Virus record (IMG/VR): IMGVR_UViG_3300042445_002197
Coordinates: 1 to 31,352 of that record
Origin: a virus
Length of the DNA stretch: 31,352 nt
Reading direction: 5' to 3' (one strand)
The stretch's first letter is position 1. Each line of letters opens with the position of its first letter. Position numbers and translations under genes: made by a program. Below, in pieces: positions 1-31,352 of the stretch. The notes under the pieces were generated by a model. That model saw only the letters and a list, made by a program, of their open reading frames with translations. It searched no databases and was not told where the DNA came from.

Positions 1-198
1 CACAAGTAATAATGCTATGGAGCCCAATGAAACAAAGGAAACCTGCTGATTGTGACAGCAGTGACAGCGTTTTACCAAACTTTGCCAATGACAAGGATAA
101 GGCCCATAAATAGGGTACTTCCTACAAAACTTTTGTGAAAATACTAAAACGCTGTCACTAGTACTGCTTCGTACCGATAGGTACCGATACAGATAGAT

Positions 199-213
199 AT
201 GTCGTCACGACAT
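199..213. promoter_or_regulatory. Short palindrome, possible operator
   Basis: ATGTCGT and ACGACAT form perfect 7-bp arms around a single central C. The palindrome lies between the iterons and the DnaA box, in sequence without a gene. It has the size and symmetry of a dimeric regulator site. The binding protein is unknown; the HTH proteins in this window are candidates only by proximity. Confidence 0.35.
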
Positions 214-225
214 AACGATACAGGC

Positions 226-234
226 TGTGGATAA
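226..234 (-). promoter_or_regulatory. Perfect DnaA box
   Basis: TGTGGATAA reads as TTATCCACA on the minus strand, the canonical high-affinity DnaA box. Only one perfect copy is seen locally, between the palindrome and the last iteron. Together with the repeats and AT-rich stretches it supports, but does not prove, a replication origin that uses host DnaA. Confidence 0.5.
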
Positions 235-260
235 ACCTGTCACCTCGCTGTCACTAAATA

Positions 261-407
261 TTAAGTAACAATCAAGATAAAAAGCGTGATAACAGTAGCA
301 ATAGCGCTAACCCAAACAAGAGCGCTAACAATAGCCAACCTACGCCACATCACATACTCCCAAGGAACCTCACGCTGCTCCGCATCTAAAGATGCCATCT
401 TAGCCAT
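261..407 (-). CDS. Small membrane protein, 48 aa
   Basis: A 48-residue frame starts one base inside the stop codon of the preceding 28-residue gene (TAATG overlap), the same junction type used throughout the late operon. The first ~22 residues are polar and charged (MAKMASLDAEQREVPWEY) and end in Trp-Arg-Arg. A single hydrophobic helix from about residue 24 to the C-terminus follows, rich in Ala, Val, Ile and Leu. The Arg pair before the helix predicts an N-in orientation. No family is recognised. Its position beside the origin-like repeats suggests an early-region accessory gene; a lysis or host-takeover role is only a guess. Confidence 0.55.
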   Translation of the reverse strand: MAKMASLDAEQREVPWEYVMWRRLAIVSALVWVSAIATVITLFILIVT

Positions 408-493
408 TACGCAACCGCCACTTCAAACAAAGCGTCATAACCTGCTTCGATCATGGCCTGCTCAGTCAACGCTGCTAACTCTTGAATCGTCAT
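407..493 (-). CDS. Micro-protein, 28 aa
   Basis: A very short frame with a clear ribosome binding site: GAAAGG at 501-506 (minus sense), seven bases before the ATG. GAAAGG is also used before the 403-residue gene and the first metallophosphoesterase. The product (MTIQELAALTEQAMIEAGYD and eight more residues) is predicted to be an acidic amphipathic helix. Its stop overlaps the start of the 48-residue membrane protein by one base, so the two are probably translationally coupled. Function unknown; it may be a leader peptide for the downstream gene. Confidence 0.5.
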   Translation of the reverse strand: MTIQELAALTEQAMIEAGYDALFEVAVA

Positions 494-843
494 AACATAA
501 CCTTTCAATAGGGGGAACAAGTGAACAGGCAAAACGCCCGCCACCAAAACAAGCCACACCCAAAAAAACGGGTGCTATACAAAACAACACTATTTTTTGG
601 TGTGTGTGTAACAAATAGGTAGGCACAATGCCCGCTAATTTCCAGCCAGGGGGCTGGGGGTGGGGGCGCTGTGTGTCGTGTCGCCCCTGTGCCTCACGCC
701 TTGGGCATGGGGATACAGGGGATAACGCTTTGTAACATAAGGTAAACATCGCCTTATCATTAGGGTAGGCGGAACGCCCGTACGCTCAGGGGCAGGGGCA
801 ATCATACAGGTTCCACTCGTTTCCTTCTATGCGCAGGGGAAAA
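494..843. other. Gene-poor spacer, G-rich on plus strand
   Basis: About 350 bases with no convincing gene. The plus strand has six runs of three or more G between 649 and 721 (649-653, 656-660, 662-666, 703-705, 709-712, 718-721), so minus-strand RNA here would be C-rich. A CCAGCC/GGCTGG stem lies at 642-657 and a CACCC/GGGTG stem at 557-574. Frames in this stretch have odd composition and poor ribosome binding sites. It probably contains the promoter for the two small minus-strand genes, but no good -35/-10 pair is visible. Confidence 0.5.
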
Positions 844-865
844 CCCCCCACCTTTCGGTGGGGGG
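844..865 (-). terminator. Rho-independent terminator
   Basis: A perfect 9-bp stem CCCCCCACC / GGTGGGGGG closes a four-base loop that reads GAAA on the minus strand. It is followed on that strand by TTTT. It lies 16 bases beyond the stop of the 403-residue gene, and the T-run is on the correct side for that gene's transcription, so it ends that transcript. Confidence 0.85.
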
Positions 866-881
866 CTACCCTTGTTGCCCT

Positions 882-2093
882 CTAGGCTAGTAGCGCCTTG
901 AGGTCTTGCGCCTCGCTGATTAAGCGCGACCATTGGCGTTCGGTGAGGTCATCGAACACCTCGCGTACCTCATCGAGGTTCATGCCCGAGTGTAGACACT
1001 CGACCAAGGTAACCGCGTCTGCCTGAGCAGGTAGCAGGTCGAGGTCTTTGAGCGCCTCGATGAATTCGCTACGCTCGTCCTTGACCTCGAAGTGGCGACT
1101 AATGAAGTCGTCCTCTAGGTGAGTAGTTACTAGCCCGAGGTTGCCCTCGACCGAGGAACGGAACGAGTAACTTGCTTGCTCACTCGCGGTTGCCTCCATG
1201 GAGGCGGTGAAGGTTCCCTCGAAGGTTAGACCCTCAAGCATGCGCTGAACCTGCTTGATACCCTCGCGCTTGACCCGCTTAATTTCGCGGTACACCTCAC
1301 CGATAGTGAACGAGGCGTTCATTCCGTAGATATCTCCAAGAGCCTTGACCTGCTCAAAGACATCGCCTAGTTTCGCAACCTTGGCGACCTTGGCTGAGGT
1401 GTCTAACTTGCGTAAGTACACCTTGCCCGCCTTGGTTATCTCCACGTTCCATCGGGCGGTGTCGCGTGCCTCGGTAGCCTCAACGAATTCGATGAGTGAG
1501 CGAGTTGAGAGCGCCTTACGGATACTCTCAGCCATGCCCGCCGGTACTGCCTTGGTGGCCAGTAGCGCGGTGGCCACCTTGCGCGCCCATGCCCTCATTA
1601 CCGCCAAGGCGATAATGTCTGCTGGCGAGTAACCTGCCAAACCAAGGTTGATACCGCCTTGGCGCTGGCTTGCCTCCTCAATGCGAACCAAGCGGTCAAA
1701 ATTGACCCACTCAAATTCTTGAGCAAACACCGAGGCAACGTGGCGCTTGTATCCGTCAAGGATACGCAACGCCTCAAGCGCCTCGAGGTTATCCTCACCG
1801 AGGCTAGCCTCGATGAGTGAACGGATACCCTTGACCTCGAAGCCTTGAGCGGTAGCCCAAGCCTCGAAGCCCATAGGCTTAGCCCATACCTCGACATCGT
1901 TCCAAGGCAGGAACGCATGCTCCGAGAACGGCTTAGCCTTGCGTGCCTTGGTTGCCTTGGCAACGCTAGCGCGCTGACCCTTGGCAGTAACCGCCTTACT
2001 GGCTTTTGCGCCAGTAATCGCCTCAACGAATTTAATCGCCTTAGCGCTATTTGCAAGGCGTAACGCCTTGCCGTCTATTTTGCGTGAACGCAT
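882..2093 (-). CDS. Unknown protein, 403 aa
   Basis: Complete gene with GAAAGG at 2102-2107 eight bases before the ATG and a terminator just past the stop. No family is recognised. The first ~55 residues are very rich in Lys, Ala and Arg, with repeats of the type KAxKxxKA, and look like a nucleic-acid-binding or disordered tail. The rest is predicted mostly helical with many Glu, Ala, Leu and Val and no Cys-rich site, signal peptide or membrane segment. The end is acidic (DDLTERQWSRLISEAQDLK). The gene is visibly more GC-rich than its neighbours and favours GAG, AAG and GCC, which could mean high expression or recent acquisition. It stands alone as a monocistron, divergent from the HTH regulator, suggesting an early or separately controlled gene. 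Real by coding pattern; role unknown. Confidence 0.8.
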   Translation of the reverse strand: MRSRKIDGKALRLANSAKAIKFVEAITGAKASKAVTAKGQRASVAKATKARKAKPFSEHAFLPWNDVEVWAKPMGFEAWATAQGFEVKGIRSLIEASLGEDNLEALEALRILDGYKRHVASVFAQEFEWVNFDRLVRIEEASQRQGGINLGLAGYSPADIIALAVMRAWARKVATALLATKAVPAGMAESIRKALSTRSLIEFVEATEARDTARWNVEITKAGKVYLRKLDTSAKVAKVAKLGDVFEQVKALGDIYGMNASFTIGEVYREIKRVKREGIKQVQRMLEGLTFEGTFTASMEATASEQASYSFRSSVEGNLGLVTTHLEDDFISRHFEVKDERSEFIEALKDLDLLPAQADAVTLVECLHSGMNLDEVREVFDDLTERQWSRLISEAQDLKALLA

Positions 2094-2365
2094 TACAGAC
2101 CCCTTTCAGGTGTGGCATGGTGTGCATGTGTGCCATGTGGCGCACATACCCCCGCCTTGGCATGCCCCGAAAGCGAGTAAGACCAGACTACAAAATACGG
2201 CAAACTTTTGGTAACCAATTTCGCGACACCCCTCGAGGCCCCCTGGCTACTGGCAACAACGTGATGTTGAACCCCCGATCGCAATCGCCATATAGAAACC
2301 ATTCGTGCTCTGGATAGACCCCATTTTTACATGCGTATCATCCTGGGTCTGGTTTTTGTGGCTTA
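2094..2365. promoter_or_regulatory. Divergent intergenic region with imperfect palindrome
   Basis: Non-coding gap between the minus-strand 403-residue gene and the plus-strand HTH regulator. ATGTGTGCCA (2126-2135) and TGGCGCACAT (2138-2147) form an imperfect inverted repeat (one G:T mismatch, two-base centre) just upstream of the minus gene's ribosome binding site. It could be an operator bound by the adjacent HTH protein or an mRNA hairpin. The minus-strand promoter is not clear. Confidence 0.4.
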
Positions 2366-2394
2366 TTGCTATTTGCATAGCATGTTTGTATACT
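2366..2394 (+). promoter_or_regulatory. Sigma70-type promoter of the HTH gene
   Basis: TTGCTA (2366-2371), a 17-bp spacer and TATACT (2389-2394) match the -35 and -10 consensus at 4/6 and 5/6. The expected transcription start, about seven bases after the -10, is position 2401, the A of the ATG. The message is therefore predicted to be leaderless, which agrees with the absence of any purine-rich ribosome binding site. Confidence 0.65.
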
Positions 2395-2400
2395 GTTGTT

Positions 2401-2904
2401 ATGCCTAATTATCAGAATCATCCTTTGCGGGTTATTCGTCGTCGCCATGGTTTGGAGATGAAGGAACTTGCTCGCTTGGCGGGGGTGTCGCGTGCTACTG
2501 TTTCTCAGATTGAGGAGGGTAGGACTAGGCGGCCTAATGAGCGTGTGATTGCTGTGTTGGCTCGTTTGTCTGGTGAGGATCCGAAGGGTTTGTTGGGTCG
2601 GGTTGTGGCTTGGGGTGAGCAGGGTTTTGAGGATGTTGTGCCTCGTCGTGCGTTGTCTGCTTTGCAGTTGCCTCCTGAGATGTTATCTAATTTGTATCCT
2701 TCTTTTATTTCGTGGCGAGCAGAGTTTGCAGATAACCCTACTCGTTTTGCTTCGTTTTTGCGTATTAATCGTTTGACGGTTGCTAAGTATGAGCGTGGTG
2801 GTTTTGTTGGGGGTATGCCTGATTCTTTGGCTCATGCTCTGGCTGATCGTTTGAAGTTGTCTGATGAGTATTTGCAGGCTGTTGAGGATTTGCCTCTTGG
2901 TTGA
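2401..2904 (+). CDS. XRE-type HTH regulator with second HTH-like domain
   Basis: 167 residues. A Cro/CI-type helix-turn-helix spans about residues 8-58, with the core ELARLAGVSRATVSQIEEG at 22-40. A second, more divergent copy is likely at about 115-155, where FASFLRINRLTVAKYERGG resembles the same helix pair. A 96-base in-frame upstream extension was rejected because it translates the promoter, including the -10. It likely represses or activates the divergent 403-residue gene or its own operon; binding sites are inferred only. The stop overlaps a downstream small gene. The architecture fits a phage repressor or early regulator, but no integrase is visible, so lysogeny cannot be claimed. Confidence 0.85.
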   Translation: MPNYQNHPLRVIRRRHGLEMKELARLAGVSRATVSQIEEGRTRRPNERVIAVLARLSGEDPKGLLGRVVAWGEQGFEDVVPRRALSALQLPPEMLSNLYPSFISWRAEFADNPTRFASFLRINRLTVAKYERGGFVGGMPDSLAHALADRLKLSDEYLQAVEDLPLG

Positions 2905-3073
2905 GTCTATTCATGACACTGCCTGGGCGATTAGGACTGCGATGCGTTTGGGTGGGGATAGGCGTGAGGAACAGTTGTTAAAACAGTTACCACCTTTTAC
3001 TGTGTTTGTTTGTAATGAACATAATTGTGGGGGTACTGTGCCTTGTCATTTATGTAAGGAAGAAAATGTCTGA
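2897..3073 (+). CDS. Small Cys/His protein, 58 aa
   Basis: A frame overlapping the regulator's stop by eight bases and the next gene's start by eight bases. The proposed start is TTG at 2897, nine bases after GAGG (2884-2887); a later ATG at 2942 would give about 43 residues. The C-terminal half holds C39-x2-H42-x-C44-x5-C50-x2-C53, a plausible zinc-binding cluster. The middle is basic and charged (LGGDRREEQLLKQLPP). Without this gene there would be a 160-base gap in an otherwise tightly packed operon. Family not recognised. Confidence is limited by the non-ATG start and short length. Confidence 0.5.
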   Translation: MVESIHDTAWAIRTAMRLGGDRREEQLLKQLPPFTVFVCNEHNCGGTVPCHLCKEENV

Positions 3074-3785
3074 TATTGAGTTGTCTCACCCGAACATGGA
3101 AGTGTATGGGAAGACTAACACTAAGGCGTTGCGTAAGCCTGCTGAACAGTTGTTATTTGAGCGGGCGATAAATGCTGCCTGGTTGGCGCATCAGCGTGGG
3201 TTCCCTATTGAGGTGCAAACTATTTATGACCAGGACAGGTCTTTAACTATCCCGTTTTTGACAAAACTGTTAGTTACTCCTAAGTTTAAGACTGCTTTGG
3301 AGGCTCGTGGTATTCCTGTGGAGACTGCTGTGGGTATTACGGCTGAGCAGGCGTATGCGTTGACTGTGATGACTGACCAGTCTTTGAGTATGGACCCGTT
3401 TCAACGTTTGAAGAAGTTGGGTGTTTCTTGGGCGCAGTGGCAGGGTTGGTTGAAGCAACCTATGTTTGCCCGCATTTATGGGAAGACTTCTGAGGATTTG
3501 TTACGCTCTTCTGTGCCGGCTGCTTTGACTGCTTTGGCTGCACGTGCTCAGGCTGGTAATAATGATGCTATTAAGTATTTATTGGCGATTACTGGTTATT
3601 ATGACCCGTCTGCTAAGTCGCAGAACGCTGAGTATGACCGCGTTATTTCTGCTATGATTGATGCTGTAGAGCGCAATGTTGAAGATCCTGAAGCGTTGAA
3701 GCGTATTAGTTCCGCAGTGTCGGAGGCTGCTTCAAAGTGGAATGTTCCTTTAAGTATTGATGCTGAAATTGTCGAGGACGAATAG
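3066..3785 (+). CDS. Putative terminase small subunit
   Basis: 239 residues from the ATG at 3066, with AAGGAAG ending three bases upstream; an upstream in-frame ATG at 3006 was rejected because it lacks a site and would overlap the preceding gene much more. The central region (LGVSWAQWQGWLKQPMFARI) has the helix-turn-helix plus Trp pattern common in phage small terminases. It is followed by a helical segment (ALTALAARAQAGNNDAIKYL) and a GYYDP-like stretch, the usual layout of DNA-recognition then oligomerisation parts. The C-terminus is acidic. TerS recognises the phage DNA and hands it to TerL. Here it lies on the opposite strand, over 22 kb from TerL, so the assignment rests on sequence pattern alone. 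It could be another DNA-binding phage protein. Confidence 0.5.
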   Translation: MSDIELSHPNMEVYGKTNTKALRKPAEQLLFERAINAAWLAHQRGFPIEVQTIYDQDRSLTIPFLTKLLVTPKFKTALEARGIPVETAVGITAEQAYALTVMTDQSLSMDPFQRLKKLGVSWAQWQGWLKQPMFARIYGKTSEDLLRSSVPAALTALAARAQAGNNDAIKYLLAITGYYDPSAKSQNAEYDRVISAMIDAVERNVEDPEALKRISSAVSEAASKWNVPLSIDAEIVEDE

Positions 3786-3796
3786 ATTGGTTGGCT

Positions 3797-4606
3797 ATGC
3801 CTACTACTGGTGATTTTCCGTTACAGTTGTCATTACCGACAGGTGCTGACCCTGTAGATGTTTCTGTGTTGAACGCTAACTTTGAGAAGGTTAATGATTA
3901 TGCTGGAGAGAACGATACAGACATTGCTGCTATTACTGCTAACAATTGGGTTTCTACTAGCCGTATCGCTGATTCTGCTGTTACAACCGCTAAGATTGCT
4001 AATGCTAATGTTACGGCCGCGAAACTCGAAGCAACTTTAAACCTTACTGGTAAGACTGTTTCGGTTGCTGCCCCGTCTGCTGGTGCGCACGCTACGACTA
4101 AAACTTATGTTGATGCTCAGGATGCCGCCACACTGGCTTCGGCTAACACATATGCTGATGGTAAAATTCCTGGTTATGTTGTATTGGCTTCGGGTTCTTG
4201 GAGTGGGGCTGCTCCAACTGTCCCAACTTTGACTACGACTAATTATCGTCAACTTGTTGTTCTGGTAACTTTGTTAGTTAATGGTGGCGGTTTTTCTGAA
4301 ATGACGGTAAGTTTTACTGGGTTGACAAGTTATGACCAAGTAATTTCAAGTTTTGGTTCAACCTCTTTAACTACTTCAACCGCACAAACAAGTTTAAACC
4401 CTGGGACGATGCCGACCGGAACTGGATTTGTTGTTGAAGTTGACTACCCTGGACTTGCAATTAGGAAGACTATCACTGGCCGTTCAAACGTCAGAACTAT
4501 CAGTGCTCGCAGCACTAACGCCGCGGCTGTCACTGGTGTTACGTTTACTGTTCAGGGCAGTGCTTCAGGTGCTTCAGGCACGTACGAAGTGATCGGCGTA
4601 CGCTAA
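3797..4606 (+). CDS. Tail fibre-like protein
   Basis: 269 residues from the ATG at 3797; a TTG at 3791 would add two residues and sits a little closer to GAGG (3774-3777), so the start is uncertain. The N-terminal ~60 residues are compact. Residues ~50-130 carry the repeated linker pattern common in tail fibres (SRIADSAVTTAKIANANV, ATTKTYVDAQ), likely a trimeric stalk. The C-terminal half is Thr/Ser/Gly/Val-rich and predicted beta-structured, suitable for a receptor-binding tip. No chaperone or peptidase domain is seen. It is followed by a metallophosphoesterase, an arrangement partly mirrored at the right edge of the window after the second fibre gene. Confidence 0.65.
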   Translation: MPTTGDFPLQLSLPTGADPVDVSVLNANFEKVNDYAGENDTDIAAITANNWVSTSRIADSAVTTAKIANANVTAAKLEATLNLTGKTVSVAAPSAGAHATTKTYVDAQDAATLASANTYADGKIPGYVVLASGSWSGAAPTVPTLTTTNYRQLVVLVTLLVNGGGFSEMTVSFTGLTSYDQVISSFGSTSLTTSTAQTSLNPGTMPTGTGFVVEVDYPGLAIRKTITGRSNVRTISARSTNAAAVTGVTFTVQGSASGASGTYEVIGVR

Positions 4607-4614
4607 CCTAACAT

Positions 4615-4626
4615 TTGTGATAGACT
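4615..4626 (+). promoter_or_regulatory. Promoter-like motif TTGTGATAGACT
   Basis: Its last six bases, TAGACT, fit a TANNNT -10 box, placing a start site near 4633 and a leader of about 34 bases before the metallophosphoesterase ATG, with GAAAGG at 4653-4658. No -35 is evident. The same 12-mer with one change lies at 5615-5626. Confidence 0.4.
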
Positions 4627-4666
4627 CGGTCTTGAAAAAAAATTTTTACCTTGAAAGGTATCACAT

Positions 4667-5620
4667 ATGCAAGATTTAGCCTGGACTCCAATCCATCGTG
4701 CACAACCGATTAAGTTAAACCTCAACAAAAACCCTCGCCCGAAAAGTGGTGGTTGGCGGGTAGCCGTAGCATTACCAGACCCACAGATTGGGTATCGTCA
4801 GTTGGGCAAGAAACTTGACCCTTTCCATGACGAGAAAGCAATGAATGTTGCTCTGCAGATTGTGGAGTGGTTGGCTAAGCACGACAGAGTTGACGAAGTA
4901 GTTAACCTGGGTGACTTCATTGACCTTCCAGCACAGGGCAGGTTTGAGCAGGAAGCAGCGTTTGCTTTTACTACACAGCATGCCATTGATCGTGGTTACA
5001 AATTCTTGCAAGAGCAACGGGCTGCGGCTGGTGCTAATGCCAAGATTATTCTGATTGAGGGTAACCATGACAGGCGTATGGAAAAGTTTATTGTTTCTAA
5101 CGCTGCAAGCGCTTTTGGTTTAAAACGTGCAGACACGAACGAGATGCCTGTAATGTCTTTGCCTTACTTGTTACGTCTAGATGAAATTAAAGTGGAGTAT
5201 ATTGATGCCTACCCTGCCGGAGCGTATTGGCTCAACGACAGGCTTCGTGCCGTCCATGGAACGAAGGTTCGTTCTAATGGGTCGACTGCAGCAGCCTACA
5301 CGAATGCTGACCCGCACATCTCAACCATCTTTGGGCATGTTCACCGTCAAGAACTCCAATCCAAAACAGTCTTCGACCGGCTTGGACCAATCAAGTCGAT
5401 AGCCGTCTCTCCTGGCTGTTTGTGTCGAGTTGATGGTGCTGTGCCGTCTGTGAATGGTTCTACAAAGATTGATGGGTCTCCTGAAACCTATTTTGAGAAC
5501 TGGCAACAGGGTATCGCTATTGTTTCGTATAAGAAGACTGGCGAGTTCTTTGCTGATCTTGTACAGATTAATGATGGTAAAGCGTTGTTCCGTGGCAAGG
5601 AGTTTGTCGCTAAGTTGTGA
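4667..5620 (+). CDS. Calcineurin-like metallophosphoesterase (copy 1)
   Basis: 317 residues, with GAAAGG eight bases before the ATG. The metallophosphoesterase motifs appear in order: D38-x-Q40 in PDPQ, GDFID at 82-86, GNHDRR at 132-137, a His at 197 and GHVH at 223-226. Together these would hold a two-metal centre that hydrolyses phosphoesters; substrates in this superfamily include nucleic acids, nucleotides and proteins. The first motif is D-x-Q rather than D-x-H. The gene follows a fibre gene and precedes the lysis genes, unlike the recombination setting of SbcD/Mre11 nucleases, and no partner ATPase is seen. A close paralogue starts at 30514 with the same motif spacing. Substrate unknown; fold assignment is strong. 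Confidence 0.85.
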   Translation: MQDLAWTPIHRAQPIKLNLNKNPRPKSGGWRVAVALPDPQIGYRQLGKKLDPFHDEKAMNVALQIVEWLAKHDRVDEVVNLGDFIDLPAQGRFEQEAAFAFTTQHAIDRGYKFLQEQRAAAGANAKIILIEGNHDRRMEKFIVSNAASAFGLKRADTNEMPVMSLPYLLRLDEIKVEYIDAYPAGAYWLNDRLRAVHGTKVRSNGSTAAAYTNADPHISTIFGHVHRQELQSKTVFDRLGPIKSIAVSPGCLCRVDGAVPSVNGSTKIDGSPETYFENWQQGIAIVSYKKTGEFFADLVQINDGKALFRGKEFVAKL

Positions 5621-5626
5621 TAAACT
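5615..5626 (+). promoter_or_regulatory. Promoter-like motif TTGTGATAAACT
   Basis: TAAACT (5621-5626) ends six bases before the ATG at 5633, which would make the downstream message leaderless; the intervening bases contain no ribosome binding site. It overlaps the stop codon of the metallophosphoesterase. It differs by one base from the motif at 4615-4626. No -35 is seen. Confidence 0.4.
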
Positions 5627-5632
5627 TTCTTC

Positions 5633-5881
5633 ATGGCTGAAGAAAATTCTCACGTTCGGATTACGAACATAATGATGTACCAGAAATTGATGGACATCAA
5701 TGAGAATCAGATTACCATGATGTCTGAATTAAAACATTTGTCGACATTGCCTGACAGAGTCAGACATGTTGAATCTGGGCTTGACCGCTTGAAGTGGATC
5801 GAAAAGATTGCTTATGCTGGTTTAGGGTCTGGTCTGGGGTCTATAATTGTTTTAGTTGTTAAATCTATTTCAGGAGTTTAG
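5633..5881 (+). CDS. XhlA-like holin-associated membrane protein
   Basis: 82 residues. The N-terminal two thirds are polar and helical with heptad-like spacing of hydrophobics (ITMMSELKHLSTLPDRVRHV), followed by a WIEKIAYAG boundary and a single C-terminal membrane helix (about 61-80). This is the organisation of XhlA-type lysis proteins, which sit in the membrane and assist holins. The CHAP endolysin begins eight bases downstream. There is no ribosome binding site before the ATG, consistent with leaderless translation or coupling to the upstream gene. It could alternatively be another small inner-membrane protein. Confidence 0.6.
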   Translation: MAEENSHVRITNIMMYQKLMDINENQITMMSELKHLSTLPDRVRHVESGLDRLKWIEKIAYAGLGSGLGSIIVLVVKSISGV

Positions 5882-5889
5882 AAACAATC

Positions 5890-6531
5890 ATGGCTAATCT
5901 TCACCCCGCACTAGTCAAAAAGGGCATTGAGCCTGGAACTGTTGCAGCATTTCTTGCTGTAGCACAGTTCTATGTTGGCACCAAGGAAAAGCCTAAGAAC
6001 AGTAACCACACCATTTTTGGTGCTTGGTATGGTGTTCAGACTGCTTGGTGTGCAATGTTTGTTTCTTACTGCCTAAACCACTCGGGCAATGGTAAAACCA
6101 TTAATGGTGCACAGTCCAAGAAGGGTTACGCGCTGTGCTCTAAGGGCATTTCTTGGTTTAAGAGGAAGAAGGCTTGGTTCCCTGTGAAGCAGGCTAAGCC
6201 TGGCGATGTTGCTTTCTTTGACTGGAATAATGACCACGCTCCTGACCACACTGGTATTGTGGTGAAGGTTGATCTGAAGCGTAAGCGTGTGTTGACCATT
6301 GAGGGTAACACTGGTCCTTCTAACTTGTCTAATGGTGGCATGGTTATGAAGCAGTGGCGTTCGATGTCAGTAATTATTGGCGTTGGCCGTCCAGCGTTCC
6401 CTGCGGCTGTTGTAGCCGCTCCAAAGACTCCACCGGCACCTGTAGTGGTTGAGGCAGTAAAACCTGTCCTTGACCCTGCTGTGGCTGCTTTGGTGGCTAA
6501 ACTCGAGGCTAACCCTAAGGAAAATATCTAA
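5890..6531 (+). CDS. CHAP-domain endolysin
   Basis: 213 residues. A CHAP/NlpC-type cysteine peptidase or amidase spans about residues 15-170: catalytic Cys54 in AWCAMFVSYC, His120 in DHTGIVVKV and an acidic/Asn partner in IEGNTG (138-142). GDVAFFDW (105-112) is the usual strand before the His. The C-terminus (175-213) is a Pro/Ala/Val-rich tail without a recognisable wall-binding repeat. No signal peptide is present, so release would depend on a holin. It cleaves peptidoglycan cross-links or the amide linkage. It lies between two membrane-protein genes and its stop overlaps the next start (TAATG), forming a lysis cassette. Confidence 0.9.
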   Translation: MANLHPALVKKGIEPGTVAAFLAVAQFYVGTKEKPKNSNHTIFGAWYGVQTAWCAMFVSYCLNHSGNGKTINGAQSKKGYALCSKGISWFKRKKAWFPVKQAKPGDVAFFDWNNDHAPDHTGIVVKVDLKRKRVLTIEGNTGPSNLSNGGMVMKQWRSMSVIIGVGRPAFPAAVVAAPKTPPAPVVVEAVKPVLDPAVAALVAKLEANPKENI

Positions 6532-6815
6532 TGTCGTTTGGTGCTCGTTTTAAGGCTGTTTTGGCTGTTCTAGGTGCTCTTGCCTGGCGTGGTTTCGGTA
6601 TCCTACTGTTTGTTATTGGTGGGGCTGCAGGTTCTGGTGCCATTTTCACTGGTGATCCATTTGTGGGTATTTTGATTGCTTGGTCTACTGTAATGATTGG
6701 TGTTGTTGGGGCTGTTGGTTATGCGATTGCTGTGACTGGTTCTGCTTCGTCTGATGATGTTGCTAAGGCTGCTCAGGATGCTGTTCAGAAGTTGAAGGAA
6801 GAAAAGGATAAGTAA
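6531..6815 (+). CDS. Two-TM holin
   Basis: 94 residues starting one base inside the endolysin stop. Two hydrophobic segments (about residues 8-32 and 42-66) joined by a short Gly/Asp loop (FTGDPF) precede a charged Lys/Glu C-terminal tail (VQKLKEEKDK). This matches class II holins, with both ends cytoplasmic, which open the membrane to let the endolysin reach the wall. Position directly after the endolysin supports the role. The exact family cannot be named from sequence alone. Confidence 0.75.
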   Translation: MSFGARFKAVLAVLGALAWRGFGILLFVIGGAAGSGAIFTGDPFVGILIAWSTVMIGVVGAVGYAIAVTGSASSDDVAKAAQDAVQKLKEEKDK

Positions 6816-7063
6816 TGCCTAACGATACTGGTTCTGGTATGAACCTAGACAAAATTCAGGCTCTTCGCAAGAAGATTGCGGCTGATGATGCTGCGTCTGG
6901 CCGTTCTGTTATGAAAGCCTACAAAAAGAATCGTGCCGAGTTCGAGAAAAAACTTGCGTACGAGAACTCTAAAGCGGGTTTTGATGCTCGTGTAGCGAAG
7001 CAGAAGATGGCCGAAAAGAAGAAGAAGTACAAAGCAACAATTGACAATTCTCCAACGTATTAA
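6815..7063 (+). CDS. Small Lys-rich protein, 82 aa
   Basis: Starts in a TAATG overlap with the holin stop. The product is predicted almost wholly helical and strongly basic, with many Lys and Ala (DKIQALRKKIAADDAASG, AKQKMAEKKKKYK). No membrane segment and no Cys. It is the first of three consecutive basic small genes that end the plus-strand operon. Such proteins may bind DNA or act in virion assembly; nothing visible decides between these. Family not recognised. Confidence 0.7.
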   Translation: MPNDTGSGMNLDKIQALRKKIAADDAASGRSVMKAYKKNRAEFEKKLAYENSKAGFDARVAKQKMAEKKKKYKATIDNSPTY

Positions 7064-7073
7064 GGAATAAATA

Positions 7074-7502
7074 ATGCCAAAAATGATGAAAGATGAAAAC
7101 GACTCATACCTGAAGCCTGGCCAGAAGGATGAGGACGATTCTTATGTAGGTAAGCCTAAGCCTAAGCCTAGGCTTCTTGAAAACCTTAAGAAAAAGTCTT
7201 CTTTTAAGCCTGGGATGGACATGATAAAGATGACTCCAGAGCAGAAGATGAACTCCCGTAAGCGTGCTTTAAGAAAGCGAATTAGCGGCGACCGCGCCAT
7301 GGGAACTGCTAGTTCTATCAGCGCTACTGTTCGCAAGACCGCTAACCGTAAAGACAATGCTGACCCTAAGAAGATTAAGAGCCTAGAAGGCATGTACATA
7401 AACGCCAAAAAGGGTGAAGCCGCAGGCAAGAAATATCTAAAGTCTATGGCCCCTAAAACTGTTCCTTCTAAGCCTTTGGTCAGCCCCGACCGCATGAAGT
7501 AG
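7074..7502 (+). CDS. Small Lys-rich protein, 142 aa
   Basis: The start has AAGGAATAAATA upstream, giving a fair ribosome binding site. The N-terminal ~35 residues alternate acidic and Pro/Lys stretches (DENDSYLKPGQKDEDDSY, then GKPKPKPR). The remainder is basic, Met-rich and probably largely disordered (MTPEQKMNSRKRALRKRI). The charge fits nucleic-acid or capsid-interior binding, but no domain is recognised. It lies between two other basic small genes and is likely co-transcribed with the lysis genes. Confidence 0.7.
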   Translation: MPKMMKDENDSYLKPGQKDEDDSYVGKPKPKPRLLENLKKKSSFKPGMDMIKMTPEQKMNSRKRALRKRISGDRAMGTASSISATVRKTANRKDNADPKKIKSLEGMYINAKKGEAAGKKYLKSMAPKTVPSKPLVSPDRMK

Positions 7503-7510
7503 GTTTAAAA

Positions 7511-7669
7511 ATGATGGACATGAAATCAAAGAAGACCCCTATGGGCGTTAAAATGATGAACAGTGGTAGCAAAAGTTCTTCATCAAAAAAAGATGCTTTG
7601 AAAAAGGCTGCTTCAAAGATTGGTTACAAGAAAATCAACACGTCAGGCTTAGACAACACCCAGATGTAA
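7511..7669 (+). CDS. Small Lys/Ser/Met-rich protein, 52 aa
   Basis: A 52-residue frame (MMDMKSKKTPMGVKMMNSGS and on) nine bases after the preceding stop and just before the operon's terminator. Composition matches its two upstream neighbours: Lys, Met and Ser rich with a short Ser run and KKAASKIGYKK. The upstream AGG is weak. The shared composition and fit within the operon are the main evidence that it is real. Function unknown. Confidence 0.6.
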   Translation: MMDMKSKKTPMGVKMMNSGSKSSSSKKDALKKAASKIGYKKINTSGLDNTQM

Positions 7670-7680
7670 ATTAGATAAAC

Positions 7681-7716
7681 GAAAACCCGCCCCAGGAAGA
7701 CTACGGGCGGGTTTTC
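7681..7716. terminator. Bidirectional terminator between convergent operons
   Basis: A perfect 12-bp stem GAAAACCCGCCC / GGGCGGGTTTTC with a 12-base loop. Because the stem begins with A residues and ends with T residues, a U-run is made in both directions. It lies 11 bases after the last plus-strand gene and 11 bases after the giant minus-strand gene, so it probably ends both operons. Confidence 0.85.
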
Positions 7717-7727
7717 TGCTTTTGGGG

Positions 7728-10700
7728 TTACTGTTGCAAGTCAGTCATGGTGGCAACGTATTCTTGCCAACCCTTGTTACGGTTTTCGATAGTGTCGCGC
7801 TCTTTGATTCGTAGACCGGTCAACCAGTTCAAAATAACCAGGTTTGTGTCTTTGGTGACTTGATCGGTAGTTTTCCCAACGTTTGATGCTCTTAATGCTT
7901 GCCCCGCAATTTGAGGAAAGAGCATTGCTGCAAGTTGATGTTCTGGACCTAAACCAAGTCGCTTAAACGCGTCTTCAACCAAAACTGGCATTGTTTCTTT
8001 TGTCCAACGGCCGCCCTGGGTAATTGGGGTTCCGTCCATGGTTTTGCCATTGAAATAGTCAAGAGGTAGGGATGCGGCGATAGGTAGCGATGCTATAGCA
8101 AAACGGTCCCAGGTTGCGCCAATGCTTTGACCTATCTGATTGGCAGGACTGTCGTAACCATTAAAACGAATTCCTGATAACCAACTGCCTGTTCCTAGTA
8201 GGTCTGTTGCAGGGTTGGATATGGTGAACGTGCGGAGTCGCCCGTCTTCATCAATGTATGTTGGGTCCATGTTTCCGCGAAGGTAACTTGGAACCAGTCC
8301 TGCTGGGTCAAAGTCACCAAACTGCTCAAGTTCCGCGCCCTGAGACTGCATGATTCCGTACTGGGCTTTTAGTCCAATAAGGATTGGCCCTGGTCTGTCT
8401 AGTAGGTTCATCATTACTGTTCCTAGAGTTTTGGCTCTCCAGGTGTAAAAAAGGATTCCCTGTCGCAAGTATTTTTGTGCAACATAACCTAGTCCCTGCA
8501 TTTGTGGGTGTATGCGGTTTACTTCTTTTGCTGCGTATTTAAATCCGTCGTCTAGGGTTTTCCAACTTGACTTTTGCAGGATTGAGGTGAACAGCGCAAC
8601 ACGCAACCAGTCGTCTCGCCCTGCAGCAACTTTTGCAATTTTGGTGTCAAAACGAGTGCCAAGCCCTGCGCGTTTGATTTTACCTAGGCTGCTGCCTGCT
8701 TCTCGTAGTGCATCGGTTCCACCTGCTTGAGTTTTTGGCACCGCACCTGCCCGCATAACGTAACCTTTACCAATAGCGTCGTAAGAAATTGCAACATCTT
8801 TTCCGCCTACCCTGATGACTACGCTGTTGTTAACAGTTGGGTCGTTTTCTGGGCGCACCTGGAACTCTTTTAAAGCAGGGGCAACTTTGAACTTATCAAT
8901 TGCTTTTAAAGCCTCTGCCTCGTCGATACCAATTTTTTCTACGTCTGCCCCCATTGCTTTCAGTATTTGTAACGAACGGTAATACGCTAATGGGCTTGCG
9001 ACGCCACCAGCGATAGCATTCCAAACAAAACCACCACCAGTGTTCTGGATCCAGTTTTTAGCAGTATAAGTAGTTGACGCTTTTTTCATAAAGTCTTGGA
9101 AGGGCTGGAAGAACAGCAAGAATCTACCAAAAGGGCCAGTTTTTTCTAAGTGCTTTACTCCAGTAAGGAATTTGGCTAGTTCTTGAAGTTCTGCAGCAAT
9201 CTGGCGAGGAATGTAATAACCTCTTGGAAGCAAGTAGATTAGTTCTTTTCCGTCGCTAGGGAAGGAAAGCGGCTTTATAGTTACCAAGTCTAGTTCTCTT
9301 GCCCGGGCGGGAGTAATGGAATCGATTGCGGTTCCGAAGGTGTCGATAACGCTGGCAGCAGAGGTTTGTAGTTCTTCACTGCGGCGCAGAGCAGCGTGGA
9401 TACCTACCAGGAAGTCGAATGGGTTTTGGATGTCCCATTCTTTCCATTGGTTAACAAAGTCTTCAGTGTTGCCCCTCTTCTGAAACTTCCAACCGTCGCT
9501 CAGGCGTTTAGGCTGTAGAACTTTCTTACCTGCTTCGTTTACTACTTCTTCCATGACTTCACGGTAGTTACCGGCACCCAGTTCACCAATGATGCGGTTC
9601 ATGATTACTTCGTTGTAGTTTGAGGATCGACCGATAAGGTTGCGCTGACCGCCACCAAAAATGGTTTTTGCAAACATCCAAACGTCTGCTACAGCCTCTT
9701 TAAGCAGCGTGTCGTCTGGTCCGATGAAGTCATCCAAAAGTTTTGCATCCTCAATTAGGTCAGCATATTCTCTCTTTGTAACCTTTTTGGCTAAAGGCTT
9801 TCCTGCTTCTGAGGTCAAGTTTTTTAGTCGACTCATAGCGGTCAAGGCTTTTACCAAAGATTCTTCTGGAGCCTGTTGAATAACTTTAAAAGCGTCTACT
9901 AAAACTTTTCTACCAGTCGCAGATTCATCTGCCGCATATTTAGGCATAATGCTGACAACATGCCTTGTAACATCTTCAGCGAACTGGGCTGTAGTGTTTT
10001 TAGTGTTTAGCGCAATTGCGGTAAGTGCATCACGGGTGTACTCCATTCCGTGGTTAGCGAACAGTTTAAACGTGTTGTTCATGGCTGAAATCCAGAAGTT
10101 TAACGAGAACTTGTTGTGACGGCCTGCGGTTTCGTTCAAACCAATTTCGTAGAGAAGGTCGTCATCTGCACCCATTTCGATGGCTTCATCAATTTTTTGA
10201 GCAAATGAGTCTTCAAAGATTACGTCTCGAGAGTCTTTTAGTGAGTCCAGGCGGGAGCCTGCTAGCCCTTCCTGGAACTCTTTAAGGGTTTTAGCCTCAG
10301 CACCTAGGACAATTCCGTCGGTGCTTTCTTTGGTTAGGATCATTTCTAGTGGACCCATTTTTGCACCGATTGCGGCGTTTAGGTCTAGGCGCGCCAACGC
10401 TTCCACAATAGGCTCTACTTGTTCGAATCCTAGTGCGTCGTTTAGTTCTTTTGCTGAGTCGATGACGGCTTGCATGTTTGTTCCGCTGCCGGACATGTTG
10501 CTTTCAAGCATTTTCTGCAAGTTAGTGATGATTGGCTTGCTAATCTTGTTTGCGTCGTAACGTAGTCTCTTGAAGGCAAAGGTGGCGTTTGCGGTGTGTC
10601 GTTTAAAGAGTTCCATAGCGTTTTCTGGTTTGGCTAGAACACCAACTACGTCTTCAATGATTTGGGTTACTCGCGCAAGACCTTTTTCGTCGGTAACGAG

Positions 10701-13700
10701 GCTTCCGATTGGGTTGCCTTTATCGTCAACTCCACGGGTAATTGTTTTGATGTCGTTAAACATTAGTTCACGCATCATGTACAGAAGGTCGCGGGCTTGC
10801 TCTTCAGAGAACCATTCGCCTTTTCGGTGGTGCATTGCCATCATTAGCGCACGCACTGGAGAGTAAAGCGAGGTGATTGGGATGCTGTTCATCGGACCTA
10901 CCGCAAACATGTTCTTAAACAGTGTTGGGCCTAGGACTTCGCCAATGTCTGCCATGGTTACGTAGGATCCGTAGTTTCCTAGTGCTCTTTTGCCTTCTTC
11001 GCTGATGTTTGACAACTTTTGACCAGTTGCTTTTATCAGGGTTGATAGTTCATTTTTGCCGTACAGGGTTAGGGTTGAACTTGGGTAGATGCCTCGGGCA
11101 TTTAACCATAGGTCGCGGAGGCGAAGAACCATAATGGCGCTTTCCGCAATGAACTGCTGGCGGCGAGGGTCTGCTACGTTGCGGAAACCTTTGTCTTCCG
11201 CAATTTTGCTTAGAGTTGAGAACATTAGTTTCTCTGACTCGTAAAGGTTTTCTTTATCAAAGTTGAGTTTGTAAGCAGCGTTTTCTGGGATTTCACCTTC
11301 GGCTGCCATTTGTTCAAGTTTGGCTTTTGAATACTTTGAGCGATACTGTCTACCCAAGATGTCTTCTTCAAGGAATTTTGCAATAGGCTTTTGACCTAAC
11401 CAACCAAAGTTACCTTTAACGTAACGGCCTACAGCAGTTCCACCAACAGCGCCAGCCAGGTCAATGATCCAAGATTGACCTGAAGCCTTTAGTTGGTTAA
11501 CTGTGGTTAGGAGCAGTTCGTAGGACTGGTCTACTGTGACTTCGTCATCAGGTAGGTCGTCCATCATTTTGCGAATAACGTCACCGTTTGGAACAACTAT
11601 TTCGCTAAAGAAGTCTGCAGTTCTAGCATCTCCGATTAAGAAAGTGCGCAACTGGCTGCGGCTCTTACTTAGGAACTCTAGAACATCTTTGCGTCCTAGT
11701 ACTTTGTCTGGCTTAATTAACTTGTCTGCACCCTTAATTCCAAGGCTGACTAGAATGTTTGCAATCTGTTCCTCAGTTGGGACAGGCTTACCGGTCTTCG
11801 GGTTGATCTGCCCAGGCTGTAGTTTGCTGTCTTTTCTTGGTAAGTAACTGTCGATTACGTCTTTGTAACTCTTGTATGGGCTGTTTCGACCAACTTTAGT
11901 CATGTTGATAAGGTGCTTCATTGCTGTAGCCCACTGGTCTTTGTCAGCAGAGGTCATGATTTCTTTGTTGCGAATCCAGGAAACGAACAGGCGGGGGTTG
12001 CCGTTTGCGATAACATCGTCAACGCTGGCTTTTCCGTCCCAGTTTGCAACAGGGTGTTTCACAACATCAGCATCTATTGCATCTTCAAGTTTTTTGACAA
12101 TCTTTTCAAAGTTTTCTTTTCTCTTTGAAAGTTTTTCTATACCGAGTTCGCCTTGTGTTACGGTGCGGGCAACTGCTTCTCTTCTGACTAGCGCCTGGTC
12201 TACTACGTTTTCGGCTAGGCTCATGTCGGTTGCGTGCCAGAAGCGTGCGTGGAGGTTTGCGCCGACACGTTCGATTGAGGTTTCGCTAACACGGATTTCT
12301 TGTTTGATAAAAGCGGTTAGGGACTTTAGGTCTACTGATAGTGGGAGTGAGCGGGCTGCTTCTTTTTTGGCGTCTGCTCGGGCTGCAGCGTTGACTGCTC
12401 TGTCGTAGTTTGACTCACGGACTCTGCGGATAAGGTTTTCTGCTACAACTTGCTGTGGTTCTTTGCTTTTGCCAGGTTTTGGCTTTGGAATGGCTTTTAC
12501 CGCCTGAATTAACCTCGCCACGTCGACGTGAGAGACTTCTGTTCCACTGGCAGGTACAAACACCTTCTCGCCCCTCTTAAGCCCTCCTAGGGTCTTCTGG
12601 AGGCTTTCTCCGAGTTGTGCGACTAAACCTCTGGTTATTTCGTCCAAAGCAAGAATTGTGTTTCCTAGCGCTTTTTCTGCGGCTTTGACGGCTTCTGGGA
12701 AGTCTGGGTTGATTAGATCGCTTGCCCGAACAGAGTTGCCGCCCATTAACCTTTCATTGTAAGTTTTTTGCGGCATAAGAACTTTGCCGGACATCCAGCC
12801 ATCGAGTTTTACTTTGCGGGCAGCAACGTCTTCGAGCAGGTCAGCATATAGTGCTTCTGCCTCTTTAATTAGGCGCTCTTCGTTGGCTAGAATCACCTTG
12901 TTTGACAGTTTGTTACCTGTTTGGCGACCAATGTTTCTAGTGTTGGTTTCAACTGAGTGGAGAAGGGCTGGGGTTACAAACTCAGTCCAAGCCTCATCCT
13001 TGGACAGTTCAACTATTGCAGCGGCTTGTTCCGACTTTTTCCGAATAGTGCTGAGCAGAGGGATGCCTGCCCTTTGAGCCAGCATGTCAATGTGGTCTGC
13101 GAAACGGCCACCTTCAAGTGAGTATTGGTGGCGGCTGGCAGAGTAAGCGTATGCAATGAACTCTGAACGCTGTCGATCGGCTGACTTTGCTTCTACGTGT
13201 GCAAAAACTTTTGGTAAAGCACTTCGGCTGAGTTGCCCCATACGGCTACTTCTGGTCCTAGTTACTGCAGCAAAGATTGCAGCAGCATCACCGTTTGGAG
13301 ATAAACCTAAAGCGTCCAAGTCAATTAGTGCTTTAATCTTTTTTGCATTCAACTGTTCCAGGTAGTCGCTTGCTTTCTTTATGTCGGCAGGGCTGACAAG
13401 TTCGGTGCGAAGTTTGTTGCGCTTCAAAGCGATGTCCATCAACTCAATGATTTTGTCGTCGTTAAGTTTGGTGATGTTCTTTGAGGTAATAACGGTTTTC
13501 TTACCGTTTATGTCTAAGGTTATGGTTTTCTTGTCGGCTTCTGCAGAAAGCAACTGGCGGGCTTTAGTGAACTTTTGGGCAGAAACTTGGGAGAGGGCTT
13601 CAGAGATTTTGTCAATGTCTACCCCTCTTGCACTGTCAACTACTTCAAGGGCTTCTTTTGGTAAGCCGATGCGGCCAAGGATGTTTAGAACAGACTTGTC

Positions 13701-15827
13701 TCGGATTGAGCCTGCTGCGGCTAACATTAGTGAATAAATTTCACCCTTTTGCATAGGGGTAACTTCTCGTTTGGCGGCTGCTGCCGCTTTTGCTTCCAGG
13801 TCAGTCGATGGCATGTTGAAACTTCTGATGCTTTCAACTGAAGACTTTAGAGGGTTAAAACCTGATTCACCGATTCGTTCGATAGTGTATCGGGCGCTTC
13901 CTGCGCCACCTAGGATGCCGGCTCGGTAGGTGATTCGGGCGGCTAGCAAAGACAGGGAAATACCTGCGTCTATTAGAGAATCTGCAGTAAGCGAGTCGGC
14001 AGGTAAGGCTTCGTCAATGTTGAAGTTTTTATCTCCACGGATTTCACGCAGACGCTGCCAGTCGTTCGCCAGGTTGTCGGGACCCCAAACTTTACTGGCA
14101 CTGTTTTTCTGCAAGTCTTTTTGGAAACGCTCCAAGAATACGGCTTCTTCACCGCTAGGTTTCTTGTCAATTCCAAGTAAAGTTCTAGGGTTAACTTTTT
14201 TACCCGAGGGGGCACCCTCAACCGCATCGTCTGTTTTCTTTGCACGGCTTGCTCTGAACCCGATAGGTTGTGAAGTTGCTTCATCCAAGAACTGCAGAAA
14301 TTCACGGTTTTCTGGGTTTTTGATGAAGTCATCCCAAACCTTTTTAACTGCTTCGTCGCTGCCTTTAGCGCCACGGGCAGCGTTCTGCAACGCAATACCG
14401 AGCATTGCGACAGGTTTTGCTGCCCGAACTTCAACATCAGGGCGAGAAACACGGTAAACAGGGGCGCGACCAGGAAAACTCTTTGCCACTTCGTCCGCAG
14501 CACGCTGAACAGCACGCTCAACAGGGGTGATGCCGAGGTCTGCTGCTTCTTGTGCAATGGCAGCCTGTGAAGTTTTACCCAACACTGCTTTAAACTTTGC
14601 AGCAACTTTAGGGTCGGCAAAAGACCTTGCGATGTCGTCTAAGTCTTTTGACTGTGAAGAAAGAATGTCATCAACGACTTCTTGAGGCAGGTTTTTGGCT
14701 TCTAGTTCTGCTTTTCTGGTGGCAAGGATTTCATCGGTGTAGTCTTTACCGATCCTTAGAATGTCTTCTTCTAGGAAGTCTGTGTCGTTTAAGTTTTCGC
14801 CTAGTTTTTTTGCGAGACCTGTGCGGAAACCAAACAAGGTTGTTTTTGCGGCTAGGCGGGCTTCGGCTTGTAGGTGGGCTTCTTTAAATCCACGACCCAT
14901 TTCTTTAAGAATGTATAACGCTGGGTTGGTGTTACCAATAGTGTATTTTGGTGCAGGTAGCGGGACAGCGTTTTCTACTCGCTTGCGAAGTTTTTTGCCT
15001 TCAACTTTTTTGAGTGGTTCGTAGAATGGGCGTGGGAGGTTCTGTACGTTTTTTAGAACTTCTGCAGCGTTGCCACCAGATTTTGCGTATTTGGTGGCGG
15101 TTGATACACCTCTGGATAAACCTTTTACGGCTCCACCGATACCTAATGTTGCGAAGGAGGCTGGGTCGAGAACAATGTCTAGGGTTGTTCCTACTGTGTT
15201 TAGTGGAGTCCATTTACCTAATAGGCCGTCCCAGTATGGGGTGTCGTCTAACCAGTTGTTGTTTCTTTTGAATTCTTCGCTACGGAAGATGTCTGTGTAG
15301 GATTCGGGTAGTGGTCGTTTATCGACTGGGTCGATCATTTCGTCGAAGCCTGGGATGACCGAGTTGGCTAGACCTTGACCAAAACCTACTGCCATGTCTA
15401 CGATTGAGGAACCGTACTCTAAAGCAACTTTTCCTACGTCTTGGTCTTCAATTGCAGCCATCACTTCGTCTTGGTGGCTGAAGCCTCGGTCGCTTGCTGT
15501 CATTGCGGCTCGACCGATTCCGGTGATTACTCTGAATGCGTAACCTACGGCCCCTAGTCCGCCTTCGACAACGGATTGACCTAGGTTGTATTCGGGGCCT
15601 TTGGGGGCTGGTGCGATGGCTTCTGCAGATATTGGTAGTCCACCGTCTGCGACGACAGGAGTGATGGGTTGGTTTGGAGCGCTTTGGATGTAGTCGGCTC
15701 TGCTGAGAGCGCTGGAAGGGGCACCATATCTGGCGTTGATAAATTTGGTGACGTTTGCGGGGAGTGCGGTTGGTATCTTGACGGATACTTTTGCGTTTAC
15801 GTCAGGTGCGTTTAGTTTGTCTGCCAT
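7728..15827 (-). CDS. Giant putative internal virion / DNA-ejection protein
   Basis: 2699 residues, the largest gene here, taking a quarter of the window, with AGGAAGG five bases before the ATG. It starts with a Pro/Ala-rich tail (1-80). Gly/Ala-rich hydrophobic stretches follow at about 81-115, 130-165 and 210-250 that could insert in membranes, then very long Lys/Glu/Ala/Leu helical sequence. Near residue 2450 a Trp/Arg segment (GILFYTWRAKTL) followed by LLDRPGP stands out; I associate similar segments with other giant phage virion proteins. Last in the late operon, after nozzle and internal-virion-type genes, it fits an ejected protein like T7 gp16 or the N4 virion polymerase, but no transglycosylase or polymerase motif is evident. 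No frameshift is seen. Structural role inferred from size and position. Confidence 0.6.
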   Translation of the reverse strand: MADKLNAPDVNAKVSVKIPTALPANVTKFINARYGAPSSALSRADYIQSAPNQPITPVVADGGLPISAEAIAPAPKGPEYNLGQSVVEGGLGAVGYAFRVITGIGRAAMTASDRGFSHQDEVMAAIEDQDVGKVALEYGSSIVDMAVGFGQGLANSVIPGFDEMIDPVDKRPLPESYTDIFRSEEFKRNNNWLDDTPYWDGLLGKWTPLNTVGTTLDIVLDPASFATLGIGGAVKGLSRGVSTATKYAKSGGNAAEVLKNVQNLPRPFYEPLKKVEGKKLRKRVENAVPLPAPKYTIGNTNPALYILKEMGRGFKEAHLQAEARLAAKTTLFGFRTGLAKKLGENLNDTDFLEEDILRIGKDYTDEILATRKAELEAKNLPQEVVDDILSSQSKDLDDIARSFADPKVAAKFKAVLGKTSQAAIAQEAADLGITPVERAVQRAADEVAKSFPGRAPVYRVSRPDVEVRAAKPVAMLGIALQNAARGAKGSDEAVKKVWDDFIKNPENREFLQFLDEATSQPIGFRASRAKKTDDAVEGAPSGKKVNPRTLLGIDKKPSGEEAVFLERFQKDLQKNSASKVWGPDNLANDWQRLREIRGDKNFNIDEALPADSLTADSLIDAGISLSLLAARITYRAGILGGAGSARYTIERIGESGFNPLKSSVESIRSFNMPSTDLEAKAAAAAKREVTPMQKGEIYSLMLAAAGSIRDKSVLNILGRIGLPKEALEVVDSARGVDIDKISEALSQVSAQKFTKARQLLSAEADKKTITLDINGKKTVITSKNITKLNDDKIIELMDIALKRNKLRTELVSPADIKKASDYLEQLNAKKIKALIDLDALGLSPNGDAAAIFAAVTRTRSSRMGQLSRSALPKVFAHVEAKSADRQRSEFIAYAYSASRHQYSLEGGRFADHIDMLAQRAGIPLLSTIRKKSEQAAAIVELSKDEAWTEFVTPALLHSVETNTRNIGRQTGNKLSNKVILANEERLIKEAEALYADLLEDVAARKVKLDGWMSGKVLMPQKTYNERLMGGNSVRASDLINPDFPEAVKAAEKALGNTILALDEITRGLVAQLGESLQKTLGGLKRGEKVFVPASGTEVSHVDVARLIQAVKAIPKPKPGKSKEPQQVVAENLIRRVRESNYDRAVNAAARADAKKEAARSLPLSVDLKSLTAFIKQEIRVSETSIERVGANLHARFWHATDMSLAENVVDQALVRREAVARTVTQGELGIEKLSKRKENFEKIVKKLEDAIDADVVKHPVANWDGKASVDDVIANGNPRLFVSWIRNKEIMTSADKDQWATAMKHLINMTKVGRNSPYKSYKDVIDSYLPRKDSKLQPGQINPKTGKPVPTEEQIANILVSLGIKGADKLIKPDKVLGRKDVLEFLSKSRSQLRTFLIGDARTADFFSEIVVPNGDVIRKMMDDLPDDEVTVDQSYELLLTTVNQLKASGQSWIIDLAGAVGGTAVGRYVKGNFGWLGQKPIAKFLEEDILGRQYRSKYSKAKLEQMAAEGEIPENAAYKLNFDKENLYESEKLMFSTLSKIAEDKGFRNVADPRRQQFIAESAIMVLRLRDLWLNARGIYPSSTLTLYGKNELSTLIKATGQKLSNISEEGKRALGNYGSYVTMADIGEVLGPTLFKNMFAVGPMNSIPITSLYSPVRALMMAMHHRKGEWFSEEQARDLLYMMRELMFNDIKTITRGVDDKGNPIGSLVTDEKGLARVTQIIEDVVGVLAKPENAMELFKRHTANATFAFKRLRYDANKISKPIITNLQKMLESNMSGSGTNMQAVIDSAKELNDALGFEQVEPIVEALARLDLNAAIGAKMGPLEMILTKESTDGIVLGAEAKTLKEFQEGLAGSRLDSLKDSRDVIFEDSFAQKIDEAIEMGADDDLLYEIGLNETAGRHNKFSLNFWISAMNNTFKLFANHGMEYTRDALTAIALNTKNTTAQFAEDVTRHVVSIMPKYAADESATGRKVLVDAFKVIQQAPEESLVKALTAMSRLKNLTSEAGKPLAKKVTKREYADLIEDAKLLDDFIGPDDTLLKEAVADVWMFAKTIFGGGQRNLIGRSSNYNEVIMNRIIGELGAGNYREVMEEVVNEAGKKVLQPKRLSDGWKFQKRGNTEDFVNQWKEWDIQNPFDFLVGIHAALRRSEELQTSAASVIDTFGTAIDSITPARARELDLVTIKPLSFPSDGKELIYLLPRGYYIPRQIAAELQELAKFLTGVKHLEKTGPFGRFLLFFQPFQDFMKKASTTYTAKNWIQNTGGGFVWNAIAGGVASPLAYYRSLQILKAMGADVEKIGIDEAEALKAIDKFKVAPALKEFQVRPENDPTVNNSVVIRVGGKDVAISYDAIGKGYVMRAGAVPKTQAGGTDALREAGSSLGKIKRAGLGTRFDTKIAKVAAGRDDWLRVALFTSILQKSSWKTLDDGFKYAAKEVNRIHPQMQGLGYVAQKYLRQGILFYTWRAKTLGTVMMNLLDRPGPILIGLKAQYGIMQSQGAELEQFGDFDPAGLVPSYLRGNMDPTYIDEDGRLRTFTISNPATDLLGTGSWLSGIRFNGYDSPANQIGQSIGATWDRFAIASLPIAASLPLDYFNGKTMDGTPITQGGRWTKETMPVLVEDAFKRLGLGPEHQLAAMLFPQIAGQALRASNVGKTTDQVTKDTNLVILNWLTGLRIKERDTIENRNKGWQEYVATMTDLQQ

Positions 15828-15844
15828 GTTGCCTTCCTACGACA

Positions 15845-15850
15845 AGTATA
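15845..15850 (-). promoter_or_regulatory. Possible -10 box before the giant gene
   Basis: TATACT on the minus strand in the 30-base gap between the 381-residue gene and the giant gene. It would start transcription near 15838, leaving a short leader containing AGGAAGG. No good -35 is visible. The giant gene could therefore have its own promoter in addition to read-through. Confidence 0.3.
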
Positions 15851-15857
15851 GCAGTTG

Positions 15858-17003
15858 CTAGGGGACTATTGACATGTTATTGCCAGGTGAACCAAAACTA
15901 GGAACCTGGTTAGTGTAGTCGCCAGTAATCATTCCTGGGGTTAGTCCAGTTAACTGAGCGTAGCGAGTTAGTATCTGAGGCATTGGCGGGCTACCAATTT
16001 TACCTTGACCATTGCGGACTGCAGTCTGGTAAAGGTCAGTCATCATAGCGTGGTAACCTTCAGAACCCTTAGAGTATCTTGCGGTTGCCTCTCCAGGAGC
16101 CTTCCCGTCAAATGTTGCAGGGCTCTTGTAGGTGGGGCTGTAAAGGCTTCTGTTGATAAACTCGTCCTGTTGTCTGCGGTTGTCAATAAACTTGTTAATT
16201 TCAGGTTTAGTTAAACCGGCTTCAGTCTTTAGGATGTTCTTAAGTTTGTCCGTCTGAATACCCATCAACAGTTTGCCCTCATCCGTAAGTTTACGGACAG
16301 CAACACGAGACTTTTCGGAGCGGATAGCGTTGTTAATGTTTTCGTTAGCGAAGTCCAGGTTTTCTTTCATGCCAGTGGTGATCTGGTTGCGGGTGTTAGC
16401 CACACCAGTCTTCATATTTTGTCCCTGCTGTAACGCTGTTTGCTTCTGTGAAGTTAACAAACCTTGCAAGTTTTGCCCCTGACCGAGCAAAGTTCCCATT
16501 GCTTCGTTCAAAGCGCCCGTAGACTGGTAGTCCCCTAGAGCCATTTCGTTCTCTAAACCTAATTCTCTAGCGCCCTGTGTTCTGCGAGCGTTTTGAGCAG
16601 CAAGTTCTGAAGATAAACCAGCAACCATACCCTGAGTGCGTTCCCCAGCCTGCTGTATTCCTGTGTCGTAGGACTGTTGCAAAGTAACATTGTCCGCTTC
16701 AACGTCAGAAGTTAACTGACCGTACATGTTTTCAACATCGGCACGGTTAGTTTTGTAAAGTTTAGCCTTATCTCTCTTCTGTTGAGTCAACTGGTTGATT
16801 AAACCCATGTTTGGCCCACCAGTTAGGTAAGAATAGTTGCCGTAAGTGTCGCTTTTTGCTGAAAGGTAGTCACCCATCGCTGTTTCGGAGGGGGTGATTC
16901 TGGCAACAGCATCGGCATACGCTTGATTTGCCTTGCTTGTAGCAATGTTTTCAGCGTTTCCTGCGCCAATTCGCCCTAATGAGTCGTCTCTAAGATCAGC
17001 CAT
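15858..17003 (-). CDS. Putative internal virion protein, helical, Gln-rich
   Basis: 381 residues, predicted mainly helical with many Gln, Asn, Ala and Gly (TLLGQGQNLQGLLTSQ, TALQQGQNMKTGVANT) and no Cys or obvious membrane segment. The N-terminus contains a Tyr/Gly stretch (SDTYGNYSYLTGG). The C-terminal ~60 residues are Pro/Gly-rich. Composition and position between the nozzle block and the giant gene resemble the smaller internal-core proteins of short-tailed phages (the gp14/gp15 type), which form the ejection channel with the largest protein. There is no recognisable domain, so the assignment is contextual. Two bases separate it from the preceding gene. Confidence 0.5.
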   Translation of the reverse strand: MADLRDDSLGRIGAGNAENIATSKANQAYADAVARITPSETAMGDYLSAKSDTYGNYSYLTGGPNMGLINQLTQQKRDKAKLYKTNRADVENMYGQLTSDVEADNVTLQQSYDTGIQQAGERTQGMVAGLSSELAAQNARRTQGARELGLENEMALGDYQSTGALNEAMGTLLGQGQNLQGLLTSQKQTALQQGQNMKTGVANTRNQITTGMKENLDFANENINNAIRSEKSRVAVRKLTDEGKLLMGIQTDKLKNILKTEAGLTKPEINKFIDNRRQQDEFINRSLYSPTYKSPATFDGKAPGEATARYSKGSEGYHAMMTDLYQTAVRNGQGKIGSPPMPQILTRYAQLTGLTPGMITGDYTNQVPSFGSPGNNMSIVP

Positions 17004-17005
17004 GA

Positions 17006-17518
17006 TTAACCCTTAATTTCGTTTAGTTTGCGACCGGCTTCGGTGCCAATAAACTTGCTAATAATGTCCCAAATAGCGTTGTTACGCATTTCTTGGTCTT
17101 GAGTATCTGACATTTTATTAGTGTCAAGCAGGTTTTTAAGTTTCTCAGTTTCGCTAAGTTTTGCTTCAGTCGTTGCCTGGAAAGCCCTATCGTCAGCCCG
17201 CACATAACCACCGCTTCTTTGCAGCCCACGGGCAGCATAGTTGTTGGCGATACCTTTGTATGCGTCGATAGCGCTACGGTCAATCTGTTTTAAAGCGTTT
17301 TGAAGAGACAGTGCACCCTGTGTTTCTTGGTAGTTACGGAGGGCTCGGTTGTTTGACAACTGGCTTTCAGTTTGGCTTACCTGTTGCATCTCAGGTATGC
17401 CCAGTGCGTAACCTTGAGAAATTCCAGAACTCGTACCTGTAGCAGGTTTAGGGGCGGTTGCCCTGTTTATACCCTTTGAGCCAGTAATGTTTGGGTCGGC
17501 TTTAATCGAATCTACCAT
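17006..17518 (-). CDS. Putative virion-associated protein, 170 aa
   Basis: 170 residues starting in a one-base overlap with the preceding stop. The first ~45 residues are Gly/Ser/Thr/Pro-rich and probably flexible. The rest is helical with Gln/Asn-rich heptads (QVSQTESQLSNNRALRNYQ) and a basic Arg/Gly stretch (NYAARGLQRSGGYVR). Low complexity and absence of catalytic motifs fit a structural or internal-core component. It forms a cluster with the 73- and 381-residue genes that ends at the giant gene. Family not recognised. Confidence 0.5.
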   Translation of the reverse strand: MVDSIKADPNITGSKGINRATAPKPATGTSSGISQGYALGIPEMQQVSQTESQLSNNRALRNYQETQGALSLQNALKQIDRSAIDAYKGIANNYAARGLQRSGGYVRADDRAFQATTEAKLSETEKLKNLLDTNKMSDTQDQEMRNNAIWDIISKFIGTEAGRKLNEIKG

Positions 17519-17739
17519 TAACTCTTACCGATCTGCGATTTAGGTTTTGCAAACATGCGGGCACTATTCTTACCCTGAACCCATTTTAGCATGGCTGAGT
17601 TCTTTGCGCGCTGTTTCATTGAACGTTCTTTATAACCCTCTTTGTCAAGTTTCATACCTGTGTTAGGTCCTGATACGCCAATACCGTACTGTTTTGGTCC
17701 TGCTGCGTACTTGTTAAATCCTGATCCGCCTACGTTCAT
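17518..17739 (-). CDS. Small basic virion-region protein, 73 aa
   Basis: 73 residues, joined to both neighbours by one-base overlaps. The N-terminal half is Gly/Lys/Tyr-rich (GGSGFNKYAAGPKQYG); the C-terminal half is basic and possibly helical (KERSMKQRAKNSAMLKWVQG). No domain is recognised. Tight coupling to the nozzle gene suggests it is made with the tail genes; it may be a small virion or assembly protein. Confidence 0.55.
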   Translation of the reverse strand: MNVGGSGFNKYAAGPKQYGIGVSGPNTGMKLDKEGYKERSMKQRAKNSAMLKWVQGKNSARMFAKPKSQIGKS

Positions 17740-19292
17740 TATGCTACCTGTCCCATCGTCATTCTACGTCCAGCCTGGATGTACAGGACTAGCCCATCAA
17801 CGGTTGATGGTGAAGTGTATTGTGAGCCATCGTTCTCAAAAGTAACCTCAAATGATGCTCGTTTAAAGGTTTGTTTACCCGAAATTTTTACTACGATTGG
17901 CACAGGGTAGTTGGTTTGCAACCCGTTAATGAACGTTGATTCGGGGGCTCCAATAGGGTTCCAGGTGTTGGCTAACACAGCCGACCAGGTTGATGAAATG
18001 ATTTGACCCCAAGTTGTGCTAGTTGTGTCCCTGTAGTCGATTGGGGTTAGGGTTGCTTTTAGATAGTCAACAATGGTGCCAGCGAACTCCCAGCCGAAGA
18101 GTCGTTTAAATTTGGTTGGTAACCCCATGTCGTATGTTGCGGTACGAATGGTGGAAACAATTGTTTCGGTGTCTGTTAGGTGTTCTAATCTTATTCTTAG
18201 CAGCGTGGTTGCTGTGCTGTCGCCTACTTTTCTTGCCGAAACACCGAAGGCTGTAGTTGGTGACCCTTCGGAGATGATGCTTCCGTAAGGTGCTTCTAAG
18301 AAGTAGTACGGGGACAGTAGGCTGGTCCAGGTTGTCCACGTTGATGTTTCAGTGTTGTAACAGTACGTAATGCCTGAGTTCCAGACGAGCAAGTATGGAC
18401 CGACTTTGGACAAAGTTGTTTTGACGTTCCAGGTTCCTTCGCCTTTAAACTCCACTTTTTGGGTGTTGTTTATTGGGTAATAGTTGTATCCAGCAAAGTT
18501 GTATAACGTTCCGGCATACAGGACGGCGTAAGTGTTATCTGTTTTTGTAACACAGAACTCGTTGTCTACTCCGATAGAAGTAGACAGAGCGCTTAATGAT
18601 CCGTCAGTGGGTTCTGCTGAGGCTCCGAACGCTAAACGCCAGGTTGAGTTGCTGCGGAAGATAAAGATTTCACTGTTTCCTTCGATGAGACGGATCATGT
18701 TCTGTCCGTCACCTTCGCTAACATCAATGAAGTTGCCGACAGGGAACTGGTCAATTGAGGTTCCAGCAGACACTGAAGTGATTTCGCTGTAACGAATGGT
18801 TGAAGTGTTACCTAGGGCGCGGCTAGAAATGTAGATTCTGCCCATCATTGCTAAGATTTGGTTACCTGCAGGCATTGCTGCAACTGTAGTAAAGGTGTAA
18901 CTTCCGCTAATCTTTGACCAGTAGCCACCTGCGCCACCTGTACGAACAAGGTATAAGCGGTTGAGGTAGGTTGTCATGTCGGCTGCCCCGAAAGCCCAAA
19001 TCTCTGTAAAGGTTCCAGCAGAGATGTTGTAAATACTGGTCTTAGTGTCGTTGGCTACAACAACAAAAGCCACTCCGTCTTCGTTGCGGAAGTTGCCAAG
19101 GATGCGCATACGACCAGTTCCTAGTGGGGAAACTGTGGTTGAAACGATTGGCGGTCTGCTAACTACTTTACCGTTTGGGGAAATAACTACGTTGTTAGCG
19201 ATTGAGAGTTCGTTCTCTTCAATGAGGGTAGGGTTGTTGGCGTTATTTAGCCCGCCAGTGAAATTAGATAGAACAACGCCTTCCCTGGACAT
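17739..19292 (-). CDS. Tail nozzle protein
   Basis: 517 residues, almost wholly beta-strand in pattern. It opens with NFTGGLNNANNPTLIEENEL, typical of podophage nozzle or stabilisation proteins (T7 gp12 / P22 gp10 type). Repeated blades of Gly/Thr/Trp/Tyr sequence follow, including NRLYLVRTGG, GNSEIFIFRSNSTWRL and LYAGTLYNFAGYNYYP, suggesting a beta-propeller. A DGLVLYIQAGRR stretch closes the protein. In such phages six copies extend the tail tube below the adaptor and hold DNA in. It directly follows the adaptor gene with a one-base overlap, the canonical order. Confidence 0.75.
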   Translation of the reverse strand: MSREGVVLSNFTGGLNNANNPTLIEENELSIANNVVISPNGKVVSRPPIVSTTVSPLGTGRMRILGNFRNEDGVAFVVVANDTKTSIYNISAGTFTEIWAFGAADMTTYLNRLYLVRTGGAGGYWSKISGSYTFTTVAAMPAGNQILAMMGRIYISSRALGNTSTIRYSEITSVSAGTSIDQFPVGNFIDVSEGDGQNMIRLIEGNSEIFIFRSNSTWRLAFGASAEPTDGSLSALSTSIGVDNEFCVTKTDNTYAVLYAGTLYNFAGYNYYPINNTQKVEFKGEGTWNVKTTLSKVGPYLLVWNSGITYCYNTETSTWTTWTSLLSPYYFLEAPYGSIISEGSPTTAFGVSARKVGDSTATTLLRIRLEHLTDTETIVSTIRTATYDMGLPTKFKRLFGWEFAGTIVDYLKATLTPIDYRDTTSTTWGQIISSTWSAVLANTWNPIGAPESTFINGLQTNYPVPIVVKISGKQTFKRASFEVTFENDGSQYTSPSTVDGLVLYIQAGRRMTMGQVA

Positions 19293-19951
19293 TATTCGTC
19301 CTCTGGAAGAACAACCTTAGTAGGGTAAAAATTTACGTCTACAGTGTTTTCTTGAGTCATTTGGCGGTTCATTGAGTCACGGAAACGCTGGTCTTGGTAA
19401 GACATTGCTTGCCAGTTCTCATCCAAACGGTATGCCTGGCCTAGAACGTAATCCATTACTTGGTTGTAGAAACGGTCAGGAACCTGCAAAAGGTCATTTA
19501 AACCTGTAAGGTTCTGTGGATAAGCAATGTAGTAAAGGGTAAGAGCACCTACACCATTTTCGTTTGCTGAAGGGTAAATGTAGATGTCGCCGTCCCATTC
19601 GTACCAAACCTTAGGGTCGCCTGTGGCTTCCATGTCAGGGTCGTCAGCACTAATGGTTTCCTGAGCCGCCTGGAAAGAGATTGCTTTTAGCGGGACACCT
19701 TTGTAGTGGATTCCTTGAATCTGATATACCGGGCTGTTCTCTGGAAGGGCGTAAAGGGTTTGACCTGCAACAACATCGGATGCTGCGCTACCTTTTAAAG
19801 TCTGGTTACTGCTGGCGATCTCTCGCTGCGCAGCGTTAACCCAACGTAACAAGTCAGCGCTTTTAAGTTCAACTAAAGCCTCATCGCCAAAGATACGTTT
19901 AACGTCTTCGGCTACTTCGTATGCTGTGCGTGTGTAAGATTCTCTAGGCAT
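19292..19951 (-). CDS. Head-tail adaptor / tail tubular A-like
   Basis: 219 residues. The N-terminal helices (YEVAEDVKRIFGD, ADLLRWVNAAQREI) followed by a beta region (LYALPENSPVYQIQGIHYKG, KVWYEWDGDIYIYPS) and a C-terminal helix (DYVLGQAYRLDENWQAMSYQ) match the ring-forming adaptor proteins of short-tailed phages (T7 gp11, P22 gp4 functional class). These dock on the portal and receive the nozzle. It lies between the capsid and nozzle genes as expected and overlaps the preceding gene by eight bases. Confidence 0.7.
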   Translation of the reverse strand: MPRESYTRTAYEVAEDVKRIFGDEALVELKSADLLRWVNAAQREIASSNQTLKGSAASDVVAGQTLYALPENSPVYQIQGIHYKGVPLKAISFQAAQETISADDPDMEATGDPKVWYEWDGDIYIYPSANENGVGALTLYYIAYPQNLTGLNDLLQVPDRFYNQVMDYVLGQAYRLDENWQAMSYQDQRFRDSMNRQMTQENTVDVNFYPTKVVLPEDE

Positions 19952-20411
19952 TTGGGTCGAACAGTAACTTTCCGTTATGGCGGGCGTAATTCATTGTCAG
20001 TCCTAGTTTAGCAACATCTCGGGCTAATTCTCGGCGTTCAGCCAACATTTCTTCTCGTTCTTTAATCTTCATGAACTCATGTGCAGCGTTTAGAGCCTGA
20101 ATGTCATCAATTGAACCACCTGATTGGGTTACGTCTGCCGTAATAATGTCTGCCATAATACGTTCGTCCAGTTCCCATTCCGCATAGTTTTTCAGAACGT
20201 AACGGTCTTGCCCACCGCTAACTACAACAGAGTAAGGTTTGTCTTTGTTGAACTGTGGGTGGCTAGGTTCCAACTTGCGGATATATAGGGTTGGGTCGTA
20301 GTCTGCTAGGACACGGGCGAACCGTTCACAACCTGGCGGGACGTCTCTCATACGGTCAAGTTCGCTGAGGTCTTGAATCATTCCGTTTTGTTTAAAATAT
20401 TCTATAGCCAT
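19944..20411 (-). CDS. Unknown virion-region protein, 155 aa
   Basis: 155 residues, charged and mixed alpha/beta. The N-terminus has a Pro/Cys turn (MRDVPPGCERFARVL) and a beta-like stretch (YSVVVSGGQDRYVLKN). The C-terminal half is a long helix rich in Glu, Arg and Leu (KEREEMLAERRELARDVAKL). It sits between the major capsid gene and the adaptor, where many phages encode a minor head or completion protein, but no family is recognised. A hairpin separates it from the capsid gene, so expression may be lower than that of the capsid. Confidence 0.6.
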   Translation of the reverse strand: MAIEYFKQNGMIQDLSELDRMRDVPPGCERFARVLADYDPTLYIRKLEPSHPQFNKDKPYSVVVSGGQDRYVLKNYAEWELDERIMADIITADVTQSGGSIDDIQALNAAHEFMKIKEREEMLAERRELARDVAKLGLTMNYARHNGKLLFDPNA

Positions 20412-20435
20412 TTGTTACTCCTTGATAAGCCGAAT

Positions 20436-20467
20436 GGGGCATAGGTTACGAGGATCACCTATGCCCC
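20436..20467 (-). terminator. Hairpin after capsid gene, possible attenuator
   Basis: An 11-bp perfect stem GGGGCATAGGT / ACCTATGCCCC with a 10-base loop, 17 bases beyond the capsid stop. It lacks a downstream T-run on the minus strand, so full termination is unlikely. It could attenuate read-through, protect the capsid mRNA end or be a processing site. Confidence 0.5.
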
Positions 20468-20484
20468 ACGCGGGGATTAATCGG

Positions 20485-21738
20485 TTAGATACCTGAAGCG
20501 ATACCTGAGATTACACCGTGAGTGTTACGACGGTAAGTCGAGATCTCAGAGTAGTTACGTAGGTACGCAATGAAGGCGTCACGACGTGGAACTTGCTTCC
20601 ACTTCGAACCGTCTTCATCGATCCATTCCCAACCACGGTTAGTGTTTAGGTTGATCTTCTTCTGGTTAACAAACCACATCTTACCATCTGGTGCGTCGAA
20701 GTCAGCCTTGAATGGTAGGTCACCGAACTCGGTCGCAAAACCTAGTCCACGGTTACCACCATCGAGGTCTACCTTGTTCACGTACCGACGACGGTCCTGA
20801 AGGGTCTTCCAGTATCCGTTCCATGAACCGTGGTCGGTCCAGATAACGTCTGGCTTGTCGCCTTCCTCAGCAATGCTAGTAACCATACCGATCATGTCTA
20901 GTTCGGTGATCTGCTGTGGCACGCTTGAGACAGAGATGTCGTCAACCTTTGCAGCCCATGAAGGAGTGGTTGCAGGGTCGATTCCGTGAAGGACGCTGGT
21001 GTTGCTGATTAGAGCACCGAATCCAGACCATTCCTTCTTCCAGTTGTTAACCTGAGTTGCCGAGGTTGAGTTCGAACGAACAACAGCCGAACCAACAGTA
21101 ACGCTCGCAGCAAGGTTGCGGTCGAAAGTAACTACCTTGGTAGCCTTGTTGATTCCGGTTACAGTCATGTAACCGGCGGTGTGAGCAGGGGTTGGTACTG
21201 TGTTTACTAGCGAGGCAGCAAGTAGAACGTCTACGCGCATACCAATGTGAATGTACTTCACGCTGTCTAGTGCTAGGGTAGCCCCAGCAACAGTGTTGGC
21301 AGTTGCAACCTTTGCTAGAGTTCCAGTGCCGTCTCCGAAGATCTGGCGGTTCTGGTCTTTAGCAATGTCGTCGCGAATGCGCTCGATTTCTTCTGAAGTT
21401 ACGTCAGCGAAGGTCTGGTAGTTCTGTGAAGCCTGAGCCATAACCTGACCGGTTAGGCGTACGGATCCATAGAACGACTTTAGACCAGTCTGGCCTTCTT
21501 GGTACTGCTGGTTGCCAGCCTCTGGTAGGTCTTCGTCTTCACCACGTGCACCAATACCAGTGTTACGACCTACGTGTGCAACAAACTTGACACCTAGACC
21601 ACCAACCTGAGTAATGTTACGAGCGCTTGACTTAATACCATCCAGTGCTGGAGTTGCGTTATTGATTTGTTCGTTAATGTCACCGTAAACGTCTTTAAGG
21701 ATTACGTTGGCAATAGCGAGGTTCTGACCATCGGCCAT
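20485..21738 (-). CDS. Major capsid protein, HK97 fold
   Basis: 417 residues. The long helix with a following FGDGTG (134-139), the N-terminal arm (INEQINNATPALDGI) and a C-terminal beta domain (WFVNQKKINLNTNRGWEWID) fit HK97-fold capsids. Residues ~150-225 form a Val/Thr/Ala-rich beta segment (HTAGYMTVTGINKATKVVTF) resembling an inserted beta-barrel domain that could stabilise capsomers or face outward. No N-terminal protease-processed delta domain is evident, in keeping with a separate scaffold gene immediately upstream. A good ribosome binding site (AGGAGTG) precedes the ATG, in a 98-base gap that may hold a separate promoter. Confidence 0.85.
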   Translation of the reverse strand: MADGQNLAIANVILKDVYGDINEQINNATPALDGIKSSARNITQVGGLGVKFVAHVGRNTGIGARGEDEDLPEAGNQQYQEGQTGLKSFYGSVRLTGQVMAQASQNYQTFADVTSEEIERIRDDIAKDQNRQIFGDGTGTLAKVATANTVAGATLALDSVKYIHIGMRVDVLLAASLVNTVPTPAHTAGYMTVTGINKATKVVTFDRNLAASVTVGSAVVRSNSTSATQVNNWKKEWSGFGALISNTSVLHGIDPATTPSWAAKVDDISVSSVPQQITELDMIGMVTSIAEEGDKPDVIWTDHGSWNGYWKTLQDRRRYVNKVDLDGGNRGLGFATEFGDLPFKADFDAPDGKMWFVNQKKINLNTNRGWEWIDEDGSKWKQVPRRDAFIAYLRNYSEISTYRRNTHGVISGIASGI

Positions 21739-21836
21739 AATACACTCCTAAGTGCTAGATTGAATAATTCATTTATGTATTTCGTTCGCCCTAGCCACTC
21801 GTGGCCGTACTCACTACTAATTAAAGTGTAACACAG
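21739..21836 (-). promoter_or_regulatory. Leader region before capsid gene
   Basis: 98 non-coding bases between scaffold and capsid genes, unusually long for this compact operon. On the minus strand it holds TACACT near the scaffold end (a TANNNT -10 candidate), AT-rich sequence and the capsid's AGGAGTG site. An internal capsid promoter or a stabilising 5' leader is plausible but not shown. Confidence 0.3.
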
Positions 21837-22691
21837 TTAGTTAAAACGACCGAACTGTTTAGCAATTTGTTCAATTGCGGCTACTCGTTCATCACGGCTG
21901 TTAAGTTTTACAACTTCTGGGGCTGGTGTACCGTTTCCAGCACCACCTGCAACACGTGGAGCGCGGCGACCTACCTGCTGAGTGATCTTGTCCACTTCTT
22001 GCTGGTACTGTTCGTAAGCAGCACCAATTAACTGTGGAAGTTCCGCATCAGGGTACTCTTCGCTAAGTAGCATGGCTCGACGAACAATCATGTTTTCGTC
22101 AATGTCGCCGTGCTCTTCACGTAGATACTCTAGTGAGGTTTCAATTTCATACTCGTATCGGGCTTCTTCAGCCTGGGCTACTTCGGCTTCTCGCTCATTG
22201 CGCAAACCTTCAACTTCAGCCTTTAGGGCTTTTAGTTCTGCAGAAGTAGGGTCTAGGTCATAGTCCATCTCTTCGTCGTCTGTAGCAATTGCTGCAACTT
22301 CGCTTGCTTCCTGCATCATCTGCTGAGCCTGCTGCCATCCGTAACGTTGAGCAAGTTCGTCGTAAACCGCTTTAGGGTTAGATGAGATTTGCTGTGCTAG
22401 TTCTAGCGAGGCTTCGATAATGTCTGGTGACACACCTGCATCTGCTAGTGCACGATACCCTGACATCTTTTCAAACTCGCGGTCAATACCGGACTGCCAC
22501 TTAGACACTACAGGCTCAATCATGCCGTGCAGCGACTTAGGTAGAATGTCGTACAGTTCGCTCAGTGATGGGTTGTTGTTCGAAGAAGAGTCTTCTTCGT
22601 CATTTACTGATTCATCGGGTGAGACAATTTCATCGTCTTCCTCGAATGAGTCAACTTCTTGGTAATCTAGGGTGCCTTCGTCTTCAGCCAT
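21837..22691 (-). CDS. Scaffolding protein
   Basis: 284 residues. The first ~45 are extremely acidic and Ser/Asn-rich (DSFEEDDEIVSPDESVNDEE). A helical body with a Gln/Ala stretch (GWQQAQQMMQEASEVAAIA) and a coiled-coil-like Glu/Ala/Arg region (LKALKAEVEGLRNEREAEV) follows, ending in a short basic/aromatic tail (IEQIAKQFGRFN). Acidic, elongated and helical proteins directly before the capsid gene are typical phage scaffolds, which guide procapsid assembly and are then lost; the C-terminal tail usually contacts the capsid. No protease domain is seen. Confidence 0.8.
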   Translation of the reverse strand: MAEDEGTLDYQEVDSFEEDDEIVSPDESVNDEEDSSSNNNPSLSELYDILPKSLHGMIEPVVSKWQSGIDREFEKMSGYRALADAGVSPDIIEASLELAQQISSNPKAVYDELAQRYGWQQAQQMMQEASEVAAIATDDEEMDYDLDPTSAELKALKAEVEGLRNEREAEVAQAEEARYEYEIETSLEYLREEHGDIDENMIVRRAMLLSEEYPDAELPQLIGAAYEQYQQEVDKITQQVGRRAPRVAGGAGNGTPAPEVVKLNSRDERVAAIEQIAKQFGRFN

Positions 22692-22705
22692 TCCTCGGTC
22701 CTTCT

Positions 22706-22942
22706 CTATCTATACGTTGCTGTTTTAGCAGCGATCTTTTTAGGTTGAGCAACGAATTGCTCTCCCTTACGGTTTCCCTTTGCCTTTGCGGCATTGGTTG
22801 CTTTCTTCTCAGAAGCGCTCAGACTGTTCCAAGCGTTCTCTGGAAGATAACGTTTCTTTCCTTTAGATAGACTACCATCAGAAGTCTTCCACTTCTGCTC
22901 AGTCCAATTCTTAAGGGCTTGTTGTGTAGGTTTTAAGGGCAT
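22706..22942 (-). CDS. Small basic conserved-type protein, 78 aa
   Basis: 78 residues, basic, with Trp-containing motifs (NWTEQKWKTSDG, ENAWNSLSASEKKATNAAK) and a QFVAQPKKIAAK tail. The pattern Trp-Lys-x-Lys followed by YLPxxAWxxLS resembles small proteins seen near portals in marine and freshwater phages, but no named family can be assigned with confidence. It starts in a one-base overlap with the 59-residue gene and ends 14 bases before the scaffold. Role unknown; perhaps DNA or capsid binding. Confidence 0.65.
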   Translation of the reverse strand: MPLKPTQQALKNWTEQKWKTSDGSLSKGKKRYLPENAWNSLSASEKKATNAAKAKGNRKGEQFVAQPKKIAAKTATYR

Positions 22943-23121
22943 TAGTTAGTGTACCCTCCACCGCTCTTCTTATACTTTGTTGCTAACAGTTGTGCTTTAC
23001 GGGCTGACCATTCTCCAGGGTCGCCGCCTTTGGTACCAGCCTTGATGCGGTTAAAGAGCGCTTTACGCATTGCAGGGTTAGTATAGTTGCCTGCTTCGTT
23101 AACCTTTGACTTCTTTTCCAT
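22942..23121 (-). CDS. Small basic conserved-type protein, 59 aa
   Basis: 59 residues coded between the portal and the 78-residue gene with one-base TAATG overlaps at both ends. The product is basic (MEKKSKVNEAGNYTNPAMRK, GGDPGEWSARKAQLLATKY, SGGGYTN). The sequence NYTxPxMRKxLFxRIKAGxKGG followed by WSARKAQ looks like a conserved small phage family found beside portal genes in short-tailed phages; that recognition is from memory and unnamed. It leaves no gap between portal and its neighbours, supporting a real gene. Confidence 0.7.
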   Translation of the reverse strand: MEKKSKVNEAGNYTNPAMRKALFNRIKAGTKGGDPGEWSARKAQLLATKYKKSGGGYTN

Positions 23122-25184
23122 TACTGACCTTGAGGTTGCTGTATCGGCTGACCGTTTGCGTCCATTGGAGGCTGGGCTGCCATCTGTAGTTGAACAAGTG
23201 CTTGTTCGTGGATGTTAATGTGCTTGTTGAGTTCAGCCTTCTGTGTCGGGCTAAGCATGTCGTATGCTGGGCTCTTGCGGAAGGTGTCGTGCTCTTGAAT
23301 GTGAACAGCGTGGTTATCCCACTTGTTTACAGCGATGATTGCTGGCGCGGCTAGTGGCTGACCGGTTTCAGGGTTAACCATCTCTGCCTGACCTGCAGCC
23401 GCACCTTGCTGCCACTTCTGGTAGTGCGACATAACGTCCATGTCGGTAAGATTCTTGAACTGGATGTTCTCACGCTGTGCTCGCAGTTCGTCAGGGCGGG
23501 TGCCTCTGTTGTCGGAGTAACTTCTAATGGTGGTGATGTCGAGAAGTTTCAAACCGTCTTCTGGTGGGATCATTCCCATCTTCATCATGTCCATTACAAG
23601 GGCTTGTTTAGCGGCCTTTGAAGTTGGTAGGGCTGAACCGGATTCGATTCGGATATCAGTTCCACGAGAAATGTCTGAACCCTTGAATAGTTCGGCAGAG
23701 AAACTGCTGTCTGCGCCGACGATTTTTACGGTGCGTTCGGTTGTCCAGTATTCGGCTACTAACGATAGGGCTAGTTTGGCGACAAGGGACAAGCCTTCTT
23801 CGATTGAGGCAAAGGTTGGGGCTAGGTAACTGTCGTCCCGTTCCTGTAGGTAAGCGATAGCGGTTGCTGCTTCAACGCCTGGAGGGGTGCCACCCTTAGA
23901 TACTTGGTGCTGACCTGAAATGTCTTCTAGGTCGTTGTTCAAGGCTTGGAGTTCTTCTGCCACGTATGGTGGAAGTTGAGGCATTGGGGCGGACTGGGGG
24001 AAGTCAAAACCTGGGCGAACACCAATGTACTGACCTGGTGCGGTGTTGATCTTTGAAACAGATAGCGAACCTTCACGGTAGTAAACCTGTGGCTTAGCCA
24101 TCATGTTCTTAGCCTGGATACGTTGTGAACGGGTACGGTTTACTTCACGCTGTAGAGGGATAGCGTCGTCGATTACGCAGGCAGGGTAGTATTGTCCGCT
24201 TGGGATGTGGTCAAACTTGGTGATTGGGTAACAATTGTAGCCGCTAGGGAAACCTGTTAGGCATGCATCTACAATGATGTCGTCTACGATGGTAACGAAT
24301 CCACCGTTAGGGAACATTGCTGAAGTTCCTGGCTTAATCCAGGCTTCGATTACTAGGCAAGCATCAGGCTTGCTGTTGTTCTCACGAATGTCTAGTGCTG
24401 AGGAGATGTCTGCAATTTCAGTTGAGGCTACAACAGTTGGTTGCTTGTCTTTAGGGATAAGGTCTTTGTAAACGCTTTTAACCCATTCAAGTGGCTTCGT
24501 GTATACGTGCAGCATATATGGCTGCTTTTCGTGGTCAACGATTGACAGGTCTGGAACGAATACGTTGAACGGAGATACGTGGTCTACACACACGTCACCT
24601 TTTTGGTCGTCCATGTAGTCGGCTTCTTCGTCCCAGTAAGTCTTGAGGTAGCCAACGCCTAGTACTGAAATGTCTCGTGCCACTGCACGCATTTCACGGC
24701 CAATCTTTAGGCGGTCGTACATCGACTCCCAAATCTGGGTGGCAGCGGTCGCAGCGAAAATGTCTTCGATTTCGTTCGATGCCGGTAGGGCTACAGCCGA
24801 TGGCTTCTGGCTGGTTAGTTTAGAAATTTCGGTTCGCACGATGGGGCGAATGCGGTTGATGGTAATGCGAGGTAGGTTTTTGTCACCACGGGGTAGGGAT
24901 GCAACCTGGCTCTTTGTTGAGTCCCAGGCTACATACTGTTTGCCGCGTTCGAACGACATGTTGATGTACCACTGTCGCACACGCCAGTTCTTTGAATCCT
25001 TTGACTTGGTGTATTCCTTACGAATGTAGTCGACAATCTTTTTGCCTTTAGAGTCGTTCTGGAGTTTTTTGAGCGCGGCATCATCGAGTAGGTTGGACGT
25101 TACTTCAGGTGATTGATAATCGATAGCATCACTTGATGCCATACTCTTCTCTGATAGTGCCGAAATCATACTCATTGTTGTCAT
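23121..25184 (-). CDS. Portal protein
   Basis: 687 residues. Portal features of the P22-like class are present: a helical N-terminus with WRVRQWYINMSFERGKQY, a TINRIRPIVRTEISKLTSQK stretch, a conserved GVGYLKTYWD, HVSPFNVFVPD, long clip/stem helices (LQREVNRTRSQRIQAKNM) and a Gln/Pro-rich C-terminus (QPPMDANGQPIQQPQGQ). The portal forms the dodecameric DNA entry ring and docks TerL and later the adaptor. The start is uncertain: ATG at 25184 overlaps the upstream gene by 56 bases, while an internal ATG at 25142 would leave only 14 and begins MASSDAIDYQ. Order TerL, portal, scaffold, capsid is classical. Confidence 0.85.
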   Translation of the reverse strand: MTTMSMISALSEKSMASSDAIDYQSPEVTSNLLDDAALKKLQNDSKGKKIVDYIRKEYTKSKDSKNWRVRQWYINMSFERGKQYVAWDSTKSQVASLPRGDKNLPRITINRIRPIVRTEISKLTSQKPSAVALPASNEIEDIFAATAATQIWESMYDRLKIGREMRAVARDISVLGVGYLKTYWDEEADYMDDQKGDVCVDHVSPFNVFVPDLSIVDHEKQPYMLHVYTKPLEWVKSVYKDLIPKDKQPTVVASTEIADISSALDIRENNSKPDACLVIEAWIKPGTSAMFPNGGFVTIVDDIIVDACLTGFPSGYNCYPITKFDHIPSGQYYPACVIDDAIPLQREVNRTRSQRIQAKNMMAKPQVYYREGSLSVSKINTAPGQYIGVRPGFDFPQSAPMPQLPPYVAEELQALNNDLEDISGQHQVSKGGTPPGVEAATAIAYLQERDDSYLAPTFASIEEGLSLVAKLALSLVAEYWTTERTVKIVGADSSFSAELFKGSDISRGTDIRIESGSALPTSKAAKQALVMDMMKMGMIPPEDGLKLLDITTIRSYSDNRGTRPDELRAQRENIQFKNLTDMDVMSHYQKWQQGAAAGQAEMVNPETGQPLAAPAIIAVNKWDNHAVHIQEHDTFRKSPAYDMLSPTQKAELNKHINIHEQALVQLQMAAQPPMDANGQPIQQPQGQ

Positions 25185-25452
25185 CTACCTCTTCGTAATT
25201 ATCCGTTACTAACGGGGCTTGTTGATACAGCGGAGCGAGTTGACCGCTTGCTGCTAATATTTGTTGAAACGCTATTGGATCCTTTGTCGACAACAGGTTC
25301 ACTGCCTGGGATAGCATCTTGCTTGTCTCCTCGTTCTGTTTCACTAGCCCCCTCGTTGCTTGGTTCAATGTTTTTGTCATCAACCAAAACGACAGCGGCA
25401 GTATCAGCAAGGAGGTCAGCACTAGCGTTAATAGAAATGTCTCGTATGTCAT
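25129..25452 (-). CDS. Overprinted small membrane protein, 107 aa
   Basis: Begins with one membrane helix (about residues 5-27, LLTLVLTSLLILPLSFWLM). A polar helical region follows (NQATRGLVKQNEETSKMLSQ), then a Gln/Leu stretch and an acidic Asp/Asn/Glu C-terminus ending EEYGIK. The ATG has GAAAGA upstream with seven bases spacing. The first 254 bases are also the 3' half of the zinc-ribbon gene in another frame, and its end overlaps the portal start. The membrane helix plus ordered acidic tail look selected, so both frames are probably used. Possible roles include membrane anchoring or lysis; none is shown. Confidence 0.6.
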   Translation of the reverse strand: MTYETFLLTLVLTSLLILPLSFWLMTKTLNQATRGLVKQNEETSKMLSQAVNLLSTKDPIAFQQILAASGQLAPLYQQAPLVTDNYEEVDDNNEYDFGTIREEYGIK

Positions 25453-25726
25453 TTATTAATCTTTCGGTAATAAGCGGGATGCGCTTAATCTTCTCGTTGA
25501 GTGCAGCGTTCTCATCCTTTAGAATAACTGCACGATCTGGGGTTATGAAACCAAGTTGGTGGCTTACAGCAACCAAACAACGGTAACAAAGGTAGACCAT
25601 TCCATGATAGTCGATCTGCTTGTCTAGGTCGACAAGGATGTTGTCAAGCCCGCCACTTGCTCCACAAGCAACACATTCGTGTGGAACGTGTGGTGCGCGG
25701 GTGTATGTTTGGAAAGTTCTAGGCAT
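25199..25726 (-). CDS. Zinc-ribbon protein, 175 aa
   Basis: The N-terminal half contains C18-x2-C21 and C47-x2-C50 (CVACG and CYRC) with a YHGMVYLC strand between, a four-Cys zinc ribbon common in small phage proteins. A helical stretch follows (DENAALNEKIKRIPLITERL). From about residue 92 the sequence turns into disordered Ser/Thr/Asp-rich text (SNEGASETERGDKQDAIPGS); this is the part overprinted by the membrane-protein gene. The start is in a one-base overlap with the preceding stop. It may be a regulator or packaging accessory. If the disordered tail is by-product sequence, the core protein is about 95 residues. Confidence 0.65.
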   Translation of the reverse strand: MPRTFQTYTRAPHVPHECVACGASGGLDNILVDLDKQIDYHGMVYLCYRCLVAVSHQLGFITPDRAVILKDENAALNEKIKRIPLITERLINDIRDISINASADLLADTAAVVLVDDKNIEPSNEGASETERGDKQDAIPGSEPVVDKGSNSVSTNISSKRSTRSAVSTSPVSNG

Positions 25727-26037
25727 TATTTGTCTCCTTTTGACTTAAGGCGTTTAGACAGCGCTGCTGCCTTAGCCTTTGCGTCAGACTTAGATGATGC
25801 TCCCCATGCTTGGAGGGACAACAGTAGACGGGTAGGTCTACCTTTATTATCATACTCTGGTCCTGGCATTCCCGCCATACGTGCTAAGAAAGATGCTCGA
25901 CGAGGGTTGTCGCCAGATTTCACTGGAGGTTTCAGGTTTGATCCAGGGTTTTGTGCTTCGTAGGATTTGCGGCCAGCCTCGTTGAGACCACCTTTAGGGT
26001 TTTTTCCAGCCTTACGCTGCCAGGCTCCACTAGCCAT
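25726..26037 (-). CDS. Small basic protein between TerL and portal, 103 aa
   Basis: 103 residues from the ATG at 26037, which overlaps the TerL stop by one base like its neighbours; an ATG nine bases earlier lacks a spaced ribosome binding site. Motifs are AWQRKAGKNPKGGLNEAGR, a KSGDNPRRASFLARMAGM block with PGPEYD after it, and LLLSLQAWGASSKSDAK. I recognise this as a small conserved protein of marine and freshwater phages, usually next to terminase, perhaps catalogued as a DUF (6321 is my uncertain recollection). Charge and position suggest DNA packaging or capsid DNA binding, but no function is established here. Confidence 0.7.
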   Translation of the reverse strand: MASGAWQRKAGKNPKGGLNEAGRKSYEAQNPGSNLKPPVKSGDNPRRASFLARMAGMPGPEYDNKGRPTRLLLSLQAWGASSKSDAKAKAAALSKRLKSKGDK

Positions 26038-27554
26038 TATTCCCATCCTATCGTTTCGTCCGAAGAGTTTTTAAAAGTCCATGAGGACACGCCATTGTCT
26101 CGCCTCGTGTCTTGTTCCACTGCATTAAGTGTATCACCAAACTCGTGCATCATCTCTCTCTGCCCGCTCATAACGTCTGGCGTTAAGTCGTCCATGAGGG
26201 TAAAGAAGTATCTTGATGAGTCAAATGCGTGGTTGTATTTGTCTTGGATTTCTTCAAGTTTGTTTAAGGTCATTTCTGCTTGTCGGTTTGCTCGCCTCTT
26301 AAACTTAAGTTTAGATAGTTCCCCGATAAGGTTCTGGCAGTCATCAGTTATTAACCAAAAAGGTTTACCTGTCCTTGGGTTAACTTTAATATATTGCTGC
26401 ATTTTGTTTAGACCAATACCAATTTGGCGAGGAATAATGTCAATAACAATGTTCATTCCACCAAGTTGGAACTCTTGCAGATAAGAAGTACCTTTCACTC
26501 CGTTAGTTTGAGCCAAAGCAGGGTCACCAACGACCATGAATGGTTGTATATTCCATTCTCGGTTGATTTTGTGGAAGGCTTCACAGTGCTCTTGGATGGT
26601 CATTTGTGACTGGTAGTGCTCTGCGAACGTTGTAATGGTGCCATCTGGTGCTACAGCGTGCCAGAGGATGGCTGTGGGGTCTCTCCAACCATAGTCAACA
26701 GACACATACACTCGGTGCTTCTTTGTAAGTTTGAACTCTTCTGAGGGTAATGCGTGTGTTGAACGGTGAAAGTCTTTAAATACGGCTCCACCAACCTGGA
26801 TGAACTGACCTTTTTCACGGATGGCTCGTTGTTCTGGGGTTAGTGAGGACAGGTAGTCTTCGATAGCCTTCTTATCCAGATATGGGTTGTCGGACATTTC
26901 TACTTCGACTACGCCGAACTGCGGGTGGCCTTGCTTGCCTGGTAAGTACACCTGTTCGTAAATGTATTCCATACCTTCAACAGGAGTGAGGGTCATCCAC
27001 CAGTCCCCGTTGGTGTCTACAAGACGGGCACGACATTCGTCGTACACCATTTCTGGTGGCTCTTCATCGAAGTGGACGAAGTGTCGAGAGGTTCCAGCGA
27101 ACTTTTGTAGGTCCTGGTCGTATGACATGAACTCTACGAAAGATCCGTTGGAGAGGGTTAGGACTCTTCGTTCTTTGGAGTAGGAGTCTTCCCAGGAGCC
27201 GTTGACCAGTAGTGAAGGCGGGACCCATTGTTTGAATTGAGGTAGGAGGATTTTATCAATTCCGGAGGAGAAGTCGACTCCAACAACACGTCCACGGATA
27301 ATACCTTCGGGGACCTTCCTATGCGGATGTTCGCCTTTGAGATAGTAAATGTCTTCGATAACTCCAGCAACAGTTTTGCCGCTTCGGTTACCTCCAACGT
27401 AGAGTCTATGTTTATGTTGATCTGCGCTGAATTCGATTTGTTTTGCATGCGGTTTGTACCTATTTATGTTGGGTTGGGAGGCGGATATTCTCATTTGTTC
27501 CGAGATGCTGAACAGCATTTCGGATGGTCTAATTAATTTTTTGGGACTAGCCAC
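26037..27554 (-). CDS. Terminase large subunit
   Basis: 505 residues. The ATPase domain has Walker A GGNRSGKT (54-61), Walker B HFDEEP with D163-E164 and a TLTP coupling motif (188-191). The nuclease domain shows Asp287 in VSVDYGW and Asp344 in VVGDPAL, with further acidic residues near 450 (HAFDSSRYF). It translocates DNA into the procapsid and cuts it. The start is GTG at 27554, overlapping the nuclease gene by eight bases; the first in-frame ATG lies too far inside. TerS is not adjacent; a candidate lies at 3066-3785. Confidence 0.9.
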   Translation of the reverse strand: MASPKKLIRPSEMLFSISEQMRISASQPNINRYKPHAKQIEFSADQHKHRLYVGGNRSGKTVAGVIEDIYYLKGEHPHRKVPEGIIRGRVVGVDFSSGIDKILLPQFKQWVPPSLLVNGSWEDSYSKERRVLTLSNGSFVEFMSYDQDLQKFAGTSRHFVHFDEEPPEMVYDECRARLVDTNGDWWMTLTPVEGMEYIYEQVYLPGKQGHPQFGVVEVEMSDNPYLDKKAIEDYLSSLTPEQRAIREKGQFIQVGGAVFKDFHRSTHALPSEEFKLTKKHRVYVSVDYGWRDPTAILWHAVAPDGTITTFAEHYQSQMTIQEHCEAFHKINREWNIQPFMVVGDPALAQTNGVKGTSYLQEFQLGGMNIVIDIIPRQIGIGLNKMQQYIKVNPRTGKPFWLITDDCQNLIGELSKLKFKRRANRQAEMTLNKLEEIQDKYNHAFDSSRYFFTLMDDLTPDVMSGQREMMHEFGDTLNAVEQDTRRDNGVSSWTFKNSSDETIGWE

Positions 27555-27990
27555 GGATTAGGTCTGTCAATTCTTTTAAAGTTAGTCTAACAATAGGGTC
27601 ACTATTACCAGAATAATTACTGAGGGGATTACTAAGCCGAACAAGAACGCTAAGAGTGGTGTAGGCCCACCAATTGCCGCTGCGATCACTAGAGAACCCA
27701 GCACGCTGAGTGACAAGAAACCCGTAAGTGCCTGACGCATTTAGGCACTCGACTCTGGCTTCTTCAAGCCATTTGATTGTTTGTTCGTGTGAAGCCGTCT
27801 TTGCACTGGCTCCTCCTTTTACCTCGAAAACGATTAGACCGTGCTGTTCGTCGTGTAACCAAACATCGCCTTGGTCTAGGGAACCTGTTAGTACGTTTCG
27901 GCGGGCTTCTAGTTCACTATAGCCTTCACGTAGTAGATGCTTACGTACGCCAGTTTCGGCAGATGTGCCAATTTGTTTTGCCTTACTCAT
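27547..27990 (-). CDS. PD-(D/E)XK nuclease, resolvase-like
   Basis: 147 residues. The GTSAETGVRKHLLREGY start (Glu12), the D39-x2-D42 pair in SLDQGDVW and E56-V-K58 in VFEVKGG form a PD-(D/E)XK active site, as in Holliday junction resolvase-like and restriction-type phage nucleases. A C-terminal alpha/beta part (EEARVECLNASGTYGFLVTQ) fits this small fold. GAAAGAG precedes the ATG. As first gene of the late operon, directly before TerL, it may resolve branched replicating DNA so that packaging can proceed. Fold call is good; exact substrate inferred. Confidence 0.75.
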   Translation of the reverse strand: MSKAKQIGTSAETGVRKHLLREGYSELEARRNVLTGSLDQGDVWLHDEQHGLIVFEVKGGASAKTASHEQTIKWLEEARVECLNASGTYGFLVTQRAGFSSDRSGNWWAYTTLSVLVRLSNPLSNYSGNSDPIVRLTLKELTDLIRG

Positions 27991-28017
27991 TCGTCTCTTT
28001 CGTGCTAATATTCAATT
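27991..28017. promoter_or_regulatory. 27-bp divergent promoter region
   Basis: Only 27 bases separate two divergent operons. In the plus direction TAATAT (28006-28011) ends six bases before the ATG at 28018, predicting a leaderless message. In the minus direction CATAAT (28020-28015) lies upstream, with GAAAGAG before the ATG at 27990. No clear -35 is seen on either side. The two -10 boxes are adjacent, so opposite transcription probably competes. Confidence 0.45.
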
Positions 28018-28269
28018 ATGGCAGAATCCCCAAATATTGAAGTAAATCAGTTGCATTTGTCGGCTGATACCGACACTGGGGCTACTGCTATCCATCATAC
28101 TCTTGGTCCGAAGCCTTTTCAAGCCTCACCTGGAAGTCACCGACATGATGGTAAAGATTCGGTGCGTTTAGATTTTAATGATTTAATGAATAGTTGGATG
28201 AACATTGATGGCGGTACGCCGTCAACGATTTATACTCCTATTCCTCACCTTGATGGAGGCGCAGTTTAA
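28018..28269 (+). CDS. Small fibre-associated protein, 83 aa
   Basis: 83 residues with no ribosome binding site, probably leaderless. The composition is polar with His-rich turns ([26 protein letters not shown]), a pattern met in short phage tail-fibre and baseplate-associated proteins that bind metal through His pairs. Its stop overlaps the fibre start (TAATG). It may be an adaptor for the collagen-like fibre or a small virion protein; no named family. Confidence 0.5.
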
Positions 28270-30251
28270 TGGCTGTTATTATTCAGATTCGACGTGGCAC
28301 TGCTGCGGAGTGGACTGCTGCTAACCCGGTTCTTGCTCATGGTGAGATGGGTGTTGAAACTGACACACTGAAGGTAAAGATTGGTGACGGATCTACTGCT
28401 TGGGTTTCTTTACCTTACTTTACGCAGGGTGCTACAGGTGCTACTGGCCCTGCAGGTCCTACAGGTCCGACTGGTGCTACCGGTGCTACTGGTGCTACTG
28501 GTGCGGCGGGTACGAATGGTACGAATGGTACGAATGGTACAAATGGTACGAATGGTACGAATGGGGTGGATGGTGATTCGGCTTACGAAGTTGCTGTAGC
28601 AAATGGTTTTGTTGGAACTGAAGCCGCTTGGTTGACTTCTCTTGTTGGAGCCACGGGTGCTACTGGTGCTACTGGTGCTACTGGTGCTACTGGTGCTACA
28701 GGTGCTACAGGGGCGGCAGGCGCGAATGGTACAAATGGTACAAATGGTACAAATGGTACAAATGGAGTGGATGGTGATTCGGCTTACGAAGTTGCTGTAG
28801 CAAATGGTTTTGTTGGAACTGAAGCCGCTTGGTTGACTTCTCTCGTTGGTGCAACTGGAGCGACTGGTGCAACTGGTGCAACTGGTGCTACAGGTGCTCA
28901 AGGTCCTATAGGTTTAACTGGTGCTACTGGTGCTACTGGTGCTACAGGTGCTACAGGAGCAACTGGTCCAGGTGTACCAACTGGAGGTACTGCTGGTCAA
29001 ATCCTTACCAAAAACTCGACCACAAATTATGACACTGTTTGGGCTGCACCTGGTGCGGCTGCTTACACCACTGTTGTAAAACAGTTGGTACGTAACGACA
29101 CTGGTGCAACTGTTACTAAAGGTCAAGTTGTTTACATAACAGGTGCAAACGGGACCCACGCTCTAATAGGTTTGTCAGACGCTGACACTGAATCAACTTC
29201 GTCAAAGACGCTTGGTATTCTTGACCAAGACTTGGCTGCTAACGCTGACGGTTACGTTGTCACTGAAGGTCTTATCTCTGACGTAAACACTGGTTCGGCT
29301 ACTGCTGGTCAATCTGTTTGGTTATCTTCAACTGCGGGGGGTTATGTTTTTGGTGCACCACCTGCTGAACCTGCGCACAGTGTTTACCTTGGTGTTGTTC
29401 AGCGAGCAAATAGCAGCAATGGTCAGATTCTTGTCAAAATTCAGAATGGTTATGAACTTAATGAGTTGCATGACGTGTTTACTGGTTCTGCAGTATCGGG
29501 CGATCTACTTAAATATAATGGTAGCGGTTGGATTAATTCAGCCCAGTCCACTTTGGCTATTGCCCCGTCACAGGTCACCGGTACTGCAGTCATAACTACG
29601 GATACCCGCTTGTCTGACTCACGCACACCTACCGCTCACGCTTCAACCCATGGTTCTGCAGGATCTGACCCTATTACTGTTGCACAGTCACAGGTAACTA
29701 ACCTAACTAGCGACTTGGCGGGTAAGGCTGCTTCAAGTCACACTCACGATACTGCTGATGTTACTAGCGGGACTTTTGCTATCGCCCGTATCCCTACGGG
29801 GACAACTGGTACAACTGTTTCCTTAGGTAACCACACGCACACTATTGCTAACGTTACTGGTTTGCAAACAGCGTTGGACGCAAAACTTACTACCGCTGAT
29901 ACTGGTTGGCTTACCTCTACCGTAATCAGTGCAGCAACAGGTTGGTCTGTAACTTCTTACAACATTAGAAGGTTAAACGGTATAGTAAACGGAATCCTTA
30001 CAGTAAGCCGTTCTGGTGGAAACGTAACAGTACCAGCAACTGGTAACATTACAAACCAAAACGTAGCAACCTTAACCTCTGGATGGTACAACACAACCTC
30101 AGACAGTGGAATGGTACTAACTAACGGTTCAGGTCCTCTTACAGGTGGATACATTCAATCAAACGGAACTATAACCATTAGCGCAATGTCATCTGGTGCA
30201 ACAATCTCAACTGGAGATACCTTCAGTTTCACACTGTTTGAAATGGTATAA
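28269..30251 (+). CDS. Collagen-like tail fibre with Mtd-type N-terminus
   Basis: 660 residues, with GGAGG nine bases before the ATG. Residues 1-50 ([20 protein letters not shown]) match the N-terminal domain of the Bordetella phage tropism determinant Mtd and similar fibres. Residues ~54-240 are Gly-X-Y triplets (GAT, GTN) forming collagen-like triple helix, broken twice by a near-identical cassette ([20 protein letters not shown]). The remaining C-terminal part is beta-rich with two His-x-His motifs ([19 protein letters not shown]) and a Gly/Ser/Thr tip. It is the likely receptor-binding fibre. Codon choice changes in the last ~300 bases towards A- and C-ending codons. No reverse transcriptase is in this window, so a diversity-generating system cannot be claimed. 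Confidence 0.8.
28566..28849 (+). repeat. In-frame duplicated cassette in fibre gene
   Basis: An 83-base stretch (28566-28648) recurs at 28767-28849 with one base difference, spaced 201 bases (67 codons) apart. It encodes the [11 protein letters not shown] cassette between collagen-like blocks. The triplet repeats on each side (GGTGCTACT, AATGGTACN) offer recombination substrates, so copy number may vary between phage isolates. Confidence 0.85.
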
Positions 30252-30259
30252 ATCTAAAT

Positions 30260-30271
30260 CTGTAGTAAACT
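30260..30271 (+). promoter_or_regulatory. Promoter-like motif CTGTAGTAAACT
   Basis: TAAACT (30266-30271) in the gap after the fibre gene is a -10 candidate, giving a start near 30278 and a ~22-base leader containing the AAGGAGG site at 30289-30295. It resembles the TTGTGATARACT motifs at 4615 and 5615 (9 of 12 positions). No -35 is evident. Confidence 0.35.
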
Positions 30272-30299
30272 GGCGGGCATGTCAACAAAAGGAGGCATC

Positions 30300-30524
30300 A
30301 TGCTAGAAGGACTAGCTCCAAAGGAAAAAGAATCAATCTGTTTTTTAATGAAGAAAGCAGTTACCGAACTAGATGATAAAGATTTGAAGATCCTTGATGA
30401 AGCAATCAAGAACCCTAAATGGTCTGCTAACGCATTAACCGATGCTTTAAACCAGCGAGGGTTTACTATCTCTCGCGGTGTAATACAAAAGCATCGCGAC
30501 GAAAGGTGTGGCTGTGTTAGATAA
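30300..30524 (+). CDS. Small HTH-type DNA-binding protein, 74 aa
   Basis: 74 residues from the ATG at 30300, chosen because AAGGAGG ends four bases upstream; an ATG seven codons earlier has no site. The first half is charged and helical (APKEKESICFLMKKAVTELD). The second half (SANALTDALNQRGFTISRGV followed by QKHRDERCGC) has the helix-turn-helix then His-Arg and Cys-x-Cys ending seen in many short actinophage HTH proteins. It overlaps the next gene by 11 bases. It may be a regulator or a small packaging DNA binder; only DNA binding is reasonably inferred. Confidence 0.65.
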   Translation: MLEGLAPKEKESICFLMKKAVTELDDKDLKILDEAIKNPKWSANALTDALNQRGFTISRGVIQKHRDERCGCVR

Positions 30525-31352
30525 CTTGCTACCTCAACCAGCTTGGCAACCGATCGAACGGGCAACCAAGATCAATATCACCGCACCTAAACCTTCTAAG
30601 AAGGTCAAAACAAAACACACGGTTCACGTATGTTTACCTGACCCTCAGATCGGTTACCGAGTCCTGAACGGTGAAAAAGATCCGTTCCATGACGAACACG
30701 CTATGGGTGTTGCCTTGCAGATCGTTAACTACTTGGAAGAAACCGACCGAGTGGACTCAGTGATTAACCTTGGTGACTTCCTAGACCTCCCAGCACAGGG
30801 GCGGTTTGAACAGGAACCAGCGTTCGCTAACACCACTCAGTTAGCTTTTGACCGTGGACATTTGTTCCTACAGGAGCAGCGTGCTGCTGCCGGACCGGAC
30901 GCCACCATTGTTCTTATCGAAGGTAACCATGATCGTCGAATGGAGAAGTTCATTCAAACTAATGCGATCTCAGCTTTCGGTTTGAAAAAAGCAAACACAG
31001 ACAGCCTACCGGTCATGTCTATCCCTTATTTATTGCGCCTTGACGAACTTGGAGTTGATTACATTGACGCATATCCTGCCGGAGCCCACTGGATTACAGA
31101 CCAGTTACGGGCAATCCACGGAAATAAAGCTCGTAGCAACGGATCCACAGCTGCAGCCTACACAAACGACACACCCCACATCTCAACCATCTTTGGTCAC
31201 GCCCACCGATTGGAGATACAGAGTCGAACAGTCTTTGACCGAAACGGAAAAATCAAATCAATGGCAATCTCACCCGGCTGTCTCTGCCGTGTGGATGGAG
31301 CTGTTCCGTCAGTCAATGGATCTACAAAAGTGGACGGCACCCCAGCCACCTA
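30514..31352 (+). CDS. Calcineurin-like metallophosphoesterase (copy 2), 3' truncated by window
   Basis: Starts at GTG 30514 with GAAAGG ending seven bases upstream and overlaps the HTH gene by 11 bases; it runs off the window after about 279 codons. The motifs are in the same order as in copy 1: D-x-Q in LPDPQIGYR, GDFLDLP, GNHDRR, IHG and GHAH, plus the shared SPGCLCRVDGAVPSVNGST block. The two copies are very similar over the whole visible length, so they are paralogues with the same fold. They differ in the N-terminal ~35 residues and in codon choice, this one using more A- and C-ending codons. Like copy 1 it follows a fibre locus. Substrate unknown. Confidence 0.85.
   Translation, partial: MLDNLLPQPAWQPIERATKINITAPKPSKKVKTKHTVHVCLPDPQIGYRVLNGEKDPFHDEHAMGVALQIVNYLEETDRVDSVINLGDFLDLPAQGRFEQEPAFANTTQLAFDRGHLFLQEQRAAAGPDATIVLIEGNHDRRMEKFIQTNAISAFGLKKANTDSLPVMSIPYLLRLDELGVDYIDAYPAGAHWITDQLRAIHGNKARSNGSTAAAYTNDTPHISTIFGHAHRLEIQSRTVFDRNGKIKSMAISPGCLCRVDGAVPSVNGSTKVDGTPAT

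What the first reader, a model, noticed from the sequence alone, without database searches (positions are those of the whole stretch)
52..254. Origin-like cluster: iterons, perfect DnaA box, palindrome
Within ~200 bases there are four GTGACAGC octamers (two tandem, two inverted), a 14-bp perfect inverted repeat across 70 AT-rich bases, a 10-bp-period direct repeat, a 15-bp palindrome and a perfect DnaA box, with no convincing gene. This combination suggests a host-DnaA-dependent origin or an origin-linked control region.
Basis: partly seen in the sequence, partly recalled or inferred. Interest (0 to 1): 0.55.

Follow-up and report, generated by a model that had tools for sequence, protein, structure and literature searches.

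The report
Likely replication origin of an actinophage
The first 260 bases of this uncultivated phage fragment are part of a conserved non-coding site where copying of the phage genome probably starts, and the same kind of repeat arrangement lies beside the primase-polymerase gene of several other phages.

Summary
In detail: GTGACAGC at 52, 61, 151(-), 247(-), a 15-bp perfect inverted repeat, a 10-bp repeat, a palindrome (198-214) and a perfect DnaA box (226-234). The window cuts the site; bases 1-4 are the end of another DnaA box. The cluster is in 5 of 5 relatives that reach this locus, with identical spacing in window, G001 and G002, and all 16 exact DnaA boxes of those five records lie in it.

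Best explanation: a replication origin whose iterons bind the phage's own primase-polymerase/P4-D5 helicase, assisted by host DnaA. The iteron-enzyme link was tested. In 9 of 10 cultured phages with this enzyme, the best head-to-head ~9-bp iteron pair of the locus lies just 3' of its gene. Of 25 other contigs found only by the 18-base iteron string, two have a dense cluster; both encode the enzyme, with the iterons at its 3' end, and none of the other 23 was found to.

Against: GC skew fits in only 2 of 4 genomes; two phages annotated without the enzyme have a similar repeat; no binding or replication data exist. Different here: the origin sits about 9 kb from the enzyme gene and carries divergent DnaA boxes.

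The parts
1..4 (+). CACA: last four bases of a DnaA box (TTATCCACA) cut by the contig end; in five relatives it is the right-hand member of a divergent pair whose starts are 29 bp apart
   Evidence: alignment with G001, G002, G003, G006, G007
52..59 (+). iteron 1, GTGACAGC
   Evidence: conserved in relatives, (one mismatch in G003)
61..68 (+). iteron 2, GTGACAGC, 9 bp from iteron 1
60..74 (+). left arm of the 15-bp perfect inverted repeat
75..144 (.). 70-bp spacer, 63% AT, with AAACTTT-type repeats; candidate unwinding region
   Evidence: role inferred
145..159 (-). right arm of the inverted repeat
151..158 (-). iteron 3, inverted
171..190 (+). 10-bp direct repeat GTACCGATAG/GTACCGATAC; TACCGA is invariant in the alignment
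198..214 (.). 17-bp palindrome TATGTCGTCACGACATA; its central 15 bp are identical in window and five relatives; binding protein unknown
226..234 (-). perfect DnaA box; kept in G001-G003, degenerate in G006 and G007
236..243 (-). iteron-like site, one mismatch (CCTGTCAC)
   Evidence: offset +37
247..254 (-). iteron 4, inverted
261..407 (-). 48-aa membrane-protein-like ORF bordering the cluster
   Evidence: translation; G002 similarity
882..2093 (-). 403-aa protein of unknown function, next long gene; considered as initiator and not favoured
2401..2904 (+). 167-aa Cro/CI-type HTH regulator, divergent

Best explanation
The cluster is the replication origin (or its initiator-binding core) of a family of uncultivated tailed phages, probably of Actinobacteria. 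The phage replicates with its own primase-polymerase/P4-D5-type helicase, which is the proposed binder of the GTGACAGC iterons. Two iterons on the left and inverted iterons on the right face each other across about 70 bp, so two helicase rings would load head to head, open the spacer and leave in opposite directions. Host DnaA, bound to a divergent pair of DnaA boxes and a third box, would help open the DNA or bring in host polymerase. Shown: the arrangement, its conservation, and the association of such iterons with the enzyme gene in other phages. Inferred: binding, opening, DnaA help and direction of copying.
For: Cluster in 5 of 5 relatives that span the locus; the other 5 of the 10 contigs with the enzyme lack the flanking amidoligase gene, so the place is not sampled. 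Spacing identical in window, G001 and G002. All 16 exact TTATCCACA in the five relatives' records lie in the cluster (3+3+4+3+3), against 0.35 expected per genome. GTGACAGC is 6 in / 2 out in G001, 4/0 in G002, 4/1 in G006, 5/3 in G007. The enzyme: phrog_2478 'DNA polymerase/primase' full length at 670 bits; D5_N; TIGR01613 above its cut-off. Association: in 9 of 10 cultured phages with this enzyme the highest-scoring head-to-head tandem-repeat site of the 8-9 kb locus lies 125-490 bases 3' of its gene (scores 28-34, against 60 shuffles with mean 24.8 and maximum 28). Other contigs found only by the iteron string: 2 of 25 have a dense cluster, both encode the enzyme, iterons begin at its 3' end; the enzyme was found in 0 of the other 23 (Fisher p 0.003).
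Against: No binding, coverage or replication data. GC skew: in G001 and G002 the cumulative minimum is about 2.1 kb to the right, at the divergent HTH gene where transcription changes strand; in G006 and G007 the cluster lies at no such switch. Two structural relatives annotated with DNA polymerase I and no primase-polymerase have their own tandem inverted repeat in a large non-coding gap: Adat (score 29) and Jasmine, so the arrangement is not exclusive to this enzyme. With the same score, the cluster is not the best site of the window's or G002's own locus, because the right arm there has a single perfect iteron. Eponine's best site lies elsewhere. Peas and PeggyLeg03 score 28, equal to the shuffle maximum. 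Seven of the ten cultured phages belong to one subfamily (Weiservirinae) and are not independent; GMA4 and MarkPhew suggested the idea. Five of nine further D5-helicase phages had no 3' gap and no such cluster within the fetched locus. No winged helix was shown in this enzyme: the structure model failed (pLDDT 34).
Confidence: 0.8

Rival explanations
1. A promoter/operator region: the iterons and palindrome are operators for a phage repressor (for example the HTH protein at 2401-2904) controlling the leftward early operon that begins with the amidoligase gene.
For: In G001, G002, G003, G006 and G007 the cluster lies on the 5' side of the leftward amidoligase gene. A Cro/CI-type gene is 2 kb away. 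Palindromes suit dimeric repressors.
Against: No exact GTGACAGC near the HTH gene's own start; the only other copy in the window is at 4526. The same iteron word lies 3' of the primase-polymerase gene in two other contigs, in front of other genes. An operator would not need 16 of 16 perfect DnaA boxes. Both functions may coexist.
Confidence: 0.12
2. A DnaA-only origin or DnaA-titration site: host DnaA does the work, and the GTGACAGC repeats bind something unrelated to initiation.
For: Three or four perfect DnaA boxes with fixed 29-bp divergent spacing in 5 of 5 relatives.
Against: The iteron arrangement is conserved with the DnaA boxes and occurs without them beside the enzyme gene in other phages. 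No TAG/TAA trinucleotide tract is conserved next to the boxes (by eye; motif recalled).
Confidence: 0.05
3. A single-stranded stem-loop origin as proposed for plasmid pRN1: the inverted repeat matters as a hairpin, not as two protein sites.
For: pRN1 needs a roughly 100-bp stem-loop with a 21-nt stem and 58-nt loop 3' of its primase-helicase gene (PMC4234260, passages); here a 15-nt stem and 70-nt loop.
Against: Tandem ~9-bp copies in direct orientation on the left arm, and extra inverted copies outside the hairpin, are unexplained by a hairpin alone. In G003, G006 and G007 the arms are tandem sites with mismatched flanks rather than one long stem.
Confidence: 0.1

Closest known systems
Putative origin of crenarchaeal plasmid pRN1 (ORF904 primase-polymerase/SF3 helicase)
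   Same: Large inverted repeat with a 58-70 nt interior, used by a replicon whose replication protein joins primase-polymerase to a D5/SF3-type helicase; in other phages examined here it also lies 3' of that gene (PMC4234260, passages).
   Different: pRN1's site is described as a stem-loop, and its authors judged two iteron arrays of phage BIP-1 not to be origins; here the arms are iterons. In the window's family the site is about 9 kb from the gene and carries DnaA boxes.
Iteron origins with DnaA boxes (P1 oriR, F oriS, pSC101; recalled, not read)
   Same: Short repeats for a replicon-encoded initiator, DnaA boxes, AT-richer DNA, one site per replicon.
   Different: Iterons here are 8-9 bp and arranged head to head rather than as one long same-direction array of about 19-22 bp units; no Rep gene of that type was found among the proteins scanned.
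Repeat-bearing segment 3' of the primase-polymerase gene in Cluster K mycobacteriophages (Adephagia, Amelie, ZoeJ, MarkPhew and others) and Gordonia phage GMA4
   Same: Tandem ~9-bp pair, about 90-115 bp gap, inverted pair; GMA4 also has two DnaA boxes around it.
   Different: Different words (GCACAGAT, GTACAGAT, GGACAGAT, GGGTGCC), next to the enzyme gene, no DnaA box in the seven Cluster K loci. Distinct from the published SAS/ESAS repeats, whose inverted repeats are mostly 4-13 bp apart (PMC3203893, section 15 part 1).

Membership tests
Phage replicon with primase-polymerase/P4-D5 helicase | Enzyme with phage/plasmid primase P4-family helicase domain | tested here: met
   G001 protein: TIGR01613 264 bits (cut-off 108.7), D5_N, phrog_2478 full length. 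The window itself lacks the gene because it is a fragment; its close relative G002 has it (94% identical to G001's).
Phage replicon with primase-polymerase/P4-D5 helicase | Archaeo-eukaryotic primase-polymerase N-terminal domain | tested here: inconclusive
   Pfam Prim-Pol is hit in the Arthrobacter phage Peas homologue only, not in G001's; G001 matches phrog_2478 end to end and shows DxD- and SGHG-type motifs (recalled).
Phage replicon with primase-polymerase/P4-D5 helicase | C-terminal winged-helix DNA-binding domain | tested here: inconclusive
   No Pfam match in G001; Pox_D5 C-terminal match only in Listeria LP-030-2; model pLDDT 34.
pRN1-type origin | About 100-bp inverted repeat | tested here: met
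   15-bp arms, 70-nt interior, 60-159.
pRN1-type origin | Position directly 3' of the replication gene | tested here: not met
   About 9.1 kb away in G001; met in 9 of 10 cultured phages and in G013 and G014.
Iteron plasmid origin (P1/F/pSC101 type) | Array of direct repeats plus DnaA boxes | tested here: met
   2 direct + 2 inverted exact iterons; 3-4 DnaA boxes in relatives.
Iteron plasmid origin (P1/F/pSC101 type) | Adjacent Rep initiator gene of the winged-helix Rep type | tested here: inconclusive
   None among the proteins scanned; small ORFs not scanned, and the 403-aa neighbour is uncharacterised.
Iteron plasmid origin (P1/F/pSC101 type) | Autonomous replication from the site | not testable with these tools
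   Needs an experiment.
Cluster K ESAS elements | 17-bp inverted repeats 4-13 bp apart upstream of a start-associated sequence | tested here: not met
   70 nt between the arms here, 92-96 nt in Cluster K gaps.
Bacterial oriC | dnaA gene nearby and conserved trinucleotide tract beside a DnaA box | tested here: not met
   No dnaA among the scanned proteins; tract not conserved (by eye).

The most novel reading that the evidence does not exclude
A recurrent, unrecognised class of phage origin: head-to-head pairs of ~9-bp iterons bound directly by a primase-polymerase/D5 helicase that loads as a double ring. Each phage group has its own iteron word, the word can predict the enzyme, and in this family the origin has moved away from the enzyme gene and been coupled to host DnaA by divergent boxes. 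The large 'stem-loop' of pRN1 would be the same thing seen as a hairpin.
Probability: 0.4. Interest if true: 0.75.

Novelty: new variant of a known kind. Interest (0 to 1): 0.6.

Why it matters
Primase-polymerase/D5-helicase genes are common in phages: 743 of 50,697 phage records hold a match at E 1e-20. None of the papers listed or opened here describes their origins in actinophages. If the iterons are the enzyme's binding sites, origins can be predicted for several cultured laboratory phages and tested directly. The window's family would show how a phage that seems to lack its own replicative polymerase links a self-encoded helicase to host DnaA.

Tried and rejected
The 403-aa neighbour (882-2093) as initiator: its homologues are only 32-71% identical while the iteron word is constant; no PHROG, Pfam or PDB-sequence match; fold poor (pLDDT 59) and no structural match at E 0.001. 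Not excluded, only disfavoured. A sigma-factor look was my impression and found no support.

GC skew as evidence: inconsistent, not used. A DnaA-trio tract: not conserved. The structure of the primase-helicase to find a winged helix: failed (pLDDT 34). Search for the enzyme in genome contigs: 71 stretches, none confirmed; hosts remain unknown. Host guess (Actinobacteria) rests on terminase and primase similarity to Arthrobacter, Cellulosimicrobium, Microbacterium and Mycobacterium phages. Megablast and blastn of the window against cultured phages gave no useful match.

Against the idea: of nine further D5/primase phages chosen after the idea was formed, WheatThin (score 34 of a possible 34) and Streptococcus Javan346 (26, tied with a site elsewhere) have their best site in the 3' gap. 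MalagasyRose has GTGACAG/GTGACGG repeats there by eye (detector 26, starting at the end of the gene). Listeria LP-030-2 has repeats by eye only. Shambre1, JCL1032, AbbeyMikolon, Phives and Armstrong have no gap and no cluster there; the last three carry an annotated DNA polymerase I. WheatThin's enzyme has no D5 domain by NCBIfam or Pfam, so it is not a clean case. The density threshold (at least 4 GTGACAGC) for the 25-contig test was set after seeing the counts, and many of the 23 records are short fragments.

Full report
What is there. The window is a 31,352-base virus record classed as linear with podovirus-like late genes (portal, major head, terminase).

Conservation. A search with the 403-aa neighbour found one relative, G001. 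DNA words from the cluster and a search with G001's primase-helicase found more. Of ten contigs with the primase-helicase, five (G001, G002, G003, G006, G007) also hold the amidoligase gene that flanks the site, and all five have the cluster; the other five hold neither. Offsets of iterons, palindrome and DnaA box relative to the palindrome are identical in window, G001 and G002 (-147, -138, -48, 0, +27, +37, +48; the +37 site carries a mismatch in window and G002) and similar in the other three. The divergent DnaA pair is 29 bp start to start in 5 of 5. All 16 exact TTATCCACA of those five records lie in the cluster. In G006 and G007 the third DnaA box is degenerate. The window has one further exact box at 19515, far from the cluster. 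Motifs are kept while the intervals vary with indels, as expected for protein-binding sites rather than a gene.

Genome context. In G001, complete by a 127-bp end repeat, the site lies between an amidoligase/glutamine-amidotransferase operon read leftward and a small membrane ORF, the 403-aa protein and an HTH regulator. The primase-helicase gene is about 9.1 kb to the left on the circular map. Family scans of 10 window proteins, 10 proteins of G001 and the window by Pfam, 10 of G001 by PHROGs and 10 more window proteins gave primase-helicase, SNF2-type helicase, exonuclease and a RusA-like resolvase, but no DNA polymerase other than the primase-polymerase itself; small ORFs were not scanned. 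Structural relatives in culture (Arthrobacter Adat and Jasmine, Cellulosimicrobium DS1, Microbacterium Shocker) are annotated with a DNA polymerase and have 0 or 1 DnaA box of the form TT[AG]TCCACA in the whole genome.

Linking iterons to the enzyme. Gordonia GMA4 and Mycobacterium MarkPhew, whose primase-polymerase is about 36% identical, have two tandem repeats facing an inverted pair in the gap after that gene. I then took eight more such phages. With one score for tandem plus inverted repeats, the best site of the fetched locus lay 125-490 bases 3' of the gene in 9 of 10 (all but Eponine, whose gap holds a weaker inverted pair). Scores were 28-34; 60 shuffles of five loci gave at most 28, mean 24.8; eight control pieces of four phages without the enzyme gave 23-29, the 29 being Adat's non-coding gap. 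In Peas, ZoeJ and Validus an annotated hypothetical ORF covers the region. The words differ between groups but are largely confined to the gap: for example 8 in / 0 out of AGTGACA in Peas and PeggyLeg03, 6/0 of GCACAGAT in Validus; GMA4's short word is less confined, 11/20, its 9-mer 7/2. The Arthrobacter word AGTGACA is nearly that of the window.

Search by the iteron string alone. The 18-base string AGTGACAGCAGTGACAGC hit 26 stretches, one being G001. Of the other 25, two (L013 and L027) have four or more GTGACAGC close together. Both records encode the enzyme (E 9e-131 and 1e-237, query Peas). In G013 the iterons begin 9 bases after the gene's stop codon, seven exact copies in about 230 bp. 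In G014 six lie beyond the gene and two inside its end. None of the other 23 records gave a match. Fisher's exact p is 0.003, with the caveats that the threshold was set after seeing the counts and that fragments can miss the gene.

Further test and limits. Nine more D5/primase phages gave a mixed result: 3'-gap repeats in WheatThin, Javan346, MalagasyRose and LP-030-2 (the last two partly or wholly by eye), nothing in five that have no gap. The composite score does not pick the cluster as best in the window and G002. GC skew fits loosely in G001 and G002 and not in G006 and G007. Spacer AT content is only moderately raised. The structure model of the enzyme failed, so the DNA-binding part is unshown.

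Mechanism. Inferred: the enzyme binds iteron pairs on both sides, forms two rings facing each other, opens the spacer, and primes; DnaA adds melting or helps recruit host proteins. This resembles SF3-helicase initiators and the scheme proposed for pRN1, whose 100-bp stem-loop lies 3' of its primase-helicase gene and is required for replication (PMC4234260, abstract and passages). Those authors dismissed two iteron arrays in phage BIP-1 as origins and favoured a stem-loop. The present data suggest that in these phages the stem-loop look arises from facing iterons.

Literature. Search listings showed no title or abstract start describing this arrangement as an actinophage origin. In PMC3203893 (passages; section 15 part 1) and PMC12699233 (passages) the repeats discussed are SAS/ESAS, which differ. 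The library holds only open-licence papers, so absence there is weak.

Verdict. A real, conserved feature; origin function is likely but not shown. I file it as a new variant of iteron origins for primase-polymerase/D5-helicase replicons.

Noticed in passing
window 882-2093 (-): 403-aa protein only about 36-38% identical to its homologue in G002 although neighbouring genes are 92-99% identical: a hypervariable or exchanged gene beside the origin.
   Followed up: partly
window 7728-15827 (-): A 2,699-aa ORF without PHROG match diverges strongly from G002 (few blastn pieces at 66-80%) while the flanks are 92-95% identical.
   Followed up: no
window 30508-31352: A second metallophosphoesterase-like gene cut by the right end, about 70% identical in DNA to the relatives' counterpart of the gene at 4667-5620.
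   Followed up: no
L002 7344-10281: An amidoligase followed by a class II glutamine amidotransferase, left of the origin in G001 and the other spanning relatives.
   Followed up: no
L117 about 43728-43850; L118 about 45227-45370: Arthrobacter phages Adat and Jasmine carry GGATAG-type tandem and inverted repeats in a large non-coding gap; possibly their own origin.
   Followed up: partly
L133 4836-5123: Listeria phage LP-030-2 has repeated AACTATCCACC/GGTGGATAG words in the gap 3' of its NrS-1-like primase gene.
   Followed up: no
window 28269-30251 (+): Collagen-like Gly-X-Y repeat tail protein.
   Followed up: no

Follow-up and report, generated by a model that had tools for sequence, protein, structure and literature searches.

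A giant cysteine-free protein as the probable largest ejection protein of a podophage likely to infect Actinobacteria

The late operon of the virus studied here ends in a gene for a protein of 2,699 residues, which raises the question of what a podophage would do with so large a product. The original prediction, made from the letters alone, had named this giant protein a possible ejected virion factor that might carry an undescribed enzymatic or channel function. Here we consider its gene position, its exchange between close relatives, its composition, its remote homology and its predicted structure. The window referred to throughout is the entire IMG/VR virus record of 31,352 bases.

RESULTS

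The giant gene closes the late operon

The minus strand of 7728-15827 is uninterrupted for 2,699 codons from an ATG start, and the plus-strand reading of the same interval is full of stops. As originally proposed, the frame is the last gene of the late operon, which on the minus strand runs in the order terminase, portal, scaffold-like gene, capsid, 155-aa gene, adaptor, nozzle, genes of 73, 170 and 381 aa, and giant. The genes and the adjoining repeat are as follows.

26037-27554, minus strand: terminase large subunit
23121-25184, minus strand: portal of the P22/SU10 type (PF16510, E 2e-31)
20485-21738, minus strand: major capsid protein (PHROG 14242, E 4e-81)
19292-19951, minus strand: SU10-type adaptor (Pfam PF24175, E 4e-22)
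17739-19292, minus strand: tail nozzle-type protein, 517 aa, assigned by position (PHROG 33544, unnamed)
17518-17739, minus strand: conserved 73-aa gene, directly upstream of the three-gene cassette described below, homologous to Jasmine gp26 and Shocker gp34
17006-17518, minus strand: 170-aa partner, the small cassette protein, cysteine-free (profile match to Jasmine gp27, DS1 and Shocker gp35)
15858-17003, minus strand: 381-aa partner, the middle cassette protein, cysteine-free (profile match to Jasmine gp28, DS1 and Shocker gp36)
7728-15827, minus strand: giant protein, 2,699 aa, cysteine-free, last late-operon gene (open frame, ATG start)
7682-7715, no strand assigned: 11-bp inverted repeat AAAACCCGCCC...GGGCGGGTTTT, about a dozen bases past the stop codon of the giant, between convergent genes

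By its sequence and placement the inverted repeat is a probable bidirectional terminator; the automatic hairpin scan omits it since its loop exceeds 8 bases. Eight full-length relatives from the giant's own lineage measure 2,599-2,844 aa, and because length is kept across relatives the frame is not the product of chance or of an assembly join. Within the protein, the following parts stand out.

14883-15575, minus strand: conserved N-terminal block, residues 85-315, Gly/Ala-rich and weakly hydrophobic (family alignments)
15108-15179, minus strand: region of the family signature DIVLDPASFATLGIGGAVKG, residues 217-240, of the form D-x2-x-D-P-x2-[YFL]
8385-8450, minus strand: FYTWRAKTLGTVMMNLLDRPGP motif, residues 2460-2481 (family alignment)
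8019-9431, minus strand: C-terminal domain, residues 2133-2603, homologous to Saffermanviridae A-4L ORF26 (PDB 9k3a chain A) by hhalign

The N-terminal hydrophobic Gly/Ala segments noted earlier are present as Gly/Ala-rich stretches (residues 86-104, 140-158 and 216-234), but their hydrophobicity is weak. The highest 19-residue Kyte-Doolittle mean in the giant is 1.35, below that of a typical membrane helix, and no classical membrane helix was found in the protein. The signature falls around residues 114-247 in all full-length members examined. A Trp/Arg-containing region with FYTWRAKTLGTVMMNLLDRPG, first placed near residue 2450, lies at residues 2460-2480 and belongs to the best-conserved stretches of the family, with F2460, T2462, W2463, K2466, L2476, P2479 and G2480 invariant in the alignment. 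No internal repeats were found.

Some genes transcribed opposite to the late operon are recorded here as well. The plus-strand gene at 28269-30251 encodes a probable fibre, a cysteine-free protein of 660 aa in which a long region is made of collagen-like Gly-x-x repeats (GATGATGATG, GTNGTNGTNG). A pair of paralogous genes for calcineurin-like phosphoesterases occupies 4667-5620 and 30508-31350 (plus strand), the second cut by the end of the record; the two are about 71% identical over 270 residues, as judged via the copy in the related record G001.

A family of giant proteins in phages of Actinobacteria

By tblastn, the C-terminal fifth of the giant is also found in the phages Jasmine (Arthrobacter), DS1 (Cellulosimicrobium) and Shocker (Microbacterium), which, like about 40 IMG/VR contigs, carry members of the family. 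With the capsid protein as query, a scan yielded 31 related contigs; further loci came from the C-terminal alignments, an initial alignment of six distant members having been too diverse for scanning. Members range from 1,106 to 2,844 aa, the shorter ones being the more distant; all have the conserved C-terminal domain, and the middle is variable. The window's giant matches Jasmine gp29 over 565 aa (blastp E 8e-26) and shares with that protein's family the homologous C-terminal domain, the DxxxDPxxY N-terminal signature and the gene order. PHROG 36598 is matched by seven of nine lineage members; the window's giant taken alone fails to match it with HMMER. The order adaptor, nozzle, small gene, ~200 aa, ~400 aa, giant is identical in Jasmine, Shocker, DS1 and every relative that spans the region. 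Profile comparisons matched the neighbouring proteins of the window to Jasmine gp26, gp27 and gp28 and their equivalents (98.9% for the 73-aa, 94.6% for the 170-aa and 78% for the 381-aa protein), and the 170-aa and 381-aa partners had no match to T7, to N4 or to the cyanophage small internal protein. A search with two peptide patterns found no relatives of the C-terminal domain in bacterial or archaeal genomes.

Electron microscopy shows Jasmine to be a podovirus (PMC5513430). A WhiB protein (E 1e-16) is encoded in the near-identical record G001 (IMGVR_UViG_3300043438_001489). The WhiB family is not known outside Actinobacteria and their phages, so the host of the window virus is probably, or even very probably, actinobacterial. 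The early region of G001 also holds a glutamine amidotransferase gene adjoining a putative amidoligase gene (L056 4695-5834, 5932-7620).

Three genes are exchanged as a unit

The window was compared with G001, whose backbone is closest to that of the window. DNA identity is about 90-100% outside, and about 53% inside, the following interval.

7731-17518, minus strand: cassette of the 170-aa, 381-aa and giant genes, swapped as a unit relative to G001 (DNA and protein identity)

The drop in identity begins and ends at gene boundaries, from the giant's stop codon (7731) to the opening codons of the 170-aa gene (17518). Proteins encoded outside are nearly unchanged (capsid 100%, adaptor and nozzle 99%, 73-aa gene 100%, downstream endolysin 98%), against 50% for the 170-aa protein, 56% for the 381-aa protein and 38% for the giant. 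The giant of G001 is 53% identical overall to that of another relative, G002, and 39% identical to that of the window. Because the cassette of G001 is nearer to G002 although its backbone is nearer to the window, the divergence reflects exchange and not only fast drift. A second break is seen between two further relatives, L014 and L015, in which the capsid (100%) and 73-aa gene (97%) are conserved and the cassette genes fall to 43, 49 and 41%; here the nozzle is also down, to 74%. Taken together, the breaks in window/G001/G002 and in L014/L015 indicate that the three cassette genes travel together, and such joint transfer is expected for proteins that have to fit each other. The CHAP endolysin gene at 5890-6531 lies outside the cassette.

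Elsewhere the window and G001 diverge markedly only in the middle part (4001-4500) of a 271-aa fibre-like gene at 3791-4606 on the plus strand, where DNA identity is 54% at 4251-4500. The divergent part is possibly the receptor-binding region.

Cysteine is nearly absent from the cassette proteins

At the window's own rate, the chance of finding no cysteine in 2,699 residues is about 2e-6. The giants of the family together contain five cysteines in 67,214 residues, and the two sets of partner proteins none in 5,056 and none in 8,949. Similarly, the known ejection proteins T7 gp14/15/16, P22 gp7/20/16 and N4 gp50/51/52 have a single cysteine among all nine. The scaffolds of the same lineage are likewise cysteine-free (0 in 8,745 residues), so the absence is not specific to ejection; it favours an ejection role without proving it. 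The unrelated 4,490-aa giants of two actinophages, Burro gp27 (L107 4189-17664) and Akoni gp31 (L110 2985-16448), also have zero cysteines, and lack of this residue may characterise ejected phage proteins in general.

The C-terminal domain is homologous to a solved cyanophage protein

Residues 2133-2603 of the giant align with residues 388-898 of ORF26 of the cyanophage A-4L (hhalign 97.5%, E 8e-12), and controls, reversed or shuffled, stayed at 0.04-0.4%. With the window's lineage excluded, the distant members match ORF26 at 98.1%; the window's lineage alone reaches 3.75% against ORF26 and 100% (E 7e-47) against the distant members. The link between the giant and A-4L is thus by transitivity, via members of the DS1/Shocker type, and it spans about 470 of the giant's 2,699 residues.

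In PDB 9k3a, chain A is A-4L ORF26 and chain B its neighbour ORF27, and in 9k2v the A-4L proteins ORF28 and ORF29 are named 'Internal protein' and 'Internal virion protein'. Judging from these operon partners and from what the title of a paper conveys, chain A would lie inside the virion. These structures bear on whether the giant might instead act as a tape measure or belong to an external tail or fibre. Depositors have called cyanophage homologues 'tail protein' or 'tail fiber', and high divergence among close relatives could reflect receptor choice. However, the structure of the cyanophage homologue includes its neighbour, and the two proteins that follow in the operon are named internal virion proteins; fibre candidates, collagen-like and fibre-like, are present at 28269-30251 and 3791-4606; and podophages of this kind have no long tail to measure. 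We therefore regard an external or tape-measure role as very unlikely.

An AlphaFold2 model of residues 1500-2699 built from 34 sequences (pLDDT 73) is nearly all helix, which bears out the very long helical sequence noticed earlier. Among viral proteins in BFVD, Foldseek places highest the giants of the Jasmine type, of Shocker and, presumably, of DS1 (E 1e-20 to 1e-17). Much weaker are the matches to polyvalent-type proteins and to the Anabaena phage A-4L 'tail protein' (E 1.6e-6), the latter borne out by the profile comparison above. Against PDB, Foldseek gave no significant match for this model; 9k3a was absent from the list and is possibly not in the library. The model of the N-terminal 1,200 residues is of low confidence (pLDDT 63) and had no matches in BFVD. 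With Foldseek and VIA-align against PDB both models returned only scattered helical repeats, the best Z-scores of 7.5 and 6.0 being within the helical background.

We also asked whether the giant could correspond to cyanophage ORF27 and ORF26 fused together. The lengths fit (1,717 + 1,114), but the match to ORF27 is 11.8%, which is not evidence for a fusion; this weak match falls on the N-terminal signature of the giant.

No catalytic domain is found in the giant

Comparison of the giant with Pfam, PHROGs and PDB sequences returned nothing usable, and no convincing Pfam domain was present in nine full-length giants or 34 C-terminal regions. Two candidates were rejected, PF04157 (E 0.003, over 40 residues in one member only) and a low-scoring helical match to PDB 2r9i (E 0.012). 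By HMMER and hhalign the giant shows no relation to N4 gp50-52, T7 gp14-16, Burro gp27 or Akoni gp31. The checks first suggested for this protein, profile comparison with the N4 virion RNA polymerase and T7 gp15/gp16 and structure prediction, thus revealed no such relation and no confident PDB fold match to a polymerase or tape measure, only helical repeats. Pfam detected no transglycosylase or RNA-polymerase family in the giant and a simple scan no D-x-G-R or K-x6-7-YG pattern, as the earlier inspection by eye had concluded, and no peptidoglycan hydrolase was found within the cassette. The idea of an undescribed enzymatic function is not borne out, as no catalytic domain emerged from Pfam, PHROGs, PDB sequences or fold comparison, the last covering the N-terminal 1,200 residues, in a model of low confidence, and residues 1500-2699.

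These results weigh on two enzymatic or effector readings. One is that the giant has an activity of the N4 gp50 kind, as a virion RNA polymerase or another enzyme, and has diverged past recognition. Operon place and order resemble those of N4 gp50, as do the large size and the lack of cysteine, and one cyanophage homologue was deposited as 'DNA-directed RNA polymerase', a label without support in this analysis. With hhalign and HMMER comparisons to N4 gp50 empty, no RNA-polymerase family in Pfam and neither sequence pattern present, we consider such an enzyme extremely improbable. As to the label, the Pbo-yong3 homologues of ORF27 and ORF26 (L121 6830-11245, L118 1001-4144) are named 'mono-ADP-ribosyltransferase-like' and 'DNA-directed RNA polymerase' by their depositors. 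The latter name looks doubtful: Pfam finds no polymerase domain in the A-4L ORF26 homologue, and the family was solved in 9k3a as 'Tail protein'.

The second reading is that the giant is an injected polyvalent effector, acting on host defences or metabolism after entry and not as a conduit. Packaging and injection are described for polyvalent proteins (PMC5512222). In BFVD, Foldseek finds similarity between the C-terminal model and predicted phage proteins annotated as 'Large polyvalent protein associated domain-containing', ART-PolyVal, Zeta toxin and RelA/SpoT (E 1e-7 to 1e-4), and the middle of the giant differs strongly in length and sequence among members. Yet the TM-scores of these resemblances are low, about 0.3, the Pfam survey of full-length and C-terminal sequences revealed no enzymatic or LPD domain, and the gene moves jointly with two other virion-type genes, so that an effector of this kind seems unlikely. 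LPD38 (PF18857) gave no match to the giants in a search whose control was silent too.

DISCUSSION

In our reading the giant is likely to be the largest member of a set of three ejection (internal virion) proteins in an actinobacterial podophage, which is supported by the exchange of the cassette, the absence of cysteine and the C-terminal homology to 9k3a chain A. Position adds to this: as in T7, P22 and N4, the giant is the last and largest of small, middle and large genes that follow adaptor and nozzle. The original suggestion of an ejected virion factor is thus supported by gene position, cassette exchange, composition and remote homology to a solved cyanopodophage protein that probably belongs to the virion. 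Our literature search found no virion proteomics for the giant's family. From these comparisons we infer that the giant is present in the virion and ejected, and likewise the sequence of exit and what each of its regions does; by analogy, a channel role is possible.

As an ejection protein, the giant would be packaged with the 170-aa and 381-aa proteins in the head above the portal. On contact with the receptor the three proteins would leave via the short tail ahead of the genome, extended or partly unfolded, and might reassemble in the envelope to form a passage for the DNA. At the cytoplasmic membrane, the conserved Gly/Ala-rich N-terminal block, which carries the DxxxDPxxY signature, may be inserted or lie on the surface; the helical middle, long and variable, could span the thick wall; and the conserved C-terminal domain would serve as a docking or core part common to the cyanophage protein. 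More tentatively, a three-gene cassette that can be swapped may provide podophages of Gram-positive Actinobacteria with a genuine DNA ejectosome of several proteins, in which the giant would be the wall-and-membrane-spanning part, its core shared by descent with the cyanophage pre-ejectosome and its variable middle, as a spacer or as a specificity region, fitted to the host envelope.

Ejection proteins are described as a trait of podophages of Gram-negative hosts, with Mycobacteria also in the host list, and as lacking in phi29-like phages, whose Gram-positive hosts have a single-membrane envelope (review, PMC8954989). What is new here is the kind of host, the gene-precise swap of an entire cassette and the connection with a probable virion protein of a cyanophage. 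With an actinobacterial three-gene ejection cassette whose core is homologous to that of a cyanophage, the need of monoderm hosts for an ejectosome becomes testable, a set of giant 'hypothetical proteins' gains a likely role, and the cassette swap offers natural chimeras for asking which parts need matching.

Comparison with known systems

The closest counterparts are Jasmine gp29 (PHROG 36598, unknown function), Shocker gp37 and the DS1 giant, which share gene order, neighbours, N-terminal signature, lack of cysteine and actinobacterial hosts. Their C-terminal 450-570 residues are homologous to those of the window's giant (blastp E 8e-26 to 5e-13), but they are 1,743-1,803 aa long against 2,699 and the middle is not alignable. 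In the Saffermanviridae, A-4L ORF26, Pf-WMP3_25 and Pf-WMP4_31 contain the homologous core and are encoded by the last large gene of a similarly ordered late operon; they differ as separate proteins of 1,022-1,153 aa in phages of a Gram-negative-type host. The neighbouring cyanophage protein (chain B, 1,459-1,717 aa) could match the giant's N-terminal part, although at 11.8% this is not significant, and the cyanophage module has an M23/transglycosylase protein, none of which was found in the window's cassette.

Among the classical systems, the gene order of the window parallels T7 gp11-12-(13)-14-15-16, P22 gp7-20-16 and N4 gp52-51-50. T7 gp16 and P22 gp16 are likewise cysteine-free and the last and largest of three consecutive genes past adaptor and nozzle. 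T7 gp16 has a transglycosylase domain not found in the giant and no detectable sequence relation to it; P22 gp16 was compared by composition and position only. The N4 gp50 virion RNA polymerase is also a cysteine-free giant and third in its ejection operon, but the window's giant has no polymerase domain and no sequence relation to it. Burro gp27 and Akoni gp31 are likewise cysteine-free giants of actinobacterial podophages, unrelated in sequence and encoded before the portal instead of after the nozzle; Burro virions contain a ~250-kDa protein presumed to be gp27 or part of it (PMC7302621). The first impression of a protein far larger than a podophage internal protein therefore holds against T7 gp16 (1,318 aa) but not against N4 gp50 (3,500 aa) or the Burro and Akoni proteins (about 4,490 aa); its size is unusual next to T7 and normal for its own lineage.
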